This document shows, in pieces, positions 1 to 64,000 of a stretch of 64,000 nt of DNA (its first letter is position 1; each line of letters starts with the position of its first letter). Position numbers and translations under genes: made by a program. Under the pieces are notes generated by a model, which saw only the letters and a program-made list of their open reading frames with translations, was not told where the DNA came from and did no database searches. Origin of the DNA: Opitutaceae bacterium TAV5 (GTDB lineage: Bacteria; Verrucomicrobiota; Verrucomicrobiia; Opitutales; Opitutaceae); contig CP007053.1 of assembly GCA_000242935.3 (NCBI GenBank), positions 744,001-808,000 of the forward strand. The letters are read 5' to 3'.

Positions 1-1
1 C

Positions 2-562
2 CGTTCGGCCGGCGGCACTGCCGGGCAACTCATCGTCGGGTTGCTGGATCTTGCAACGCCCCCCGCAACCACAATCCTGGGCGGCGGGCAGAAGGCCAAC
101 CCTCTGGTCGGCGCCACGGGAGTCGAATACAGCCAGTTCCTGTACTCGTATTCGGAGCGGGTCTACCGCTACGGCACGTATTCCCTCAACGAAGCGGAGA
201 CCGGGCTGACCGGCATGTCCGTCCAGAAAGCCGGCGACTACATATCCGTCGGCGACAACGTGGACCACCACCTGGTGTTCACGCTCACGGTCGTAAGCAC
301 GGGCTTGCAGGTATCGGCCTCCATCACGGAAACCGATGGCAGCACGACGACGCTGGCAAATTACGTGATCGAAAGCGAAGCCGGTAGTTATACATTCGAT
401 ACGTTGCGCCTTTCGACGCAGGGGATCTCCAGTCCGGTGTATTTCGACAACATCGTCATCAGCACGACCGCTCCGATTCCGGAGCCGGCCGTAACGGCGG
501 CGGTGGCGGGCGCGGTTTTGCTGGCCATCGCCCTCGCCCTCCGGTGCCGGCGGCAGGCGTGA
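2..562 (+). CDS. PEP-CTERM-type exported surface protein, 5' partial
   Basis: The reading frame is open from the first bases of the window, so the gene begins upstream; the TTG at 41 is not needed as a start. The visible part is a Ser/Thr-rich beta-type sequence typical of secreted Verrucomicrobiota proteins. The C-terminus has the layout of a PEP-CTERM sorting signal: IPEP, then a hydrophobic segment of about 18 residues, then a basic tail RCRRQA. Such proteins are expected to be cut by exosortase and placed at the cell surface. The function of the missing N-terminal part cannot be judged. Confidence 0.6.
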   Translation, partial: RSAGGTAGQLIVGLLDLATPPATTILGGGQKANPLVGATGVEYSQFLYSYSERVYRYGTYSLNEAETGLTGMSVQKAGDYISVGDNVDHHLVFTLTVVSTGLQVSASITETDGSTTTLANYVIESEAGSYTFDTLRLSTQGISSPVYFDNIVISTTAPIPEPAVTAAVAGAVLLAIALALRCRRQA

Positions 563-653
563 GGAAAGGACACGTCCAGACCGCGATGTGCAGGCAGACC
601 GCTTCGGAAGCATTGCCTTTCCCTTGCGATTCCGGAAACCTTGCCGGCACATC

Positions 654-1100
654 ATGAAAAACCTCCTCCTGTTCTCCGCTCTCCTCGTTCTCCTCCCTGC
701 CCTGCGTGCCGGCGATCTCGCCGAGGCGCAGGTGCCGGCTGTCATCGTCAACCATGTCAAGCAGCAGTACCCCAAGGCCGGCCCGATCGAATGGGACTTC
801 GACAAGGACGACGGCGTCTACGAAGCCGAGTTCAGGATCGACGGTTTCGAGCACGACCTGGAATTCACCCCGGCCGGCGAACGGGTTTATTCGAAAATCG
901 AAATCCCGGTGAGCTCGCTGCCCGCTGCCGTCACCGCGTATGTCACCACCCACCACCCCAAGGCAAAGATCCTCGGGGCCAAGCATATCGTGAAAGGCGA
1001 CCGCCAGATGTATGACGTGGGCATCTCCGAAGGCCCGTTCTGGAAGAAAAAACACAAGAACCTCTATCTGGACGAACAGGGCGTCGTGGTGAGCAAGTAA
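654..1100 (+). CDS. PepSY-like exported protein (DUF2874 type)
   Basis: 148 aa starting at ATG 654, chosen because it is followed at once by a signal peptide (MKNLLLFSALLVLLPALRA). The remainder contains two similar units built around a VxxYVxxHHPKAKI / VKQQYPKAGPIEWDF pattern, as in periplasmic PepSY-like (BLIP-like, DUF2874) proteins. Family members are small exported proteins of uncertain role, possibly inhibitory or binding modules. It stands alone between the PEP-CTERM gene and ilvD. Confidence 0.65.
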   Translation: MKNLLLFSALLVLLPALRAGDLAEAQVPAVIVNHVKQQYPKAGPIEWDFDKDDGVYEAEFRIDGFEHDLEFTPAGERVYSKIEIPVSSLPAAVTAYVTTHHPKAKILGAKHIVKGDRQMYDVGISEGPFWKKKHKNLYLDEQGVVVSK

Positions 1101-1403
1101 CGGGAACACGGAGGCAGCCCTAACCGCCCGCCCGCCTCTGCAAACCGGATCAGCCACGAAAGAGCGCAAAATCTTTCTGCAGATGAAGGGTGGCGTGGCG
1201 CCTACAGGCGCCATGGAGAGTCCCGCTGCGAAAAGGTCCTTTGCGCGCCTTCGCGGCCAATTCTGCCTGAAAACAAAGCTTTGCGGGGATCGAAAACGAT
1301 TTCCCCGGCCGGGAAACTTCCTGCAACCTCGCGGTTTCCTCCCTTTCTCCACGCTTGCCCGCCCCGCCCGCAGGTGGTTTGCTGGTCGCTTTCAATTTTT
1401 CCC
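1101..1403. other. Intergenic region without a gene; one short hairpin
   Basis: About 300 bp between the PepSY-like gene and ilvD. No supported ORF. A perfect inverted repeat (TGGCGCC, 4-nt loop, GGCGCCA) lies at 1196-1213; it has no T-run, so it is not a clear terminator. The ilvD promoter should be here but no convincing boxes are visible. Confidence 0.5.
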
Positions 1404-3158
1404 ATGAAGCCGACGACTGCCAAAACGACCCTTAACAAGACCAGGCCCGCCGCACGCAAGGACCACGCGCCCGACGCCACCCGCCAGTTTTCCTCCATCG
1501 TCCACGACGGAGCCGACCGCGCCCCCAACCGCTCCATGCTCCGCGCCGTCGGATTCAAGGACCCCGATTTCCGGAAAACCGTCGTCGGCGTGGCCTCCAC
1601 CTGGTCGATGCTCACCCCGTGCAACATGCACATCAACAAGCTCGCCGAATACGCCGAGCAGGGCGCCAACGAGGCCGGCGGCAAGGGCATCATCTTCGGC
1701 ACCATCACCATCGCCGACGGCATCAGCATGGGCACGCCCGGCATGCGTTACTCGCTCGTCTCCCGCGAGGTCATCGCCGACTCCATCGAAACCGTCGTCG
1801 GCGGCGAGGGTTTCGACGGCCTCGTGGCCATCGGCGGCTGCGACAAGAACATGCCCGGCTGCGTCATGTCCATGGCCCGCCTCAACCGCCCCAGCGTCTT
1901 CGTCTATGGCGGCACCATCCTGCCCGGCATCCATCCGGAAAACAAAAAGGAGTGCGACATCGTCTCCGTGTTCGAGGCCGTCGGCCAGCACGCCGCGGGC
2001 AAGCTCGACGCCGCCGGCCTCAAGGTCGTCGAGGAGTGCTCCATCCCCGGCCCCGGCTCCTGTGGCGGCATGTACACGGCCAACACCATGGCCAACGCCA
2101 TCGAGGCCCTCGGCCTCTCGCTCCCCAACTCCTCCGCGCAGATCGCCATCAGCAAGGAGAAGGAGGAAGACTGCCGCCGCGCCGGCGCCGCCGTCGTCGA
2201 ACTCGCGAAAAAAGGCATCCGCCCCCGCGACATTTTGACGAAAAAAGCCTTCGAGAACGCCATCACCGTGGTCATCGCGCTCGGCGGCTCGACCAACGCC
2301 GTGCTCCACCTGCTCGCCATCGCGCACACCGCCGGCGTGAAGCTCACCATCGACGACTTCACCCGCATCGGCAAACGCGTGCCCGTGCTCGCCGACCTCA
2401 AGCCCTCCGGCAAATACGGCATGGTCCACCTCTCTCGCATCGGCGGCATGCCCCCGCTCATGAAGACGCTGCTCGACCGCGGCCTCATCCATGGCGATTG
2501 CCTCACCGTCACCGGCAAGACCGTGGCGGAAAACCTCAAGGACGTGAAACCGTATCCGGCCGATCAGGACGTGATCCGCCCCTTCGACCAGCCGATCAAG
2601 GCCGACAGCCACCTGCGCATCCTCTACGGCAACCTCGCGCCCGAGGGCTCCGTGGCGAAAATCTCCGGCAAGGAGGGCCTGCGTTTCTCCGGCAAGGCCA
2701 TCGTGTTCGAAGGCGAGGAAGCCGCGATGAAGGCGATCCTCGACGGCCGCGTGAAGGCGGGCCACGTCGTCGTGATCCGTTACGAGGGCCCCGTCGGCGG
2801 CCCGGGCATGCGCGAGATGCTTTCGCCCACCAGCGCCATCATGGGCCGCGGTCTCGGCAAGGACGTGGCGCTCATCACCGACGGACGTTTCTCCGGCGGC
2901 TCGCACGGTTTTGTCGTCGGCCACATCACGCCCGAAGCGGCGATCGGCGGCGCCATCGGTCTCGTGAAAAACGGCGACCCGATCACCATCGACGCCGTCA
3001 AGAACCAGATCACGCTCGACATCGCCGCGAAGGAAATCGCCGCGCGCAAGAAGGCGTGGAAACCGAAAAAGCCCTACGCCACCCGCGGCGTGCTCGCCAA
3101 GTACGCGAAGCTCGTCAGCACCGCCAGCGAGGGCGCGGTGACGGACAAGTACCTGTGA
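1404..3158 (+). CDS. ilvD: Dihydroxy-acid dehydratase
   Basis: 584 aa, usual length for IlvD. It removes water from 2,3-dihydroxy-isovalerate and 2,3-dihydroxy-3-methylvalerate to give the 2-oxoacids in valine and isoleucine synthesis, in the cytoplasm. The Fe-S ligand cysteines are seen in GGCDKNMPGC (about residue 146) and PGPGSCGGMYTANTMA (about residue 219), and GRFSGGSHGFVVGH near the C-terminus is the classic IlvD/Edd signature. ATG 1404 is preferred over the upstream start at 1281 because conserved sequence begins soon after it. A very long antisense ORF here is a GC-skew shadow. Confidence 0.97.
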   Translation: MKPTTAKTTLNKTRPAARKDHAPDATRQFSSIVHDGADRAPNRSMLRAVGFKDPDFRKTVVGVASTWSMLTPCNMHINKLAEYAEQGANEAGGKGIIFGTITIADGISMGTPGMRYSLVSREVIADSIETVVGGEGFDGLVAIGGCDKNMPGCVMSMARLNRPSVFVYGGTILPGIHPENKKECDIVSVFEAVGQHAAGKLDAAGLKVVEECSIPGPGSCGGMYTANTMANAIEALGLSLPNSSAQIAISKEKEEDCRRAGAAVVELAKKGIRPRDILTKKAFENAITVVIALGGSTNAVLHLLAIAHTAGVKLTIDDFTRIGKRVPVLADLKPSGKYGMVHLSRIGGMPPLMKTLLDRGLIHGDCLTVTGKTVAENLKDVKPYPADQDVIRPFDQPIKADSHLRILYGNLAPEGSVAKISGKEGLRFSGKAIVFEGEEAAMKAILDGRVKAGHVVVIRYEGPVGGPGMREMLSPTSAIMGRGLGKDVALITDGRFSGGSHGFVVGHITPEAAIGGAIGLVKNGDPITIDAVKNQITLDIAAKEIAARKKAWKPKKPYATRGVLAKYAKLVSTASEGAVTDKYL

Positions 3159-3180
3159 TCTTGCGCGAGCGGCAGCCCTT

Positions 3181-3311
3181 GTGGCACGGGCTTCCAGCCC
3201 GTGCACGTCGCCTCCCCGTTCCGCGTGGCATGGGCTTCCAGCCCATGATTCCAGGCACATGGCCAAGGATGGCCATGCCACGCAATCCCATGGGCTGGAA
3301 GCCCGTGCCAC
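3181..3311. repeat. Intergenic repeat cluster (REP-like, three units)
   Basis: Three copies of a unit built on GGCTTCCAGCCC: two direct (3181-3204 and 3225-3247) and one inverted (3289-3311), each a hairpin of about 10 bp with GTGGCAYGGG ends. A shorter GGCCAAGGATGGCC stem lies between them. The cluster separates the converging ilvD and lpd genes, so it may end transcription or act as a REP element spread through the genome. Confidence 0.7.
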
Positions 3312-3375
3312 ATCAACTGCCGTCCGCGTAGCATCAGCTGATGTTACGCGCGGCCTCCTCGGAGCGGCAGCGAAC

Positions 3376-4773
3376 TCAGATATGGATCGCCTCGCCCATC
3401 GAGGCGGCGGCGGCTTCCATGATCGCTTCGCTCAGCGTCGGGTGGGCGTGGATCGTCTGGTGGATTTCCTCGACCGAGGCTTCCAGTTCGATCGCCAGGC
3501 CGTACTCGGCGATCAGTTCCGTCGCCTCGCTGCCGATGATGTGCGCGCCGTAGATCTCGCCGGTCTTCGCATCCGTGACGACTTTCACAAATCCTTCGCT
3601 CTCGGCCGAGGCCACCGCCTTGCCGGACGCCGTGAAGGGGAACTTGCCGACCTTGATATCGAGCTTTTTGTCCTTCGCCGCCTTCTCGGTGAGGCCGATG
3701 GAGGCCACTTGCGGCTGGCAATAGGTGCAGCCGGGGAAGTTTTTCACGCGCTTCGGCTTGCCGTGTCCGAACATGCCGTTGACGGCGTTGACCGCTTCGA
3801 AGGTCGCGATGTGGGCGAGCCAGGGCGGGCCGATGATGTCGCCGGCGGCGTAGATGCCCTTGATCGTCGTCTGGTAGTCGTCGCCGACCTTCACGTAGTT
3901 GCGGTCGAGATCGACACTGGCGGCCTTGCCGAGCACGCCCTCGATATTGGCCACGACACCGATCGCCGAGAGCAGGAAATCGGCCTCGACCTCCTGCTTC
4001 TTGTCGCCGGTCACGAGGTCCACTTTCACGGAATCCTTCCCGACCCGGAAGTTTTCGCACTTCGTGTCGACGAGCGTGGTGATCCCCTGCTTGTCAAAGG
4101 CGCGATGAAGGGTCTTGGCGACCTCCGCGTCCTCGACCGGAAGGATCTGCGGGAGCATCTCGACCAGCGTGACCCTGGTGCCGAGCGCGTTGAAGAAATA
4201 GGCGAACTCCACGCCGATGGCGCCGGCGCCGACGATGATGATCGATTTCGGCAGCTTCGTGTTGGCGAGCGCCTCGCGGGAAGTCATCACCCGGTCCCCG
4301 CTGTAATCGAGACCCGGGATGCGGCGCATCCGGCAACCGGTGGCGATAAGGATGTTTTTGGCCTTGAAGAACTTCCCCTTGTGCTCGCCCTCGGTGATCT
4401 CGACCATGCCGGCGGCGGGCACGTGGCCCTTGCCGATGAAATAATCGACCTTGTTTTTCTTGAACAGGAACTCGATGCCCTTGGCCATCTGCGCGGAGAC
4501 GTCGCGCGAACGGCTCATGACTTTCTCGAAATCGAACGAAACGTCCGTGGCCGTGATGCCGTAGACATCGCTCTTTTTCATTTTCTGGTAAAGCTCGGCG
4601 CTCTTGAGGAGGGCCTTTGTCGGGATACAGCCCCAGTTGAGGCAGGTGCCGCCGGCGCGCTCGAGTTCGATGCACGCCACCTTTTTGCCAAGTTGTCCGG
4701 CGCGAATCGCGCCTGCGTAGCCCGCCGGGCCGCCGCCGATGACAATGAGATCGTATTCCGTAGTTTCAGCCAT
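3376..4773 (-). CDS. lpd: Dihydrolipoyl dehydrogenase (E3)
   Basis: 465 aa. A flavoprotein that re-oxidises dihydrolipoamide with NAD+ in the 2-oxoacid dehydrogenase and glycine cleavage complexes. The N-terminal FAD fold has IGGGPAGY (residues 12-19), the redox-active disulphide is GGTCLNWGC (C44/C49), a second dinucleotide fold follows (VGAGAIGVEF), and the C-terminal interface has the catalytic His in HAHPTLSEAI. Start ATG 4773 (MAETTEYD) lies at the beginning of homology; longer starts add only unrelated sequence. No E1/E2 genes are beside it. Confidence 0.96.
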   Translation of the reverse strand: MAETTEYDLIVIGGGPAGYAGAIRAGQLGKKVACIELERAGGTCLNWGCIPTKALLKSAELYQKMKKSDVYGITATDVSFDFEKVMSRSRDVSAQMAKGIEFLFKKNKVDYFIGKGHVPAAGMVEITEGEHKGKFFKAKNILIATGCRMRRIPGLDYSGDRVMTSREALANTKLPKSIIIVGAGAIGVEFAYFFNALGTRVTLVEMLPQILPVEDAEVAKTLHRAFDKQGITTLVDTKCENFRVGKDSVKVDLVTGDKKQEVEADFLLSAIGVVANIEGVLGKAASVDLDRNYVKVGDDYQTTIKGIYAAGDIIGPPWLAHIATFEAVNAVNGMFGHGKPKRVKNFPGCTYCQPQVASIGLTEKAAKDKKLDIKVGKFPFTASGKAVASAESEGFVKVVTDAKTGEIYGAHIIGSEATELIAEYGLAIELEASVEEIHQTIHAHPTLSEAIMEAAAASMGEAIHI

Positions 4774-4911
4774 GATGAGAGTGGAAGGGCCAAACGTGCC
4801 TCGTCCGCGAAAAAGGGCAACCGTTCTTGACGCATGCCCCTGCCGCAGAGGGCATATCGGCTGCATCCGGGCTTGCACCGGCGGGTTGCGCATTTACTTA
4901 TGGGAACCGTC

Positions 4912-5640
4912 ATGAACTTTCTCCCCCGGCCCGCCCTTTTCCGGTTGTTCCTCGTCATCATGATTGCCGGCGTCGGCACGGCCGGAACGCTCGCCGCCGC
5001 GACGCGGACGTTTACCGACCGGCAAGGCCGCACGATCCAGGCAGAATTCGTGTCGCTCGAAAACGGCGTCGTGAAGATCCGGCGCGATGACGGCATCACC
5101 TTCGACCTGCAACTTTCCTCGCTGAGCGATGCCGACCAGAAGTGGATTCGCGACGAGGCCGCCAGACCGGCCGCGCTCCCGGCCACCGCGCTCGCCGTCG
5201 AGATGGTCCGCTCGACCTACAGCACCGAGAAGGACGAAAAAACCCGGCCCGGCCTCGTCCTCACCCTGGAGCAGTCGGGCTACCGGGTAAAAATCACCAA
5301 CAAGACCGCCGCCCCCCTCTCGCTCACGGCCAAATACCGGGTGTTTGTGCAGAATGACACCGGCTCTTCCAACCAGGCCACGGAAGGCGGCATCCGCAAG
5401 ACCGAAGGGCAGGAAGAAATCACCGGGCTCCCGCCCTATAAGACCACCGAATTCCGCACCAACCCGATTCCGCTCGGTTCGCAGAAGCTGAAACCCGGTT
5501 ATGCCTGGAAGGATAGCAAAAAGCCGCGCGAGAAAATCGCCGACGAGATCATCGGCATCCAGTTGCGGGTGTACGCGGGCGATCAGCTCGTGGTCGAGCG
5601 CCACGTGCCGCCCAGCCTCGAAAAAACGCAACCGTGGTAA
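4912..5640 (+). CDS. Exported protein with SHD1-like N-terminal module
   Basis: 242 aa from ATG 4912. A signal peptide (about residues 1-29, ending LAAA) is followed by RTFTDRQGRTIQAEFVSL ... LSDADQKWI, the SLA1-homology-like (SHD1) module common in secreted Planctomycetes/Verrucomicrobiota proteins. The rest (about 80-242) is a beta-rich domain with no match I recognise. Probably periplasmic; ligand unknown. Confidence 0.6.
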   Translation: MNFLPRPALFRLFLVIMIAGVGTAGTLAAATRTFTDRQGRTIQAEFVSLENGVVKIRRDDGITFDLQLSSLSDADQKWIRDEAARPAALPATALAVEMVRSTYSTEKDEKTRPGLVLTLEQSGYRVKITNKTAAPLSLTAKYRVFVQNDTGSSNQATEGGIRKTEGQEEITGLPPYKTTEFRTNPIPLGSQKLKPGYAWKDSKKPREKIADEIIGIQLRVYAGDQLVVERHVPPSLEKTQPW

Positions 5641-5771
5641 AACGGAGCGGCGAGCGGCGGAGCGCGGGATGGCGGATGCCGCCCTGGTCGCCACCGATTT
5701 TTTCAGCCGCAACAGCCGATCCTGCTCCTCCCGCACTTGCGAAGCACTCGCCGATGGCGGACAGTGTCGGC

Positions 5772-6224
5772 ATGTCACGCCGTATTCATCATCCTGTTTT
5801 CCCTTTGCTGCCCGGCGCGCTCTTCGTCGTCCTGCTGGTGGCTCTCGGCCTGGCCGGCTGCTCTTCGCCGCAACGCCGTATCGAAAAAAATCTCGCGCTC
5901 TTCGAGAGCCTGCCGGCGGAACAGCAGGAACTCATCAAGCAAGGCAAGGTCGGCCTCGGCTTCACGCCCGAGATGGTGTTGCTCGCCGTCGGCGAACCCG
6001 ACCGCAGATGGCTGCGCACCGACGAAACCGGCGACAGCGAGGCGTGGAGCTACACCACGTATGCCGGCCCCGGTGGCATGATGCTCTACAGCGGCTGGTA
6101 TCACTCCTACTACAGCGCGTGGTACCCGTACTACACCTCCTATGGACCGCGCGTGGACCGCGAGTATTTCCGCGTGTCGTTCAAGGACGGCAAGGTCGTC
6201 AGCGTGACACAGGACGTACGATAA
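5772..6224 (+). CDS. Putative lipoprotein
   Basis: 150 aa from ATG 5772. A hydrophobic N-terminus ends in the lipobox LAGC, then SSPQRRIEKN. The middle contains GFTPEMVLLAVGEPDRRW, as in SmpA/BamE-like small lipoproteins where a DNA-like GxP loop follows a helix, then a Tyr-rich loop and a terminal FKDGKVVSV strand. An outer-membrane lipoprotein of BamE-like fold is a reasonable guess but not proven. Confidence 0.6.
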   Translation: MSRRIHHPVFPLLPGALFVVLLVALGLAGCSSPQRRIEKNLALFESLPAEQQELIKQGKVGLGFTPEMVLLAVGEPDRRWLRTDETGDSEAWSYTTYAGPGGMMLYSGWYHSYYSAWYPYYTSYGPRVDREYFRVSFKDGKVVSVTQDVR

Positions 6225-6323
6225 GACCCGGCATTGCCGATGCCGGACCCGGGGCGGGGTCGGGGCTGGGGGCCGGGCAAGCGCCGAGTGAACCGGCATC
6301 GATTCCTCGTCCGCGCTTCCCCG

Positions 6324-7535
6324 TTACAGGATCAGCATCGCATCGCCGTAGCTGAAAAAGCGATACTCGCGGGCAATGGCTTCCGCATAGAGCTCACGCA
6401 ACCAGGCGATGCCGTCCATCGAACCCGGCGCCAGAAACGCCGCCACCAGGCACATCAGCGTCGAACGCGGCTGGTGGAAGTTGGTGATGAGCGCATCCAC
6501 GCCGCGAAACACACGCGGCGGGTAAATGTAGATCGAGGCTTCGGCGACATGCGGACGGCGTCCGGCGCTGTCCTGCCGGCCGGCCTGATCGCCGGCGCCG
6601 CCCGTCAAGACCGGTTGCCGGGCCAGAAAATCCTCAATGGTGCGCACGGTTGTCGTGCCCACGGCAATACGTCGTCCGCCGTTGTTTCCTGCACGCGGAG
6701 CGAGGAGGGCTTGCTGCGTGGCCGGCGACATCTCGTAAATCTCGCGGTGGATGGGATGCTCCTCGATCGTGCCGGTGGCGATGGGCTTGAAGGTCCCCAA
6801 GCCGACGTGCAGCGTGACATCCGCCGTGGTGACGCCGAGCCCCGCCACCCCGGCGAGCAACTCCGGCGTAAAATGCAACCCGGCGGTCGGCGCGGCCACG
6901 GCGACCTGCCTTGCCCGGTCGGCATAAACGGTCTGGTAACGCTCCAGGTCCAGCGCCCGCCGCCCGGCGGCGTCGGCGGAAAACGCCGGGTCCGTCACCT
7001 CCGCCTCCACGCGGGCGCGTTCGATGTAGGGCGGCAGCGGCACATCGCCGAGCCGGTTGGCGACCTCGACAATGGACCCGCCGCCGGAGCGGCCTCCGGC
7101 GGCGCCCTCGCCCGATGCCGCCGGCACGTCGAACCGGACCAGCGCCGCGCCCTCCGCATCCTTTTCCAGAACGACGGCCGAAAAATCGGCGCCATGGGCA
7201 AAGATGCCGCCGACGGGCAGTTTTTTGCCCGGACGGACGAGACACCACCAGACATTGTCGCCGCGCGCCGGTTCGGGGCGCAGCAACAGGCACTCGACGG
7301 CTCCGCCGGTAGGGCGCCGGGCATGGAGACGGGCGGGCAGCACGGCGGCGTTGTTGCGGAAGAGAATATCGCCTGCGCGCAGCCATCGCGTCAGGTCGGA
7401 GAAATGCGCGTGTGTCACCGAGCGGGCGGCGCGATCCACGACCATGAGGCGCGAGGCATCGCGGCGGGCAGCCGGGGTTTGCGCGACGAGATGCGCGGGC
7501 AGGTGGTAATCGAAAAGATCGGTGGAAAGTGGCAC
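6324..7535 (-). CDS. queA: S-adenosylmethionine:tRNA ribosyltransferase-isomerase
   Basis: 403 aa from GTG 7535. QueA moves the ribosyl part of SAM onto 7-deazaguanine in tRNA wobble position 34, making epoxyqueuosine. The family begins with FDYHLPAHLVAQTPAARRDASRLMV as here, contains APTAGLHFT and DVTLHVGLGTF, and ends with NFHQPRSTL and YREFSYGDAMLI-like sequence. No ATG fits the family N-terminus, so GTG just before PLSTDLFDYHLP was chosen; an ATG at 7640 would extend almost into the tRNA and is unlikely. Somewhat longer than usual owing to two Gly/Ala-rich insertions. Confidence 0.93.
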   Translation of the reverse strand: MPLSTDLFDYHLPAHLVAQTPAARRDASRLMVVDRAARSVTHAHFSDLTRWLRAGDILFRNNAAVLPARLHARRPTGGAVECLLLRPEPARGDNVWWCLVRPGKKLPVGGIFAHGADFSAVVLEKDAEGAALVRFDVPAASGEGAAGGRSGGGSIVEVANRLGDVPLPPYIERARVEAEVTDPAFSADAAGRRALDLERYQTVYADRARQVAVAAPTAGLHFTPELLAGVAGLGVTTADVTLHVGLGTFKPIATGTIEEHPIHREIYEMSPATQQALLAPRAGNNGGRRIAVGTTTVRTIEDFLARQPVLTGGAGDQAGRQDSAGRRPHVAEASIYIYPPRVFRGVDALITNFHQPRSTLMCLVAAFLAPGSMDGIAWLRELYAEAIAREYRFFSYGDAMLIL

Positions 7536-7641
7536 GGACGGAGAGAAAACGGTGGTGTGAGACAGAACGGGAGAAACGGAGCGGGAAAATGAAGCTTGCG
7601 CTTGTGTGGCGTGCGAGTTTGTTCCGCAGTTCCTCACCAAG

Positions 7642-7716
7642 GCCGATGTAGCTCAGTGGTAGAGCAGCGGTATCGTAAACCGCTGGTCGTCGGTTCGACT
7701 CCGACCATCGGCTCCA
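7642..7716 (+). tRNA. tRNA-Thr (anticodon CGT), prophage attachment gene
   Basis: 75 nt with CCA encoded. Acceptor GCCGATG pairs with CATCGGC, D-stem GCTC/GAGC, anticodon stem GCGGT/ACCGC around loop ATCGTAA (anticodon CGT, reads ACG), T-arm GTCGG-TTCGACT-CCGAC, discriminator T. The 3' part from the anticodon loop onward is the left copy of the prophage core site, so the integrated phage restores the gene. Confidence 0.97.
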
Positions 7717-7719
7717 CTT
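7672..7719 (+). repeat. attL: attL core (48-bp direct repeat)
   Basis: Identical to 60475-60522; the base before (T versus A) and after (A versus T) differ, which sets the ends. It runs from the tRNA anticodon loop to 3 bases past the CCA. Reconstitution of the tRNA is typical of integrases that use tRNA 3' ends. Confidence 0.96.
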
Positions 7720-7755
7720 AATACCCAAGCACTTACGAAAGTCCGGGCGACCGGC

Positions 7756-7797
7756 TGGCAACCGGGTTGCCAGCAAAAACGAGGAAAATTGGCAACC
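7756..7797. promoter_or_regulatory. Candidate integrase arm-type sites, left end
   Basis: Three copies of TGGCAACC: 7756-7763 (+), 7765-7772 (-, as GGTTGCCA) and 7790-7797 (+). The first two form a palindrome. The same octamer family recurs beside attR (60342-60390). Repeats flanking both core copies fit arm-binding sites of the integrase; the palindrome could also end late transcription. Confidence 0.55.
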
Positions 7798-7798
7798 G

Positions 7799-8824
7799 TC
7801 ACCCGCTCGTCTCGCACTGGATCGTCACCGAAAGGCCGCTGCGCGAAAGATTCCAGGTCACGGTTTTCGGCATCCACTGCCCATCAATTTGCGCGGCAAC
7901 GCCGGCGATGACGACCGGCGCATCGGCGCTCGGGCTCATGTCCTCCGGCGCGGGTAGCGTCACGTTGAGCGTCTTCCCGTCGCGCAAGACGGCATCGAGG
8001 CGGGAGCGGGCCGCGGTGATTGCCGTCGCTTCGTCTGGATAGGGCGTCCGGAGTCGGTCGGTCGGTGCAGTGGGATCGAGGTCGCCGGCCACAACCTCAC
8101 GGTCGGTGGCGGCGTCGGCATCGCGCCAGACGGCCACCACGCGCTTGTAGATCTGGCGCTTTTTGTTGGTCCAGTCGATGCGGGTATAGCCGCCGGGCCG
8201 GATGGTCAGGGGTGGCGGCGCGGTCGGATCCACGGGAGCCTTTGCGGCGGCCTGGGCGTCGGCAGCGGTCACGAGCGCGATCTCGCCGTAGGCAATCTTC
8301 ACCCACCCTCCCCTGTCGGTAACGATGCGCTGCAAAAGGTTGAGGTCGGTTTCGTCGGTCTGGTCGATGTGGGGCAGGACAACGGCTCGCAGCGAGGCGC
8401 CAACCCGGGGCTTGAGGTTATGCTCGGCGGCGATCCTGGCGACCATGTCGGTCAGCTTCGTGCCGGCCTCCCAACTCCGGCTTTTCTTGGTCTGCATCGG
8501 GGCAAGGTCGCCGGGTGTGCCTTGGTCACTGTGCGATGCCGTCCGGGCCGTCAGGCTGAACTGCGCCGGGGGGTCGGACCATTTTACCTCGTCGAGGGAA
8601 TAGCTGCCCATATCGCGCGGCGGGTGACCCTTGAAGCCAAGGGAGAGACGGAGGATGGTGTCAGGCTCGGGGATGACGGTCGCCTTGGCGGCGTCGGCCA
8701 GCACGAGGGTCAGGCTGTCGGCCTGGACGCCGGCGTTGTCGGTCAGGGTCAGGCTAATGAGGTGGGGAAGGATGCGGTCGGTGATGTCGAGCGCGTCAGC
8801 GAGCAGGCGGAAGGTGGGCGTCAT
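7799..8824 (-). CDS. Baseplate hub / late control protein, P2 gpD-like
   Basis: 341 aa. P2 gpD family proteins form the central hub of the contractile-tail baseplate above the spike (equivalent to T4 gp27). The N-terminal part has the DRILPHLISLTLTDNAGVQADSL pattern, the middle has LNLLQRIVTDRGGWVKIAYG, and the C-terminus the tail-lysin-like beta fold. It follows X and U as in P2 and is the last late gene before attL. Confidence 0.88.
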   Translation of the reverse strand: MTPTFRLLADALDITDRILPHLISLTLTDNAGVQADSLTLVLADAAKATVIPEPDTILRLSLGFKGHPPRDMGSYSLDEVKWSDPPAQFSLTARTASHSDQGTPGDLAPMQTKKSRSWEAGTKLTDMVARIAAEHNLKPRVGASLRAVVLPHIDQTDETDLNLLQRIVTDRGGWVKIAYGEIALVTAADAQAAAKAPVDPTAPPPLTIRPGGYTRIDWTNKKRQIYKRVVAVWRDADAATDREVVAGDLDPTAPTDRLRTPYPDEATAITAARSRLDAVLRDGKTLNVTLPAPEDMSPSADAPVVIAGVAAQIDGQWMPKTVTWNLSRSGLSVTIQCETSG

Positions 8825-8861
8825 GTCCTAACTTTGAGTTTCCTGGGATGAAATTGGGATG

Positions 8862-9077
8862 TCACCAGAGGCGGCGATGTCGCTGCGGCTCGGCGGGGAT
8901 GGCGGGGAGCGTGATCGTCAGGCCGGCCGGCAGGCGCGGCGGGTAGTTGAGCAGGTGCGGGTTGGCCTCGATGACCGTTTCCGTGACACCGGCCGTGGTG
9001 CCGTAGTGGAGTTGGCAAATCTCGTCGATGGTGTCGCCCTCCGTGGTCGTGAGGGTGCGCGGGTCACTGGTCATCAT
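8862..9077 (-). CDS. Tail protein X, P2 gpX-like (LysM-like)
   Basis: 71 aa. TTEGDTIDEICQLHYGTTAGVTE then a leucine/proline-rich tail matches gpX, a small LysM-like baseplate component. It overlaps the end of the U gene by 14 nt, as closely packed in other P2-like phages. ATG 9074 is an equally possible start. Confidence 0.85.
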   Translation of the reverse strand: MMTSDPRTLTTTEGDTIDEICQLHYGTTAGVTETVIEANPHLLNYPPRLPAGLTITLPAIPAEPQRHRRLW

Positions 9078-9459
9078 GGTAGCGGGTGATGCTGATGGTG
9101 AATGTCTGCTTGCGAGGAGCGCCGCCGGGAAGGTGGTTTGACTGATCCTCGGTGATGCTCGTAATCACCCACCGCCCGAGTGACCGCCCCTGGCCGTCGG
9201 CGAGGGCTTGCGGCTCGCCCTTCGCGGCGAGGGCCCGGAGCTTGTCGAGTTGGTCGAGTCCGGCGCCCGCGTGGAGCGGGAAAACGGTGCCGGGGAGCGT
9301 GATGGTCTCGGCCTCGGGGCCGGTGTATTGGAGTATCGGTGACGCGCCAACGCGCTTTTGTTCGGCCCATTCCCATCCGCTGACTCGCTGCAAGGTGTCG
9401 AAGGCGGCCGTCGAGGTCGAAAAGGTGAAGGTGCCGAGGGCGAGGATGGGCGTAGGCAT
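9064..9459 (-). CDS. Tail completion protein U, P2 gpU-like
   Basis: 131 aa. gpU binds the tail tube end and tape measure during tail completion. Characteristic sequences here are LGTFTFSTSTAAFDTLQRVSGW and QALADGQGRSLGRWVITSI. It lies 2 bp after the tape measure gene, in P2 order T-U-X-D. Confidence 0.88.
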   Translation of the reverse strand: MPTPILALGTFTFSTSTAAFDTLQRVSGWEWAEQKRVGASPILQYTGPEAETITLPGTVFPLHAGAGLDQLDKLRALAAKGEPQALADGQGRSLGRWVITSITEDQSNHLPGGAPRKQTFTISITRYHDDQ

Positions 9460-9461
9460 GA

Positions 9462-11693
9462 TCAGGCGGGATCGGCGAGCGCGCCGTCGAGGAGGGCGGA
9501 TTGTTGCTGGTCAATGGCGGCGACAACACGACGGACAAGTGAATCCTGGTCTTCGCCGGGCTGCTGCTGCACGCTGACGCTGACGCTGCTATGGACAGTC
9601 TTGTCGCCGGTCTGCCGCATGATTGGAGTCACGTCGGGGAGGCGGGGAATGGTGCCTGATGGCGGGATCGATCCGGATCCAGCGGGGCGGGCAGGGTCCC
9701 GGGCGACCTCCTCTTCGGCCCTGCCAAACCCGGACATGCGGAAGAGTGTCTTGATGGCACCGCCGATTTTTGTGAAAATGCCAAACTTCTCTTCGAGCCA
9801 TTTGAACATCGCGCCGTAGGCACGAATGACGAGGCCAAGTGGAGACCACGAAAAGATCGCCTTGAGAAAGTCCCATGCGATGGAGATGTTGGTTTTGAGC
9901 CCGTCCCACAGCCACGACCATGCGGACGCAACGGCGCTGGTGATTGCGACGGAGAATGCCTTGATCGGTTCCCAATGACGACGGAGGAGCCGGAAGACGC
10001 CGAAGAGCGGGAAAATGACACGGAGAATGCCGTCGAAAATCGGATGATCGTCGAACCATGTGTTGATGGCGCTCCAGTTTTTCCACAGGGCATAGATGCC
10101 GGCAACAAGTAGCCCGATGGCAACTACAACGACGCCGATGGGGTTGGCCGTGAGCGCGACGTTGAATCCGGTGATGAGCGGGATGACGCCGAGGAACGTC
10201 CGCCCGAGGCTGATGACGCTGGTAATCATCGTGCCGAATTTGAGCGCAAGCATGGTATAGCCGAGCACGCCAAGGGCAAAGACAAGGGTGTTGACCAGCC
10301 AGGGGGCCTTGCCGATCAGGCCGAACAGGAAGCCCGCCACGCGGGCAATGCCTCCGACAAGCGGAGCGAGCCCGCTGAGTGCGTTGGCGAGAGCGCCGAT
10401 GGACTTGCCGACCGCCCCGCCGTTGCCAATGATGACGTTGCGCAGCGTGGTGTTGAGCTTGGTAAAGGCGGGCATGAGCGTGGTGCCGATGACCCGCCCG
10501 AGGCTGGCCCATGAGGTGCGCAGGGCACCAAGCGAGCTTTGGTATTCCTCGGCGCCGCCGGTATCCCAAACCGCGCCGGATTCGCGAGCTTGCTGGCGCA
10601 TCTGCTCGATGGCCTTGCGCCCGCCCGAGAGCATGGTGTTGAAGCCGCGCCCGGCGTCTTTGCCGAACAGGTCCGACGACAGGCTGGCGCGCGTGTCGGT
10701 GTCGGCGATGCTGGCAAGGGCGTCGGAAATCGCCGCCAGCCGTTCGTCGGCAGGCATGGTGGCGAGGACACGCATGTCAAGACCCATGCGGGTAAGGGCG
10801 TCGTGCGCAGGGCCGCTTTTTTTAATGAGCGCGTCGTCGAGTCCCTGGCTGAGTTTATCGAGCCCGCCCTCGAATTTTTCCGCCCCCATGCTGGACTGTT
10901 CAGCGGCGAAGCGAAATTCCTGCAAGGCGGAAACCGACATGCCGAGGCGGGAGGAGGCTTGATTGATGGCTTCACCCTCGGCGGCGGTTGCGTTGACGAA
11001 CTTGTATGAGGCGGTCGTGGCGGCGGAAATGATGCCGGCGCCTGCAAGGACTGTCTTCCCCAGGTCAATGGCCCTTGTTTTCGTATCTTTCCAGGCATTA
11101 CTGAATGCAAGCTGGCGCTGCAAAACCTCGCCAAGCCGCTTATGCTCCGCGGTGAGGGCGGCGACATCCTTGCCCTCGGCCTTGAGGGCAATGGTGCGGT
11201 CCTTTATCGCCTTCTCCGACCTTCTGTAAGTCTTCTCCGCCTGGTCATGCTGTTTGGTGAGGCGGGCCAGAATGGCGGCCTGCTCCTCGGTCGGAGCCGC
11301 CGCGCTCTCCATCGCCCTTCTGGACGACTCGTACTGGATCATGAGGCGCGCCTGGGCGTCGGTTTGCTCCTTGGTGCGGAATGTGACGCCGGCCATTTTC
11401 TCCTCGAACGCAAGGAGCGCCTTTTCGGATTCCTCAAAATGCTTGGCGGCGCGAGTCGAATCTAACGTATCCCGGTATTTGTCGAGGGCCAGCTTGGCGT
11501 CGGCGAGAGCTGTAGTGTTTTTCTCGTGCTCTCCGAAATCGGGAAGGCCAAGTCCCTGTTGCTGTGCCCTGGTCTTTTCGACGATGCCGCCGAGTCCGCT
11601 GATATCGCCCTTGGCCTTGCCCATCGTGGATGCCCAGCCTGCGCCGAGCGCGGCGCCAAGCGTGAGGGTGACTGCGGTTCCGGTGGATGCCAT
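9462..11693 (-). CDS. Tail tape measure protein, P2 gpT-like
   Basis: 743 aa. Sets tail length and serves as assembly scaffold. The N-terminal third is Ala/Lys/Glu-rich coiled coil (about residues 60-200); around 220-400 is the conserved tape-measure domain (SRLGMSVSALQEFRFAAEQ); about 440-540 holds several hydrophobic helices, as usual for membrane-active tape measures. Its ATG lies exactly 6 nt after a TAGAGT box of the late motif (11700-11731), so its mRNA may be leaderless. Confidence 0.93.
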   Translation of the reverse strand: MASTGTAVTLTLGAALGAGWASTMGKAKGDISGLGGIVEKTRAQQQGLGLPDFGEHEKNTTALADAKLALDKYRDTLDSTRAAKHFEESEKALLAFEEKMAGVTFRTKEQTDAQARLMIQYESSRRAMESAAAPTEEQAAILARLTKQHDQAEKTYRRSEKAIKDRTIALKAEGKDVAALTAEHKRLGEVLQRQLAFSNAWKDTKTRAIDLGKTVLAGAGIISAATTASYKFVNATAAEGEAINQASSRLGMSVSALQEFRFAAEQSSMGAEKFEGGLDKLSQGLDDALIKKSGPAHDALTRMGLDMRVLATMPADERLAAISDALASIADTDTRASLSSDLFGKDAGRGFNTMLSGGRKAIEQMRQQARESGAVWDTGGAEEYQSSLGALRTSWASLGRVIGTTLMPAFTKLNTTLRNVIIGNGGAVGKSIGALANALSGLAPLVGGIARVAGFLFGLIGKAPWLVNTLVFALGVLGYTMLALKFGTMITSVISLGRTFLGVIPLITGFNVALTANPIGVVVVAIGLLVAGIYALWKNWSAINTWFDDHPIFDGILRVIFPLFGVFRLLRRHWEPIKAFSVAITSAVASAWSWLWDGLKTNISIAWDFLKAIFSWSPLGLVIRAYGAMFKWLEEKFGIFTKIGGAIKTLFRMSGFGRAEEEVARDPARPAGSGSIPPSGTIPRLPDVTPIMRQTGDKTVHSSVSVSVQQQPGEDQDSLVRRVVAAIDQQQSALLDGALADPA

Positions 11694-11699
11694 GCCGCG

Positions 11700-11731
11700 A
11701 CTCTAGCGCAGCAGACAGACGGGGTCTTGTG
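11700..11731 (-). promoter_or_regulatory. Late promoter motif before tape measure gene
   Basis: Read on the minus strand: CACAAGACC (11731-11723), 17 bp, TAGAGT (11705-11700), 6 nt, ATG at 11693. It shares box, spacing and ATG distance with the motifs before the gpW-like and Mor-like genes. Confidence 0.6.
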
Positions 11732-11756
11732 CGGAGGGTGTGACCCGGCAAGAGCG

Positions 11757-11933
11757 TCAGAGGAAGGAAAGCGTGATGCCGGCCGCTTCCAGTATGGCGA
11801 CGAGCGCACCCGCAAAAAGCAGGAAGGTCAGACCGGCAACCAGGAGGGTAACGAAGGCTGCAACAGGGTGCTCAATGACAAACAGCACCCCCGCAAGCAG
11901 GACGGTGGCGAATGTTTTGAGTGCCTCGATCAT
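11757..11933 (-). CDS. Small two-helix membrane protein in tail operon
   Basis: 58 aa from ATG 11933, of which two thirds is hydrophobic: one helix around residues 6-24 and one around 28-50 (LVAGLTFLLFAGALVAIL). It sits between gpE' and the tape measure gene, where P2 has none. Could be an extra holin-like or tail-associated protein. No family recognised; the start is the only ATG that gives a well-formed protein. Confidence 0.55.
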   Translation of the reverse strand: MIEALKTFATVLLAGVLFVIEHPVAAFVTLLVAGLTFLLFAGALVAILEAAGITLSFL

Positions 11934-11954
11934 GCCGGGAGCCTGCAACAAAAT

Positions 11955-11984
11955 GCCCCGCCCGTCAAGGACGACAGGCGGGGC
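11955..11984 (-). terminator. Hairpin, possible terminator or processing site
   Basis: On the minus strand: GCCCCGCC stem closed again by GGCGGGGC with an inner GTC/GAC, followed by ATTTTGTT. About 11-12 bp stem, GC-rich, with a short T-rich tail. It lies directly after the gpE' stop and before the small membrane gene; partial termination would need the promoter at 11700-11731 for the tape measure gene, which is what is seen. Confidence 0.55.
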
Positions 11985-11989
11985 GCCAA

Positions 11990-12375
11990 TCAGTGGGCGG
12001 CAGACTTGCTGAGGTCGATGGCTGCCTGGAGAAATTCTACAAATTCCTCGAAATCGAGGCGATCGATTTCCGATAGCGGCCAGCCGGTGGAGTGGGCGAG
12101 CGCGATGATGCCCCGCGTCAGGTCGTGGCGCGGGGGGAGATAAAACCCGCCGCGGCCTTCGAGACTTCGAGGAAGTCGGCGCCGTCCATGCGGTCAATGT
12201 CTTCGGGGGAGAGCTCGGCAAGATTGCCGGCAAGACGCGCCTCCTTGTCGAAGTCAGTGCCTCCGCTGTTGTGCATGATGCGCAGGTCGCGCACGAGGGG
12301 CCGGCGAATGGTGACTTCGCTGCATTCGGTGCCGTCGGCCTTTTTGAAGGGATGCTTGAGCTTGATGGTTGTCAT
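11990..12375 (-). CDS. Tail assembly chaperone gpE-E', -1 frameshift product
   Basis: A 128-aa protein made by a -1 slip at 12148-12142: 78 residues of gpE ending GF, then 50 residues in the new frame (YLPPRHDLTRG ... WPLSEIDRLDFEEF ... KSAAH) to the TGA at 11992-11990. The extension has the pattern of P2 GpE extensions (a WPxSEIDxL core). In P2, E and E+E' bind the tape measure during tail assembly. The slip site fits the XXXYYYZ rule in the proper frame. Confidence 0.75.
12118..12375 (-). CDS. Tail assembly chaperone gpE (unshifted form)
   Basis: 85 aa from ATG 12375 (MTTIKLKHPF). KHPFKKADGTE and RRPLVRDLRIM are typical of phage tail assembly chaperones (Phage_TAC type). The longer ORF start at 12432 would run into the tRNA at 12401-12475 and is rejected. 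It lies in the P2 place between the tube and tape measure genes. Confidence 0.85.
   Translation of the reverse strand: MTTIKLKHPFKKADGTECSEVTIRRPLVRDLRIMHNSGGTDFDKEARLAGNLAELSPEDIDRMDGADFLEVSKAAAGFISPRATT
12142..12148 (-). promoter_or_regulatory. Programmed -1 frameshift slippery heptamer
   Basis: GGGTTTT read on the minus strand, with gpE codons GGT-TTT in frame (G GGT TTT). After a -1 slip both tRNAs can re-pair (GGG, TTT). A run of six C follows within the next codons. Confidence 0.7.
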
Positions 12376-12400
12376 GGTGGATTGATACGAATTCCAGAAA

Positions 12401-12475
12401 TGGGAGCAGGAGCGGGAATCGAACCCGCACATTCCGCGTTATGAGCGCGGCGAGCTACCGTTACTCTACCCTGCT
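12401..12475 (-). tRNA. tRNA with CAT anticodon (Met or Ile2) inside tail operon
   Basis: 75 nt with encoded CCA. Acceptor AGCAGGG/TCCTGCT (last pair G-U), D-stem GAGT/GCTC (last pair U-G), anticodon stem CCGCG/CGCGG with loop CTCATAA (anticodon CAT), T-arm GCGGG-TTCGATT-CCCGC. Discriminator base 73 is C, unusual for Met or Ile tRNAs. It lies between the tail tube gene and gpE and would be transcribed with the late operon. Whether it is elongator Met or a lysidine-type Ile tRNA cannot be decided by eye. Confidence 0.88.
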
Positions 12476-12530
12476 AAAGGGGCCCGCCTATTTGAGCATC
12501 GTTGATAGGCTTGGCAGGCACTGAAAGATT

Positions 12531-13028
12531 TTACATGCCGAGGGCCCGGCGCTGCTCGGCAAGCTGGTCAACGCCGTTGACGATCCGCTTCATGTTGGGG
12601 ACGTCGATCTCGTGGACGACGCGCCCGCCTTGCGTGTATTTGTAATACGAGAGCGTGGCCGTGAATTTGACCGTCGCCTTCTCGCCGGGCTTCCAGGCTC
12701 CGTGTTCGTGCGCCTTGACGAGGCCGGTCATTTTGACCTCGACGGCCGTAACGGTGTCTCCGAGGGACTGGAGGGCGCCACGGGCGGTCAGGTTGATGCT
12801 CTTGCCGAAGGTGGCGAGGATTCCCTCGTCAACCTTGGAGAGGGTGCCGGAGGCTTCGAGCTTCTCCATGCCCTGGTCAATATCGAGCGGGGCGTCCATG
12901 CCGGCTGCACGGTATTCCTCGGTCTTGAGGGTGAGGTTGGGAAGCTGCATTTCGTCGATGTTGCCGGCATAGCCGACAGACTCGACGAAGAGGTTGAAGT
13001 TTTTGAGGATGTTGTCGGCGGCGGCCAT
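12531..13028 (-). CDS. Major tail tube protein, P2 gpFII-like
   Basis: 165 aa. Builds the inner tube of the contractile tail. Typical pattern: NILKNFNLFVESVGYAGNID-type N-terminus, MEKLEASGTL, and C-terminal YYKYTQGGR with EIDVPNMKRIVNGVDQL. Follows the sheath gene as in P2. Upstream AAGGA (about 13037-13041) can serve as ribosome site. Confidence 0.92.
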   Translation of the reverse strand: MAAADNILKNFNLFVESVGYAGNIDEMQLPNLTLKTEEYRAAGMDAPLDIDQGMEKLEASGTLSKVDEGILATFGKSINLTARGALQSLGDTVTAVEVKMTGLVKAHEHGAWKPGEKATVKFTATLSYYKYTQGGRVVHEIDVPNMKRIVNGVDQLAEQRRALGM

Positions 13029-13087
13029 GATGCGGTATCCTTGTTTCTGTTACGTTGGCGGTGCGGGTTGGCGGTGCAGGTTGCGGA

Positions 13088-14263
13088 TTAGCTGCTAGCG
13101 AAGATAACGTCGTAGTAGTCCTCGACGGTCTCGGCGTAGAAGGCGATGTGCTCGGCGGGCGGAGGCGGCGTGAACTTGTAGCGGAACCGGATGACGCCCT
13201 GCGCGAGGTCGTTGTTTTCGTTGTCGGCACGGTCATACCAGCACTCGCCGCCGAGGATGGCGCCCATTGCGACGAGGGAGCGCAGGTAGCTGTTGACGCC
13301 GTCGGCGATGGACTCGCAAAGCTGGCGCGTGACGGGGCGGTCAACGGCCCACAGGTGGGCGCGCTGGATCGAGTCGGCGATAACGTCGGCGGTGCGGCGC
13401 GTGGAGAGGAAGGCGAACTGCGGATCGCTGGAGAGGGTGCGGTTGCCCCACAGGCGGAAGCCGTCCTGCCGGATGATGGTGGCGACGTTTTGCTCGTTGA
13501 GGAGGTTGGCGCGGGAGTTGGGATCGCCGAGGAGGAAATCGACGGGGCGGGCGGTGCCGGTGATGCCGAGGATTTCCTGGTTGGAGGGGGACCACCAGAA
13601 GCCGCGGTCGTTGTCAGACTTGGCGATGAGGCCGGCGACGCGGGCGGAGTTGGGGCGGACGACTTCGACGCCGTCGGCGAACACCTTGACGGCGGGATCG
13701 ACGAGGTAGGCGCGGGCGTTGCCGAAGTCGCCGGCGTAGGTGATGGCGGCTTCATCGGTGGTGTTGGGCCCGTCGATCGGGACGACGGCGCGGAGGCGGT
13801 CGGCGACGGAGAGGAGTTCGTCGGCGCAGGCTTTTGTATTCGTAAAGCCAGGAGCGATGAGGATGCGCGGGGAGAAGCCGACGACGGACTCGGCATCGAC
13901 TAGGCACTGGATGCCGGTCGAGCCGTCGGGGGTGACGTCGCCGATGATGTTGGTGAGGGTGGCGGCGGCGATTTCAGCGGGGGTGGCGCCTTCGCCTTCG
14001 GCGACGCGGACGACAATGACGACGGCGCCGACCTGGTCGAAGATGTCGTCAAGCGCGGCGGGGAGCGTGCCGGTCTCGCCGAGCAGGGCGGCTTCGCGGC
14101 GGGACGCGGCGATGAGCACGGGGCGGTTAAGCGGGAAGGCAGCGGCGTCGGCCTCGGGAGCGGTGCCGACGATGCCGATGACGGAGGTTCTGACGGTGCG
14201 GATGGCGCGGGGGCCGTTGGTGACTTCGAGGACTTCGACGCCGTGGAGAAACGTGGTGCTCAT
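13088..14263 (-). CDS. Contractile tail sheath protein, P2 gpFI-like
   Basis: 391 aa, usual length for P2-type sheaths. STTFLHGVEVLEVTNGPR at the start, the RTVRTSVIGIVGTAP strand, SSDPQFAFLSTRRTADVI and a C-terminal RFRYKFTPPPPAEHIAF are family hallmarks. A late motif lies at 14277-14308, here with 13 nt between the -10 box and ATG. Confidence 0.94.
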   Translation of the reverse strand: MSTTFLHGVEVLEVTNGPRAIRTVRTSVIGIVGTAPEADAAAFPLNRPVLIAASRREAALLGETGTLPAALDDIFDQVGAVVIVVRVAEGEGATPAEIAAATLTNIIGDVTPDGSTGIQCLVDAESVVGFSPRILIAPGFTNTKACADELLSVADRLRAVVPIDGPNTTDEAAITYAGDFGNARAYLVDPAVKVFADGVEVVRPNSARVAGLIAKSDNDRGFWWSPSNQEILGITGTARPVDFLLGDPNSRANLLNEQNVATIIRQDGFRLWGNRTLSSDPQFAFLSTRRTADVIADSIQRAHLWAVDRPVTRQLCESIADGVNSYLRSLVAMGAILGGECWYDRADNENNDLAQGVIRFRYKFTPPPPAEHIAFYAETVEDYYDVIFASS

Positions 14264-14276
14264 GAGTTTTGCGGAG

Positions 14277-14308
14277 AGGTTAGCGTGTGATCGGGAAAGG
14301 GTCTTGTG
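14277..14308 (-). promoter_or_regulatory. Late promoter motif before sheath gene
   Basis: Minus strand: CACAAGACC (14308-14300), 17 bp, TAACCT (14282-14277). The ATG is 13 nt downstream, further than in the gpW, tape measure and Mor-like cases. Confidence 0.6.
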
Positions 14309-14327
14309 CGGCTTGTGTGCGAGACGG

Positions 14328-14570
14328 TTATTTTGTCATGCGGTCGAGTTGCCGTTTGATTTCGGCGGTGCGCTCGTCGATGCGCAGGAGCAGTTCGCGG
14401 GAGTTTTGCACCTGCTCTTCCAGCGTGTTGATGCGCCGTCCGTGCTCGGAGATCTGGTATTGAGCCACGGCGAAAGAAGAGAACGCCCCGCCGACGGTCA
14501 CGACGAGAGCGAGCCAGACGCCGGCAGGCAGTTTGACGGGAGTTTTTTCAGTAATGCTGGAGGTATTCAC
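14328..14570 (-). CDS. Single-TM coiled-coil protein, possible inner spanin
   Basis: 80 aa from GTG 14570, which overlaps the stop of the lipoprotein gene (GTGA). One membrane helix (about 14-36) is followed by a charged coiled coil (41-78, INTLEEQVQNSRELLLRI). An N-terminal anchor with a periplasmic coiled coil is the build of i-spanins, and its neighbour is a small lipoprotein. The order (lipoprotein first) is not the usual Rz/Rz1 order, so the role is inferred. Confidence 0.5.
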   Translation of the reverse strand: MNTSSITEKTPVKLPAGVWLALVVTVGGAFSSFAVAQYQISEHGRRINTLEEQVQNSRELLLRIDERTAEIKRQLDRMTK

Positions 14571-14764
14571 TGGCGTTCGAGTTCGTATTCGAGATCGGCG
14601 ATGGTATGGAGGGCGTCCCGGCACCATTCGGGCGCGGCAAGGCGGGCAGCTTCGAAATCCGGGCGGCGCATGAGGCGTGCGCCGTTGTCCAGCTTCGCGG
14701 ATACGCAGCCGGAGAGACAGCCGGAGAGAAGGCTAAGACTGAGGAGGGCGGTCAATGGCTTCAT
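14567..14764 (-). CDS. Small lipoprotein, possible outer spanin
   Basis: 65 aa from ATG 14764. The signal ends in LLSGC or LSGC (C16 or C20). The mature part is about 45-49 aa with no proline-rich stretch. It overlaps genes on both sides, suggesting translational coupling in a lysis or virion-accessory cluster. Confidence 0.55.
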   Translation of the reverse strand: MKPLTALLSLSLLSGCLSGCVSAKLDNGARLMRRPDFEAARLAAPEWCRDALHTIADLEYELERQ

Positions 14765-14888
14765 CGGCTGCGGTTTTCTTGGCGTTGCGGCGGCTGTCGG
14801 CTTGTCGCTCCCGCGCCCGTTGGGCCACGCCGACAAGCGCCGGGATGGCCCGAAGGATGGCAAGCAGGAATGCGAGGAATTTTGCCAT
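14733..14888 (-). CDS. Small basic amphipathic protein, unknown
   Basis: 51 aa from ATG 14888. A hydrophobic N-terminal helix (MAKFLAFLLAILRAIPALVG) is followed by a strongly basic region (RARERQADSRRNAKK). It fills the 12-nt-spaced gap after the upstream gene and overlaps the start of the lipoprotein gene, so it fits the operon; no good Shine-Dalgarno is seen. Possibly an antiholin- or holin-like peptide. Confidence 0.45.
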   Translation of the reverse strand: MAKFLAFLLAILRAIPALVGVAQRARERQADSRRNAKKTAADEAIDRPPQS

Positions 14889-14900
14889 GTGCGGTTGCGG

Positions 14901-15278
14901 TCAGAGTTTCTTCCCGCCGAGCGCGGAACCGATGTAGCCGCCGAAGTAAAAGATCTTGTCGAGGATCTTGAACCAGGTCGCTGATTCGAGCTTGTCGGTC
15001 CAGTCGTCGTCGGTGGTTTCGGTCGTGTCGGCAACGCGCTTGTGCCACCAGGCGACAAGCGCCTGATAGGCGAGGCTGGCCGTGCCGTAGATTGTCAGGG
15101 CCGTGAAAACCCATCCCGGCACCTTGGCGAGGACGCTGGCGGCGATGCCCTGCACGTTCTCCGGCAGGCTCTGGATAAGAGCATTGGCGGCGCTAGCGGC
15201 TTCCTGCGCGAAGGCAGAGGCAGCAAGCATGTTGAGGAGGAGGGCGAACAGCCCGAGGAACACGAGTAGCTTTTTCAT
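14901..15278 (-). CDS. Exported/membrane protein, holin candidate
   Basis: 125 aa. Signal-like helix (1-24, ending AFAQE), then a second hydrophobic helix (about 55-75, WVFTALTIYGTASLAYQAL) and a charged tail. Location in the probable lysis cluster suggests a holin, but no holin family is recognised. Confidence 0.5.
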   Translation of the reverse strand: MKKLLVFLGLFALLLNMLAASAFAQEAASAANALIQSLPENVQGIAASVLAKVPGWVFTALTIYGTASLAYQALVAWWHKRVADTTETTDDDWTDKLESATWFKILDKIFYFGGYIGSALGGKKL

Positions 15279-15332
15279 GGTGTTGGTGTTTGGATTTCGG
15301 TTACGTTATGCTGCCGAAGCGGCGGGAAGTGG

Positions 15333-15647
15333 TTAGGTCGTGGCCTTGCCTTCGACGTTGCGAGCCACGCGGTCCGCCGTGCGCTTTTCGAGCCACATCA
15401 ACCCCGTCTCGAAGTGCGTGATGGCGATGGCGTTTTCGCGGCAGGGGAATTTGCCGTTGAGGTGCTGGATGCGGTTGATAAGGACACGCGCCAACTCCTC
15501 ATTGGTAGTCCCGTCATTGACGGTGACGAGGGTTGCGGAACCCGGAGACTCCGGAACCTTTTCGATGAACTGAATCACCTGGCCGGGAGCGTCCTTTTTC
15601 TCGAAGTTCGCGAGTTCGTATCTGTGTCCTTCCGTGAGGATTTTCAT
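15333..15647 (-). CDS. Acb2/Tad1-hairpin-like protein, candidate anti-CBASS/Thoeris sponge
   Basis: 104 aa. The C-terminal half (about 47-100) matches a phage family I recognise as the Acb2/Tad1 hairpin domain: NEELARVLINRIQHL, then FPCRENAIAITHFETGLMWL, then KRTADRVARNVEGK. Characterised Acb2 and Tad1 proteins bind cyclic nucleotide or cADPR signals and block CBASS or Thoeris. The N-terminal half (HRYELANFEKKD ... QFIEK ... VNDGTTN) is common in phage homologues. It sits in the lysis/accessory region, not with other anti-defence genes. Ligand binding here is inferred from family only. Confidence 0.65.
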   Translation of the reverse strand: MKILTEGHRYELANFEKKDAPGQVIQFIEKVPESPGSATLVTVNDGTTNEELARVLINRIQHLNGKFPCRENAIAITHFETGLMWLEKRTADRVARNVEGKATT

Positions 15648-15648
15648 G

Positions 15649-15804
15649 TTAGCGATAGTGCCACGGCTGCGGGTTGAACCCGTCCCCGTGTTGTGGCGTG
15701 ACGACGGGAGCGGGTGTTTCGGTGTGTGCCGGTTGCGTGGATACGCACCCGGCGAGAGTGACGATGGCCGCGAGAGCGGCGATCAGGTGTAGTAAACGAG
15801 CCAT
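15649..15804 (-). CDS. Small proline-rich lipoprotein (Rz1-like candidate)
   Basis: 51 aa from ATG 15804, overlapping the end of the upstream gene. Signal with lipobox LAGC (C20), then a Thr/Pro/His-rich mature part of about 31 aa (TETPAPVVTPQ). Size and composition resemble o-spanins. Confidence 0.6.
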   Translation of the reverse strand: MARLLHLIAALAAIVTLAGCVSTQPAHTETPAPVVTPQHGDGFNPQPWHYR

Positions 15805-16220
15805 GCGGAATCCTTTTGGGCTTGTGAGAGGCTGAAAAACTCCCGGCGCTGCGGCTCGAAGACGAACAAGCCGCGGTCGGTATAGACGACGTTGACGGCG
15901 TGGCCGGTGGCCGGGTTGGCCGGATCGGTTCGGTAGCAGAGAATGCCGATAGGGCAGCCTTGCCCGGAACCGAGATTGAGGAGGCGTGCGCGGTAGTGTT
16001 TCCATGCGCCGAGGAAGACGGCGGCGAGGGCGAAGTTGTCGCAGTCGTAATAATCCTTCCACGCATCCCCGCATACCTTGTTCAGCATGTCTTCCAGTTC
16101 GCCGAAGAATTGCCCCGTGCCATCGAGCGGCACGGGATCATAGGACGCATCCAGCACGCTGACTTGCGCATTCGGGAAGACGGCGCGCGTCTGGTCGTGG
16201 AGTTGCTGCGCGGTGATCAT
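15783..16220 (-). CDS. Papain-like cysteine hydrolase-like protein
   Basis: 145 aa, no signal peptide. DYYDCDNFAL (Cys about residue 59), GHAVNVVYT (His about 106) and LFVFEPQ (Glu about 121) form the Cys-His-Glu/Gln layout of papain-fold domains such as that of the MOA lectin C-terminus. In this position it could be the endolysin, since no classical lysozyme or amidase is present, or a virion-associated enzyme. Inference from motif order only. Confidence 0.45.
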   Translation of the reverse strand: MITAQQLHDQTRAVFPNAQVSVLDASYDPVPLDGTGQFFGELEDMLNKVCGDAWKDYYDCDNFALAAVFLGAWKHYRARLLNLGSGQGCPIGILCYRTDPANPATGHAVNVVYTDRGLFVFEPQRREFFSLSQAQKDSAWLVYYT

Positions 16221-16298
16221 GGTCAGGATTCGGAAATTTGTGCCTCAGATTTCTCGATTTGTGAGACGCTACGGGTTTTGTGACTCACGGATGAGCCG

Positions 16299-16859
16299 CT
16301 ACGTTTTCAGCGAACGATAGAAGCCGATCCATTCGGCTTCGGTGGTGAGGGGAGACGCCGACAGTTGCCGCCAGCGCACCCAGGCAGGCGTGCCGGAAGC
16401 CCATAAAGGCAACTCGGTAATGCCGGCGGCGGACATGATGCGAAGCCAGGACGCCAAGGACTCCAGCGGAGTGCCCCGCAAGGGCGGTGTCAGGACAACC
16501 AGACCTTGCGGGGTGATTACCTCGCCGTAAGCAGCCTGCGCAATGGCCGTGCCGAGCGCGGTCAACTGCACCGGCGAGAGGCTCGCGGCGAACCGGCGAA
16601 GCTCCAGCGTGGGCAGTTTTTGCAGGTCGATCGGCGCAACCGCGGGCGGCAATACCAGCGGCTCGACCGGCTTCCACTCGGGTTCGTCGTTATCCGGGAT
16701 CTCGACGGGCGCGGAAAGCTCGGCGTCGGTGCCAAAGATGGCATCGAGGTCGGCCTCGTTATCCGCGCCGGCCGGCGGAAGGACGGCGAGCGCAACACCC
16801 GCCGCCGTGACGAAGAGCAGGGCAACGCCCAGGAGATGGACAAGCGGGTTGTTGCGCAT
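16299..16859 (-). CDS. Membrane-anchored protein of unknown function
   Basis: 186 aa. One N-terminal membrane helix (about 8-28), an acidic Pro-rich linker (40-80), then a compact C-terminal part (90-186) with GEVITPQGLVVLTPPL and WIGFYRSLKT. No family recognised. It ends 4 bp before the ATG-side of its neighbour's stop, so it belongs to the same operon. Confidence 0.6.
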   Translation of the reverse strand: MRNNPLVHLLGVALLFVTAAGVALAVLPPAGADNEADLDAIFGTDAELSAPVEIPDNDEPEWKPVEPLVLPPAVAPIDLQKLPTLELRRFAASLSPVQLTALGTAIAQAAYGEVITPQGLVVLTPPLRGTPLESLASWLRIMSAAGITELPLWASGTPAWVRWRQLSASPLTTEAEWIGFYRSLKT

Positions 16860-16862
16860 GGC

Positions 16863-17642
16863 TTATTTGACCTCCTTGAGGAGAGCGATCTGCTTGCGCA
16901 GGTCATCAATGCGCTTGTTCGTGGCGGCAGTCTGGTTCGGCAGAAGCGAAACGGCGGTCTGCTCTTTGGCGAGCAAGTCGATGGCTGCACCCTTGTTGGT
17001 GTCGGCGATCTTCTTTGCGTGGCCATTAAACCACTTGACGAAAGCCGATTCGACAATGCCTTGACCCAGGTGCTTGGCATTCCAGACCGGCGCGAAGTCG
17101 GCGAGGATGCCCAGCGCCTTGGCGCGGCGGATGCCGGCAAGGTAGATGCCGCCAGTCCCACTACCATCCAGCGCGTTCAGTTCATCGGCGGTGGCGTAGT
17201 ACTGATAATAGTAATACGACTGGCCGCCGGTGCCGATGGTGAGGAGCTTGCGGGCGAGCCCGGCGTCATCGGCGTCCTGGTCGAACACGGGAAGGGTCTT
17301 GCCCGTGGCCGGGTCAATGTTCTTCGCGTTGAGCGAAAACTTGATGGCCCAGGTCGCAACGTTCGGGTTGACCGTGGCGATGGCATCGATGTCGGACAGA
17401 AGCGACTGCACCGACGCGAGGTTCTCCGTGCGGAAAGCCGCGCTGGCAGCGGTGTTGTCGGCCTTGGCCTGCGCAATGGCGGCCTTGTCGCCGCTGGCGG
17501 TGGCAATCTTGAGGCGAGCCGAGTTGGCAGCATACAGGTCATTGCAGGCGGTATAGAGCGCCTGCCCGGTTTCGGCCGGAGAGGCGGCGAAAAGGCCGCT
17601 CGCAAAGGCGAGAGCCGAGATAATGAGGATGAATTTCTTCAT
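16863..17642 (-). CDS. Secreted protein of unknown function
   Basis: 259 aa from ATG 17642. A clear signal peptide (MKKFILIISALAFASGLFAAS) precedes an Ala-rich helical domain with a C-terminal coiled coil (TNKRIDDLRKQIALLKEVK). The longer ORF start at 17729 is rejected. An exported protein encoded among tail genes may be a morphogenesis helper or a lysogen-exposed factor; no family recognised. Confidence 0.65.
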   Translation of the reverse strand: MKKFILIISALAFASGLFAASPAETGQALYTACNDLYAANSARLKIATASGDKAAIAQAKADNTAASAAFRTENLASVQSLLSDIDAIATVNPNVATWAIKFSLNAKNIDPATGKTLPVFDQDADDAGLARKLLTIGTGGQSYYYYQYYATADELNALDGSGTGGIYLAGIRRAKALGILADFAPVWNAKHLGQGIVESAFVKWFNGHAKKIADTNKGAAIDLLAKEQTAVSLLPNQTAATNKRIDDLRKQIALLKEVK

Positions 17643-17701
17643 GGTGATGTGTGGTTGGTTTTTCAGTAATCCGCACGTATGCGGAAAGTGGTTACGGAAA
17701 G

Positions 17702-18658
17702 TCAGTAGGCCGGTGCGACCGAGACCCATTCGGCGGTCGCTTCGCGCCAGAGCGAATGCCCCGCGCTGTCCTGCTCATGCGCGGCGTAGGTCATGAGGTT
17801 GTACGTCCACGACAGGTTTGTAGCCGTGGGCTTGATCGTGGCTGTGACCGGGATGTAAAACGTAATGCTGCCCACGCGCCCGCTGGCATCGATCTTGTTG
17901 CCGACGCCGCCGGAATCGGTGAGCGGCAGGGCGCGAATCTTGCGAGTGTCCCCGCCCGCCGTCGCACCGGTGCACGTGTAGTAAATCTTCGTTCCGACCG
18001 GAATGACCTGCCCGGACACCAGGCTACCGGAGAGGTCGGGTGTGTGGATATACACGGTCAGCGTGCCCGAGGCGTAGTTGTCCGTGGCGAGCTTCAATTC
18101 GGCATCGGTAAACCCTTCCGGCATCTGGATCGTTACCTTCGCGTATTGCGGGCGCCCGTCGATGGCGGCACGGGTTGAGGCCGGCGTCATGGCCCGGTTG
18201 GTGGCTGTGCCGGCCGTCGCCTCGGCATTGCTCGCAGCCGTCACAGTGATCGTGCGGTTGGCTGTGAGATTGCCGCCGCCGGTGGCGAGACCGCTGGCAC
18301 TGATGGTGCGGGAACCAATGACGAGCGTGCCGGCGTCGAAGGGGAGACTGATGCTCGGGTATCCGCCGATGCTGATGCCCGGCGCTGTGAGGTAAACGGT
18401 TTCATCCCCATTGCTGAACGGGATTGCGGACGGGACGGAAGCACTCGTGCGCATTCCCGGCAGGTCCGCCCAGCCCTGCACGAAGGCGCCGTCGAGCGCG
18501 GCGACAATCGCGGCCTCGTTGGCCGTCCAGAAGTCGGCCGGAGCCCGAAGCGTGCCGTCGGGATTGGTGGTAACGGTCACGAACGACGGCGGCGGCAGCG
18601 TCTGCGCGGCGGCGGCGAACGGAAGAATGAAGGCGAGGATTCGGGCGAGCGTGTGCAT
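17702..18658 (-). CDS. Exported tail-fibre-like protein
   Basis: 318 aa. Signal-like N-terminus (FAAAAQTLPPP), then tail-appendage features: ASGLATGGGNLTANRTITVT and ATNRAMTPASTRAAIDGR, patterns common in phage fibre shafts, and a beta-rich end. A signal peptide on a fibre-like protein is odd, since fibres assemble in the cytoplasm; it may be exported or the hydrophobic start may be a fold element. Confidence 0.55.
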   Translation of the reverse strand: MHTLARILAFILPFAAAAQTLPPPSFVTVTTNPDGTLRAPADFWTANEAAIVAALDGAFVQGWADLPGMRTSASVPSAIPFSNGDETVYLTAPGISIGGYPSISLPFDAGTLVIGSRTISASGLATGGGNLTANRTITVTAASNAEATAGTATNRAMTPASTRAAIDGRPQYAKVTIQMPEGFTDAELKLATDNYASGTLTVYIHTPDLSGSLVSGQVIPVGTKIYYTCTGATAGGDTRKIRALPLTDSGGVGNKIDASGRVGSITFYIPVTATIKPTATNLSWTYNLMTYAAHEQDSAGHSLWREATAEWVSVAPAY

Positions 18659-18660
18659 GG

Positions 18661-19434
18661 TCAGTCTTCGGCAGGTCCAAAGGTGAGGGTTTCGGCTCCG
18701 GCATTTCCGGAGACGTAAATCGTGTGAAACTTTCCGGTGGTGATATTCTTGATCTGGTAGACGACTCCACCGTCGAGGGTCTGACGGAATCGGTAGGTGC
18801 CGCCCTGCGGGTCGCGGGTGACGAGCGCGGTTGGCGACGTCGGCAAGGCGGTGTTATCGGCAGGGCCGAAGGCGAGTTGCTCCGCTCCGGCGGCTCCGGT
18901 GATGTAGAGAGTATGAAAGGCTCCCGTCGTGCCGTTCTTTAGCTGGTAGTAGCTGCCGGTCTCGTCGGTCTTGATGCGGTAGGCGCCGAGGTCGGGAACC
19001 TTCGTAGCGACATCGCCAATACCGAGCGATGCGTAGGGCAGGATGTTTACCTGCACGGTCTGCGCGGTAGTGAGGAGGAGGGTCAGCGCGAGCGTGACGG
19101 CGGAAGCGTAGCCATCGCCCGCGCCCGATTTGGGAAAGGCAGGGCAGGCGCCGTAGGCGATGAGGAGGCCGTCGATGTCGATGAGGCCGATCTCGCGCAC
19201 GAGGAAGCCACCGACGTTTTCCGGGAGGACGACCGAAACGCGGATGCCGCCGGCAACCGGCGTGCGGCTGGTAATGTCGGTCCGGTATTCCTCGTGCACG
19301 AGGGCAGCGAGCGCGGCGGGCGTTTCGGTGACTCCACTGCCCACGGCAATCTGAGACAGCATGAGGCGCTGTCCGTCGAGGACAGTGGCGAGTTTGGCGA
19401 GGCCGGCGTCGGTGAGTTGGAGGGCGTAGCTCAT
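18661..19434 (-). CDS. Tail fibre protein with duplicated C-terminal unit
   Basis: 257 aa from ATG 19434 (ATGA overlap with the upstream gene). Residues 1-145 are the phage tail-collar fibre domain (YALQLTDAGLAKL ... GGFLVREIGLIDIDG). The C-terminus has two about 45-residue repeats: YRIKTDETGSYYQLKN...FGPAD and YRFRQTLDGGVVYQIKN...FGPAE. Likely a second fibre or receptor-binding subunit. Confidence 0.75.
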   Translation of the reverse strand: MSYALQLTDAGLAKLATVLDGQRLMLSQIAVGSGVTETPAALAALVHEEYRTDITSRTPVAGGIRVSVVLPENVGGFLVREIGLIDIDGLLIAYGACPAFPKSGAGDGYASAVTLALTLLLTTAQTVQVNILPYASLGIGDVATKVPDLGAYRIKTDETGSYYQLKNGTTGAFHTLYITGAAGAEQLAFGPADNTALPTSPTALVTRDPQGGTYRFRQTLDGGVVYQIKNITTGKFHTIYVSGNAGAETLTFGPAED

Positions 19435-20990
19435 GCGGTGCGTTTCCAGAGGTGCGCGACGATGTAGGGTTGCAGAATGTTGACCGGGGAGTTGCTGCCG
19501 ACGCTGGTGGTGGCCTTGGCCTCGACGGTGACAGTATGCGTGTGCGCGCCGGCACTGGCCGCCGTGAGAGCGGGGATGGTGACGGTATGCGTGTGCCCTC
19601 CGGCGGTCTGGATCAGTTGTGTGCCAAAACCATTTTGGGTGAACCATGCCGCACCCGTATTGTCGCCGGTAATCGGGCGGTCTGCGTTGGTGTTGGCAAA
19701 GCCGTATGCACTGGAGGTTTCTCCCGCCGATGAGTTTCCCCAAATGGCATGGGTATGACTGCCCGCATTGGTAGTCGTAACGGTAACTGAATTGGTCGCG
19801 TGCGTGTGCGCGCCAGCGCTGGTGGTCGTGATCGTTTGCGCGGCGTTGTTGTGCGTGTGGGCGGGCAGTTGCGCGACGGTCAGGGTGACGGTCTTGTTGC
19901 CACCGGTTTTCTCGACAGCGTTGAAATCGGCGTCGCTCGTCGAGAAGCCGGTCAGGGAGCGTCCTTCACCCCATCGGGCCCACGTGCCGAAGCCGAGCAG
20001 AGCAGCCGGGTTGGTGTTGTTGACGGTGACGTAAATGTGCCCGACGGGCATCAGCAATTCGCCGACAGCCTTCGCAAGGTTTCCAAGCGTGTTGGGGAGA
20101 CCGAGGTTTTCGAGCGCCTTCTGTTGTGCCGGAGCGCCGGCCGCTTTGATCTCGCCGAGATTGTTGACCCCGCGGAGGTAGTCGAGTTCGCTAGCAGGTT
20201 CGTTCTGCGCGGCGTGGAGCTTCTGGCCGGCGGTGGCAGGCGTGGCGAGTGTCAGGGTAGTATCGTCCTGGATACTGAATTGCGGATCGGCTACGGCCGG
20301 ACCGCGCAGTCGGACGCCGTCAAGGTAAATGGCGACGCCTTCGGTCGTGCAAACGGCGAGGGTGACGACCGTTTGCCCGGCAACCAAGGTTTGCACTTCC
20401 TCGCGGGGCGCGACAAGGATCGTGGTGCCGCTGGCAATATCCACCCATTCAAAATCGCCGTCGGCGTTGGACTTTTTACGGAGGACGTAACCGGTGTTGC
20501 CGCCGGGAATTTGGGCGCCGACGGTGAAGTTGTCCGTCACCCATTGGCGGGAGGCAAGGACGATGGCGGGATCGATCCGGAGTTCGACGGCGGAGGTCGA
20601 GGAAACGGCGAGGTAAATGCGGACGACGAGGTCGCGGGCGGCTCCCTCGGTGGGGAGCGGCTTGTAGGTGTCGGGGAAGTTGCCGACGGCGATGAGCGCG
20701 CCGGAGTCGTCGAACACGCCCACCTCGCGCACCGCCCACCCGCCAACGTCGGTCGGCACGATGGTTTCGGCGACGACGTAGCGGTCCGGGTTGTTCGGAT
20801 CGTTGGTGAGGTTCGTAAGCCCGCCACGCCAGACTTCGCGGACAAGCTCCGTGGCAGTTTGCGACGGGGTGACGGGGTTGCCCCCCCCATCACCGAGCGC
20901 GATGGCGGCGAGGTTGACGGTGACGCCGTTGGCGATGGCGGAGGCAATCTTTGCGAGGCCGATATTGGTAACGATGGTTTCGAGGACCAT
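19431..20990 (-). CDS. Tail fibre protein, P2 gpH-like, with HxH C-terminus
   Basis: 519 aa. N-terminal collar domain (residues 1-150: VLETIVTNIGLAKIASAI ... GGWAVREVGVFDDSG) attaches to the baseplate. The C-terminal 150 residues have repeated AGAHTH/AGSHTH motifs, the metal-binding HxH pattern of T4 gp37/gp12-like tips, and end PVNILQPYIVAHLWKRTA like gp12-type collar proteins. Probable receptor-binding protein; follows I as in P2. Confidence 0.88.
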   Translation of the reverse strand: MVLETIVTNIGLAKIASAIANGVTVNLAAIALGDGGGNPVTPSQTATELVREVWRGGLTNLTNDPNNPDRYVVAETIVPTDVGGWAVREVGVFDDSGALIAVGNFPDTYKPLPTEGAARDLVVRIYLAVSSTSAVELRIDPAIVLASRQWVTDNFTVGAQIPGGNTGYVLRKKSNADGDFEWVDIASGTTILVAPREEVQTLVAGQTVVTLAVCTTEGVAIYLDGVRLRGPAVADPQFSIQDDTTLTLATPATAGQKLHAAQNEPASELDYLRGVNNLGEIKAAGAPAQQKALENLGLPNTLGNLAKAVGELLMPVGHIYVTVNNTNPAALLGFGTWARWGEGRSLTGFSTSDADFNAVEKTGGNKTVTLTVAQLPAHTHNNAAQTITTTSAGAHTHATNSVTVTTTNAGSHTHAIWGNSSAGETSSAYGFANTNADRPITGDNTGAAWFTQNGFGTQLIQTAGGHTHTVTIPALTAASAGAHTHTVTVEAKATTSVGSNSPVNILQPYIVAHLWKRTA

Positions 20991-20996
20991 GATGGT

Positions 20997-21701
20997 TCAG
21001 GCGGTGAGGTGGGCGGTGACGTGAGGGGCGATGCCGAGGGCGATGACGGCCTCCCACTCCAGGGCGGTGACGTTGGTTTCGGGCGCGAGCATCGTGACGG
21101 TGTCGATGTCATGCGCGGCGGCGGCGACGATGAGGAGCGCCTCGGCGAGTGCCGGGGTGCGACGCCATGCGGGGAGGACGGCGGTGTTGACACCGCTGTT
21201 GGCGGCGGCGGCGAGGGTGAGCCGTCCGTTGCTGCGGAGGATGGCCCGCACGGCGCGGAGGTGGGAGCGGGCGTTTTTGTTGGCGAGGGCGATGCGCTCG
21301 GCTTCGTCGAAGGTCTCGGCGTCCATACCTCTGTCACCCACCTCGACTTCCAGATCGAAGGTGTAGGGCTGGCCGGTGGCTTCGTTGATGGCGACTTCGT
21401 AGCCGATGGCGGAGAGGGCGCGGCGGAGCGCGCCGACGGTGCCGGCGCGGCGATGGACTTCGACAGAGGCGGCGATGGCGGCGCGCTTCTGGCGCTCGGT
21501 CCATGCGCTGTCCCAGTCCTTCACGTCGAGTGACCACGCAAGCCAGGGCAGGGTGTCGGCGGGGCAGGTCCAGGGATTCCAGAGTGTGCGGTTGGGAACG
21601 GGAATGGTGGCGGCGCGCTCGGTGGCAAAGGAGATGGCGCGCTCCTGGGGAGTGGAGTTTGGCGGGAGGAGGGCGGTGGGATCGGCGGCAGTCGTGCTCA
21701 T
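20997..21701 (-). CDS. Baseplate protein I, P2 gpI-like
   Basis: 234 aa. NPWTCPADTLPWLAWSLDVKDWDSAWTERQKR is the gpI signature, followed by RRAGTVGALRRALSAIG. Wedge component of the baseplate. Overlaps J by 4 nt. Confidence 0.92.
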   Translation of the reverse strand: MSTTAADPTALLPPNSTPQERAISFATERAATIPVPNRTLWNPWTCPADTLPWLAWSLDVKDWDSAWTERQKRAAIAASVEVHRRAGTVGALRRALSAIGYEVAINEATGQPYTFDLEVEVGDRGMDAETFDEAERIALANKNARSHLRAVRAILRSNGRLTLAAAANSGVNTAVLPAWRRTPALAEALLIVAAAAHDIDTVTMLAPETNVTALEWEAVIALGIAPHVTAHLTA

Positions 21702-22585
21702 GTCTCGGTCCCTCCGTGTGTAATGCTGATGCCGTTACAGCGGGCGGCATGTCCGGCAGGACAGATGATGTTGGCGGCGGGCGAGACGAGGTCAGCGCGC
21801 TGCACGCCGGACTGGTGGAGCGCGGCGTAGAGCCCGGAGAGCGTGATCGAGCGTCCGAGGCGGAAGTTTTCCGAAACGTATTTCCCGACGGCGGCCTGCG
21901 CGGCGGCGAGAACGACGGCGACATCGGGACCGGCAAAGGTGGTGAGGGTAGCCGCAACGGTGTACTCGATGATCTCGGGAGGGTTGACGACGACGTTGTC
22001 GGTCAGCGGGCGCACGTCCTCGGCGGTGAGGGCGGCTTGCACGGCATCGAGGAGTTCGGTGGATGGCTCGCCGTCGCCAGCGGTGGAAAGGATATACACG
22101 TCAACGACGCCGGGCGCGGACGACGAAACGGAGGCATCGCGGACGCCGGCCACGCTGAGGGCGTGGAACTTGTAGGCACCCGTCGGGCCCGCGGTGGAAA
22201 GGCCATCGAGGGAAAGCAGGGCGCGGCGGCGAAGATCGGCGTCGGTCTCCATCACGGCCTCGGCCGGCGGAAGCGCCTCGGGGTCGGCGGGCGTGACGAC
22301 CTTGCGGATGACGCCGTAATTTGCCGCGAGGTTGTCGAGGTCGGCGCCGGTCGCGTAGGCGAGCATGACGGCCTTGGCGGCGTCGTTGACGCGGGCGCGG
22401 ATCAGGAGTTCGCGGTAGGCGCAAACTTCGACAATTTTGTAGGCGGGGTCGGACTCGACGAGAGCGGTAAAGGCGGGGTCGCGGGCGCGAAGATCCGCAA
22501 TCATCTCGGCGAGAATTGCGTCAAAGGACAGCGTCTCGACGACGGCCGGCGCGGGGAGTCCGGAAATGTCGATGATGCCGCTCAT
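21698..22585 (-). CDS. Baseplate wedge protein J, P2 gpJ-like
   Basis: 295 aa from ATG 22585, four bases overlapping W. VESDPAYKIVEVCAYRELLIRARVNDAAKAVMLAYATG is the core of the gpJ/gp47 family, with the later TAAVDVY-like beta domain. Earlier in-frame starts lie inside W. Confidence 0.93.
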   Translation of the reverse strand: MSGIIDISGLPAPAVVETLSFDAILAEMIADLRARDPAFTALVESDPAYKIVEVCAYRELLIRARVNDAAKAVMLAYATGADLDNLAANYGVIRKVVTPADPEALPPAEAVMETDADLRRRALLSLDGLSTAGPTGAYKFHALSVAGVRDASVSSSAPGVVDVYILSTAGDGEPSTELLDAVQAALTAEDVRPLTDNVVVNPPEIIEYTVAATLTTFAGPDVAVVLAAAQAAVGKYVSENFRLGRSITLSGLYAALHQSGVQRADLVSPAANIICPAGHAARCNGISITHGGTET

Positions 22586-22932
22586 GCGGTGGCGACTCCT
22601 TCCAGGGTGAGCGGATGGCCGTCGGGGAGGTGGCGACCTTTCAGGGTGAGCACGAGGCGACCGGCGGCGGGGGTGGTGGCGCCGGAATTGATGCCGACGC
22701 TTTCGAGGGCGAAACGCGGCTCCCATTTGGCGAGGGCTTCGGCAACGGCAGCGGTTACGGGCGCGAGCAATGCCGGCGTAACGGGCGCGTCGAGAAGCTC
22801 AAAGAGGCGGGATCCGTAGTCCCGACGCATGACACGTGAGCCGAGCGGCGTCGTCAGGATGTCCCGAATCGACTGCCGGAGATGGGCGATGCCGTCGATG
22901 GCCTTGCCTGTCTGTTGGTCTGTGCCGCGCAT
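22582..22932 (-). CDS. Baseplate wedge protein W, P2 gpW / gp25-like
   Basis: 116 aa. HLRQSIRDILTTPLGSRVMRRDYGS is the gp25-like signature. Start of the W-J-I-H block. Its ATG is exactly 6 nt after the TAACGT of the late motif at 22939-22970, so a leaderless mRNA is predicted. Confidence 0.93.
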   Translation of the reverse strand: MRGTDQQTGKAIDGIAHLRQSIRDILTTPLGSRVMRRDYGSRLFELLDAPVTPALLAPVTAAVAEALAKWEPRFALESVGINSGATTPAAGRLVLTLKGRHLPDGHPLTLEGVATA

Positions 22933-22938
22933 GGCGAC

Positions 22939-22970
22939 ACGTTACCGGGCGCGGCGTCCGGGGTCTTGTG
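22939..22970 (-). promoter_or_regulatory. Late promoter motif before gpW-like gene
   Basis: Minus strand: CACAAGACC (22970-22962), 17 bp, TAACGT (22944-22939), 6 nt, ATG 22932. Immediately upstream it shares GCGCACTCCCCG with the copy before the capsid gene. Confidence 0.65.
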
Positions 22971-23001
22971 CGGGGAGTGCGCGGTGGCGCGCGCGAAAGG
23001 C

Positions 23002-23175
23002 TCAATCAGCCTGGGGCCGCGCTGGTTCGCGGCTGGCGTCCGGAGGCGGCAAGTCGTCCGACACCGGCTCGGTCTTGAGCGCATGCGCGAGGGCTCGCGC
23101 CATGCCGTCGATGTCCGTCGCGGGGTTGGGGATTTCGCTGTCCGTGGCTTTATCGCCGGGCGTTTTCTGTGTCAT
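23002..23175 (-). CDS. Small protein with DIDGxARxLAxALK motif
   Basis: 57 aa from ATG 23175. Mostly polar and Pro-rich; central TDIDGMARALAHALK resembles RDMDGLARQLAKALK in the early protein at 54543-54770. Unknown role; the shared motif may mark a binding peptide. Confidence 0.5.
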   Translation of the reverse strand: MTQKTPGDKATDSEIPNPATDIDGMARALAHALKTEPVSDDLPPPDASREPARPQAD

Positions 23176-23201
23176 CGTCTGTGGTGGGTGTGTGCGGGGC
23201 A

Positions 23202-23338
23202 GGCTTGTCACGGCCCATGTCCGCACTGGTTAAGACCCTATGCCAAGCGACGGGTGACAATTGGGCGGCAGACGAGCCGCCCTCCGCCGCCCGGCATAGG
23301 GCGATTCGCGCCTTTGTTTTGGTTGGCTTGTCACGGCC
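23202..23338. repeat. Structured intergenic segment with nested inverted repeats
   Basis: Outer arms CCCTATGCC (23236-23244) and GGCATAGGG (23293-23301) enclose a perfect hairpin GGGCGGC-AGACGA-GCCGCCC (23263-23282). A direct repeat GGCTTGTCACGGCC flanks it (23202-23215 and 23325-23338). It separates V from the small gene and may be a terminator, processing site or protein-binding site. Confidence 0.5.
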
Positions 23339-23381
23339 ATGCGGGAGCCAATCGGCGGCGGCGACGGAGCGCGAGTCTTTT

Positions 23382-23927
23382 TCAGGAGGGCGGGTCGGTC
23401 TGTGAGCTGCCCCGATCCACACCGCCGTGCGTGTGCTGGATCAGGCTGATGCCGCCGGCCACGTGGTCGCCGGCGCTGGTGATTGTCGAGGTCGTGGAGA
23501 CGGGTGCGTCGATGGTGACTTGCCCGGCCTTGAGGGTGAGCGCGGCTGCGTCGATGACGGCGGAGCCGTCGGCAAGGGTCCGGATGCGGAGCCCGCCGGG
23601 GAAAACGGCGACGGTCTCGGCGGGGTTGTCTCCGGGCGCGGGGTAATCGTCCTGGTTGAGCGCGGGGAGCACTACCGCCTGCGCAAGGTCGCCGGTCGGC
23701 GCCAGCACGAGGACTTGCTCGCCGATCGTCGGCGCGGACCAGGTGCGGACGTTGCCGGCGCGATATGTGAGCCAGCGGAGCCAAGTGGTGAGGAGCAGGC
23801 CGATCTTGACGCGGACGCGGGGCGGATCGGCACTGAGTTGCGCGACGGTGCCGACGCGCAGCATGTTCGCCTGGCGGCGCTCAAGCTCGGTGATGCGGCG
23901 GATGGCGTCGGTCAGTATCCGGCTCAT
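23382..23927 (-). CDS. Baseplate spike protein V, P2 gpV-like
   Basis: 181 aa. Cell-piercing spike: ANMLRVGTVAQLSADPPRVRVKIG is the OB-fold start, then VLVLAPTGDLAQAVVLPAL, and near the end HTHGGVDRGS, an HxH metal site at the spike tip as in P2 gpV. Overlaps the next gene by 4 nt. Confidence 0.92.
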   Translation of the reverse strand: MSRILTDAIRRITELERRQANMLRVGTVAQLSADPPRVRVKIGLLLTTWLRWLTYRAGNVRTWSAPTIGEQVLVLAPTGDLAQAVVLPALNQDDYPAPGDNPAETVAVFPGGLRIRTLADGSAVIDAAALTLKAGQVTIDAPVSTTSTITSAGDHVAGGISLIQHTHGGVDRGSSQTDPPS

Positions 23928-24484
23928 GGCGAGAGGCGGTCAAAGTATTCGTCGGTGATTTGCGGCTCTCCGAACACGAGGGTTTCGCCAATGATTTCAT
24001 CCGTCCAGAGGTCCTCGCCAACGTAGCCATCGACCGACCAGTCGATGCGCTGGCACTCGACGAGGGATGCGTTGTTGCGTCCGTTGGCGTTGTCCCCATC
24101 AGCCGCGAGGTAGTCGGTAGCGATGTCAGTGACGACGGGCTGGCTGACGGGCTGGCCGGCGAGCGGATTTTTGCGGAGATGGTGCGCGATGCGGAGAGCG
24201 AGGGCGCGGACGGCGATGCGGTTTTCCCGCTCGTCGCCGATGCCCTTGTAAATGACGAAGGTGGAAAACGAGAGGGTGATGCAAAGGCGTTCGGTGCCGT
24301 CGTCGCCGGTGGGATCGAGGACGGCGATGTCGGCAATCTCCGTGAGCGCGGCGGGGCGCGGTGTGTCTTTCGTGAAACGCTCGTGGTCGGCGACGTGCAG
24401 CGCCGAAAACTTACCCTTGATGTGGGCGTTGATGGCATCGAGGAGCGGCAGGAGTTTGATGTTGGTGTCGGCGGGCGTGCTCAT
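23924..24484 (-). CDS. Tail terminator-like protein (Mu gp37/DUF1834 type)
   Basis: 186 aa. TEIADIAVLDP and a long alternating strand region (LCITLSFSTFVIYKG ... NRIAVRALALRIAHHLRKN) with C-terminal VDWS-like QRIDWSVDGYVGEDLW resemble Mu gp37-type neck/tail completion proteins. Position between V and the S/Z-like gene supports a tail completion role. Confidence 0.55.
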   Translation of the reverse strand: MSTPADTNIKLLPLLDAINAHIKGKFSALHVADHERFTKDTPRPAALTEIADIAVLDPTGDDGTERLCITLSFSTFVIYKGIGDERENRIAVRALALRIAHHLRKNPLAGQPVSQPVVTDIATDYLAADGDNANGRNNASLVECQRIDWSVDGYVGEDLWTDEIIGETLVFGEPQITDEYFDRLSP

Positions 24485-25131
24485 TTTTTGGCGTAGCGTT
24501 TGCGGCGGATGACCTGATCGAGTTCGCGGCGGAAGTTCTTTTCGAGGAGGGCGTCGGCCTCGTCGCCGAGTTGGTCAACGGCGTCGAGTCCTTCGGCCTT
24601 GATGCGGCGATAGATCTTGAGGAGGGCGTCGGGGCTTGTGTTGCGGGCCCGGCGGCGGAGCCCGGGGGATTTCTCAAGGGCTGCGGTGGATACCTGCCCG
24701 CCGGAATTGCCACCGAAAGAATAGACGCGGCCGGTGTGATCTGCGGGAACATTGGCCGTGATGTCGCCGCGCTTCGGCGGGCGTTGCCAGACCGTCGAGC
24801 CGATTTTCTTGATACGGAATCCCTTCGGTACCTTGCGAATCGCGGACGCCGGAAAGGCAGAGAGCGAAACAGGATCGAGCCCGAACCAGATGACGCCGAG
24901 CGCGCCTTTCGCCGGCATGGAAACGCGGTGGTGTTTGCGGAGCGATGCGGACTTGGCTCCGGTGATCTTCGCAAGGCGCGAGAGGCCGAGGCGGTGAAGC
25001 GTGCGCGTGGTGGTCGTGATGGCTTTCTTCGCAGCGCGCTCGAACTCTTCGACGGAGATTCCCAGCGCCTCGGCGTCGGCGCGCAGGTCGTCGAGGCCGT
25101 CGGCGGTGATGGTGATGTCGATGGTGCTCAT
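24481..25131 (-). CDS. Tail completion/minor tail protein Z- or S-like
   Basis: 216 aa. A basic protein with SVEEFERAAKKAITTTTRTLHRLGLSRLAK, the start of the GPZ/tail S (virion morphogenesis) group, and a very basic C-terminal helix (RRELDQVIRRKRYAKK). Joined by 4-nt overlaps to both neighbours. Confidence 0.6.
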   Translation of the reverse strand: MSTIDITITADGLDDLRADAEALGISVEEFERAAKKAITTTTRTLHRLGLSRLAKITGAKSASLRKHHRVSMPAKGALGVIWFGLDPVSLSAFPASAIRKVPKGFRIKKIGSTVWQRPPKRGDITANVPADHTGRVYSFGGNSGGQVSTAALEKSPGLRRRARNTSPDALLKIYRRIKAEGLDAVDQLGDEADALLEKNFRRELDQVIRRKRYAKK

Positions 25132-25499
25132 GCGCCGGTGTCGTCGAGGAGGTCGTCATGCAGCGCGTCGGCGCCGGCACTCGCGGGGCCGGGCGGGGCG
25201 AGGACAACGACGGCGAGGCCGGTTCCCTCGGGGAGGATTTCGAGCACGTCGTAGTCACCGGGCCCGGGGAGACCTGGCCCGCGCTCGAACACGGTGACGC
25301 GCATGTTGCGCGACAGGCGCGAGGCGTCCGTCATGTTACACGTGATACGCGGCTGCGTGAGGTCGGCGTCGGTCTTGCCGAGTCTGGCCGCCAGGTCTCC
25401 GTCATCGAAGATGCCGCGAAACGTGAAAAGCCCGCCACCGATTGTCGCGGTGACGGGCGTGGAGAATTCGCGGAAGAAGATGGAAATATCTTCCTGCAC
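25128..25499 (-). CDS. Head-tail joining protein (lambda FII-like)
   Basis: 123 aa. FREFSTPVTATIGGG...FRGIFDDG and RNMRVTVFERG with DYDVLEILPEGTGL follow the pattern of small head-tail connector proteins (phage_attach/FII). Lies between the head and tail blocks. Confidence 0.65.
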   Translation of the reverse strand: MQEDISIFFREFSTPVTATIGGGLFTFRGIFDDGDLAARLGKTDADLTQPRITCNMTDASRLSRNMRVTVFERGPGLPGPGDYDVLEILPEGTGLAVVVLAPPGPASAGADALHDDLLDDTGA

Positions 25500-25505
25500 G
25501 AGCGG

Positions 25506-25742
25506 TTACTTTTTGGGATCGGCAGGGGGAGGACTGGCGCCCTTGGGGTCCTTGGATTCCTTGGTCGCCTTGGGCGTGGTGAGGATGCGAGTGCCCTCGG
25601 CGTTCCCGACGTCCTTGATGATCTTTCCCCGACCGCGCAGTTCGAGGTTTTTGGCGAGGCCGTTATCGACCTGTACCGTCGATCCCGCCTTGGCGATCTT
25701 TCCGTTTACCATGATGGGCTTGATGATTTCTACGACTTTCAC
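25506..25742 (-). CDS. Small head-region protein, unknown
   Basis: 78 aa. N-terminal beta unit (KVVEIIKPIMVNGKIAKAG, like the small DUF7210-type proteins next to capsid genes) then a Lys/Pro-rich tail. Possible head decoration or completion protein. A GTAACAGAAA motif lies 22 nt upstream of the ATG. Confidence 0.55.
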   Translation of the reverse strand: MKVVEIIKPIMVNGKIAKAGSTVQVDNGLAKNLELRGRGKIIKDVGNAEGTRILTTPKATKESKDPKGASPPPADPKK

Positions 25743-25828
25743 AGTGTAATTACCTTTCTGTTACGTGTTTACGTGGTTTGGTGAGATGTAAGCAAGCCAG
25801 TCACCGAGGGTTGGTAACTGGCGGATTG

Positions 25829-27988
25829 TCAGCCGCCCTGCTCGGGCTCGGGCTGCGTGAGGTCGCCGAGGGCGAAGCACTCGGGACGGCGAACCAAGAA
25901 GTTGATGTCCTGGAACGCGGAAATCTCGATGCGCGCATTGCGTACCTTCTGGTCGGCGAGGATTTCGAGGCCACCCCACAGGGCGTGGATGATCTCGGAC
26001 CAGACGCCGAAGAACATGTCGGTCGAGGCAATCTGGTTGGACACGTCGGTCGGGTAGCCGTTGAGCGTGTTGCCGGGTTCCCACAGCACGGACTCGCCGG
26101 CAGAGCCGGGGAAACGCTTGGTGGTCTTGCACTGGCCGCGCACGACGGCGTTGAGCAAGTAGAGCATGGAGCCGATGTCGGCGTTCTCGGCGGCGATGGC
26201 TGTCTCCAGCGCGACGAGGCCGGCGTAATCGACGGCGCCATCGGCGAACTGGTAAGCGGAGATGCCGGAGACGTTCTTGAGACCGAGCGGCTGGCCGTTG
26301 GCACCGGTGCCATAGTAGCCGGCGGTGTCGATGGCTTGCCCCTGAGAGTTGGCGAGTTCGCGGCGGACAAAGGCGTCGATGTCCATCGACGGCTGCTTGA
26401 GCATGTCGCGAGTGATCTGCGTATAGCCAGCGACGGTCTTGTGGGAAAGAGCCACCTGGCCGAGAGTGACCTCGGTATCCGGCGCATCGTCGTCTTCCCC
26501 GATCCATCCGGAGGTCGCGCCGCCGGTCTGCTTGGGAATCGAAATGGAACCCTGGAGCCCGCCGAGCGGCGTGGTGTGCTTGAGGAACACGCAGCGGTTG
26601 CGGAGCATCTCCATGAAGGAGCCCATCATGAGCGTATTCTGGATCACATTACCACCGGTGCCTGTATAGTCATTGCCCGTCTTGACAGAAACGATGTCGC
26701 GGCGTCCGGACAGTTCGAGCACGTCGTGCGGGATGACGTGACCGCGGACCTCGCGCCCGGAGGCGCGGAGCTTGGTGGCAGCGGTCTCGGACACCTCAAG
26801 CTCGAAGGCAGCGTCGTCGAGAACGTGGCGCTCGCCGGGGCGGGCGGTGATGGCGAGGATGAATTTGCGGAAGCTGAACTTGCTGGCCTCCCGCTCGCCG
26901 AGTCCGATGGTGGCGGTCTCGCGAATCTGCTTCTCGGCGGCACGGTTCCCGGTGTTGAGCGTGTCAAGCAGCGTGCGCTGGAACTGCGTAATGTCGTGGC
27001 CCTGGCGCAGGGCATCGCGGGCGAGGTCGTGCGCCGTCGGGATGGCGCGAGCGTAGGCGTCCGCGAGGTTGAGGATGTCGGTGACGCTGGTGCCCACCGT
27101 GGCGACAACCGGCGCGGTGGCGCGCTGGCCGCCACCCGCGGGAGCGGCGGGAGCCGGGGCCGCGGCGGCAGGAGCAGCCGGGGCAGGAGCCTGCGCCGGG
27201 GGCGGCGTCGGCTGGTGGTTACGGTTGCCGTCGGAGGGCGCACCATCGAGGAGGGCTTGAAGCTGTTCGTCGGTGGCGTCGTCCGCAAAGGCAATGCCGC
27301 GCTGGCGGAGAGCGGCAATGAGTTGTGCGCGATTCATGGTGCTTTTGGTGTGGTGGTTGTTTTTCGGATACGCACGGCCAACGCCGACGGAGGTGTCGGC
27401 GGCGACGGTGACGATGGAAATTTCGTAGGGGCTCCAGCGGAGGGCGGTGTAGGTGTCGGGGCTTTTGCCGTCGGCAGCACGGGTGATCTGCCATTCGAGC
27501 ACTTCGTAGCCGACGGAGACCTGGCGGAGGATTCCGGCCTTTACGTCCTTGAAGATGCGTTCGCCGAGTTCCGTCTCGGAAAACCTGATGCGGGCGCGTC
27601 CCTTGCCTCCCTCGATGCGGGCGGTGCCTTCGACAACCTTGCCGATGTAGTCGTTGCGGTTGTGGTTGAAGAGGGCGCAAGCGCCGTCGTTGAGGCGGGT
27701 GAGGTCGCAAGCGCCCGAGGCATGGCTGAGTATCTCGTAATCGCCCCACCGGAGGAGCGGGGTGTCAGACGAAAAGGAGACTTCGACGGTGCGGTCGGTG
27801 TCGTTGACGGTGGCGGGGTCGAAGCTGAGAGTGCGGCGCAAGGGCTGCTCGCGCCACGCTCCGCGCTCGCCAGGGACGGCGTGAGGATGGTCGCCGATGT
27901 CACCGTTGCCGCGTGGATCGGTGTCGCGGCAAAGCGGGCCCAACGTCCAGGCGGGGAGCGGCGAAAATGTGATGTCCGGTGCGGGCAT
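25829..27988 (-). CDS. Fused prohead protease-major capsid protein
   Basis: 719 aa. Residues about 50-200 are an HK97-type prohead protease (U35): catalytic His in ALFNHNRNDYIGKV and Ser in RQVSVGYEV. A Pro/Ala-rich linker (about 255-300) follows. Residues about 320-719 are an HK97-fold capsid: RNRCVFLKHTTPLGGLQGSISIPKQ and NSQGQAIDTAGYYGTG. An internal ATG at 27337 (MNRAQLIAAL) could give the capsid-plus-scaffold part alone, but no good ribosome site precedes it. Late motif upstream at 27995-28027. Confidence 0.92.
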   Translation of the reverse strand: MPAPDITFSPLPAWTLGPLCRDTDPRGNGDIGDHPHAVPGERGAWREQPLRRTLSFDPATVNDTDRTVEVSFSSDTPLLRWGDYEILSHASGACDLTRLNDGACALFNHNRNDYIGKVVEGTARIEGGKGRARIRFSETELGERIFKDVKAGILRQVSVGYEVLEWQITRAADGKSPDTYTALRWSPYEISIVTVAADTSVGVGRAYPKNNHHTKSTMNRAQLIAALRQRGIAFADDATDEQLQALLDGAPSDGNRNHQPTPPPAQAPAPAAPAAAAPAPAAPAGGGQRATAPVVATVGTSVTDILNLADAYARAIPTAHDLARDALRQGHDITQFQRTLLDTLNTGNRAAEKQIRETATIGLGEREASKFSFRKFILAITARPGERHVLDDAAFELEVSETAATKLRASGREVRGHVIPHDVLELSGRRDIVSVKTGNDYTGTGGNVIQNTLMMGSFMEMLRNRCVFLKHTTPLGGLQGSISIPKQTGGATSGWIGEDDDAPDTEVTLGQVALSHKTVAGYTQITRDMLKQPSMDIDAFVRRELANSQGQAIDTAGYYGTGANGQPLGLKNVSGISAYQFADGAVDYAGLVALETAIAAENADIGSMLYLLNAVVRGQCKTTKRFPGSAGESVLWEPGNTLNGYPTDVSNQIASTDMFFGVWSEIIHALWGGLEILADQKVRNARIEISAFQDINFLVRRPECFALGDLTQPEPEQGG

Positions 27989-27994
27989 GGCGTC

Positions 27995-28027
27995 ACCTTG
28001 TCACACAGAGGGCAATGCGGTCTTGTG
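27995..28027 (-). promoter_or_regulatory. Late promoter motif before protease-capsid gene
   Basis: Minus strand: CACAAGACC (28027-28019), 18 bp, CAAGGT (28000-27995), 6 nt, ATG 27988. The -35-like box and its upstream bases match the gpW copy; the -10 box is the poorest of the five. Confidence 0.5.
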
Positions 28028-28133
28028 CGGGGAGTGCGCGGGGTCAGCCGAGGGATGGCCGGGCACAGAAAAGCCCCGGCTGGCGAGGCCGGGGCGGTGT
28101 CACAGGCGGAGGGATACGGATGGGCGCCCGGCC

Positions 28134-29996
28134 TTAGCCGGCGAGTTTTTCGGCGTCGGCTTCGGAGAGTCCGAAGAGGATGACCAGGGTATCCTTCTTC
28201 TGCGCGCTTGTGAGGTTAGGGTCTTTCAGGATTTCGACGAGCGCGGTCGTGCCGCCGACGCCAAGCTGCACGGCGAGGGCGTCCTTGGCGGCGGTCTCCT
28301 GCTCTGCCTCGGGGGGCGTCGCTTCGGAGGGAGTCGTCTCGGCGTCTGCTTTCTTGGGCGGAGGCGGGGGGGGCGGCACAGGCTTCTTGCCAGTGGCGTC
28401 TTTGTCCTCGTTGCCGCCCTTCGCGTCGGCGTCCTTGCCCTTGCCCTCCTTGTCGTCGGCCTTGTCCTTTTCCTCGGTCGTCGGGACGTTGGTAGCACCG
28501 GCAACGATAACCTCGGTCTCGAGTCCGAGGGCTTCCATGTCGGCATTGTCGGCGGCAATCTCGTTCCACGTTGCCCACGCGTCGGCACCGTAGTCGCGGA
28601 TGATCGAGGAGCGGGAGCGCAGCTTGAGAGCAAGGGCCTTCTCGGCGGCGGTCATTTCCGATGCGGGGTCGATCCATCCCCACCGGCGTCCGGCAAAAGT
28701 GCATGAGAGGTAATCGTCCAGCCGGGCGGGGTTCAGTGGCTTGCCCCTTGCGACGATCTTTTTCGCAAGCAACGAGTATTCGAGCCATGCCTCGAAAGTG
28801 TCATCGCATACGCCTTCGATGACGTCCTCCTGGATGCCCTTCCACATCTCGCGTTCGTCAAGCGCGCCTTGGCGGATCGAGGAGAAGTTTACTCCGGTCA
28901 GGTCACTGGCGAGGTTGTTGTAGCTGACACACAGGCCGGAGGAGATGGCGCGGAGGGCAGCAGTAGTGAACGGGGCGAATTCGCCAGATGGATATTGAGG
29001 GTCGAATTTTATGAACTCCCGGTTTCCTATGTTTTCAAATACGCCGGCTTCGGCGTCCATAGGCAGGTCCTCACTCTCGACGGGATCTGATTCTTCTTCG
29101 GGGTCGAGATCTTTGAAGAAGCCTGACTTGCGGGCGCCGACATCGGCGGCGACAAGGGCGGCGTCTTCGTAGTTTTGCAGCACGCGCATCCGCGCAAGCG
29201 CAGTCATCATCGGAGGTAGTCCGCGCTTTTGGTTCGTGTACTCGGCAACGTAGAGGTGGATGATTTCCGAGGCGGGAACGACGACGCGCTCGAAGCTCGT
29301 TCGGGTGGCTCCCCATAGCCACGCACCCGGCGGCTCTTTCAGGAAGTGATAATTGAGCGGGCGCCCGTCGGCGTTGAATTCGATACCGTGCTTGATGAAG
29401 CGATCATCGGTGAGTTGCTCAACGTGGCAGGGGTCAAGGCGGATGGGGTCGATCACTTGCAGGGAAAATCCCCACGGGCCCGCGCCGGGCCCGCACCGCT
29501 TGCGGAGGATGAATTCGCCCGTCGTCGCCAGCTCCGTCGCCGCCAGACGCTCAAGCGCCCGCCGGGACATGCGTCCAGTCACCGTGCAGTTTTTCTTCTT
29601 CGACCACTTCGCGAACGAATCAACAATCGCATCGGATGCCACTTTGTCGGGCTTTCCGTCAGCACCGGTGATCTGCGGTTGCAGGGTAAAGCCGTTGGGT
29701 CCGGCGATGTTGTCCCGGCAAAGTTGCACAAACTTGCGGGCGTGGTCGCTTGTCCGCGCCATGACGCGGGAGCGGGCAACGAGTTTGTTCCAGTGGGAGT
29801 AAATGAAGCTGTCGATCTCCTGCGGAGTGATACCCCAGGTGGACTCAAGACGCCCGGTGCCTTCGGCGGTAAGGATGGCTCGCGGCGAAGCGACTCGGCC
29901 AGAGCGCGGGCGAGAGTGCGCACGCGATTGCCGGTTCGTATTTTTTACGTCACTACCGGAGCGTCGCAGGAACGGGATGCGGTCAAGCAGGCTCAT
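28134..29996 (-). CDS. Portal protein, lambda gpB-like
   Basis: 620 aa from ATG 29996, 2 nt after the gpW stop. Forms the dodecameric DNA gate. Conserved: LCRDNIAGPNGFTLQPQ, LAATELATTGEFILRKR, ASEIIHLYVAEYTNQKRGLP, SLLAKKIVARG. A long acidic/basic low-complexity segment (about 515-570, with a run of prolines) is a C-terminal extension. Confidence 0.95.
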   Translation of the reverse strand: MSLLDRIPFLRRSGSDVKNTNRQSRAHSRPRSGRVASPRAILTAEGTGRLESTWGITPQEIDSFIYSHWNKLVARSRVMARTSDHARKFVQLCRDNIAGPNGFTLQPQITGADGKPDKVASDAIVDSFAKWSKKKNCTVTGRMSRRALERLAATELATTGEFILRKRCGPGAGPWGFSLQVIDPIRLDPCHVEQLTDDRFIKHGIEFNADGRPLNYHFLKEPPGAWLWGATRTSFERVVVPASEIIHLYVAEYTNQKRGLPPMMTALARMRVLQNYEDAALVAADVGARKSGFFKDLDPEEESDPVESEDLPMDAEAGVFENIGNREFIKFDPQYPSGEFAPFTTAALRAISSGLCVSYNNLASDLTGVNFSSIRQGALDEREMWKGIQEDVIEGVCDDTFEAWLEYSLLAKKIVARGKPLNPARLDDYLSCTFAGRRWGWIDPASEMTAAEKALALKLRSRSSIIRDYGADAWATWNEIAADNADMEALGLETEVIVAGATNVPTTEEKDKADDKEGKGKDADAKGGNEDKDATGKKPVPPPPPPPKKADAETTPSEATPPEAEQETAAKDALAVQLGVGGTTALVEILKDPNLTSAQKKDTLVILFGLSEADAEKLAG

Positions 29997-29998
29997 GG

Positions 29999-30304
29999 TC
30001 AGAGATAGCAAACGATGCGACGACCACCGAGGCGGTCGCGGGGAGTTTCCTGCCGGGCGGCGAGGCCGGCGTAGTATTTGCGAAGCTCAAGGAGTTCGGT
30101 GATGGAGTAGCGGTCGAGGCGGCGGTTGTTGATCTGGTAACTCTTCACGCCGTCGTCCGCGCGGCCCGCCATCATGGCGTCAATTTTACGGACGATCTCG
30201 CGGTAGGAGACGGCGGGAGTTCCGGGAGGCGAGACGCTGCCCGATGCCGTAACCGGCAAGGCAGCGGTGACGTGGACGTCGGCGGTTGGTGTGGTGTCGG
30301 GCAT
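29999..30304 (-). CDS. Head-tail joining protein, lambda gpW-like
   Basis: 101 aa. The first 35 residues are low complexity; VKSYQINNRRLDRYSITELLELRKYYA is the gpW fold, placed between terminase and portal as in lambda. Confidence 0.85.
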   Translation of the reverse strand: MPDTTPTADVHVTAALPVTASGSVSPPGTPAVSYREIVRKIDAMMAGRADDGVKSYQINNRRLDRYSITELLELRKYYAGLAARQETPRDRLGGRRIVCYL

Positions 30305-30306
30305 GG

Positions 30307-32385
30307 CTACCAGGATCGGAGGCGGGAGATGCGGTTGGATATGCTATCGCGCCGGCGCCTCTTACGGCGGCTGCGCGGTGTTTCGTTGTCGCTCGTATCC
30401 TGCGCAACATCGGGCGTTTCGTCTTGTGCGGGAGGTGTGCCGGCGTCGTCGGGCGTGCCGGCGTCGGACTCCGGAAGGGTTGCGTCGTCGGCGTCGAGTT
30501 CGCGGGCGGCCTGAGAGCGGGCGGCGATCTGGCGCTTCTGCCTGAGCGCGATGCGATCGAGGCGCGGCGACCGAATGAGAAACGCGGCCCACGCATAGAC
30601 GCGACAGTCGAGGGCTTCGTTTCGGTCGCTGTCCTTTTCCTTTTGCCACGTCGTCACGCGGCGGCCGGCTTTGATCGTGGTGACGAGACGCTCGGCGGTA
30701 AGCTGTTCGTAGTAGGTGGCATCGCGCCCGAGCGGAAAATGGCAGTAGCCGGGACAAGGCTCTCCTGACTCGGGCGCCTCGATTTGCAGGCGACCGACGA
30801 CGGTGTTCTTCAGTTGGTCAACGCCGAGTGTATAGAGAAAAATATGACGCGACTTGTTCTTGCCGAAACGGATACGCGTCGGATTCGAGACAGGGTTACG
30901 GTCCCACCCTCCCTTGCCCTTGATGGCAAACAGGCGTGAGCGGTGGGCGTTGACGTAGGAATAAGTGGACTGTGTCTTGTGCCCCTGTGTGTCGATGGCG
31001 GCGGCGGTAATGCGCATGTCGAGTCCGCTTTCGTGGCGGTAGAGCGTGCCGAGGAATTCGGTGACGGCATCCCAGGGGGAGCCGGGTTGTCCCTCCGGAA
31101 TGTCGGGATCGCCGGGGAAGACGCGGTAGTCGATGGACCACGACTCGTGCCCGGCGCCCCACCCGACAACCTCGGCCTCGATGCGGTCATCCTGGGTGTC
31201 GAGTCCGACGGTGAGGATAAGGACGCGGCGCGGGACGGCGGCGGTATATTTCTCGGCGCGACCGGCGATTTTCTTTTCGTCGATTTTCTCCGAAACGCCA
31301 GCGTAGCCTTCGCCGAAGACGGTGTTTTCCAGCACCTGGATTTTTGCGGGGTCTCCGGACGTGCGGGCGTCGTGGATTTTTTTCGCAATCTCGTCGAGCG
31401 TCATGAATGGCGAATACGCTGCCCACACGAAATAGCCGCGCCAGCCATTGAAAGGCGCGGTGGGAATCCAGCGGGCACGAGGGGCGGGGTCGTCGGAGGG
31501 GAGAAGGAGCGTGGCGATGGCAGCGTTTTTGGCCGCGTTGTCGTAACCGGTCTGGCAATGCGGACAGATCAGGCGCGCGGTGCCGGGCCTGGGGGACTTG
31601 TCTTCGCGCTTCTCCCACGTGAGCATGTCGCGGGTGATGACGTGGAGCGTCCGGCAATGCGGGCACGGGATGTGCAGGAGGCGCTTGTCGGTGTTCTCAT
31701 AGGCGGCGATGATGCGCGAGGAACCGAGGAGCGTGGGCGTGGATACGCGGATGCCCTTGCGGTTTCGGAAGGTCGTCGTGCGCGCCCATGCCAGTTCCCA
31801 GGGGTCGCCTTCGTCACCGGAGCTTGCCGCCTGCCGGTCGTCCTCGTCGGAAAGGACGATGCGGATCGGGAGGGAGGCGAGGTTTGACGGAGAGTTGACG
31901 CCAACGATCGTGATGTCGCCGCCGACGAATTTTTTATACTCGATGGTGTTGCCGGTGTCCCTGGACTTCGGGGATACGAACCGCGTGCGTAATACGGGCG
32001 TATCGCGGATCATCGGGGCAAGGCGCTTGATGGAGAATTTACGCGCGTCCTCGACCTTGGGCATAAGGTAGAGCATCGCGCATGGATCGATGTGCACAGT
32101 CTTTCCGATGGCGTTGAGCAACAATTCAGATCCGCCAACCTGTACCGACTTTCTCAATACCGTCCCCTCGACGAGCGGGTCGTCAAAGGAATCCATCGGC
32201 TCAACCAGGAGCGGGTTTTTCTCGTTGTGCCATCTACCCGGCGAAGCGGTTGTCTCGCGCGGCAGTCGCCGATACTTATTCGCCCACTTGCTCGTCTTCA
32301 GGTTCGGCGGCGGGCGCATCGCTTCCAGAGACTTCTTTAGCAATTCGCTCAGCGACTTCTTCCATACTGTGGTCTGCAAGTTCAT
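30307..32385 (-). CDS. Terminase large subunit, lambda gpA-like
   Basis: 692 aa. ATPase and nuclease that packages DNA. Walker-A-like KSVQVGGSELLLNAIGK (deviant, as in gpA), Walker B IRIVLSDEDD, a zinc knuckle pair CPHCRTLHV and CPHCQTGYDN, and nuclease-domain VGLDTQDDRIEAEVVGW. C-terminal about 60 residues are low-complexity and basic. cos-type packaging is expected from the family. Confidence 0.95.
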   Translation of the reverse strand: MNLQTTVWKKSLSELLKKSLEAMRPPPNLKTSKWANKYRRLPRETTASPGRWHNEKNPLLVEPMDSFDDPLVEGTVLRKSVQVGGSELLLNAIGKTVHIDPCAMLYLMPKVEDARKFSIKRLAPMIRDTPVLRTRFVSPKSRDTGNTIEYKKFVGGDITIVGVNSPSNLASLPIRIVLSDEDDRQAASSGDEGDPWELAWARTTTFRNRKGIRVSTPTLLGSSRIIAAYENTDKRLLHIPCPHCRTLHVITRDMLTWEKREDKSPRPGTARLICPHCQTGYDNAAKNAAIATLLLPSDDPAPRARWIPTAPFNGWRGYFVWAAYSPFMTLDEIAKKIHDARTSGDPAKIQVLENTVFGEGYAGVSEKIDEKKIAGRAEKYTAAVPRRVLILTVGLDTQDDRIEAEVVGWGAGHESWSIDYRVFPGDPDIPEGQPGSPWDAVTEFLGTLYRHESGLDMRITAAAIDTQGHKTQSTYSYVNAHRSRLFAIKGKGGWDRNPVSNPTRIRFGKNKSRHIFLYTLGVDQLKNTVVGRLQIEAPESGEPCPGYCHFPLGRDATYYEQLTAERLVTTIKAGRRVTTWQKEKDSDRNEALDCRVYAWAAFLIRSPRLDRIALRQKRQIAARSQAARELDADDATLPESDAGTPDDAGTPPAQDETPDVAQDTSDNETPRSRRKRRRRDSISNRISRLRSW

Positions 32386-32827
32386 TCAGGGATTCGTGGA
32401 TTGCGGCACGCGTGGCGACGCGGGCCTCGGGTGGAACCTCGCCCTCGATGGCGAGGAGCTTGGTCTTGATGACGGTGGCAAGCTCGATCCATGCACTGGC
32501 GTAGGCTGCGATGGGGAGCCATGCGCCCTCCAACTGCGCGGCCTCGGCCTCCTTGATGCGCGCATTGGCTTCCTCGATCCGGCGACGCGGGCTGGTCTCG
32601 GCGGGACGCTTGGCGCCCGCGTAATCGGATTCCTTGTTCCCGATGCTCCGTTCCTGGAGATAGCGGATGTATCCGTTCACCGAGGGCAGCAGGTAATAAA
32701 GGCCGTGCCCGGCCTTGCGCATGACTCCCCCGTTTGCCAGTTGCGAGCATCGGGCGGGCGTCAGGTTGCAGAGCTTCGCAAGCGGACCAATCGCGACGGT
32801 CTGGCGGTTCGCGTCAACGTCACTCAT
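32276..32827 (-). CDS. Terminase small subunit, Nu1-like
   Basis: 183 aa from ATG 32827. N-terminal winged HTH (about 10-45, AKLCNLTPARCSQLANGGVMRK) then a long helix (RRRIEEANARIKEAEAAQ). Binds cos DNA and recruits TerL. It overlaps TerL by 110 nt, unusually long, so the true TerL start may be a later ATG. Confidence 0.8.
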   Translation of the reverse strand: MSDVDANRQTVAIGPLAKLCNLTPARCSQLANGGVMRKAGHGLYYLLPSVNGYIRYLQERSIGNKESDYAGAKRPAETSPRRRIEEANARIKEAEAAQLEGAWLPIAAYASAWIELATVIKTKLLAIEGEVPPEARVATRAAIHESLNELADHSMEEVAERIAKEVSGSDAPAAEPEDEQVGE

Positions 32828-34163
32828 CCGCCCTCCCCTCCCACGGCTGGATGTCACCGCACGACGCGGCGGCGCGGCGCGGGTCGCCTTTTACGAATAC
32901 AAGCACGTTCTGGTGCGTCTTCCCGAGTTTGCGGGCGACGGTGAATTGCTTGTTGATGCGCAGCGGGAGTGAGCCGGCCATCGTGACAAGCACCGCCTCG
33001 TTGTAGAGCGCAAGGCCGGCGGCGTGGAAGGCCGCGATGGTGTCGGCGACGAAGTTGCGGTAAAGGCCGGTAGCCGGGTCGCGGATGTCGCCGACGACGA
33101 AACAGGCGAAGCGATCGTTGCGGAGCAACGCCGCGGACGCGCTGATGATTTCCCGGTAACATGTAATGAATTGTGAATACTCCATCGTGGACAAATCAGC
33201 GGGGTCGTCGCTGTAAACTTCGAGATCGGCGTAGGGCGGGCAGGAAAAAAGAAAGTCGGCGCGGACGTCGGACGCGAGATGCGCGATGTTGCGCGAGTCG
33301 CCCACGTGCCAGACCGGCGCCGGGTGAGGAGGCTTGCACAGGATCTCGGCCTGTGCGCGGTTCGCCTCGACCTGTTCGGACCGAAGATCGACGCCCACGT
33401 AATGCCGCCCCAACTCGGACGCGACCACGCCGCGGACACTCCCGCCGGCGAAGGGATCGAGGACCACGCCGCCCGCCGCACAGAACCAGGTGTAGAGCAA
33501 CTCGCAAAGCACCGGGTCAAAGATGCTGGTCCCCTTGGGTGCGTTGCCGCCGTGCATCCGTCCGAAGTTTTTCGCCGTCTCGGACTCAAATATCAGGCTG
33601 TCGCTGCGGCCTTCCTCTGATGCCAAGCCATAGGCCAGCCATTCGTTTTTCCGGTCCTGCCACCAGCCGGCGCGCGCGTCGAAAACCGAAAACGGTGGCG
33701 CACCGAACCGCTCGGACAGGGCGCCGGAACCTTGCGGCGTATCGGCACCCGACGCGAGCGCCGCAATGTCCGCCGCGGTAAAGCCGGTGAGGCCGGTGTC
33801 GAAATCAAACCGCTCGGCCAACTCCTCGAGCTCGATCCGCAAAAGCTCCTCGTTCCAGCCGCCGCCGATTTCCGCGAGCCGGTTGTCGGCGATGCGGTAG
33901 GCTTTACGTTGCGCCTCGGTCAGGTGGCTGAGGCGCACGCACGGCACCTGCTCAAGCCCGAGGCTCTGCGCGGCCAGCACGCGACCGTGGCCGGCGACGA
34001 TCACGCCCTCGTCGTCGATCAGCACCGGGTTGTTAAAACCGAACTCTTTTATTGCGCCGGCGATCTGCGCAACCTGCGCGTCTGAATGCAACTTAGCGTT
34101 GCGGGCGTAAGGTATCAGCGAGGCGGTCGCGAGGTAGTCAATCTTGAGTGGTGCGGTGGTCAT
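32820..34163 (-). CDS. ParB-like domain fused to DNA methyltransferase
   Basis: 447 aa. Residues 8-105 are a ParB/Srx domain (NPVLIDDEGVIVAGHGRVLAAQSLG). Residues about 165-440 are an amino-methyltransferase: FSCPPY (motif IV, SPPY type) and DPFAGGSVRGVVASELGRHYVGVDL (motif I/X), in the circularly permuted order. It should methylate A-N6 or C-N4 to protect phage DNA. Overlaps TerS, so late or delayed-early expression. Confidence 0.85.
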   Translation of the reverse strand: MTTAPLKIDYLATASLIPYARNAKLHSDAQVAQIAGAIKEFGFNNPVLIDDEGVIVAGHGRVLAAQSLGLEQVPCVRLSHLTEAQRKAYRIADNRLAEIGGGWNEELLRIELEELAERFDFDTGLTGFTAADIAALASGADTPQGSGALSERFGAPPFSVFDARAGWWQDRKNEWLAYGLASEEGRSDSLIFESETAKNFGRMHGGNAPKGTSIFDPVLCELLYTWFCAAGGVVLDPFAGGSVRGVVASELGRHYVGVDLRSEQVEANRAQAEILCKPPHPAPVWHVGDSRNIAHLASDVRADFLFSCPPYADLEVYSDDPADLSTMEYSQFITCYREIISASAALLRNDRFACFVVGDIRDPATGLYRNFVADTIAAFHAAGLALYNEAVLVTMAGSLPLRINKQFTVARKLGKTHQNVLVFVKGDPRRAAASCGDIQPWEGRADE

Positions 34164-34175
34164 TTAGTAAAAAGG

Positions 34176-34925
34176 TCACAATTTTTCGCTAACTACAGAA
34201 ACTCTGCGGTTGTTTTCCACCCGCACCCCTCCCCCCAGGGAAGAACCTATACCCCCCCCCGCCTCCCCCCGCCATCCATCATTTTCTTGCATGGATTTAG
34301 CGTCCCGTATTACTCCATCAACTACGCCTGAGCCAGTCACCGAACGCCGCAGGGCAGCCCTTACGCCGCTTTCTGACAGCCCTGTTATGCACGCTAGATC
34401 ACGGATACCGACCCCGAGAATCGTGGCCTTCTGCATGGCCGCAATCGCCTTTGGCTTGAGCGCGGCAGTCCAGCATTGCGGGACCAGGATGACCTCGCCG
34501 GGAAATGCGGCGTGAAGTTTACGCGCGACCTCCATGCCGACCATCTGCACGACGGCGCAGTCCTCCTTGAGTGCGTGCGGGATGGATACGTGACGACTCT
34601 TTGCAGCGGCAGCGAGGCGGAGTAGGTCAGGGATGCCGATCACGTCTGCGATGGCCTTGCCGTGGGGCGGAAGCGAGTCGTAGGTGGGGCGGTCCGCTGG
34701 TGAAAGATTCTGCTTTGTTTTGCTTCGATTTTCTTTGTTTTGCTTCATCGGCCGGTATTGCCGGAAATCGGGATTCGCGCGCAGCCACTCGCGCGCCTCG
34801 GCGAGTGTCGCCCGGTTGGCTGGCATGGGGAACCCGTCGCGGATCATGGCGGTGACATAGGCGTATCCTCGCCCGAGCGCGGCGGCGAGGGACTTGCGAG
34901 AGAGCAGATCGTTGCTGTCGGGCAT
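34176..34925 (-). CDS. Mor/C-like transcription activator (putative late regulator)
   Basis: 249 aa. N-terminal HTH (about 9-45) like Nu1/AlpA. The centre and C-terminal half show the Mor/C pattern of Mu: GMEVARKLHAAFPGEVILVP then an HTH RDLACITGLSESGVRAALRR. Mor and C activate middle and late phage promoters. Its own ATG stands 6 nt after a box of the late motif. The tail after residue 220 is coded through a run of nine G (34252-34260). Confidence 0.55.
   Translation of the reverse strand: MPDSNDLLSRKSLAAALGRGYAYVTAMIRDGFPMPANRATLAEAREWLRANPDFRQYRPMKQNKENRSKTKQNLSPADRPTYDSLPPHGKAIADVIGIPDLLRLAAAAKSRHVSIPHALKEDCAVVQMVGMEVARKLHAAFPGEVILVPQCWTAALKPKAIAAMQKATILGVGIRDLACITGLSESGVRAALRRSVTGSGVVDGVIRDAKSMQENDGWRGEAGGGIGSSLGGGVRVENNRRVSVVSEKL
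34252..34260 (-). repeat. Homopolymer G9 tract in activator gene
   Basis: Nine C on the plus strand, nine G in the mRNA, flanked by other G-runs. Loss of one G puts a TAG codon directly after the tract; gain of one changes the last 25 codons. A slippage or G-quadruplex site is possible. Confidence 0.7.
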
Positions 34926-34931
34926 GGCTAC

Positions 34932-34963
34932 GGATTACCAGAGGGCTGCGTCGTCGGCTTGTG
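34932..34963 (-). promoter_or_regulatory. Late-type promoter motif before Mor-like gene
   Basis: Minus strand: CACAAGCCG (34963-34955), 17 bp, TAATCC (34937-34932), 6 nt, ATG 34925. A variant of the late motif; suggests autoregulation and a leaderless mRNA. Confidence 0.5.
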
Positions 34964-35098
34964 CGTGCGATGCGCGGGCGAAGCGGGAGGGTGTTTCGTA
35001 ACTCCGTCCTGGTTGCGCTTCGTGGGTTCGGGGCGACAAGGGTAATCTCCCGGATGCGGTCGTTTTCATGTCAAGCCTGTAGTTGGTTTGTGGTTACT

Positions 35099-35923
35099 TT
35101 AGCAGTTTGGGTTATGGGGCCGTGAAGGGCGTTCACCGAAGTTGATGACTTCGCAGAGATCGAGGAGGCGGCGGAGTAACGGCTCCTGGCGAATGGCGCT
35201 TTTCTCGCTCGTGCCGGCGATCTGAGCAGACGAAAGGTTTGTCGATGCGAGGAGCGGCAAAGCGTGCTCGCGCCGAAGGTCAAGGAAGCGGAAAAGCCAG
35301 GCTTGTGCCCAATCGGCGCGGGCGGTGCTGACGGCCTCTTGCCCGATGTCGTCGAGGATGAATATCTGCCGCTTTGCTTGGGCGTGAACCCATCCCCTGG
35401 CATCGTCGCGTCCGTAATTGACCCACGTCTGGAGCCTGGCGAACCAGTCAGAGGCGTTTGTGTAAAATACCTCGTGCCCCTCGTCGATGGCTAGGCGGCG
35501 ATAGAGCGCGGCAAGAGACCGGGTTTTCCCGCGTCCGGTTGGGCCGGAGAGCAATAGTCCTTTGGGCGACACCTGCCAGCCAATCACGCGGTCGATTTGC
35601 TCGCGCCAAGGCTGCATTTTGGGGTGCGTCCAGTCGGACTCTCGGTAGCCGGCACCGATGTCATGCTCGAATTGCTCGCGGCGGGATTTGGCACGTGCCT
35701 CGGAGATGGCTTTGCGCGAAAGCGCCTCGTGGTCGAGCGGCGGCGCGTTGCGCACGGCGTTGATGTCGACGCCGGTTTCGGCAGCGAGCACGGCGAGGAA
35801 GTCGGGCCTTGGTGCTGGCGCGATTGCCTGCGCTTTGGCGGCGTCGTTTTCGGCGGCGCCTATGTTGACATCGGCTGGCGGCTCAATGGCCGGATATTCG
35901 GGTGTGTCGGCGTCTGTGGGCAT
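35099..35923 (-). CDS. DnaC/IstB-like helicase loader ATPase
   Basis: 274 aa from ATG 35923. Walker A GPTGRGKT (about 125), Walker B IFILDDIGQE, sensor-I TNLS. Likely loads host DnaB at the phage origin. The N-terminal 60 residues are low complexity. Directly follows the initiator gene (1 bp). Confidence 0.85.
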   Translation of the reverse strand: MPTDADTPEYPAIEPPADVNIGAAENDAAKAQAIAPAPRPDFLAVLAAETGVDINAVRNAPPLDHEALSRKAISEARAKSRREQFEHDIGAGYRESDWTHPKMQPWREQIDRVIGWQVSPKGLLLSGPTGRGKTRSLAALYRRLAIDEGHEVFYTNASDWFARLQTWVNYGRDDARGWVHAQAKRQIFILDDIGQEAVSTARADWAQAWLFRFLDLRREHALPLLASTNLSSAQIAGTSEKSAIRQEPLLRRLLDLCEVINFGERPSRPHNPNC

Positions 35924-35924
35924 G

Positions 35925-36749
35925 TCAGAAGGCACGGAACAGTTCGGGGTCGGAGGGCGGGCGGCGTGGCAATGCACCCTGTGTCGGTTTTGGCGGGAAA
36001 AGTCCCTGCCATTGGTTGCGGACCGAGTCGCGGATTGCCGTGATGGCAGCGGATTCCCCCCATTCGGCGAGGGTGGCCAGTTGTGCGGTGACGGTGCGAG
36101 GCTTGTAGGCCGACAGCCGCCGTTCGCGACGGTAGGCCAGCCAGTCGGCCCAGGCGGTGCGGAATTCGTGGGTGTCGAGGGGTGGCGGAAATTCCGGCGG
36201 CGGGGGTGGGTGAGACTTTTTTGCCGAAGCCTTCGCGCCCCCCTCAGGGGGGAGGGGGGGTATTTCTTCTTCTTCTCCTTCTCCTTCCCCTTCCGCATTG
36301 GCGTTCGCTATACCGGTCGCCATTTTTTCGCCAATGCCGTCCGCTATGCCGGTCGGCATGCCGGTCGGCATCGTTTCGCCAATGGGTTCGGTATTGGCAG
36401 AGTCGCTACGCTTTCCCCATCGCGCCATTGCGCCCGCCATCCCCGCCCCTCGTGCCTGCCTCACGTGCGCCTCTTTTGAGGCAGGGTAGCCATTGACGAT
36501 CACGTCATCTCCACTGACGCGCAAGAGGCGGGAGGCGGCGCGCACTTCGCGCAACGTGACCCCGCAAGACTGCTGCCATTGGCGGTCTTTCCATGCGGCA
36601 GCGCCGACAAGTATGCCGCCGCATTCGATCGTGCAGGCATACGCAATTACCGAGAGCCATGTTCCGCGCTCGGCAGGTGAGCTTCCGATGTATTCGGGCG
36701 AGCGAATGACGGTCGGGATATGCAGGTTAAGCCAGTCCATTTGATCCAA
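35925..36749 (-). CDS. Replication initiator-like protein (lambda O position)
   Basis: 274 aa. N-terminal winged-helix-like domain (MDWLNLHIPTVIRSPEY ... RGTWLSVIAYACTIECGG), a repetitive middle (MPTGMPTGIADGIGEKMATG then a Glu run and Pro run), and a C-terminal helical domain (FRTAWADWLAYRRERRLS ... TVTAQLATLAEWG), which binds the loader in such proteins. Pairing with a DnaC-like gene supports an O/DnaD-like initiator role. ATG 36740 is another start. Confidence 0.7.
   Translation of the reverse strand: MDQMDWLNLHIPTVIRSPEYIGSSPAERGTWLSVIAYACTIECGGILVGAAAWKDRQWQQSCGVTLREVRAASRLLRVSGDDVIVNGYPASKEAHVRQARGAGMAGAMARWGKRSDSANTEPIGETMPTGMPTGIADGIGEKMATGIANANAEGEGEGEEEEIPPLPPEGGAKASAKKSHPPPPPEFPPPLDTHEFRTAWADWLAYRRERRLSAYKPRTVTAQLATLAEWGESAAITAIRDSVRNQWQGLFPPKPTQGALPRRPPSDPELFRAF
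36306..36384. repeat. Iteron-like repeats in initiator gene, candidate origin
   Basis: CGCTATRCCGGTCGSCAT at 36306-36323 and 36342-36359, its core ATGCCGGTCGGCAT again at 36358-36371 (near palindromic), and TTTCGCCAATG at 36326-36336 and 36374-36384. Position inside the initiator gene is that of lambda ori. Low-complexity coding is the alternative. Confidence 0.5.
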
Positions 36750-36988
36750 AAAAGGAACCCGTCACTCCGAGGCGTGAGAAATTGGCCGACATGATTGGCC
36801 TGCTCTCGGAGTGCGGGTTAAATTGTTGTGGTGATGATGTATTCATGTCTCGCTTCGGCTTTCTCACGGCCGCTGTCCGCAGGGGAAGGCGTTGATTCGC
36901 GTCGGAAAACTCTTGGGCGAATTGCTCGGAAAAAACCAGCTTCGCGTTATTACGGTTCTCGTTAATCCGTAATATGGCGGATAGCGGG
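36750..36988. other. Gene-free segment upstream of initiator gene
   Basis: No supported ORF. It holds an inverted repeat ATTACGG / CCGTAAT (about 36952-36976) that could bind a regulator, and A/T-richer sequence than its neighbours. Probably leader and promoter of the replication genes. Confidence 0.4.
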
Positions 36989-37411
36989 TCACGGAAGCAC
37001 CTCCTGCGTTTTCCATTGACCTTTCTCTTTCCAAAAGAGCCTGAACTTGATCCACGGATACAGACGGGCTGCTACCTTGACCTTTGCAATGCCGGCGGGC
37101 TTGTGCTGACCCTTCACCTCGTGCCCCTCGATTTCGCCAGCGCGGACGACGAGGAAATCGGGCTTGTAGACGACACCGTTTGCGAGCGGAAGAGTAGGCT
37201 CGCGGTAAATGTGATGCCAGAGGGGACGGATGCGGCCAAGGTGCTCGCGCTCCCACCCGTTGAGACCGTCGCCCGATTTTTGGCGGATGCGCGGTTTGGC
37301 GGATGGCGCGACGGTGGGCTTTATCGCCGGCGCGGCCTTGGCGGCGATTTGGCGATATGCCTCGACCTGAAACTTCGGCGAGAGGTCGGCAATGGTTACG
37401 CGGCGGCTCAT
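36989..37411 (-). CDS. DUF1064-type phage nuclease
   Basis: 140 aa. VVYKPDFLVVRAGEIEGHEVKG is a PD-(D/E)xK core and is followed by IAKVKVAARLYPWIKFRLF, matching DUF1064 endonuclease-like proteins of phage replication regions. Basic N-terminal arm. Confidence 0.8.
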   Translation of the reverse strand: MSRRVTIADLSPKFQVEAYRQIAAKAAPAIKPTVAPSAKPRIRQKSGDGLNGWEREHLGRIRPLWHHIYREPTLPLANGVVYKPDFLVVRAGEIEGHEVKGQHKPAGIAKVKVAARLYPWIKFRLFWKEKGQWKTQEVLP

Positions 37412-37635
37412 TTTAGGTCGCTTCTCTCTTTGTAAATAAGAACGGGGTCATCTCGTCGTCTTTTCCTGCACTCATGTTTTATTGTGTCCGGGTCCACCGC
37501 CCCAAACACCTCTTCGCATTTCGCGCAGAGGTAGTGGCGCTTCCCGTATCCATCGACGCCCCACGTTAGTGAGATTCGGTTGTCTGCATTAGGTTTTACG
37601 TTACTCGTTTCATCTTTATCTTGATCGAGGATCAT
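37408..37635 (-). CDS. Small zinc-binding protein
   Basis: 75 aa. YLCAKCEEVF ... IKHECRKRR gives a CxxC...HxC zinc site with basic ends, possibly nucleic-acid binding. 4-nt overlaps with both neighbours. Confidence 0.6.
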   Translation of the reverse strand: MILDQDKDETSNVKPNADNRISLTWGVDGYGKRHYLCAKCEEVFGAVDPDTIKHECRKRRRDDPVLIYKERSDLK

Positions 37636-37832
37636 AAAGTCTCCTTTCCGGCGAACTGGCCGTCATTATTTCGGCGATACGTACGAGGCTTGGTGTGTTT
37701 AATGAACGAATCGACCCAGCCTCGGCAGTAAGCACGATGCAAAGCCTTCGGGTAGCACCTGCACAACACCACCGCACACGGGACGGCGAAACTTAATGCG
37801 CCTGCGATAAATACTATGATAGTTTCTTTCAT
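37632..37832 (-). CDS. Small membrane protein
   Basis: 66 aa. One N-terminal membrane helix (about 4-24) with a basic cytoplasmic tail. GTAACCAAA motif 24 nt upstream of the ATG. Function unknown. Confidence 0.6.
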   Translation of the reverse strand: MKETIIVFIAGALSFAVPCAVVLCRCYPKALHRAYCRGWVDSFIKHTKPRTYRRNNDGQFAGKETL

Positions 37833-37882
37833 GATTTGTCATTAGAATTTGGTTACTGATATGCGAACCTGTCTTTCCAGAA

Positions 37883-38173
37883 TCAGGTGTTCGGAGAAAT
37901 ACGGACATTTTCCGACACGAATACCTTGGCTGTGGTCATGGCTGCGTCTTGGATGAGGCTCTTGAAATTAGCGTAGCCAGTCTTGGGATCGCGATACAGG
38001 CGGTGAAAAGCGTCTTCAACAATGCGGGCAAGCGCCCCGCTCGTTTCCAAAGTGGTCATGTGCTTATTTACCGTCTCGGTAACGATCTGCTCGACCAACT
38101 GGCGCACGCTTTCGCGGCTCAATCCGAGTTCATTCATCAGGACTTGCCTGACTTGATTTGCTGTTGTTTGCAT
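37883..38173 (-). CDS. Helical protein of unknown function
   Basis: 96 aa. NELGLSRESVRQLVEQIVTETVNKHM looks like a helical oligomer or DNA-associated domain. No family recognised. Confidence 0.6.
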   Translation of the reverse strand: MQTTANQVRQVLMNELGLSRESVRQLVEQIVTETVNKHMTTLETSGALARIVEDAFHRLYRDPKTGYANFKSLIQDAAMTTAKVFVSENVRISPNT

Positions 38174-38263
38174 GAGGTTCTCCGAACAATGCGATGCACG
38201 AAATCGCCGGTTTCGTTTTAATTGGAATCGCCGCCGTGCTTCGGCGATTCGTGATCTGTGGTG

Positions 38264-38503
38264 TTAGCCTCCGAATGCCCGAAGGATTTTTTCGGCTTGG
38301 GAGAGGTCGGCATCTGACGGCTCAATGTCCGTGTCTTCTTCGCGGCGTTGTCGATTTTGCCGCAGCATGAAGTCACGGACGGCATCTTGTGCGACAAGCA
38401 CAATGCTGGCTGCTTCGCCGTCAGATGACTGACCAGCGAGATCTTTGCGTTGCATCCTGACGGTGCCGTCGGGCTGATCCTCAAAGTAGAGTGCGATTTT
38501 CAT
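38264..38503 (-). CDS. Small acidic protein, unknown
   Basis: 79 aa. Beta hairpin-like start (KIALYFEDQPDGTVRMQRKD) and acidic helical end. Upstream spacer shares GGTTAGCCTGT-TTTT with that before 41484. Confidence 0.55.
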   Translation of the reverse strand: MKIALYFEDQPDGTVRMQRKDLAGQSSDGEAASIVLVAQDAVRDFMLRQNRQRREEDTDIEPSDADLSQAEKILRAFGG

Positions 38504-38524
38504 AGGTGTGATAGAAAAAACAGG

Positions 38525-38887
38525 CTAACCATGTATTGGCGGAGTCACTACGTGCTCCGCATTGGGGGTGTTCGACCCAAGAAGAGCGTTGAAATGAGCA
38601 CCGTTCACAGCGGTGCCGGTCACGAGCGCGAAGGCTTGGCGCAATGTGTCGAGTCGAGATGACTTTGCGATCTGCGCAGCAATGCCAAGATTCAGGCAGG
38701 CGTGGCGGTGGTCCGCCTCGGCTTCGTGGATTTCCCGCCGCAACTTTTCGATACCGGCGAGATGATATTCGATTTCGGTTTTTGCCGTCTTCAGCATATC
38801 GCCCTCTCTGCTGTTCGGGAAAGCATACGAGCTATCTGTCTGCGCGTAGGCGTGGTGGAGATTTGGGAGAAATATTGAGTGTTTCAT
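38525..38887 (-). CDS. Hypothetical coiled-coil protein
   Basis: 120 aa; ATG 38797 (MLKTAKTEIEYH) is a good alternative start. The central part is coiled coil (LAGIEKLRREIHEAEADHRHA). Function unknown. Confidence 0.5.
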   Translation of the reverse strand: MKHSIFLPNLHHAYAQTDSSYAFPNSREGDMLKTAKTEIEYHLAGIEKLRREIHEAEADHRHACLNLGIAAQIAKSSRLDTLRQAFALVTGTAVNGAHFNALLGSNTPNAEHVVTPPIHG

Positions 38888-38910
38888 GGGTTAAAAAGAG
38901 GTCGAACCAG

Positions 38911-39213
38911 TCATCTCCCGGAACGCTCCGCGTCCGGGGCTGGGGTGTTCGCCGACTGATAACCAGCCAGCCATTGCTCCCGCAAAGCTTCGGCTGCTTG
39001 CGTGCGGACTGAGAATTCAGCAGGCGGCACCGTCACACCCTCCTTTGCGTCTCTTTCGCCAAGTTTGAATGCGCATGTGAGCATCAGTTTATACGCCTCG
39101 ATCAGTTCTTCCGTGGACAACGCCGAACCATTCGCACGAGGCAACGGCCTCTTGCGGCATGGCTGGCTGTCGTTCCAGCATCCAAATTCCGGTGAGCATC
39201 CGTCGCATGTCAT
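38911..39213 (-). CDS. Hypothetical Cys-rich N-terminus protein
   Basis: 100 aa. N-terminal CDGCSPEFGCWNDSQPC has four cysteines; rest is helical (TEELIEAYKLMLTCAFKLGERDAKEG). Overlaps the next gene by 4 nt. Confidence 0.6.
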   Translation of the reverse strand: MTCDGCSPEFGCWNDSQPCRKRPLPRANGSALSTEELIEAYKLMLTCAFKLGERDAKEGVTVPPAEFSVRTQAAEALREQWLAGYQSANTPAPDAERSGR

Positions 39214-39470
39214 GGCCGTGCCTCCGTTTGGGTGTTCGGCAAAGGACGTGTGTGATGCGTGATCTCAAAAGCAGTGCAGCGGATGTAGGTCTTCCCGCAG
39301 TGGTAACAGTCCTCTTCCACATCAAATTCGGAGTAGCTCTCGCTCTCGACCTGATACGACTTGAGGCAGTAGGGACAGATCGCGAGGCAATCATCCATCT
39401 GGCTCTCGGGCATTGCCGAACCAGGCGCCGGAGCAGACGGCCCGGCTGCGTTTTCAGTTTTCGTTTTCAT
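39210..39470 (-). CDS. Zinc-ribbon protein
   Basis: 86 aa from ATG 39470. ICPYCLKSYQ ... DCYHCGKTYIRC is a CxxC/CxxC ribbon. The leader DNA and first 15 codons (MKTKTENAAG) resemble those of the gene starting at 40124. Confidence 0.65.
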   Translation of the reverse strand: MKTKTENAAGPSAPAPGSAMPESQMDDCLAICPYCLKSYQVESESYSEFDVEEDCYHCGKTYIRCTAFEITHHTRPLPNTQTEARP

Positions 39471-39505
39471 GATATTTTGGGCCGCTACTCGGCTAGGTGT
39501 TACGC

Positions 39506-39898
39506 TCACTCACGCGACTTGTCCTCAGCATCAATCGCGTCGGCCTCGCGCTCGTAAATGTCAGCTTGGATGCGGCACATTTTTGCGGCCTCACGTTTTT
39601 TTGTCGCGTCGTTCGCCGCGAAGTGTCGCTCGAATGCATCGGGAAGTGTTGCCCCGCTGCCTTGTCCGTCGAAGTAGCCGCCAACGGTCCACCATGGTTT
39701 GGTGATCCGAGGGCGGGGCCACTTGTCCGCGATGTTGGTGCCGCGCTCAATTTTGAGAGCGATTTCCACGCTGTCGCTTTCCCCGTTGGCTGCCTCGTAG
39801 GCGACCAAGATTTCGTGAAGCGCCTCAACCGCTGCGTCAAGGCGTGCTTTTTGCGTATCCGTTATTTCGATCCGATTTCTTTTGTGTTTTTTGCTCAT
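39506..39898 (-). CDS. Hypothetical protein
   Basis: 130 aa from ATG 39898. Basic start (MSKKHKRNRIEIT), helical, with PWWTVGGYFDGQGSG and a long charged C-terminal helix. The earlier ORF start overlaps the gene at 39963. Function unknown. Confidence 0.6.
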   Translation of the reverse strand: MSKKHKRNRIEITDTQKARLDAAVEALHEILVAYEAANGESDSVEIALKIERGTNIADKWPRPRITKPWWTVGGYFDGQGSGATLPDAFERHFAANDATKKREAAKMCRIQADIYEREADAIDAEDKSRE

Positions 39899-39962
39899 AG
39901 GTAAAAAAATTGATGCGTAACCAAGTCTCCTCAGCCGAGCTTCGCCGGCTGATTTCCGGTGT

Positions 39963-40124
39963 TCAGCCATTGACAAGAAGTGCCGTGAGAACGAGGCATG
40001 CGAAGACGATACCCAGCATGGCCACCATGCCGTGCGCGACTCCGCGCTGGTATGCGACCTGCGCGGCGAGGTCGGCTGAACCGTCTGCCGGAGCCAAGCC
40101 GGCCGTTGCGTTGTTAGTTTTCAT
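39963..40124 (-). CDS. Small single-TM protein
   Basis: 53 aa from ATG 40124, overlapping the PAPS-reductase-like stop. Ends in a membrane helix (MVAMLGIVFACLVLTALLV). Start region is a DNA-level duplicate of that at 39470. A clear reading frame with operon-like spacing; role unknown. Confidence 0.6.
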   Translation of the reverse strand: MKTNNATAGLAPADGSADLAAQVAYQRGVAHGMVAMLGIVFACLVLTALLVNG

Positions 40125-41026
40125 GATTTTTCAGGAGCCGGCTGGCTCGTCGTGGTGTTGGCCGGAGAGTCCTCGTCTCCGGGTTGATTGGTCCACAAGA
40201 GACCGCCTTGGCAGTCCTCGTGGAAGTAGTCTGGTGCGCGTTGCGTGCGCCACCATTGCCAGAAGTCCTCTCCGCTCTTGAAGCGGGCATGATACCGTGG
40301 TTTTCCGTCTTCGCGCGGAATGTCTTTCCACCGTTCCCAATTCGCCACGATGGCACGCTTCCAATTCCGTTCAAACGCGGGCCATCGAGCAAACTCTTTG
40401 GCCTGCATTACTGGCGTTGCCAATGGGCAACCTACGCAGCCCAAGCGCGTCCATCCCTCATCATAGAGGGAGCAATACGGCAACGCATGTTTGCGGATGA
40501 ATGCCCATACCTCGTCGTCGGACCAATGCACGATTGGGCAGATGACGAGTTGCCCATTGTAGTCAGCCACTTCGTTCCACCGCCGCGCCCGGCTCGCGCT
40601 TTCTGCCTTGCGCACTCCAAACACACGCACGCGACCTTCACCGCTCCGCTCTTTGTATTCGCCACAACACCACCGCATGAGCCGAGTTGGCGGCACTTTG
40701 GCGGCGGTGGCGACGCGGTGCATCATGTTGCCGTATTTGGGCAAGTTCCATCCGACATCAGGGTGATGTTGCCGGATGTAACGGACCAACTCGGGCGGAT
40801 CTATCGTGGTCTGGTTGTAGTGAGCATCGAAACGCACGCCCGCGAGCTTGAGCAGGTGTTTGACGACGATGGAGTCTTTGCCGCCAGAGAATGCGAGGTA
40901 ATAGCCTTCGTCCGGCTCCCACTCACGGAGCAGGGCGAGCGCGGTTGCCTCACGCTCATCCAGCGTCGCCGGTGCAAACCCGTCCAACCAAACGGTCGAA
41001 ACAATGCCTTCGCGTTGCTCAGTCAT
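40121..41026 (-). CDS. PAPS-reductase-family protein (phage type)
   Basis: 301 aa. YYLAFSGGKDSIVVKHLL is the PP-loop that binds ATP-type ligands; RWCCGEYKE and GCVGCPLA supply cysteines for a metal or Fe-S site. Phage members are common but their reaction is mostly unknown; DndC-like DNA sulfur modification, base modification or sulfate metabolism are options. No dnd partners are seen here. Confidence 0.85.
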   Translation of the reverse strand: MTEQREGIVSTVWLDGFAPATLDEREATALALLREWEPDEGYYLAFSGGKDSIVVKHLLKLAGVRFDAHYNQTTIDPPELVRYIRQHHPDVGWNLPKYGNMMHRVATAAKVPPTRLMRWCCGEYKERSGEGRVRVFGVRKAESASRARRWNEVADYNGQLVICPIVHWSDDEVWAFIRKHALPYCSLYDEGWTRLGCVGCPLATPVMQAKEFARWPAFERNWKRAIVANWERWKDIPREDGKPRYHARFKSGEDFWQWWRTQRAPDYFHEDCQGGLLWTNQPGDEDSPANTTTSQPAPEKS

Positions 41027-41040
41027 GTTTCACCTCGGTG

Positions 41041-41484
41041 TTACGCTTCGTCCTCCTCAAGCGGTGGGAGCGCGTCATAGCACTCTTGGCACAGCGGAAC
41101 GCCTTCGCTGTCGAAGTGAGTCGAAGGCTTGCCGCATCCCTCGCACATACGTTCGCTGGCATGAGTTGCCGCGCTAGCACGTTGCGGGCGGTCGATTTCT
41201 CCGGCGATCAGAGTCCCGGCCTTGGTTTCCAGGTGGCGGATTCGCTCCTCCTGCGAGAGGAGTACGGTGACGGCATCGGCAAGCAGCAGATGCAGGAATG
41301 CGATTTCGTCCGTGGGACAAAACCCGACTTGCGGATCGTCCCACATGTCCTGGCGCTTCCAGTTTTCGAGGAGGAGATAGCGCTCCAACAGGTAAGGCAT
41401 TGTCTCGCCGGCCTGCTTGGAGAGCAAAGGCCAAAGCGGAGATTGTTCCGCTCGTGTGGTGATGTTTTCGGTTTTGTAATCCAT
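41041..41484 (-). CDS. Hypothetical zinc-binding protein
   Basis: 147 aa. Helical N-terminal two thirds, then a zinc ribbon CEGCGKPSTHFDSEGVPLCQECYD near the end. Function unknown. Confidence 0.6.
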   Translation of the reverse strand: MDYKTENITTRAEQSPLWPLLSKQAGETMPYLLERYLLLENWKRQDMWDDPQVGFCPTDEIAFLHLLLADAVTVLLSQEERIRHLETKAGTLIAGEIDRPQRASAATHASERMCEGCGKPSTHFDSEGVPLCQECYDALPPLEEDEA

Positions 41485-41496
41485 ATAAAATACAGG

Positions 41497-41919
41497 CTAA
41501 CCGTTCGACTCGTGCGAGGCTTTATCCGTACCGTCAGCAGTGCTAGACGGACGACGCTTAATCGTGGGCAGTTCGCGCCAGTAATCGGGTGGCGTGCGTG
41601 GACTGACATCCGATCCACTGAGGCGCCAACCGCGTGACAATCCCCACCAAACAGCCACTCGTAAGGTTTCCTCGCCATTGCGCTTGATCCAACCCACCAG
41701 CACGGGCTTGCCACGGTCCGGGATCACTTCATCCGCGGGATACCACTGGTTTTCGTATCGAAACTGATTGAGTTCGGATTCGAGAGACTTGATCGGGACA
41801 TGCTCGTCAATCATGCGCGCCGTCTTCTGGACCAAGTATTCATGCGCGGCGTATCTGGTGTCGATTCCCCGGAGGAAATCGACGAGCTTTTGTGCGAGTG
41901 GTGGTATCGTGTCGTTCAT
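41497..41919 (-). CDS. DUF551-like phage protein
   Basis: 140 aa. WYPADEVIPDRGKPVLVGWI ... VAVWWGLSRGWRLSGSD ... YWRELP follows the DUF551 pattern found in many early phage proteins of unknown role. Confidence 0.6.
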   Translation of the reverse strand: MNDTIPPLAQKLVDFLRGIDTRYAAHEYLVQKTARMIDEHVPIKSLESELNQFRYENQWYPADEVIPDRGKPVLVGWIKRNGEETLRVAVWWGLSRGWRLSGSDVSPRTPPDYWRELPTIKRRPSSTADGTDKASHESNG

Positions 41920-42372
41920 TTATGTGTCCTTTCTTTCATCCGCCTGAATCTCCCCGATAACCTGCTTGCAGTAGGCGATAAGGCCGCGTCGCAGGTGGCA
42001 CTTCTGGTAGTGCGCGCAAAAGCCCCAAATCCACGGGTTGGCGTCCGAGCATTGCCACAACCAGGCAGTCAGCGTTCCGGATGGGTTATGCGCCTTTCCG
42101 TCCAAATCCTCACAGTAGTTGTCGCGTAAGTACGTCCGGATGATTTCAGCGAGCGTTTCGTAGTTTTCTTCAAATACGTTCCAGTTCCGCCGGGCATCAC
42201 GCAAACACTCGCCGGACCAACGCAGCGCGCATTCCTCGGCGTATGCCTTGCGGTCGCGCCTGACAGGAGAGTTCACCGGCGCGGGCGCAGGCGGGACGCC
42301 GGGGAGAGCGATTGTCAGTTGCCCGGTGCTCGCCGCTTTCATGCACCATTCTTTGGATACGTGGAATTTCAT
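41920..42372 (-). CDS. Hypothetical protein
   Basis: 150 aa from ATG 42372, one base after the upstream stop (TGACATG). Contains GQLTIALPGVPPAPAPVNSP and a Cys/Trp-rich C-terminus (LWQCSDANPWIWGFCAHYQKC). No family recognised. Confidence 0.55.
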   Translation of the reverse strand: MKFHVSKEWCMKAASTGQLTIALPGVPPAPAPVNSPVRRDRKAYAEECALRWSGECLRDARRNWNVFEENYETLAEIIRTYLRDNYCEDLDGKAHNPSGTLTAWLWQCSDANPWIWGFCAHYQKCHLRRGLIAYCKQVIGEIQADERKDT

Positions 42373-42373
42373 G

Positions 42374-42607
42374 TCAACGCATGGACTCCGGCAGTTTTTC
42401 TCGGGGCAACCACACGACCAGGCCGACGTGATCGGGCTTGCCTCCGAGAACGGCGCATTTCGCCAGTTGCGATGCTTTCCCCTTGCTGGTCGCAAAGGTG
42501 ATTTCACCGTCGTTTTTCTTCTGCACGACGCGCACAAGAGATTGCTCAAGATTTTGCATCTGGATACATTCGTCGCCGACGTGTTGAATTAGTTCTGACA
42601 GTTTCAT
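42374..42607 (-). CDS. Hypothetical protein
   Basis: 77 aa. Begins MKLSELIQHVGDECIQMQNL and reads like a compact alpha/beta protein. Overlaps the DUF5131 gene by 4 nt. Function unknown. Confidence 0.6.
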   Translation of the reverse strand: MKLSELIQHVGDECIQMQNLEQSLVRVVQKKNDGEITFATSKGKASQLAKCAVLGGKPDHVGLVVWLPREKLPESMR

Positions 42608-43722
42608 GCTTGCACCTCCGGCCTTCCGTTGTGCTCCACGCCGTCGAGGAGGCGCCCGGCGGCTTTCTTGCCGACGCGCACCATGACCGCGCCGCCATTT
42701 GTCCGGTCGCTGTGGTAGCAGTGGACAGAGCCATCAGGCGCGACAATGAAGGCGGGCGGGCTACTAGCACGGCCCTTGCTTGTATCATATTCCTCACCGG
42801 GTAGCGGTTCGCGCCACTCGCCCTGTTGCTTGAAGAAGAACGGTACGTTGGCGGCAGCGCACTGGTCGCGCAAAGAGCGAGCCCATGCCGGGTGCATCGG
42901 GCGTGCGTGCGGTCCGCTCTCGCCACCGCAGATCACCCAATGGATACCGCGGCGCATGAGAGGGAGTCCGTCCTGTATCCCGTATTGCACCAAGTCAGAC
43001 GGGCGCGATGTCCACTCCTCGCCGCCTGATGGGTCGTGCAGGTGGTTGTATAGATCCACCGGGCCGAGCATCGGCTCGACGCTGAGGAAGCGCACGCGGG
43101 CGGGAATCTTGAGCAACTCCGGAATGCGCTTGTCGGCCATGTCCTGGTTCTCGACCGTCGTGCCGATCCAGACGTTGGCAGGGGGTATGCCGCCGCGCAG
43201 CCAGTCGAAGGCCATCCCCCATGTGTCAGACCAGCCTGCTTCCGACATGCCCCTCTTCCCCGCAAGCCCGCAAGCCTGCCCGATACGCTTTTCCCACAAC
43301 TCCGGCCTCTTCGTGAGCAGCTGCCAGTCGAGATGCTGAGTGCGGCGTATCAGGTCGAGCAGGTCAGTCAGCCACTCGACCGGCACCTCCGGATCGAGCC
43401 AGTCGGCGAGTGAGGCACAAAAGACGCGAGGGCGACGCGGAGCGTCAAGATGCCCTCCGTCTGGCCCAAAAGCCATCTTGAGTTCAGACGTCATGGCTTC
43501 CGCAAATCTAGCCGCCTCGCGATCCCATCTGAGCACCTGCCGCCAGTTGGCCTCGCTCGTGCGTTTGCGCGGCTTGCCTTTGCCGAAGCCCGCCGGCGTC
43601 CAGTGCCGGAATGCATCCTGTGCGGCAGCGTAGCAGTGTGCGCAGCCGGGACTGACTTTTGTGCAGCCAATCCACGGGTTAAAGGTGTGGTCGCACCATT
43701 CGATTTTTGTATATTCAGCCAT
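42604..43722 (-). CDS. DUF5131 (Gp37/Gp68) family protein
   Basis: 372 aa. IEWCDHTFNPWIGCTKVSPGCAHCYA carries the Cys cluster of this radical-SAM-like phage family; FLSVEPMLGPVD and WVICGGESGPHARPM are further signatures. A DNA-repair- or base-modification-like role is suspected for the family. RBS AAAAGGA upstream. Confidence 0.9.
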   Translation of the reverse strand: MAEYTKIEWCDHTFNPWIGCTKVSPGCAHCYAAAQDAFRHWTPAGFGKGKPRKRTSEANWRQVLRWDREAARFAEAMTSELKMAFGPDGGHLDAPRRPRVFCASLADWLDPEVPVEWLTDLLDLIRRTQHLDWQLLTKRPELWEKRIGQACGLAGKRGMSEAGWSDTWGMAFDWLRGGIPPANVWIGTTVENQDMADKRIPELLKIPARVRFLSVEPMLGPVDLYNHLHDPSGGEEWTSRPSDLVQYGIQDGLPLMRRGIHWVICGGESGPHARPMHPAWARSLRDQCAAANVPFFFKQQGEWREPLPGEEYDTSKGRASSPPAFIVAPDGSVHCYHSDRTNGGAVMVRVGKKAAGRLLDGVEHNGRPEVQA

Positions 43723-44080
43723 TGGTTGTATCCTTTTTTTCGATTTTCATCCGCTTGATAAATTCATCAGGGAAAAGCACTTCGCGCTTGCTGACCGGCG
43801 CATCACTCCACCTGTCCGTGATCTCGTCGCCGTATTGGTCTGTGGTTGCGCCGCGCGGCTGGGCTTCGTCGGGCAACTCGACCTCGCATCCGCCCTCATC
43901 GCGCACGTATTGGTTCTCGGCGCGCCAGCACTCGGGGTGCTGGTAGTCATGAAAGAAGTCGCCTTCCCATTTCCCCGCGACGGAGACGGCTGCGCTCCCG
44001 ATCTCGATGCGCTTGCCGCACCAGCGACACCGATGGACGCGGCGGGTTTTGGCAATGGGCGTTGTGCTGGAAAAGCTCAT
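43715..44080 (-). CDS. Hypothetical zinc-finger protein
   Basis: 121 aa. RCRWCGKRIEIGS ... FFHDYQHPECW gives a CxxC...HxxxC site. Acidic rest. Unknown role. Confidence 0.6.
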   Translation of the reverse strand: MSFSSTTPIAKTRRVHRCRWCGKRIEIGSAAVSVAGKWEGDFFHDYQHPECWRAENQYVRDEGGCEVELPDEAQPRGATTDQYGDEITDRWSDAPVSKREVLFPDEFIKRMKIEKKDTTNG

Positions 44081-44418
44081 TGGTTTTTCCCTTCGTATGT
44101 ATCCAAAAGTTCGAGCAGTTGTGTGTATGTGATCATTACAAGCTCCTCTCCGTCGCCGCCCGACTGGTCGCGCGCACTCTCGCGGATGGCTTTCAGCGTC
44201 TCGGGGTGCATCCGGTAGCGGCGACTCGCGGGCGGGAGCATCCGGAGCGCATGCACGGCGTCGTCCATGTGCCCGAGTTGCACGAGATGGTGGATGCGCA
44301 GGACTCTTTTTGTGTCAGGCATGTCGATCACCTGCCCATGCATGAGGCGGTTGACCTCGTCGATGTGCTTGAGAGTCACGCGGCGGTTGTCATGCGGAAT
44401 TGTTACGCGGTCGGTCAT
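44077..44418 (-). CDS. Hypothetical protein
   Basis: 113 aa. Helical, with LRIHHLVQLGHMDDAVHALRML and a C-terminal acidic helix. 4-nt overlaps both sides. No family recognised. Confidence 0.55.
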   Translation of the reverse strand: MTDRVTIPHDNRRVTLKHIDEVNRLMHGQVIDMPDTKRVLRIHHLVQLGHMDDAVHALRMLPPASRRYRMHPETLKAIRESARDQSGGDGEELVMITYTQLLELLDTYEGKNQ

Positions 44419-44810
44419 AGCCCGTTTTCCTCCGCTCTGAGGTCGCGCATGTATTCATCCATCGCCTTCTTGTAGTCGTAGCTTGGGCGGAAATGGATTT
44501 CCTCGATCTGGCCATCAAAGCCTTCTGCATCGAACACGCGGGTTGGCCCCTGGTAGATAGCCGCGAGCGTGCAGGCCGGGCAAAAGTCTGCCGCTTTTTC
44601 AACTTCCTTGACCCTCTCGGCCTCGTTACTCGCATCGACGCCTTCAAGCAGCGCAACCAACTCCGGGCGCGGCCACTGCGACTGGCAAATTGAGCAACGG
44701 CGCTCAGGATTTTTGAAGCATCGCGCCTCGTGATCGCGGATCGCGTCGGCCCGGCAACCGCTTTTGCCGCAATGCTCGCATTTGTAGCGCCAGCATTTAT
44801 ATTTCTTCAT
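44415..44810 (-). CDS. Hypothetical multi-zinc protein
   Basis: 131 aa from ATG 44810. Three Cys clusters: CEHCGKSGC...HEARC, CSICQSQW and FCPACTLA. Likely binds two or more zinc ions; DNA or protein binding. Confidence 0.6.
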   Translation of the reverse strand: MKKYKCWRYKCEHCGKSGCRADAIRDHEARCFKNPERRCSICQSQWPRPELVALLEGVDASNEAERVKEVEKAADFCPACTLAAIYQGPTRVFDAEGFDGQIEEIHFRPSYDYKKAMDEYMRDLRAEENGL

Positions 44811-45202
44811 GCTTCGGCCCTCCATGCGAACGGCAACGGCTCCGGAAGCACCCAAAGGTGCCGGATGTTCGCCACGTTTACCACGTCTCTGTCGGGTGGA
44901 AAAATCTCGACGGCCTGCCGGTCGCCGAAGCCCACTGCTGCCTTGATCCGCTGCAACTCATCCCAGGTGATGCCGTCGCGCCATCTGCCGTCGCGGTCGA
45001 TGTCGGTGCGGTTGACCGACAGCCGGACAACGCCACCCGTCTCGGCGAATGCTTGCACGAGGTAGTGCCGGTTGCGATACGCAGTGATCATGTTCGACTG
45101 TTTTAGCGGCCATTCCGATCGCGGGATCACCACGAAATCCAGGCCATATCTCGCGTTCTCCGATTTGAGCGCGGAGCGTTTTATGCGGAGGTCCGGGCTC
45201 AT
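44807..45202 (-). CDS. DUF7694-like phage protein
   Basis: 131 aa. RWRDGITWDELQRIKAAVGFGD and VVNVANIRHLWVLPEP are the recognisable core of a widespread small phage protein family of unknown function. Confidence 0.7.
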   Translation of the reverse strand: MSPDLRIKRSALKSENARYGLDFVVIPRSEWPLKQSNMITAYRNRHYLVQAFAETGGVVRLSVNRTDIDRDGRWRDGITWDELQRIKAAVGFGDRQAVEIFPPDRDVVNVANIRHLWVLPEPLPFAWRAEA

Positions 45203-45966
45203 GCTGTAATCCTCCTAAACTCGTACCGGAAAACCCACGGATTTGGGCATACGTAGCAGGGTTTACCTCGATTGATGCGTATCTCAGCTACTCCGTCGAA
45301 TGGATAGCTGACGTAATGCGCAGGCTTCCCGTCTTCCCCAAGGACAGGCTCCGGCTTGGCGTTGATACTGTTCCACAGGACGCGAAAAGCCTCAATCGGA
45401 GACTCCTCCCATTCGGCGTCAGAAAAACCTCGATACACAGTCGGCTCGGGGACGTGTGGCAAATGCGGTTCGTCTCCCCACCCCGTGAAATTCTCTTCTT
45501 GAAGCCCCTCGCGGATCGCATCCGCATCCCTGATGTGCTGCAACCGCTCGGCGTGAACGCTGACAATTTCCAGTATCGGCATGAGCCCGCGCAGGTGGTC
45601 CGGGAGGAAGCGACCGGGGCGGGATTTGCCTAGGTATTCCGACTTCGGCTCGCCCATGCCAGAATGCCAGAAGTCGGCGAACGGATGGGTTGCCTCTTCC
45701 AGCGTGATCTCCCTCGGCTTGAGGTGGTCAAACCCCTTGCTTACCGCCCACGTCGCGAGCATGGCGACGCGCTCGCCGGGACGATATGCGGACCGGATGT
45801 CACACCAGCGGTTATCCTCCGACAACTGCCGGGCGAAAAATTCGCCTGCCAAATGACGAATGATGCCGCCGCCCTCTGGCTGCGGATTGATGATCCGCCG
45901 CGTGACCGTCTTGCGGCCCTGCATCACGGCGACCGCCATCGGGGGAGAAAATGGCATCCCTTTCAC
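45199..45966 (-). CDS. ASCH-like phage protein
   Basis: 255 aa. PFSPPMAVAVMQGRKTVTRRI at the start and ILEIVSVHAERLQHIRDADAIREG match phage ASCH/PUA-like proteins. RNA binding is expected for the fold; role in phage unknown. Confidence 0.75.
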   Translation of the reverse strand: MKGMPFSPPMAVAVMQGRKTVTRRIINPQPEGGGIIRHLAGEFFARQLSEDNRWCDIRSAYRPGERVAMLATWAVSKGFDHLKPREITLEEATHPFADFWHSGMGEPKSEYLGKSRPGRFLPDHLRGLMPILEIVSVHAERLQHIRDADAIREGLQEENFTGWGDEPHLPHVPEPTVYRGFSDAEWEESPIEAFRVLWNSINAKPEPVLGEDGKPAHYVSYPFDGVAEIRINRGKPCYVCPNPWVFRYEFRRITA

Positions 45967-46217
45967 TGTGCACCCCCTTCCGTCAGCTTGGCCTTTGCCT
46001 TCTTCCGCTCCTCTTCGCCGATGCTGTAAAGCTGGAAGAAGTCATCGATCGCAGCCGTCTCGCCGCCGTAGTAACGCTTCGCGGCTTCTTCGAGATGCTC
46101 ATACATCTGGCCGCGCATGTAACGCAGCCCCTTGTTCTCGCGGCGCTTCGTAGCCAAGACGCCCTCCCCACTTACCACGAATCCCTTGCGGTCAGGTGCA
46201 AAAATTACCGTGCTCAT
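45963..46217 (-). CDS. Hypothetical protein
   Basis: 84 aa. Basic-helical (RRENKGLRYMRGQMYEHLEEAAKRYYG). 4-nt overlaps. Unknown role. Confidence 0.55.
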   Translation of the reverse strand: MSTVIFAPDRKGFVVSGEGVLATKRRENKGLRYMRGQMYEHLEEAAKRYYGGETAAIDDFFQLYSIGEEERKKAKAKLTEGGAQ

Positions 46218-46591
46218 TGTAGTGCCTCCATCATTTCGACCTTCCGGTTGTGTTCATTTCGCAGGAGCCAAGTACGAAATGATTCGCCCGTGTCCTGCCT
46301 TAGAAATTGCTGATAACGTTCTGCCGAGCGACTCCGCTTCGGCGGCTTCGGTGACTGCAACGCCACCGCGTCAATGCCTGCCTGCGTTACCGAGAAACCG
46401 TGGTCGCCGCCGTAAATTTCCCTCGCGCCGTGATCGATCATCAGTCCGGCGTCCGCGAGGGCCCGGCAGTCAGCGAAATCATCGCTGCCGGGGCCGGTCA
46501 CAAAGCGGTTTCGATACTGTGTCCCCTGCCCGTATTTATCGACGCCGAGCGAGTGCTGGAGGATGTGGAGTTGTTTGGGTGAAAGAGTCAT
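46214..46591 (-). CDS. Hypothetical protein
   Basis: 125 aa from ATG 46591. SPKQLHILQHSLGVDKYGQG and NRFVTGPGSDDFADCRALAD are typical of a small early phage protein that I know only as hypothetical. Confidence 0.6.
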   Translation of the reverse strand: MTLSPKQLHILQHSLGVDKYGQGTQYRNRFVTGPGSDDFADCRALADAGLMIDHGAREIYGGDHGFSVTQAGIDAVALQSPKPPKRSRSAERYQQFLRQDTGESFRTWLLRNEHNRKVEMMEALQ

Positions 46592-46899
46592 ATTTTCCTT
46601 TTTTGTGATCTGCGAATTCCCGCCTGTCTTATTATCTTGGATACCGTCGGTTGCGATGTCCCGGTAGCGATAGCGATTTCCTTTTGGTGGCAACCCTCGC
46701 GCCCCATAGAAACAATCGTTGCCACAACATCTGGCGGAGTGGTGTAGCGGGCCATGCCGCACCGATGGGCGTTTGTCGGCGCGTGGCCTTCGCCGGTGTG
46801 CTCGGCATCCCACACCGCCCGGACCTGCTTTGCGACCATGCCGGGCAGCAAGCCGATCCACTTCGCGCCACAGGTGCAGTAAAGCCGGAGGTCTGTCAC
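46588..46899 (-). CDS. Small HTH protein
   Basis: 103 aa. N-terminal CTCGAKWIG (possible metal site) and a resolvase-type HTH near the end (KEIAIATGTSQPTVSKIIRQAGI). Probable DNA-binding protein. Confidence 0.65.
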   Translation of the reverse strand: MTDLRLYCTCGAKWIGLLPGMVAKQVRAVWDAEHTGEGHAPTNAHRCGMARYTTPPDVVATIVSMGREGCHQKEIAIATGTSQPTVSKIIRQAGIRRSQKRKI

Positions 46900-47318
46900 G
46901 GCTCCTCCCTCCCCGGCATCCGGTGCGGGTTGAGCGCCGCATCGAGGCGACGCGCCAGGTCGTCGGATTTCCCCTTCTCCTTTCCGAGAAGTATCAAGAG
47001 ATTCAAGACTTCTTCGGTAAGAATGCGGAGGGCGATGTCGCGTGACGCTTCCCTGTCGCGTCGATAGTGGTCAAGATCGGTCTGTATTTCGACGATTCGA
47101 TGCGAATCGCCACGGGCAATCGCCCGAGAAAGCGCCATTGCGCAGCCGACGGCATTCGTGAAGTTGGCCGTCTCGGGGTCAACGATCACGACCTTGCGCC
47201 GGGCGAGATTGGTTTTGAGCGCGGAAACGTCGTCAGGCTCGACGCCGACGACGGCGCGGCAAATGTGCGTCTCGGGATCGGTGCCGATGGCGAGGACTTG
47301 GCCTGGTAGGATTGTCAT
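46896..47318 (-). CDS. Hypothetical protein
   Basis: 140 aa. N-terminal beta part and C-terminal helices (ALRILTEEVLNLLILLGKEKG). Unknown role. 4-nt overlaps. Confidence 0.55.
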   Translation of the reverse strand: MTILPGQVLAIGTDPETHICRAVVGVEPDDVSALKTNLARRKVVIVDPETANFTNAVGCAMALSRAIARGDSHRIVEIQTDLDHYRRDREASRDIALRILTEEVLNLLILLGKEKGKSDDLARRLDAALNPHRMPGREEP

Positions 47319-47629
47319 GACGCGTCCTCCCTGTAGCGCACCTTGGTGAACGGCGTTTTGCCGATGTAGCTGTTGCTGGTCGCGACACAGGCGTTATCAC
47401 CCTCTCGCCCGACAAGCACTCCGGGGAAATCCTTATATTCGCCGCCTTGCTGATAGAACGATGCAATTACGCGCGTCCCCGGAGGGAATGCCTCGTCGAA
47501 ACATTGGCATGCTTTGCTGTACCATCCGCTCGCCTGCCCTTCGGCTCTGCGTTCGGCCGCAAGCCATTCATCGCGCTTTTCCAGCGCGAAGCGAAGCTGG
47601 CTGATGGATACGGACTGTTGTGCAGTCAT
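47315..47629 (-). CDS. Hypothetical protein
   Basis: 104 aa. Helical start, then an SH3-like strand region (FPPGTRVIASFYQQGGEYKD). GTAACGAAAGGACAACTAC precedes the ATG and contains both the recurring GTAAC motif and an AAAGGA ribosome site. Confidence 0.6.
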   Translation of the reverse strand: MTAQQSVSISQLRFALEKRDEWLAAERRAEGQASGWYSKACQCFDEAFPPGTRVIASFYQQGGEYKDFPGVLVGREGDNACVATSNSYIGKTPFTKVRYREDAS

Positions 47630-47702
47630 GTAGTTGTCCTTTCGTTACTCGGTTCTTTTTTTCGCTGTCCAAAATCCACGCCATCCGCCCGCTTTGCGCG
47701 GA

Positions 47703-48197
47703 TCAGGGCGATGCAGGCGGCGTCGCGCCCTCGCGGGCGCGTGGATTGAAACTTCCGGTGCCATTTGCGCGCCCTCCGCTTGGTGATGCCGAGCGATTCG
47801 AGGACGGCGCGGGCGTCCTGGCGAGGGCGGCTTCAACTAGCTTCCGCGTTTCGCTGTGCTCGTGACACGGAACGAACGGGTTTGCCATTTGCAGCGCTTC
47901 CCGTAGCTCCACCGCCAGCGCCTCTGTGGCGATTTTCACAGACTCAAGACCCTTGTAGAACTCCCAGGCAATCCCGGGCGTTCCTCCAAGAAGGGAGAAC
48001 GTGTCACGCCATTCGCGCAACTCCGCCACCAGCGCCTCAAGCTGCTCGTATGTCGGCTTCGGCTGCACGGGATGTCTCAACGGTCGCGCAATCGGCCCGT
48101 CGTTTATCAGGCTGGCCTCCTCGCGGCGCTCCTGCTCAATCTCCCGTTCCCGCTGCTCGCGGATTTCGTTGTCTCTCGGTTGTGGATACATAGTCAT
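47703..48197 (-). CDS. Hypothetical coiled-coil protein ending in CRISPR-repeat sequence
   Basis: 164 aa from ATG 48197. Glu/Arg-rich helices (REQREREIEQERREEA, LEALVAELREWRDTF). The last 15 codons (FNPRAREGATPPASP) read antisense through the solitary type I-C repeat at 47722-47752, so the natural C-terminus may have been replaced. Function unknown. Confidence 0.55.
   Translation of the reverse strand: MTMYPQPRDNEIREQREREIEQERREEASLINDGPIARPLRHPVQPKPTYEQLEALVAELREWRDTFSLLGGTPGIAWEFYKGLESVKIATEALAVELREALQMANPFVPCHEHSETRKLVEAALARTPAPSSNRSASPSGGRANGTGSFNPRAREGATPPASP
47722..47752 (+). CRISPR. Solitary type I-C CRISPR repeat (candidate RNA anti-CRISPR)
   Basis: 31 bp that begin GTCGCGCCC, have a 4-nt loop TCGC, then GGGCGCG and end TGGATTGAAAC, the type I-C repeat form with its 3' handle. 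Compared with the Pseudomonas I-C repeat I recall, only the loop differs (4 versus 5 nt). No second copy lies at spacer distance on either side and no cas genes are in the window. It lies on the plus strand, opposite to the operon. Confidence 0.85.
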
Positions 48198-48727
48198 GCT
48201 GCGATTTCTTCTTCGATCATTTCCGGCAGGTTTGCCCTCACCAGCGCCTCTGCCATCGGCGGGCACACGCTGTTTCCGCACATGCGAACCTGTGCCGTTC
48301 CGGTGAGTTTGATTTCGGTCAGTCGGCCGGTCTCGGGATCTTCATCCAGTCCGCGGTCGATGATGTAGTTTTCCGGGAAACCTTGCGCCCGGTAGAGTTC
48401 GCGAGGTCGGAGCATCCGCATGCCGATGTCCACGATCACGTAATCGCCCACGCGGGCAAATTCGCCATCGAATTCGACGCCATGCTCACGAAGGAACGCG
48501 GCGACGAAGCGGGCCGTCTCGGTTTCGCCGGGGATGTGTCCGACGGACTCGGGGCGGTTCACGTAAGTGTGTACCCAATACGCGGGCCGATCCTCGTCGG
48601 TGGCGCGCGTGACCTCGACGTGTCCGCCCGGAAATACGATACGGACGCTGGCGGGTTCGCTGTTCTTCCTGCCGCCCGTGATTTCGACAATGGCAACGTC
48701 GCTGCCGGATGGACGGACTAGCTTCAC
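48194..48727 (-). CDS. C-terminal fragment of m5C DNA methyltransferase
   Basis: 177 aa. Residues about 100-172 carry motif IX-X of cytosine-C5 methyltransferases: RPRELYRAQGFPENYI and RMCGNSVCPPMAEALVRANLP. The SAM site (motif I) and the PCQ nucleophile motif IV are absent and no other piece is in the window. Either a fixed fragment with a binding role, one half of a split enzyme, or a remnant. The first 95 residues may be the target recognition part. Confidence 0.8.
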   Translation of the reverse strand: MKLVRPSGSDVAIVEITGGRKNSEPASVRIVFPGGHVEVTRATDEDRPAYWVHTYVNRPESVGHIPGETETARFVAAFLREHGVEFDGEFARVGDYVIVDIGMRMLRPRELYRAQGFPENYIIDRGLDEDPETGRLTEIKLTGTAQVRMCGNSVCPPMAEALVRANLPEMIEEEIAA

Positions 48728-49338
48728 GCCTGCCCTCCCTTCGCGTCGGCCTTTTCGGCGATGACTTTCCAGTCGGTGCTAGCCTTGGTCTTGAGTGCGG
48801 ACTGAATTTCTTTCGGAATGCCAGCCCACCAGGTGCGGAACGCGGCGGTTCCCTCCGTCGCTTTCTCGGCGCCGTATTGCTCGAACTCGGCCAGCTTGTC
48901 GGGATCGATGGCGGAGGGTTGCGCCTCTGTATTCGAAACCGCTTTCCTCTCGGAGGGCATCGGCTCCACGCGGAACGGCTTCCGCTTCCCGCGCGTCTCG
49001 GTGAGCGCGATTTCAAACGGCCCTTCGAGGTGGCTCGCATGTGAAATTCGGATACCGCCCACCTTGTCGCCGCCGAACTTGATCTCGGGTTCACGATAGA
49101 GCACGAGGCGGCGCCCGACGTAATCCTTACCCTCGCTGCCCCACATCGCCACGAGGACACGGCGCATCGACTTGCCCGGCTTGTAGGGATGGCCGTCGTC
49201 GCCCTCATATCGGATGATTACCGGCTGCTCTCGACTGCCCGCCTCGACCGAGGTAATCCTGATCGTGCGCGGACCGGAGATCAGATCATCGCTGTTCATC
49301 TGATCGGACTTCGGAATGATGGTGCTTGCCAAGTTCAT
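48724..49338 (-). CDS. Phage recombination-region protein, unknown
   Basis: 204 aa. STIIPKSDQMNSDDLISGPRTIRI ... YKPGKSMRRVLVAMWG ... FGGDKVGGIRISHASHL is a conserved protein found beside phage exonuclease genes. A single-strand DNA binding or annealing partner is possible by context. Confidence 0.7.
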   Translation of the reverse strand: MNLASTIIPKSDQMNSDDLISGPRTIRITSVEAGSREQPVIIRYEGDDGHPYKPGKSMRRVLVAMWGSEGKDYVGRRLVLYREPEIKFGGDKVGGIRISHASHLEGPFEIALTETRGKRKPFRVEPMPSERKAVSNTEAQPSAIDPDKLAEFEQYGAEKATEGTAAFRTWWAGIPKEIQSALKTKASTDWKVIAEKADAKGGQA

Positions 49339-49362
49339 AATGTCGTGTGCGTGGGGTTAGTG

Positions 49363-50250
49363 TTAACTGGTGGAGATCATATCGGCGTATCTGTTTGCGA
49401 GATACGCTGGCGGGCACGCTTCGAAGGTTTGGCCGAGGTCGCCCAGGGATGGGAAGCGGTCCTCTTTGACCGCGACGCTCCATTCGCGGACCGCCGCCCG
49501 CTGCTCGATGCGGCCAAAGTTTGCCCACTCGTCGGAGAGCACGACGCGGCGCACGGTGTGGGGCGCGCGGTCCTCCACGAAGACAAAAATGAAGCTCATG
49601 CGCCCTCGATATTCGGGGAGCGTCGCCTCCAGTCCGTCGAGGTAATGCGCTGCCTGGATGTCGTAACGAAACTCGGCGATCTTGTTGTTGATCGCGTGGT
49701 CGCTTATGTCGCTAGTGACCTTCCAATCCCAAACGTCGGCGCTGTGTGCGTCGATCATGAGGCGATCGTATCGCGCCCGGCAATACACCTCGCCGCGTTT
49801 CCATACCGCCGTAACCTCCGATTTGCCGTGAGTGGCAAAGGGGGTATTGTCGATTCCGATAGAAGCCTTCTTGCGGACCGCTTCCACGATGGCGTGAGCC
49901 GAATCTAGGTTTTTTTCCAGCACGGCAACCTTGCCTTGCGCCTCGACGCTGGCTTTCCATGCCTGCGCCGCTCCGCCCTTGAAGCTGTCGTAAGTGGCGA
50001 TCTCGAATTCGTCATCGTTGCCGGAGAGCAACGCATGGACAAGCGAGCCGGTATTCATCGCCGGCGTGGCGACCTTGCCCTTCCCGCCGAAACGCGGGTG
50101 CTCAAGCCAGGCGTGGGCGAGCGATTGGCCGATGATCGTGCGGGCAATGCCACTGGACAGCGATGGAAGCGGGCAAGGATCGCTGTGATAGACCTTCGCG
50201 GGCACGCCGTAGTGCAGGCCAACGTCGAGAGGTTTGGGCGCGTCGCTCAT
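49363..50250 (-). CDS. RecE-like exonuclease (PD-(D/E)xK)
   Basis: 295 aa from ATG 50250. LHYGVPAKVYHSDP-type start, SSGIARTII, then nuclease motif ADVWDWKV (DxK) and QAAHYLDGL (QxxxY), as in RecE/exonuclease VIII C-terminal domains. Degrades one strand for recombination with an annealing protein. Confidence 0.88.
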   Translation of the reverse strand: MSDAPKPLDVGLHYGVPAKVYHSDPCPLPSLSSGIARTIIGQSLAHAWLEHPRFGGKGKVATPAMNTGSLVHALLSGNDDEFEIATYDSFKGGAAQAWKASVEAQGKVAVLEKNLDSAHAIVEAVRKKASIGIDNTPFATHGKSEVTAVWKRGEVYCRARYDRLMIDAHSADVWDWKVTSDISDHAINNKIAEFRYDIQAAHYLDGLEATLPEYRGRMSFIFVFVEDRAPHTVRRVVLSDEWANFGRIEQRAAVREWSVAVKEDRFPSLGDLGQTFEACPPAYLANRYADMISTS

Positions 50251-51596
50251 TTCGCTTCTCCTCCGAGCTTCGCGGCCTGCTCCTCGATCCACTTGGCGAA
50301 CTTCTCGACCTGCGCCGTGATGGTCGCGGCGATGCGCTTACCCTCTTCGCTGGTGGCGGTCGGGATCGGCAGGGAGCGGACGGCATTGGCAAAGCTGGCG
50401 ACCTTCTCGCGGTCGGGCGCCTGCGCGGCTTTGCGGCGCGCCTTCTCCTCTGCCGCCTTTCGCGCCTCCTCGGCCTCGCGCTGCTTGCGCAATTCCGCCT
50501 CTGCACGTTCGGCGCGCTCACGCTCTTCGCGTGCCTTCTCCTCGGCTTCTGCCTTGGCCTTGGCGGCAGCTTCCTTCTCGGCTTTGGCCTTGGCTTCAAG
50601 GGCGGCGCGTTCCTTGCGCGCTTTTTCCTCGGAGGCGCGGGCTGCTTCCTCGGAGGCGCGCTTCTCTTCGGCAGCGATCCGCGCCTTCTCCTCGCGTTCG
50701 GCGTGCTGCCGCTTCTGTGTGTCGAGGAGCGCCACGAACTCGACCTCACTAAAAACGGCGAGGTCCATAAGGCGGGCGTCTGCACCCTGGGGCATATAGG
50801 GCGCGAGCACCTTCACGCGCTCGGCCTGCAACGCATCGCGCTTGCGCTTGGCTTCGGCTTCGGTCTTCTCGCGGGCCTCGCGTTCCTCACGCTCTTTGCG
50901 TTCGCGCTCCTCGGCTTCGCGCTTCAGGCGCTCGTTCTCCTGGCGGATGCGTTCGCTCTCTTCGGCTTCCGCCTTCTCCTTGGCGATGCGATCCGCCTCG
51001 GCCTTTTTCTCGGCTTCGACGCGGGCTTCGTGGGCGGACTTCATGCCGTCGAAAAATTGTTGCCACGACGCATCGTCCATCCCTCCGAGCGGGTAAATCG
51101 ACGCATTGATGACATAGGGGCGCAACGCTTCCTCGCGCTCTACCTTGAGCTTCTCCATGCGAGCGGCCTCGGCGTGCTCGGCAAACTTTTCCATCTCTTC
51201 CAGCTTCTCCTCGACGGGAACGATGGCGTATTTGATAATATTATACACCCCCTGAATCGCATTTCCCCGACGGAGTGAATCCGCCTTGAGCTTCTCGCGC
51301 AGATGGTCGGCATCGATCCGGATGACGCGGAGGGCGAGACGAGCGGCACGAGCCTTTTTGATTTCCGTGACCTGCGTCGCGTCGGTCACGCTGATCTTCT
51401 CGGCGTCGGCGAAGACGGCCTTCGCCTTGGCAAACAGGGGGGCGAACTGGTTGAGCAGACCTTGCGCCGTTTCCGGCTCAAGTCCCACATTCGTCACAGC
51501 GGGGACCAGTTCGGGCGCGATGACCTCGGGAGCGAGGACGGTTTTGACTTCCTCCGGGTCGTTATTTTCGGGCAAAGCAGTGGCTTGAAGTTCCAT
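50247..51596 (-). CDS. Long coiled-coil protein (DUF1351-like)
   Basis: 449 aa. Residues about 180-400 are continuous Glu/Lys/Ala coiled coil interrupted by VLAPYMPQGADARLMDL. N-terminal region (QVTEIKKARAARLALRVIRID) resembles DUF1351 proteins that accompany phage exonucleases. Structural or scaffold role guessed. Confidence 0.7.
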   Translation of the reverse strand: MELQATALPENNDPEEVKTVLAPEVIAPELVPAVTNVGLEPETAQGLLNQFAPLFAKAKAVFADAEKISVTDATQVTEIKKARAARLALRVIRIDADHLREKLKADSLRRGNAIQGVYNIIKYAIVPVEEKLEEMEKFAEHAEAARMEKLKVEREEALRPYVINASIYPLGGMDDASWQQFFDGMKSAHEARVEAEKKAEADRIAKEKAEAEESERIRQENERLKREAEERERKEREEREAREKTEAEAKRKRDALQAERVKVLAPYMPQGADARLMDLAVFSEVEFVALLDTQKRQHAEREEKARIAAEEKRASEEAARASEEKARKERAALEAKAKAEKEAAAKAKAEAEEKAREERERAERAEAELRKQREAEEARKAAEEKARRKAAQAPDREKVASFANAVRSLPIPTATSEEGKRIAATITAQVEKFAKWIEEQAAKLGGEAK

Positions 51597-51656
51597 TTTG
51601 TATCGGGAATTTGGTGGCGCGCTTGCGCCGTGATTAGGTTACTTGTGCGCGGTGGA

Positions 51657-52289
51657 TCAGGCTGCGTTCGCGTCCACCGTGTGGACACCTTCGTCGTCGA
51701 TCTTCACGCCCTTGCCGGTCTGGTCGGTGATCGTGACACTGTCGCAGCCCTTCGGGCGGAGCTTGCTCAGGTTGGCGCGGGTGATTTTCCCGTCGTCGAG
51801 ATCGAAATAAAGCTGGCCGGTTTCTTCCACGATCCCGCGGGCCTGCCGCACTTCGCAGGAGTGTTCGCCGTGCCGGCGGGCAATCTCGTCGAACCAGCCG
51901 AGTTGGCGATCGTGCTTCTTCATCTTAACGACCGGGCGGTGCTGGCCGTCGAGCTTCACGCCGTCGTCGTTGTACTGGATCTCGATGTGATAAAGCTCGT
52001 GATCGAGGAGGGCGTCTTTCTCTTCGCTCGTCATCTTCTCGTATCGGACGTAGTCGATGACGATCTCGACGTCTCCGTTGCCCTTTTTCGCCCGCTCCTT
52101 TTGCGGGACGGCGCGAACGACGGCGTTAGCCGGGTAGCCCTGATGTTTGAGCGCCGCGCCTTCCTTGTCGCTGGCGACCATGAGCAGGTCGATGCGGAGC
52201 TTGTGTTTGTCGATCTCCGGGTAAAAGCGGCGGACCAATTCCGCCACGCGGTCATACGCCTCTTCGGGCGCCTTGCTGTATGTTTTCAT
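51657..52289 (-). CDS. Putative phage metallopeptidase
   Basis: 210 aa from ATG 52289. DALLDHELYHIEIQY contains an HExxH zinc motif (HELYH); VIDYVRYEKMTSEEKDALL and the following RPVVKMKKHD fit the phage metallopeptidase family. Target unknown. Confidence 0.8.
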   Translation of the reverse strand: MKTYSKAPEEAYDRVAELVRRFYPEIDKHKLRIDLLMVASDKEGAALKHQGYPANAVVRAVPQKERAKKGNGDVEIVIDYVRYEKMTSEEKDALLDHELYHIEIQYNDDGVKLDGQHRPVVKMKKHDRQLGWFDEIARRHGEHSCEVRQARGIVEETGQLYFDLDDGKITRANLSKLRPKGCDSVTITDQTGKGVKIDDEGVHTVDANAA

Positions 52290-52336
52290 GATGTGTAGGT
52301 TCTGCGGTTTGTGGGTGAAAAATAGTCTTGGGGCTT

Positions 52337-52359
52337 GCCGGGGTGCCACCCGCCCCGGC
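52337..52359 (-). terminator. Hairpin with CCCCAAG...TTTTT tail
   Basis: GCCGGGG/CCCCGGC arms; on the minus strand followed by AAGCCCCAAGACTATTTTT. Similar tail to the hairpin at 52524, suggesting the same element type. Confidence 0.45.
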
Positions 52360-52523
52360 CCGGGTTTGTTTTTCGTATCCGTATTTTGTTACAACATTGC
52401 TGCTATCCTTTCTCATTGGCTTGTTATGCGGGGCCGCCTGCCTCGCGTTGACTGCCAGCCGTCTGGCCCGTTCGGCGTTTCGATGCCTCATCTAGTTTGC
52501 CGGTTAAAAAGAACTTGGGGTTT

Positions 52524-52550
52524 GCCGCCGCCCGCTAGGCAGGCGGCGGC
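52524..52550 (-). terminator. Hairpin with CCCCAAG...TTTTT tail
   Basis: GCCGCCGCC/GGCGGCGGC, 9-bp perfect stem; on the minus strand followed by AAACCCCAAGTTCTTTTT. Fits a weak intrinsic terminator after the 52598 gene. Confidence 0.5.
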
Positions 52551-52597
52551 TTGCTTTGAGCCCACTCCGCGAAACCCCTTGCGCGGATGGGAAAGGG

Positions 52598-53005
52598 TCA
52601 GGCGACGGGGACGCCGGTGATGGGCGAAGGAGCCACGTGCGGGCGCGGCTTCGGGTCGAGAGCGTCGGCCTCGGCGAGGAGAGCAGCCGCTTCTTTGCGT
52701 TTTTTTTCAGCGATGGTCGCAGGGTCGGCAAGTCGCTCCGCCAGCCCGCGGATGGCGCTCTCAGAGCTAGGGCACGACACCACGCAGGCGTTGTTGATAC
52801 CATGCCCATCCCAATCGGTGTGGGGCTTTTTATCGCCCGCATACTGTTTCGCCTCAATGCCGATTACGGTAATGCCGGGAACCATCTGCTTTGCCTTGAC
52901 CAAGAGGCGCTTCATCGCCTCTTCAATTTCGACGGGCGTGATACTGTTGGCAACGTCCTCGCGGATCGCGGGGGCGGCGGGTGTGGGTTCGGTTGTGGTG
53001 CTCAT
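52598..53005 (-). CDS. Hypothetical protein
   Basis: 135 aa. Helical N-terminal part (PVEIEEAMKRLLVKAKQM), a conserved-looking NNACVVSCPSS, and a Lys/Glu-rich C-terminus. Function unknown. Confidence 0.55.
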   Translation of the reverse strand: MSTTTEPTPAAPAIREDVANSITPVEIEEAMKRLLVKAKQMVPGITVIGIEAKQYAGDKKPHTDWDGHGINNACVVSCPSSESAIRGLAERLADPATIAEKKRKEAAALLAEADALDPKPRPHVAPSPITGVPVA

Positions 53006-53058
53006 AGCATTTTATGTATTTGTTATTGTGATACTAACGGGGAAAGTGTGAGGCGCAT

Positions 53059-53286
53059 TCAGGCGCACGGATCGCCAAAGTCGAAGTCGGTCGGCTCATC
53101 CAGAATCCAGAGCCCGCCGCCGACCTCGACGACGAACGGGTAGCAGTCGCAGGCATCGAGAAGCCGGAGGAACCGCAAAGAGTCGCCGCCGGCGCGCAGA
53201 TAGACCGGGCGAAGGAGCGCGTTCAGTAATTCGCTGATCAGCCAGCGGTTGAAAATGAGAAAGGCTTGCGGGGTCATGGTATTCAT
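53059..53286 (-). CDS. Small hypothetical protein
   Basis: 75 aa. FNRWLISELLNALLRPVYL and FVVEVGGGLWILDEP. GTAACAAAAATTGGATACGC precedes the ATG. Unknown role. Confidence 0.5.
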   Translation of the reverse strand: MNTMTPQAFLIFNRWLISELLNALLRPVYLRAGGDSLRFLRLLDACDCYPFVVEVGGGLWILDEPTDFDFGDPCA

Positions 53287-53315
53287 CGCGTATCCAATTT
53301 TTGTTACATGGTGAA

Positions 53316-53627
53316 TTAGCGGCGAAAGTGCTTCGCCAAAATCGGGTTTCCGCCTGTCATGCGGTAAAGGTCGAGGACGCCTTCGGTCCAGCGGACCTTC
53401 ATCGGACCGGTGGTGCCGGCAGGCTTGAGAAGGTCAGGGACGCGCACGCGCTCCGCGTCGAAAGAGCGAACCGACATGTTCAGAATGCGGGCCGCGCTTT
53501 TCCGGTCATGAAGCCGAAGCGGATCTTTTGCGGGCGGCATGATGGCACCATCTGCGCGCAGCATTTCGACAACATGCAGTGCGATGGACCTCGCCAGTTC
53601 TCCGTATCGCTCTGGCTTGCGGCTCAT
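53316..53627 (-). CDS. HTH protein, excisionase/AlpA-like
   Basis: 103 aa. LHDRKSAARILNMSVRSFDAERV is a MerR/excisionase-type HTH. Strong AAGGAGG ribosome site (about 53631-53637) inside the preceding gene. Candidate Xis or regulator. Confidence 0.6.
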   Translation of the reverse strand: MSRKPERYGELARSIALHVVEMLRADGAIMPPAKDPLRLHDRKSAARILNMSVRSFDAERVRVPDLLKPAGTTGPMKVRWTEGVLDLYRMTGGNPILAKHFRR

Positions 53628-53773
53628 TTATCCTCCTTTCGCAAGTCAATGGTTCCGTAATTCGGGCGGCTTGGCCTCGGCTCGCGTATCAAAAGTGCGA
53701 TGACGCAGGCCATAACGAGCGCACCGACTCCGGCGGCAATGAGATGGGAGGCGATGGGGTCGATGTTCGTCAT
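53624..53773 (-). CDS. Small membrane protein
   Basis: 49 aa from ATG 53773 with ATGA overlaps on both sides. One membrane helix (about 9-29, LIAAGVGALVMACVIALLI) and a polar tail. The overlap pattern supports it as a true gene. Unknown role. Confidence 0.65.
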   Translation of the reverse strand: MTNIDPIASHLIAAGVGALVMACVIALLIREPRPSRPNYGTIDLRKEDK

Positions 53774-54546
53774 GCGGCAATCTCCTTCCCGTGAATTTCG
53801 GCGAGGCGAGCGAGTCCCTTGGCGGTGACAAGCACCTGTTCTCGGATTTGCTCTTCGCCGGCTACGGTGATGGTCGTTACCTTGTGCTCAAGCAGGCCGG
53901 ACTGCACGCGGTCCTGGTAGCCGAGCCACGACTTACCCCCGGCACGGCGGTAAATCCACCGGTTTGCGCTCAACCAGTCGAAGAGCGCCTTGACGCCCAT
54001 TTGCAGCGCCTTGGCCGCATCGGTGACGCAGAGAGTGCCGCCCGTGCGTGTGGCGATACGGTCGAGGGCATCGACCTTGGGGGCCTGCGTTGCCACCGTG
54101 GACTCAAGGGCAAGAACCCGCTCCGTGTAGTTGAGGAGCAGCGACCGCATTTGCGCAGGGTCGTTAAGCACGGCCAGCGGATCGGTGACAAACTGGCGCT
54201 GCGCCTTCGCCATCTCCCAAAACATTTTTACGAGCGCCTTCTTGAACGAACGCACCACATCGCTGTTGCGCATGTAGGTGAGCAAGAGCGTTGCCTGTTG
54301 CTCGTTGAGGAGGGCGACCTCGCGGTTTTGCGTTCCGCCGGCGGTCGCAAAGGGTCGCATTTCAAATGCGACCCCTCCGAACTCCTCAAGGTCGGTGAGA
54401 TAGTTGCGGGCGAGCTGAAGAACGGCACGATGTTCGTTTTGCGTGCCCTCGGCAATCGCGAGAGATGTGGTCACGGCCTGTCCGTCTTTCAGGAAAACGA
54501 GCGGGTTGCCGTCGGTCTGCATGTGGGGGGTGAGTGTCTGGCTCAT
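53770..54546 (-). CDS. Rha/KilAC-type antirepressor
   Basis: 258 aa. N-terminal Rha-like domain (TTSLAIAEGTQNEHRAVLQLARNY ... GGTQNREVALLNEQQATLLLTYMRNS) and C-terminal KilA-C domain (TDAAKALQMGVKALFDWLSANRWIYRR ... VTAKGLARLAEI). Expected to counteract the repressor during lytic growth. Confidence 0.9.
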   Translation of the reverse strand: MSQTLTPHMQTDGNPLVFLKDGQAVTTSLAIAEGTQNEHRAVLQLARNYLTDLEEFGGVAFEMRPFATAGGTQNREVALLNEQQATLLLTYMRNSDVVRSFKKALVKMFWEMAKAQRQFVTDPLAVLNDPAQMRSLLLNYTERVLALESTVATQAPKVDALDRIATRTGGTLCVTDAAKALQMGVKALFDWLSANRWIYRRAGGKSWLGYQDRVQSGLLEHKVTTITVAGEEQIREQVLVTAKGLARLAEIHGKEIAA

Positions 54547-54770
54547 ACGGTTTTCCTTTCTTGGGTTCGCGGGGTTGGGGCTGAAATTTCGGCTCCGATA
54601 GGGTCGTGTCGGATGTCAGAGCCGATCTTCACGTCGTGCCCCTTCTTCTTGAGCGCCTTCGCCAACTGGCGGGCGAGACCGTCCATGTCGCGGGCAGGGG
54701 GCGGAGGACGCATACGGTCACGCAAGGGTGGCTGCATGCGGTTGGAGTCGCTGGCGGAAGGGTGCTTCAT
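54543..54770 (-). CDS. Small protein with DMDGLARxLAxALK motif
   Basis: 75 aa. Basic/Pro-rich; RDMDGLARQLAKALKKKGHDVKIG repeats the motif of the protein at 23002-23175. Unknown role. Confidence 0.55.
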   Translation of the reverse strand: MKHPSASDSNRMQPPLRDRMRPPPPARDMDGLARQLAKALKKKGHDVKIGSDIRHDPIGAEISAPTPRTQERKTV

Positions 54771-55138
54771 GACGCACCTCCTTTCAGTCTCGCCAACCGC
54801 TCCTTTGCCTCGGCCAGCTCAATGCGCAGGCGGTCAATGCGGTCAGTGGTATTGGCTATATCGTTCTCTCGAAAGGACGTAGATTGCGCCAAATCGAGCA
54901 CCGCCTCTCCGATGGAATCTCCTGAGCCTTCGCGGGAATTATATCTTCCTCCGACGATCTCGACCGCAATGGAGGAGTAACCAGATCGGCTTGCCTCACC
55001 TGTTTTGCTGATGCGTGCGTGGAATTCCACCTCAACTGATATCGGGCCAAACGTATCACGCGCTTTGGCCGCCACCTTCTTCATCTCTTGGATGATGCAG
55101 GCGGGAAGAGGGCATGGTGTATGTGTCTGCTTGCTCAT
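54767..55138 (-). CDS. Hypothetical early protein
   Basis: 123 aa. Beta strands around ISVEVEFHARISKTG and a C-terminal coiled coil (DRIDRLRIELAEAKERLARL). Unknown role. Confidence 0.55.
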   Translation of the reverse strand: MSKQTHTPCPLPACIIQEMKKVAAKARDTFGPISVEVEFHARISKTGEASRSGYSSIAVEIVGGRYNSREGSGDSIGEAVLDLAQSTSFRENDIANTTDRIDRLRIELAEAKERLARLKGGAS

Positions 55139-55434
55139 ACCTCCTCCTTTCTTGCGGCGAGTTCGGCGCGGATGGCGGGGAGTTGCGCGGTGAGGTAATG
55201 GCTGACGCGCCGACCGGCGCAGACGTGGATTGCGTGGGTGATGGTGACGCCGAAACGCTCGGCGAGGATTTTGGCTTCCGGGTATTTTGCCGGACGGCCT
55301 TGGCGGAGGCGGGCGTAGCTCGCCTCTGTGTAGCGATACCCCGCCTTTCCCCTCTTAAACCTTTTTGCCTTATTGTTGCCATCACCCGCCTTACGTGTAG
55401 TTGGCAGGGTGGAACTGGTTTCTGTCGGGTTCAT
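55135..55434 (-). CDS. Cro-like HTH protein
   Basis: 99 aa from ATG 55434, first gene of the early operon and divergent from the repressor. EAKILAERFGVTITHAIHVCAGRR reads as an HTH. Position matches Cro; no family certainty. Confidence 0.55.
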   Translation of the reverse strand: MNPTETSSTLPTTRKAGDGNNKAKRFKRGKAGYRYTEASYARLRQGRPAKYPEAKILAERFGVTITHAIHVCAGRRVSHYLTAQLPAIRAELAARKEEV

Positions 55435-55456
55435 GACCAGACGGAAAACAGATGAA

Positions 55457-55489
55457 TTATCACAAAACAATCACGATTTTATCACAAAA
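55457..55489. promoter_or_regulatory. Operator region of the lysogeny switch
   Basis: ATCAC at 55459-55463, 55470-55474 and 55481-55485, exactly 11 bp apart; the outer two are within a TTATCACAAAA direct repeat. On the minus strand TGTGATAAT makes an extended -10 for the early operon. Phased half-sites between divergent Cro-like and repressor genes fit operator DNA. Confidence 0.6.
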
Positions 55490-55499
55490 ATATAAAACA

Positions 55500-56075
55500 A
55501 TGAATATCAATAAAATGACTGCTAAAAAAATTCAAGATAAAATCAAAATCCTAAAATCTTTTGCGGGAAGTCAGGCAAAGTTGGCCGAAATCGCTGGTGT
55601 CGCTCAGCCGCTCGTCTCTGCGTGGATAAATGGGCAGCGCGAAGTTCAGGACGAAGCAATCAGCGCACTCGCCGAATTCTTTGAAATTCCCGTCGGCATG
55701 TTGACCAACGACGCCGAGGAGTTGGTCATCAAAATAGATGTAAGGGAAAAAATGATACTGCTAAGGAAGCGTGCCCAAAGCAAGGCTGATAAGCTAATCA
55801 CCGTTTGTGACCTAATTTCACTCCTGAAAGGATTCCCTCGAAACGCTCCCATTACCTTCGGGCCGCACCCCTGTGGGCTTGAGTTTAGTCAAGTAGAAAT
55901 GCAAGGCCGCTATGCGAATTTTCAGTTCAACCAATCCATAATTCGAGACCCATTATCAGGGGAGTGGATCATTGAAGATACGGATGGCGGCAAGGCGGCC
56001 AGCGAATACGTGAGGCACAGGAGGTCTTTGGCCAGGGGGAAAAAGAATCCGATTGGTAAGGAGGTGTCGAAATGA
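55500..56075 (+). CDS. HTH (XRE/Cro-CI) prophage repressor
   Basis: 191 aa from ATG 55500; an earlier ATG at 55452 would translate through the operator-like repeats. N-terminal HTH: GSQAKLAEIAGVAQPLVSAWINGQREV. The C-terminal part lacks a visible LexA/CI peptidase Ser-Lys pair, so control may rely on the antirepressor rather than self-cleavage. AT-richer than the phage average. Confidence 0.8.
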   Translation: MNINKMTAKKIQDKIKILKSFAGSQAKLAEIAGVAQPLVSAWINGQREVQDEAISALAEFFEIPVGMLTNDAEELVIKIDVREKMILLRKRAQSKADKLITVCDLISLLKGFPRNAPITFGPHPCGLEFSQVEMQGRYANFQFNQSIIRDPLSGEWIIEDTDGGKAASEYVRHRRSLARGKKNPIGKEVSK

Positions 56076-56124
56076 GTGACGACTTGCCCGCAACACCATT
56101 TGCAATGCTGCGGGCGATTGTTCC

Positions 56125-56337
56125 TTACTCCGGCCCCTTGTCTCGCCCGATTGCATCAAGCACAGGACACCTTGTTCTAAACGGGAAATCCTCGTCTATC
56201 GCGGCCCACTGCTCTCTGACATACTCAATCTGTATCTTTGTCAAAAGCGGCCTTACCAGCCGCGCAAAAAGCCGCTCACGCTGCTCGCGGCACTCCTCAC
56301 ATGCTTTCTCTAACTCCTTATAATTATGATATTGCAT
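56125..56337 (-). CDS. Small hypothetical protein (antisense to island)
   Basis: 70 aa from ATG 56337. Charged, helical, Cys-containing (YKELEKACEECREQRERLFARLVRP ... ), which looks like a protein, unlike the opposite-strand ORF 56072-56323. Orientation opposite to its neighbours. Uncertain. Confidence 0.4.
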   Translation of the reverse strand: MQYHNYKELEKACEECREQRERLFARLVRPLLTKIQIEYVREQWAAIDEDFPFRTRCPVLDAIGRDKGPE

Positions 56338-56406
56338 CCAACCATGAGCCGCCCGCGTGGGAGAGCGGGCAAACATTTCCTGTGTAACTAAAATCTAACT
56401 ACAAAC

Positions 56407-56982
56407 ATGAACGCATCCGACTTCGCAAAACAGCTACGCAAAGAGGTTCTGAGAACTGATCCCAAGGGAAAAGGAACGATACAGAGTCGGTCTCTCATAA
56501 AATATTTGGACAACACCATCGCCCAAGAGGCGGCCACGGCATCAAACGACGCGCTACCAAAGCAGACATCCGTAGAGCTTCATCTGGCCCACTACAACGC
56601 GCAAGTGCAGGCAAACTTGCTGGATCGCGAGCAGATGTTTGCCTCGATACTGGAATACGGGAAGCGCTCCATCAATGCAGGCATGATAATCAATGCGGGA
56701 GCAGCAGTAGCAATCCTTTCATTTATTGGCAGCTTAACCGCAAATCCGCACTTGAGTGGGGCGCAATTCGCAGAGTCGTTGCTACTATTCACGGGGGGCG
56801 TTTTGGTGTCAGCCCTTGCGTGCGGATTGTCTTACTGCACGCAGTACTGGTATTATCACTACGAAAAAGGACGGCTCGGTCCAGTTTTTCACTGGGCAAC
56901 GATAGTATGCGTCATTGGCGCATACGCCCTTTTCATCGTCGGCGCATACGCCTCCTATTTGATCCTCAAACACGCACCTTAG
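56407..56982 (+). CDS. Three-TM membrane protein, putative lysogenic conversion factor
   Basis: 191 aa. N-terminal soluble helices (1-85), then membrane helices at about 91-110, 121-143 and 163-187. GTAACTAAAA motif 23 nt upstream. Next to the repressor, so likely expressed in the lysogen; a superinfection-exclusion or defence effector role is possible but unproved. Confidence 0.6.
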   Translation: MNASDFAKQLRKEVLRTDPKGKGTIQSRSLIKYLDNTIAQEAATASNDALPKQTSVELHLAHYNAQVQANLLDREQMFASILEYGKRSINAGMIINAGAAVAILSFIGSLTANPHLSGAQFAESLLLFTGGVLVSALACGLSYCTQYWYYHYEKGRLGPVFHWATIVCVIGAYALFIVGAYASYLILKHAP

Positions 56983-57028
56983 TCCCCTTGCCCGCCTTCT
57001 TCCTTCGTAACCAAAATAAAACTACACT

Positions 57029-57379
57029 ATGAGCACCCTACCGATCCGCGTCGAATTTCACCTCTTTGCCCTCGGCCAGAAACCGCCGCGCCGCCCGCGC
57101 AAGGATACCTCGACAGTCGCCTTCGTCGATGACCTCGCAGTCGAAAATTCCCGCCACCTCACGAACATCCAGAAGGGCGACTACCTGGAGATACGAGACG
57201 GATCACCTCTCACTCGCCCCACGCCCCACACCACCGGCATCCCCGCAGGCCGCTACGTCGTAGACAGTCGCGGCTGGGTGTTTTTCCCGACCGACGAAAG
57301 TCCGGCCGGCTCCGCCTATCTCCAGATCGTAATCACGCCTTGGCAGGCATCCAAAAAGCGTAGCAAAACGAAACGCTAA
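57029..57379 (+). CDS. Hypothetical lysogen-expressed protein
   Basis: 116 aa. Beta-rich (IRVEFHLFALGQKP ... GRYVVDSRGWVFFP ... YLQIVITPW) with a basic tail. GTAACCAAAA motif 22 nt upstream of the ATG. No family recognised. Confidence 0.55.
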   Translation: MSTLPIRVEFHLFALGQKPPRRPRKDTSTVAFVDDLAVENSRHLTNIQKGDYLEIRDGSPLTRPTPHTTGIPAGRYVVDSRGWVFFPTDESPAGSAYLQIVITPWQASKKRSKTKR

Positions 57380-57391
57380 CAATCCCACCTC

Positions 57392-58210
57392 ATGAGCGCA
57401 TCGCCTGATTCAAATAAAAGTCACGTCAGCAAAGATGAAAAAGACGACGAAAAGTTCATGCCCAAGTGGGTAATCGTCGTGCTGGGGATTGTAATTTTCG
57501 TACTGTGGATTGGTATCCCGTGGTTGGTTAGCTGTGGTACTACATTGCCGCCTAACGCTGGAGAACGAGGTGATGCCTTCGGCTCCGTCAATGCCCTGTT
57601 CACTGGCCTCGCCTTCGCTGGTCTGATTGTCACTATCCTGATCCAAGGTAATGAACTGAAGCTACAGAGGGAGGAGATTCGGATGCAACGGGAAGAAACT
57701 GCGCGATCAAACAAACTGTTTAAACTTCAGAAGGAGGAGATGACGAGAACCGCAAACGCTCAGGACGAAATCTCAAAAACACAGAAAGAGACAGCAGAGT
57801 TCATGCGACAGCAAGTTGACTCGCAAAGATTAACCGCAGAAATTCAGGCATTTATCCAAGCCAAGGAAGTCCGCCAAGACCGACTAAGGGGCCTACGAAA
57901 AAAAGAAAGCGAAGAGATGCCACGATTACATCAGGCCGAAGATGGTATTCGAATGCATGCCGCTTCCGTTAAGGCGGGTCATTATAATGAGCAGTCCGCA
58001 AAACAGGCAGAGATATACCACAGAACAGTTGTGGAGGTCCGCAAAATTCTCGAACCGATATTAGCCGAAATCGAAAAAGAGGAGACTACCATAAAACTGA
58101 TGAACTCTCGCCTCGTGAAAATCGCAGACGAGTTTGGCAGCCTTCACCTTGTGACGCGGTTACGCGAAGCCCCTCAAAAACCTTCACATCAGGAACCCTC
58201 GACTGACTGA
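57392..58210 (+). CDS. Two-TM coiled-coil protein, abortive-infection-like
   Basis: 272 aa. Two membrane helices (about 26-48 and 69-86), the second within GSVNALFTGLAFAGLIVTIL, then a long coiled coil (88-240). The FGxxNALFxGLAFAGLI pattern followed by QxxELxLQxEEI is one I associate with putative phage abortive-infection proteins (putAbiC type). Possibly a membrane-sensing defence effector of the prophage. Confidence 0.6.
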   Translation: MSASPDSNKSHVSKDEKDDEKFMPKWVIVVLGIVIFVLWIGIPWLVSCGTTLPPNAGERGDAFGSVNALFTGLAFAGLIVTILIQGNELKLQREEIRMQREETARSNKLFKLQKEEMTRTANAQDEISKTQKETAEFMRQQVDSQRLTAEIQAFIQAKEVRQDRLRGLRKKESEEMPRLHQAEDGIRMHAASVKAGHYNEQSAKQAEIYHRTVVEVRKILEPILAEIEKEETTIKLMNSRLVKIADEFGSLHLVTRLREAPQKPSHQEPSTD

Positions 58211-58275
58211 CAGGCAGTTTTCCGGAGAGTTCTTTTGTGCTTCTGATTCCGGATACCCCCTGATATTTTGTCCCG

Positions 58276-58821
58276 ATGACACACGAAGAAAAGGCTATAG
58301 CTGCAAACGAAATACATCGTGTCGCGACGAGGTACCGGGGAGAATTTCTAAATCGTCTTGCTTTCATTGAGAATGAAATGGGCCATTTATTGGCGGAATA
58401 TTTTTGCCCAAATGATGGAGGGAAACGGACTCTCCTCTATGATGAAATCCTGACCACCAATTTTTTCGGTTTGGAAAGGAAAAAACAACTATTCCGAGCC
58501 ATAGTAAAAATCGATTACCCTTCTTACTGGGAAGAAAACAAGGAGACCTTGGTAGCCTTTGACGACGTCCAAAGGTTCCGAAATAAGTTGGCGCATTCGC
58601 GCGTGGATGTGTCCGAAGAGGCCTTGGCCCGTCCGCTAGAACAAGGTGTCGGTTTCACTGATTGGAAAAACAGTGAACCTGTAACGGAAGCACAATTTCA
58701 GGACATGATAGCGAAGGTGAATATGATCATTTCTTGCATTCTGGAAATCAAACGTCTGCTTCCATTCAAGGAAAGGAAGCTCGTTACCCACGGGCTTGCT
58801 TCGACGCCGACAGACGGGTGA
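58276..58821 (+). CDS. HEPN-motif protein, putative RNase/defence factor
   Basis: 181 aa, all helical. VQRFRNKLAHSRVDVS contains the Rx4-6H motif of HEPN ribonucleases (R-NKLA-H, about residues 112-117). HEPN domains act in toxin-antitoxin and abortive infection systems. Followed by an overlapping small gene (TGATG). Motif-level evidence only. Confidence 0.6.
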   Translation: MTHEEKAIAANEIHRVATRYRGEFLNRLAFIENEMGHLLAEYFCPNDGGKRTLLYDEILTTNFFGLERKKQLFRAIVKIDYPSYWEENKETLVAFDDVQRFRNKLAHSRVDVSEEALARPLEQGVGFTDWKNSEPVTEAQFQDMIAKVNMIISCILEIKRLLPFKERKLVTHGLASTPTDG

Positions 58822-59132
58822 TGTGGGGCCACATGCCCTCCTCCACTCTTTGGCCCGAAGTCCTCGAAAACGCCCTCAACGCCGGCAAGGTGCGTGCAGG
58901 TGACGTGTTCCACTATCCGCCCGAGGCGCATGCGATGGAGTGGGGCAAGGCGCTCGAAATCCTGAAATTTACCGCGATCGTTACACTCGCTTCCGATGCC
59001 TCAAAAGACAGCGACGGCGTTGTGCATTACACGCTTTACCATCCCGTGCTTGACAAGGTCCAGGAGGCATCTCGCAGCGAGCTGAACCAGCTCAGTTTCC
59101 GCGACCTCTTGCGGCGAGGCACCTTGGTCTGA
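58821..59132 (+). CDS. Partner gene of HEPN protein, unknown
   Basis: 103 aa from ATG 58821, sharing its A with the HEPN stop (TGATG), so translationally coupled. Alpha/beta with LENALNAGKVRAGDVFHYPP and a basic end. Its base use is GC-rich again, unlike the genes before it. Converges with integrase at 2 bp. Confidence 0.55.
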   Translation: MWGHMPSSTLWPEVLENALNAGKVRAGDVFHYPPEAHAMEWGKALEILKFTAIVTLASDASKDSDGVVHYTLYHPVLDKVQEASRSELNQLSFRDLLRRGTLV

Positions 59133-59134
59133 AC

Positions 59135-60310
59135 TCACTCCGGCATAATCTTCCAGAATGTTTTCACTTCTGCTCCCGGTCGCGGGTGCTTGTAGTGCGC
59201 ATAGATCATGGTCGTGCTCGTGCCGCACTCCTCGGCGACCTCGTGCATTGGCGTCTTTTGCCCGGCTCGCATCGAAATGTAGGTGTGGCGCTGGATGTCC
59301 TCATCCCAAGTGATGGGCGGCACCTCCGGCCGGCGCTTGGCAATCCACTCGTTGGCGAGCGTTACCGTCCGCCGATGCAGCGTCACATTGAAATGCCCCG
59401 GTGCCGGCTCCTTGTCGGCCTTCACCGATTTCAGCCAAGCCAAGGCAGACGGCTGCATTTTCAGGATGCGGGGTTTTGCGCCTCGCTTGCGTCCCATCAC
59501 CGTCATTTCGCCTGTCGCAAAATCGACCTCGCCCCACGTCAGCCGGGTGGCCTCGCTTTCGGGTCGTAAGCCGCAGAGCAGGCAGAGCGTCACCCATCCC
59601 TTGAGTCGCCTGCACTCGGCGCCCTCGACCGCCCTTAACAACGCCTCTGCTTGCGCCGCGAGCAGTACTGACGGCATCGTCGCCGCATCCTCCCCCGTCC
59701 TCTTTTTGCTGATACGGATTCCGCCGCCGGGGTTTTCCTTGATGTGGCCGCGCTCGACCAGCCACGCGCCGAAGCGGTGAATCGCGTTGCGGTAGTTGGC
59801 GCGGGTGTTGCGGGCCTTGCCGAGTCCGTCGATCCATTCGCGCACGAGGGCAGGTGTGAACTGTGATGTGGTCAGCGACGAGTGATCGCGGAAGAACTTG
59901 CGCAGGCGGGCTTCGAGTTCATAACCCCACCGCTCTCCGACATCCTTTTGCACCATCGGCAACCACTCCAGGAGCAGCGGCATGACGGGCTGTGACTTTG
60001 GCTGTGTTTTCAGGGTGTGGATGCCGGCAGTGACGACGTCGGCCAAGGGCCAGCGACCGGCGATCAGGTTGATGGCGGCTTCGGCGGCCCTGATCTGGTT
60101 CGGCAGGAGCCGGGTCTGGACAAGATTTAGCGGCGCGGCGGCCTCTGCGTTGACTGCCTTCTGGTTTTCGAGCGCGCAGACCGCTTCGGCAGTGGCCGCG
60201 CTGTCGTAATTTTTGCGCAACCGGACGCCGCGCCACGATCCGCCGACACGCCATGACTTGGTTCCAGAGCGATTCGTAAAGCTGGTGACAGAGTAGGGGA
60301 GATTCTTCAT
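59135..60310 (-). CDS. int: Tyrosine recombinase (phage integrase)
   Basis: 391 aa from ATG 60310. Core-binding domain around SSLTTSQFTPALVREWIDGLGKAR; catalytic Arg I in LLCGLRPESEATRLTW; box II DIQRHTYISM keeps Arg II but has Asp for the first His; GTSTTMIYAHY has Thr for the second His and keeps the Tyr. These changes occur in a known integrase subgroup. Lies next to attR and its promoter overlaps the arm sites. Confidence 0.93.
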   Translation of the reverse strand: MKNLPYSVTSFTNRSGTKSWRVGGSWRGVRLRKNYDSAATAEAVCALENQKAVNAEAAAPLNLVQTRLLPNQIRAAEAAINLIAGRWPLADVVTAGIHTLKTQPKSQPVMPLLLEWLPMVQKDVGERWGYELEARLRKFFRDHSSLTTSQFTPALVREWIDGLGKARNTRANYRNAIHRFGAWLVERGHIKENPGGGIRISKKRTGEDAATMPSVLLAAQAEALLRAVEGAECRRLKGWVTLCLLCGLRPESEATRLTWGEVDFATGEMTVMGRKRGAKPRILKMQPSALAWLKSVKADKEPAPGHFNVTLHRRTVTLANEWIAKRRPEVPPITWDEDIQRHTYISMRAGQKTPMHEVAEECGTSTTMIYAHYKHPRPGAEVKTFWKIMPE

Positions 60311-60341
60311 GCTGCACAGTGTTGCAGAGGATTGCACAGGC

Positions 60342-60390
60342 TGGCAACCGATTTGACAACCGTGGCGAAAAGTTGCCAGGCGAGTTGCCA
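60342..60390. promoter_or_regulatory. Candidate integrase arm-type sites, right end
   Basis: TGGCAACC at 60342-60349, TGACAACC at 60354-60361 and inverted GTTGCCA at 60372-60378 and 60384-60390. The same family as at 7756-7797. Being upstream of int, they may also control it. Confidence 0.55.
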
Positions 60391-60474
60391 GATTTTGCAA
60401 TTTTACGCGATTTTTCGCTTTTTATTGCGACTACTCACGAGGGAAGCGTTTTTTCTCAGTCTCAACCGTTCAAA

Positions 60475-60522
60475 ATCGTAAACCGCTGGTCGTCGGTTCG
60501 ACTCCGACCATCGGCTCCACTT
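60475..60522 (+). repeat. attR: attR core (48-bp direct repeat, tRNA-Thr remnant)
   Basis: Exact copy of 7672-7719. It is the 3' end of the tRNA without the 5' half, so no functional tRNA here. Confidence 0.96.
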
Positions 60523-60635
60523 TCAGATCCCCTCCTGGCTGTGATGAGGGTCGGACCCCCCTCGCAATTCTCTCCCCCCTCTCGCCGCTACCGTCCGCTT
60601 GACCGTTTGCACCGGTTTCCGTTGTGTTGCCGTTC

Positions 60636-61400
60636 ATGCAATCCAAGCCGGCTTCTCCTCTTCCTCCCGCCCAACCCGCGGCGCCTTCCGCAGTCAAATA
60701 CAAACGTATTGTCCTGAAACTCAGTGGCGAGGTTCTCCGCGGCAAAGGATCCGAGTCCATTGACGCCGGCATCCTCGAACGCATGTGCTCGCAGGTGAAA
60801 GAGATCCATGACATGGGCGTCGAAATCGGCGTCGTCATCGGCGGGGGCAATATCTTCCGCGGTCTTCAGGGCGCCAAACGGGGCGTGGACCGCACCACCG
60901 GCGATTACATGGGAATGCTCGCCACCGTCATCAACGGCCTCGCGATCATGGACTGCCTCGAAAAGATGGGCGTCCACACCCGCGTGCAGACCGCCATCCC
61001 GATGGACCAGGTGGCCGAACCCTTCATCCTGCGCCGCGCCGTCCGCCATCTCGAAAAAGGCCGCGTCGTCATCTTCGTCGCCGGCACCGGCAATCCCTAT
61101 TTCTCGACCGACACCACCGCCGCTCTCCGCGCCTCCGAAATCGGCGCCAATGTCATCATGAAAGCCACCAAGGTGGACGGCATCTACGACAAGGATCCGA
61201 AAAAATACCCCGACGCCGTCAAATACGAGGAAATCACCTACATCGACGCTCTCAGGCAGCGGCTCAACGTCCTCGATTCCACCGCCTTCTCGCTCTGTCT
61301 CGACAACAGCATCCCCATCCTCGTCTTCGATCTCAACGACCCGACCGCCATCAGCCGCGCCGTCCACGGCGAGAAAGTAGGCACTCTGGTTCACAACTGA
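60636..61400 (+). CDS. pyrH: UMP kinase
   Basis: 254 aa. Phosphorylates UMP to [27 protein letters not shown] and [17 protein letters not shown] are PyrH signatures; [12 protein letters not shown] follows. ATG 60636 preferred over 60624. In an operon-like row with frr. Confidence 0.96.
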
Positions 61401-61470
61401 GCCTCGCCGGTTTTCCGGACTCCGTCCGGTCTCCATAACCCTGACACCAACACCCGACCCTCCTCTTCAT

Positions 61471-62016
61471 ATGTCATCCGCCATCCTCACCGAAGCCCAG
61501 GCCCGCATGAAAAAATCCGTGGACCACACGCTCCACGAATTTGCCAACATCCACACCGGCAAGGCCAACCCGACCATGGTCGAAAGCGTCATGATCGACG
61601 CCTACGGCTCGCAAATGCGCATCAAGGACTGCGCCGCCATCATGACGCCCGACGCGCGCATGATCGTCATCCAGCCCTGGGACAAGGGCCTCGTCCAGTC
61701 CATCGCCAAGGGCATCCAGATCGCCAATCTCGGTTTCAATCCCAACGTCGACGGCAACCTCGTCCGCGTGCCGCTCCCCGAGATGAGCCGCGAGCGCCGC
61801 CAGGAATTCGTCAAGGTCGCCAACCGTCTTGCCGAGGAAGGCCGCGTCCAGGTCCGCAACGTGCGCCGCGACATCCTCGAAACCGTCAAGAAAGCCAAGC
61901 TCCCCGAAGACGAAGGCAAGCGGCTCGAAAAAGACATCCAGACCCTGACCGACAAATCCATCGAGGAGATCAACCAGCACCTCGCCTCGAAAGAAAAGGA
62001 GCTCCTCACGGTCTGA
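61471..62016 (+). CDS. frr: Ribosome recycling factor
   Basis: 181 aa. Splits post-termination ribosomes with EF-G. HTGKANPTMVESV, RVPLPEMSRERRQEFVKVA and VRNVRRDILE are family signatures. 70 bp after pyrH. Confidence 0.96.
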   Translation: MSSAILTEAQARMKKSVDHTLHEFANIHTGKANPTMVESVMIDAYGSQMRIKDCAAIMTPDARMIVIQPWDKGLVQSIAKGIQIANLGFNPNVDGNLVRVPLPEMSRERRQEFVKVANRLAEEGRVQVRNVRRDILETVKKAKLPEDEGKRLEKDIQTLTDKSIEEINQHLASKEKELLTV

Positions 62017-62019
62017 TCT

Positions 62020-62121
62020 TTGGCCGCGGCCAAGGATCAGCAGTTCAGGGTTTGGAGTCCGGAGTTCCTGCAAAGCCGCGTTTGAGAAACCCCGGACTCT
62101 GAACCCTGAACACTGAACTCC
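62020..62121. repeat. Palindrome and long imperfect inverted repeat after frr
   Basis: Perfect TTGGCCGCGGCCAA (62020-62033), then arms of about 22 bp starting CAGTTCAGGGTTTGG (62041-62062) and CCGGACTCTGAACCC (62092-62115). Likely ends frr transcription or is a dispersed genomic repeat. Confidence 0.5.
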
Positions 62122-62151
62122 AGACCCGGCCAGCGGCAACGCCGCCTCACC

Positions 62152-63267
62152 ATGCCCACCCGCTCCCTCCTCTCCTCCCCTCCCCGCCGCATCGTCGTCA
62201 AGCTCGGCACCGGTGTCCTCACCACCGGTATCGGCCAACTGGATACGGCCCGCGTCGCCGCCATCGCCGACGAGATCGCCGCGTTGCGCACCGCCGGCAC
62301 CGAGGTCATCGTCGTTTCCTCCGGCGCGGTCGGGCTCGGCATGGGACGGCTCGCGCTCACGCGCAAACCCGCCGAGGTGGCCCGCAAACAGGCCTGCGCC
62401 GCCATCGGCCAGTCGCTGCTCATGCAGACGTGGCAGGACGGCTTCGATCCTCACAATCTCGCGGCGGCGCAGGTTCTCCTCACGCATGAAGATCTCCGCA
62501 GCCGCCACCGCTATCTCGGCGTCAAGGCCTGCATCGAGGAACTCATCGGGTACGGCACGATCCCCGTCATCAACGAAAACGACACCGTCAGCGCGGCCGA
62601 GATCAAGTTTGGCGACAACGACACGCTTTCCGCGATGGTCGCCGCCCTCGTCGGCGCACAGTACCTCGTCATCCTCTCCACCGCGCCCGGCCTCATCGAC
62701 ATGAAGGGCTCCGGCCTGATCGTGCCGGTTGTGGAAAAAATCACGCCCGAGATCGAGTCCATGGCGGGCGGCACCACGAGCATCACCGCCACCGGCGGCA
62801 TGATCTCGAAAATCTCCGCCGCCAGGCTGGCGACCAAGGCCGGCTGCGGCGTCTTCATCGCCAGCGGCGCCGAACCCGAAGTCCTCGCCCGCATTTTCGG
62901 CGGACGCAATCCCGGCACCTTTTTTGTTCCGTCCGGCCTGCGTCTCGAATCGCGCAAACACTGGATCGCCTATTTCCAGCGTCCGCAGGCCGCGATCGCA
63001 ATCAATGCCCGCGCCGTGCCGGTAATTCGCGAACAAAACCGCAGCCTCCTCGCGGTCGGCGTGACGGGCTCGCGCGGCCATTTCGAAAAAGGCGACATCG
63101 TGGACATCACCGGCCCGGACGGCACGGTCATCGCCCGCGGTGTCACCACCTGGTCCGACGACGAAATCGCCGCCATCGCAGGCAAAACCAGCGAGGAACT
63201 GAAACCGCTCTTCCCCGGCCGCAAGCACCTCGAAGTCATCCATCGCGACAATCTCGTGGTGCTGTAA
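62152..63267 (+). CDS. proB: Glutamate 5-kinase
   Basis: 371 aa. First step of proline synthesis. Kinase domain: RRIVVKLGTGVLT, VSSGAVGLGMGRL, INENDTVSAAEIKFGDNDTLSAMVA; C-terminal PUA domain from about 285 (LLAVGVTGSRGHFEKGDIVDI). proA is not adjacent in the window. Confidence 0.96.
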   Translation: MPTRSLLSSPPRRIVVKLGTGVLTTGIGQLDTARVAAIADEIAALRTAGTEVIVVSSGAVGLGMGRLALTRKPAEVARKQACAAIGQSLLMQTWQDGFDPHNLAAAQVLLTHEDLRSRHRYLGVKACIEELIGYGTIPVINENDTVSAAEIKFGDNDTLSAMVAALVGAQYLVILSTAPGLIDMKGSGLIVPVVEKITPEIESMAGGTTSITATGGMISKISAARLATKAGCGVFIASGAEPEVLARIFGGRNPGTFFVPSGLRLESRKHWIAYFQRPQAAIAINARAVPVIREQNRSLLAVGVTGSRGHFEKGDIVDITGPDGTVIARGVTTWSDDEIAAIAGKTSEELKPLFPGRKHLEVIHRDNLVVL

Positions 63268-63387
63268 ATACGCCTGTCCGTGTCGCGAAGCATCCAGGTG
63301 GTACGCGAGTTGCGCCCGGCGAGATAGTCAGCAAGCCGGGTGCAAAGCAAGGTGATGTTATGGGGAGGAGGGAGCGGAGGGATGGCG

Positions 63388-64000
63388 TCACAATCCCTTT
63401 TGTTGACGGGAGGTCTGATCCTTCTCCTGTTCGGCGTTCAGCAGGCGGACGGCGCCACTAAAGTAGAGGTAGTTTCTTCCTTTTTTGTGAGACGGTTTTT
63501 TTATGCGGCCTGACTGGCCGGTCTCGCTGTCGCAGTCGCGGATTGCCCAAGTGATTTTCGGGTTGCGGGTTTCGAGGTAGGTCGTGAGGCGGTAGGGTTT
63601 GTTGGTGCCGCCGGGGTAGCCGAAGGGATAATCGGCGCGCGTCTCCGGCCTGCCTTGGTAGTCGGCAGGGAGTTCGTAGCTGCGTTCGTCGATGGTGGTG
63701 TCGTGAGCGTTGGTCATACGGGCCAGGTGCGCGGGGCATCGCATGAAGGGCAGCAGTTGTTGTTCGCTGGTTGGCGTCTGGCCCATGTAGGGAGCGATAT
63801 AACGGGAAAGTTGTTGCTGGGTGTTGTCCCGGTAAAAGGGTGACTGAGGCGTCTGGAGCGGACCGGGCAGCATGCCCTTGTTGTCGTCAACAAACATCAT
63901 GAGCGCGAGGTGGACTTGCCGGAGGTTGCTCTGACAACGGGTGCTCCATGCCTGTTCGCGCACCATGCCGACAGTGGGGATAAGAATGCCCGCAAGAATT
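63388..64000 (-). CDS. Prepilin-type (DUF1559-like) protein, 5' partial
   Basis: The frame continues past the ATG at 63966 to the window edge as ILAGILIPTVG, the end of a type IV prepilin N-terminal helix, so the start lies outside. Then TRCQSNLRQVHLALMMFVDDNKGMLPG, typical of these Verrucomicrobiota/Planctomycetes pseudopilins, and the C-terminal half has KITWAIRDCDSE and NYLYFSGAVRLL. A secreted pseudopilin-like protein. Confidence 0.85.
   Translation of the reverse strand, partial: ILAGILIPTVGMVREQAWSTRCQSNLRQVHLALMMFVDDNKGMLPGPLQTPQSPFYRDNTQQQLSRYIAPYMGQTPTSEQQLLPFMRCPAHLARMTNAHDTTIDERSYELPADYQGRPETRADYPFGYPGGTNKPYRLTTYLETRNPKITWAIRDCDSETGQSGRIKKPSHKKGRNYLYFSGAVRLLNAEQEKDQTSRQQKGL

What the first reader, a model, noticed from the sequence alone, without database searches (positions are those of the whole stretch)
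47722..47752. Solitary type I-C CRISPR repeat inside a prophage: candidate RNA-based anti-CRISPR
The 31-bp unit keeps every stem and handle base of the I-C repeat I recall (GTCGCGCCC ... GGGCGCG ... TGGATTGAAAC), with only the loop shortened. It is alone: no second unit at about 65 bp on either side. Solitary repeat units in phages are known to be transcribed and to trap Cas proteins (RNA anti-CRISPRs). It also overwrites the 3' end of a phage gene on the other strand, which suggests insertion and selection for the repeat rather than the peptide.
Basis: partly seen in the sequence, partly recalled or inferred. Interest (0 to 1): 0.92.

Follow-up and report, generated by a model that had tools for sequence, protein, structure and literature searches.

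The report
Captured CRISPR repeat in a prophage
A virus dormant in a bacterial genome carries one intact copy of a bacterial immune-system repeat, lodged in a deletion scar in one of its gene clusters; it could serve as an RNA decoy against that immune system, but nothing yet shows that it is switched on.

Summary
Window 47722-47752 (+) is one intact type I-C CRISPR repeat: 7-bp stem, 4-nt loop, complete TGGATTGAAAC handle. It is solitary and lies in a tailed-phage prophage. Its 31 letters equal the repeat that follows cas4, a type I-C cas1 and cas2 on an Acidiferrobacteraceae contig. The nearest family array repeat (G245) differs by one loop base and one substitution. The "shortened loop" is natural: 2 of 20 recovered family arrays have 31-nt repeats. 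The host has types V-B and I-G; Cas5d was not found in it, but is present in 29 of 200 family genomes.

New here: related phage DNA shows the repeat at a rearrangement junction. On one side, homology to a related prophage stops at the repeat edge (strong). On the other, similarity to a phage gene end starts at the edge (weaker, one hit). About 0.9 kb present in the relative is missing.

An RNA anti-CRISPR (Racr) role is possible but unproven: the unit is antisense to its operon, has no evident promoter or terminator, and interior solitary I-C units were also seen in two chromosomes outside recognised phage genes, one replacing the end of a toxin gene. Verdict: new member of a known kind (solitary repeat unit, candidate Racr); an inert scar is a strong rival.

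The parts
47722..47752 (+). Solitary type I-C CRISPR repeat unit (31 nt): 7-bp stem, UCGC loop, 11-nt 5'-handle sequence UGGAUUGAAAC
   Evidence: Exact sequence; fold -14.7 kcal/mol; identical to an array repeat behind cas4, type I-C cas1 and cas2; 30 of 32 aligned positions equal to the G245 array repeat
47742..47752 (+). Sequence of the 11-nt crRNA 5' handle that Cas5d would leave
   Evidence: Handle length from PMC5965380 (passages); sequence intact
47753..47778 (-). Ribosome-binding site and first four codons (ATG GCA CCG GAA) of a small phage early gene; homology to the relative stops at the repeat edge (to within one shared base)
   Evidence: 24 of 26 bases identical to L332 1179-1204; 1 of 400 random prophage 26-mers reaches 24 or more
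47689..47721 (-). Short coding-like remnant (AACIALIRAKR) starting at the other edge of the repeat
   Evidence: 28 of 33 bases identical to the C-terminal coding end of an ORF in L333; 2 of 10 inside the repeat. Found through an exact 20-mer scan; 8 of 13 identical outside that 20-mer, so weaker evidence
47626..47690 (-). 3' end of a small phage gene (...DGVDFGQRKKEPSNERTTT*), ending in the ATGA overlap with the next gene
   Evidence: 62 of 65 bases identical to L332 2122-2186 (one search aligns 62 of 63); frame read
47703..48197 (-). ORF that runs antisense through the repeat; its first ~130 codons are a real gene, the last ~30 mostly score as non-coding
   Evidence: Homology to the same-genus gene covers aa 2-131 only; sliding coding score negative in this frame past about 47815
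47315..47629 (-). Next gene of the early operon (unknown function), starts at the ATGA overlap
   Evidence: no family match
12401..60400 (.). Approximate extent of the prophage (tRNA-Met side to integrase)
   Evidence: PHROGs, tRNA; ends not mapped precisely

Best explanation
The 31-bp unit is a genuine type I-C CRISPR repeat captured from some bacterial I-C array and joined into a deletion scar in the prophage's early gene cluster (capture: supported by the edges; source array: unknown). It keeps everything Cas5d needs: hairpin, cleavage position and 11-nt handle. Inferred working: in a host with a type I-C system, an RNA read from the + strand would be bound and cut by Cas5d; the hairpin half holds Cas5d, and the handle half, followed by phage sequence instead of a spacer, seeds a Cas5-Cas7-Cas8 complex without a useful guide. 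That would titrate Cas proteins away from real crRNAs, as Racrs do. Transcription, binding and inhibition are not shown; in the present host, where Cas5d was not found, the unit would be idle.
For: Intact repeat, fold equal to array repeats; identical to a real I-C array repeat; closest family array repeat differs by one loop base and one substitution (G245). Homology breaks at its edges: strong on the 47753 side, weaker on the 47721 side. With a 431-bp query over 252 family genomes, the matches that recur array-like within one genome lie at the repeat (capped list). I-C occurs in 29 of 200 family genomes. As a class, solitary I-C units in IMG/VR keep the variable stem pair: 59 Watson-Crick, 5 G-U, 1 mismatch of 65. 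They lie between ORFs in 34 of 65 cases against 8.8% for random positions (ORFs of 60 aa or more; 41, 44 and 50 of 65 against 13.9, 18.6 and 23.8% at 80, 100 and 120 aa). Terminator-like hairpins follow 11 of 61 (4.9 expected; 6 in the opposite-strand control). RacrIC1, a prophage I-C unit, inhibits I-C interference (PMC10651486, section read).
Against: No promoter-like site and no nearby terminator-like site for a + transcript. Genes on both sides are on the other strand; of the 34 intergenic class members 8 are antisense to both neighbours. No Cas5d found in the host. No anti-CRISPR gene was recognised among the neighbours scanned. No relative was found to keep the unit: 0 exact hits in IMG/VR, none in L332, L333 or L106, none in 80 loci around relatives of a neighbouring gene. 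Solitary I-C units also occur in chromosomes outside recognised phage genes. Upstream promoter scores of the IMG/VR class are near random (mean percentile 0.56; 12 of 61 at or above the 90th percentile, about 6 expected).
Confidence: 0.45

Rival explanations
1. Inert scar: the repeat was captured by chance when the phage early region was deleted and rejoined, and has no function; it is intact only because the event is recent.
For: It sits in a rearrangement scar: relative to L332 about 917 bp (L332 1205-2121) are replaced by the repeat plus about 33 bp. No promoter or terminator, antisense to the operon. No Cas5d found in the host. Solitary units in two chromosomes, one of them replacing the end of a toxin gene. 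No conservation of the unit found.
Against: All 31 bases still match a working array repeat. Class-wide placement between genes suggests that many such units are kept for a reason.
Confidence: 0.4
2. Single-repeat guide RNA: the handle plus the phage DNA behind it acts as a crRNA in an I-C host and turns Cascade on related phages that have an uninterrupted copy (superinfection exclusion).
For: The DNA behind the handle is phage sequence shared in part with L332. Mini-arrays with such a role are known (PMC11656645 and PMC8616872, passages).
Against: There is no second repeat to form the 3' end. The shared stretch is only 26 nt with 2 mismatches; an I-C PAM beside it was not tested.
Confidence: 0.06
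3. DNA-level function: a recombination or integration handle between phage and host I-C arrays.
For: Proposed for solitary units in general (PMC8616872, passage; PMC10651486 discussion).
Against: The prophage carries an integrase (phrog_1), is not in an I-C array, and the I-C pattern finds no other copy in the host.
Confidence: 0.03
4. Ordinary coding DNA that resembles a repeat by chance.
For: An ORF is open through it on the other strand, and the 9 codons inside the repeat score slightly positive in that frame (2.3 bits).
Against: 31 of 31 identity to a real I-C array repeat; homology breaks at its edges; the stretches of that ORF on both sides of the repeat score as non-coding.
Confidence: 0.01

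Closest known systems
RacrIC1 (type I-C RNA anti-CRISPR, Bifidobacterium pseudocatenulatum prophage; PMC10651486)
   Same: Solitary I-C repeat unit in a prophage
   Different: RacrIC1 lies 11 nt behind acrIC5 in one transcript and was shown to inhibit; here the unit is antisense to its operon, has no recognised acr neighbour, no visible promoter, and no Cas5d was found in the host. The RacrIC1 sequence itself was not compared
Solitary repeat units (SRUs) of phages (Faure et al. 2019, cited in the papers seen; 2,103 viral SRUs in PMC10651486)
   Same: Single repeat, not part of an array, no cas genes beside it
   Different: It overlaps an open frame, so a search that masks predicted ORFs, as SRUFinder does, could miss it; its edges can be placed against related phage DNA
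Type I-C CRISPR array repeat (Acidiferrobacteraceae contig L222; G245 of the same family)
   Same: 31 of 31 bases equal to L222; one loop deletion and one substitution from G245
   Different: One copy, no spacer-repeat periodicity, no cas genes recognised beside it
Viral CRISPR mini-arrays
   Same: Repeat carried by a phage
   Different: Mini-arrays have two repeats (one may be truncated) around a spacer; here no second repeat was found within 110 bp

Membership tests
Type I-C CRISPR repeat | Sequence equal or near-equal to repeats of I-C arrays | tested here: met
   Identical to the repeat behind cas4, Cas1c (TIGR03640, 507 bits, cut-off 385) and cas2 in L222; 30 of 32 aligned positions with the G245 array
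Type I-C CRISPR repeat | Hairpin with a 3' handle ending GATTGAAAC | tested here: met
Solitary repeat unit (SRU) | No second full or partial repeat within 100 bp | tested here: met
Solitary repeat unit (SRU) | On a virus or provirus | tested here: met
Solitary repeat unit (SRU) | Outside predicted genes (SRUFinder criterion) | tested here: inconclusive
   Open frame through it, but the frame scores as non-coding on both flanks of the unit; SRUFinder itself was not run
RNA anti-CRISPR (Racr) | Transcribed (candidates were chosen with a promoter within 250 bp upstream) | tested here: inconclusive
   No promoter-like site; best site in 150 bp upstream at the 80th percentile of random stretches. 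Absence of a consensus match is weak evidence; transcription itself was not testable
RNA anti-CRISPR (Racr) | Matching CRISPR-Cas subtype in the host (frequent, not absolute: 82.9% of 170 prophage SRUs in PMC10651486) | tested here: not met
   Host: V-B and I-G; no Cas5d found; other I-C cas genes were not searched for
RNA anti-CRISPR (Racr) | Inhibits CRISPR interference | not testable with these tools
   -
CRISPR mini-array | Two repeats flanking a spacer | tested here: not met

The most novel reading that the evidence does not exclude
Type I-C repeats are scattered as single units into phage and chromosomal operons by a capture process of their own: they appear exactly at rearrangement junctions, replacing gene ends, as here and in a relative where a toxin's homology ends on the very base before the repeat and the antidote gene follows at once. 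RNA anti-CRISPRs are then the subset of these captured units that gained a transcript. The window unit would be a unit caught between capture and recruitment.
Probability: 0.25. Interest if true: 0.75.

Novelty: new member of a known kind. Interest (0 to 1): 0.42.

Why it matters
How phages come to own single CRISPR repeats is, as far as the papers seen here go, not explained. This case places the edges of one unit against related phage DNA and shows it filling a deletion junction, so it bears on the origin of RNA anti-CRISPRs. It also warns that a perfect solitary repeat is not by itself proof of anti-CRISPR function, because such units also occur in chromosomal operons.

Tried and rejected
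Chance or coding resemblance: rejected. Fossil of a longer array: rejected, the flanks show no residual repeat. Unit derived from the host's own arrays: rejected, those are V-B and I-G repeats of other sequence. Phage targeted by known spacers: of 556 spacers extracted the only one within 30% mismatches has 10 in 35 (this set lost the large I-G array by an overwrite); none of the 136 host spacers retested matches the window with 9 or fewer mismatches (a shared 10-mer was required). The 33 bp beside the repeat as a CRISPR spacer: disfavoured, it resembles the coding end of a phage ORF. An apparent frame-2 gene through the repeat turned out to hold the end of another small gene once L332 was found. 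A family-wide search for that tail gave only weak hits, E 0.0015 or worse outside the own genome. Flanking duplication in the window: none. Anti-CRISPR neighbours: none in PHROGs or NCBIfam (ten ORFs each). Relatives of the neighbouring gene in IMG/VR (80 kept of at least 596) hold no I-C unit. Two further IMG/VR queries found no relative. One HTH neighbour (46588-46899) has a weak Cbp1 repeat-binding hit, 18 bits against a cut-off of 140: taken as generic HTH.

Limits: the IMG/VR scan returned 100 stretches and may be capped, so class counts are a sample. From 189 matches, 110 with a second unit nearby were dropped, then 9 within 60 bp of a contig end and 5 duplicates, leaving 65. ORF calls in that class are crude (a first version with ORFs of 40 aa gave 23 of 66 intergenic against 5.4%, window included), and the promoter matrix is recalled. 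In the phylum survey only genomes with a single copy, plus G337 and G308, were looked at closely; genomes with arrays may hold further solitary units. Family arrays: one Cas5d locus of 30 (G119) was not fetched; G245 was added from the pattern search.

Full report
OBSERVATION. With up to three mismatches the unit occurs once in the window and never in 100 shuffles. A loop-tolerant I-C pattern finds one copy in the whole genome. No partial second unit stands out within 110 bp. As RNA it folds into a 7-bp stem with a 4-nt loop, -14.7 kcal/mol; two family array repeats give -14.0 and -14.6 with nearly the same shape. Rfam's CRISPR-DR9 matches below its curated cut-off.

IT IS A TRUE I-C REPEAT. 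In the genome collection the exact 31-mer occurs once, as the last 31 bases of a contig of an Acidiferrobacteraceae bacterium. There it lies 175 bp behind cas4, cas1 and cas2; the Cas1 passes the type I-C model (TIGR03640, 507 bits, cut-off 385), and Cas4 and Cas2 pass theirs. The contig ends there, so further repeats cannot be seen. From 30 family loci (29 around Cas5d hits, one, G245, around a pattern hit) I recovered 20 arrays with I-C-type repeats. Two have 31-nt repeats and two have the T in TGGATTGAAAC; the nearest (G245) aligns at 30 of 32 positions. A 431-bp query across 252 family genomes gives matches that recur array-like at the repeat; other matches are scattered and short (capped list). 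The shortened loop is thus ordinary.

HOST. The genome is 7,417,673 bases in two contigs. It has a type V-B locus (Cas12b, 1041 bits; Cas4-Cas1 fusion; 24 repeats) and a type I-G locus (Cas3g; Cas4-Cas1; 114 repeats). Cas5d was not found. From size and Cas12b I would guess Opitutaceae bacterium TAV5, but that is recall and was not tested. Cas5d is present in 29 of 200 family genomes, 27 over the cut-off, so phages of this family can meet I-C hosts.

CONTEXT. Terminase, portal, head, tail, baseplate, anti-repressor, repressor-like and integrase genes confirm a prophage from about 12.4 to 60.4 kb. The unit lies in a run of minus-strand early genes. Of the 12 gene junctions between 43715 and 50292 (ORFs, taking the gene that starts at 48197), eight overlap by exactly 4 bp, two by 47-49 bp, one has a 24-bp gap, and the repeat junction has the largest gap, 73 bp.

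THE SCAR. The ORF 47703-48197 is a real gene for about 130 codons (same-genus homologue, aa 2-131, E 1.3e-10). That homologue continues for more than 100 further residues without a repeat, and sliding codon scores turn negative in this frame past about 47815. A related prophage in IMG/VR, L332, helps with the rest. Read on the minus strand, the window holds: the first gene up to about 47809; 30 unassigned bases; a 26-base block, 24 of 26 identical to L332, that carries a ribosome-binding site and the codons ATG GCA CCG GAA; the repeat; 33 bases, 28 of 33 identical to the coding end of an ORF in the viral contig L333; and a 65-base tail, 62 of 65 identical to another L332 gene, ending in the ATGA overlap. 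The 26-base block stops at one edge of the repeat, to within one shared base. The L333 similarity starts at the other edge (2 of 10 identical inside the repeat), but it came from an exact 20-mer scan and is 8 of 13 outside that 20-mer, so this edge is less sure. In L332 the two L332 blocks are about 917 bp apart, and L332 holds no repeat (best ungapped match 19 of 31). L332 is a relative, not an ancestor, so the order of deletion and insertion cannot be told.

THE CLASS. A degenerate I-C pattern returned 100 stretches of IMG/VR, perhaps capped; 79 of 189 matches have no neighbour. Of 65 unique units away from contig ends, the free stem pair is Watson-Crick in 59, G-U in 5 and broken in 1; 34 of 65 lie between ORFs of 60 aa or more, against 8.8% at random. 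Such pairing is also expected of any fresh copy of an array repeat, so it does not by itself show selection in phages. Of the 34, 15 run with both neighbours and 8 against both. Terminator-like sites follow 11 of 61 (4.9 expected; 6 in the opposite-strand control), but promoter scores upstream are near random. The class may be functional on average; the window unit lacks the class's better signs.

NOT ONLY PHAGES. In 387 genomes of the phylum, 48 match the pattern and seven have a single copy. Four of those seven (G365, G373, G551, G607) lie within about 100 bp of contig ends, as broken arrays would. The three interior ones are the window, G385 and G095. In G385 the unit lies among cell genes (PTS EIIA, an ArsR-type regulator, a redox enzyme, aconitase). 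In G095 it follows a RelE/ParE-family toxin ORF (TIGR02683, 73 bits, cut-off 62.9) whose match covers residues 3-65 and model positions 2-64 of 95: the toxin's homology ends on the base before the repeat, the repeat encodes the last residues, and an antidote gene (PF21716) follows at once. Its wider neighbours by Pfam are cell genes, among them a YhcG-type nuclease; PHROGs was not run on these two loci. Three cases are few, and genomes with arrays were not searched for extra solitary units.

WORKING. Type I-C uses Cas5d for cleavage, leaving an 11-nt 5' handle and a 21-nt 3' handle with the hairpin, on which one Cas5d stays (PMC5965380, passages). The unit has both parts, so a + strand RNA should bind and titrate Cas5d and could seed a decoy complex. 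This follows from family knowledge and from RacrIC1 (PMC10651486: abstract, outline and passages; sections on acr co-location, other Racrs and discussion). It is not shown here. I put an active or latent Racr at 0.45 and an inert scar at 0.40.

KNOWN OR NEW. Solitary units and Racrs are in print, I-C included. I found no report of this unit in the searches (listings; of the papers listed I looked into PMC10651486, PMC11656645, PMC5965380 and PMC8616872, the last three in passages only, and one listed paper that names TAV5, PMC6920513, was not opened; the supplementary tables of PMC10651486 were not open to me). SRUFinder masks ORFs predicted with at least 80% confidence, so this one could have been missed. 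The member appears new; the kind is known.

Noticed in passing
L284 1500-1531 / L331 around 7273-7304 (G095): A solitary I-C repeat (ATCGCGCCCTACGCGGGCGCGTGGATTGAAAC) replaces the C-terminal third of a RelE/ParE-family toxin gene (TIGR02683), encoding its last residues, and is followed directly by an HI1420-type antidote gene (PF21716); wider neighbours are cell genes by Pfam.
   Followed up: partly
L024 (unit at 5724 on the reverse strand) and L090 (unit at 4858): In 2 of 65 viral solitary units the repeat is flanked by a direct duplication of spacer size (35 bp with 1 mismatch; 33 bp exact); 6 of 3250 random positions have one of 28 bp or more. In L024 TTC (the I-C PAM as recalled) stands next to the first copy. 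Either an insertion with target duplication, or an assembly artefact from a protospacer shared with a host array.
   Followed up: partly
window 12401-12518: A tRNA-Met and an abiF RNA (Rfam RF03085, 51.8 bits) lie side by side near the tail-gene end of the prophage, a possible attachment side with an abortive-infection-linked RNA.
   Followed up: no
window 48194-48727: This early gene matches the C-terminal part of DNA cytosine methyltransferases (residues 95-171 on 325-392 of a 400-position profile); the catalytic N-terminal part is not in the ORF.
   Followed up: no
G000:C1:725500-734000 and 5097500-5121000: The host carries a type V-B Cas12b system and a type I-G system with 114 repeats; none of their 136 extracted spacers matches the window with 9 or fewer mismatches.
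   Followed up: yes
window 40121-41026: Phosphoadenosine phosphosulfate reductase-like gene in the prophage early region (phrog_424, E 4.5e-35).
   Followed up: no
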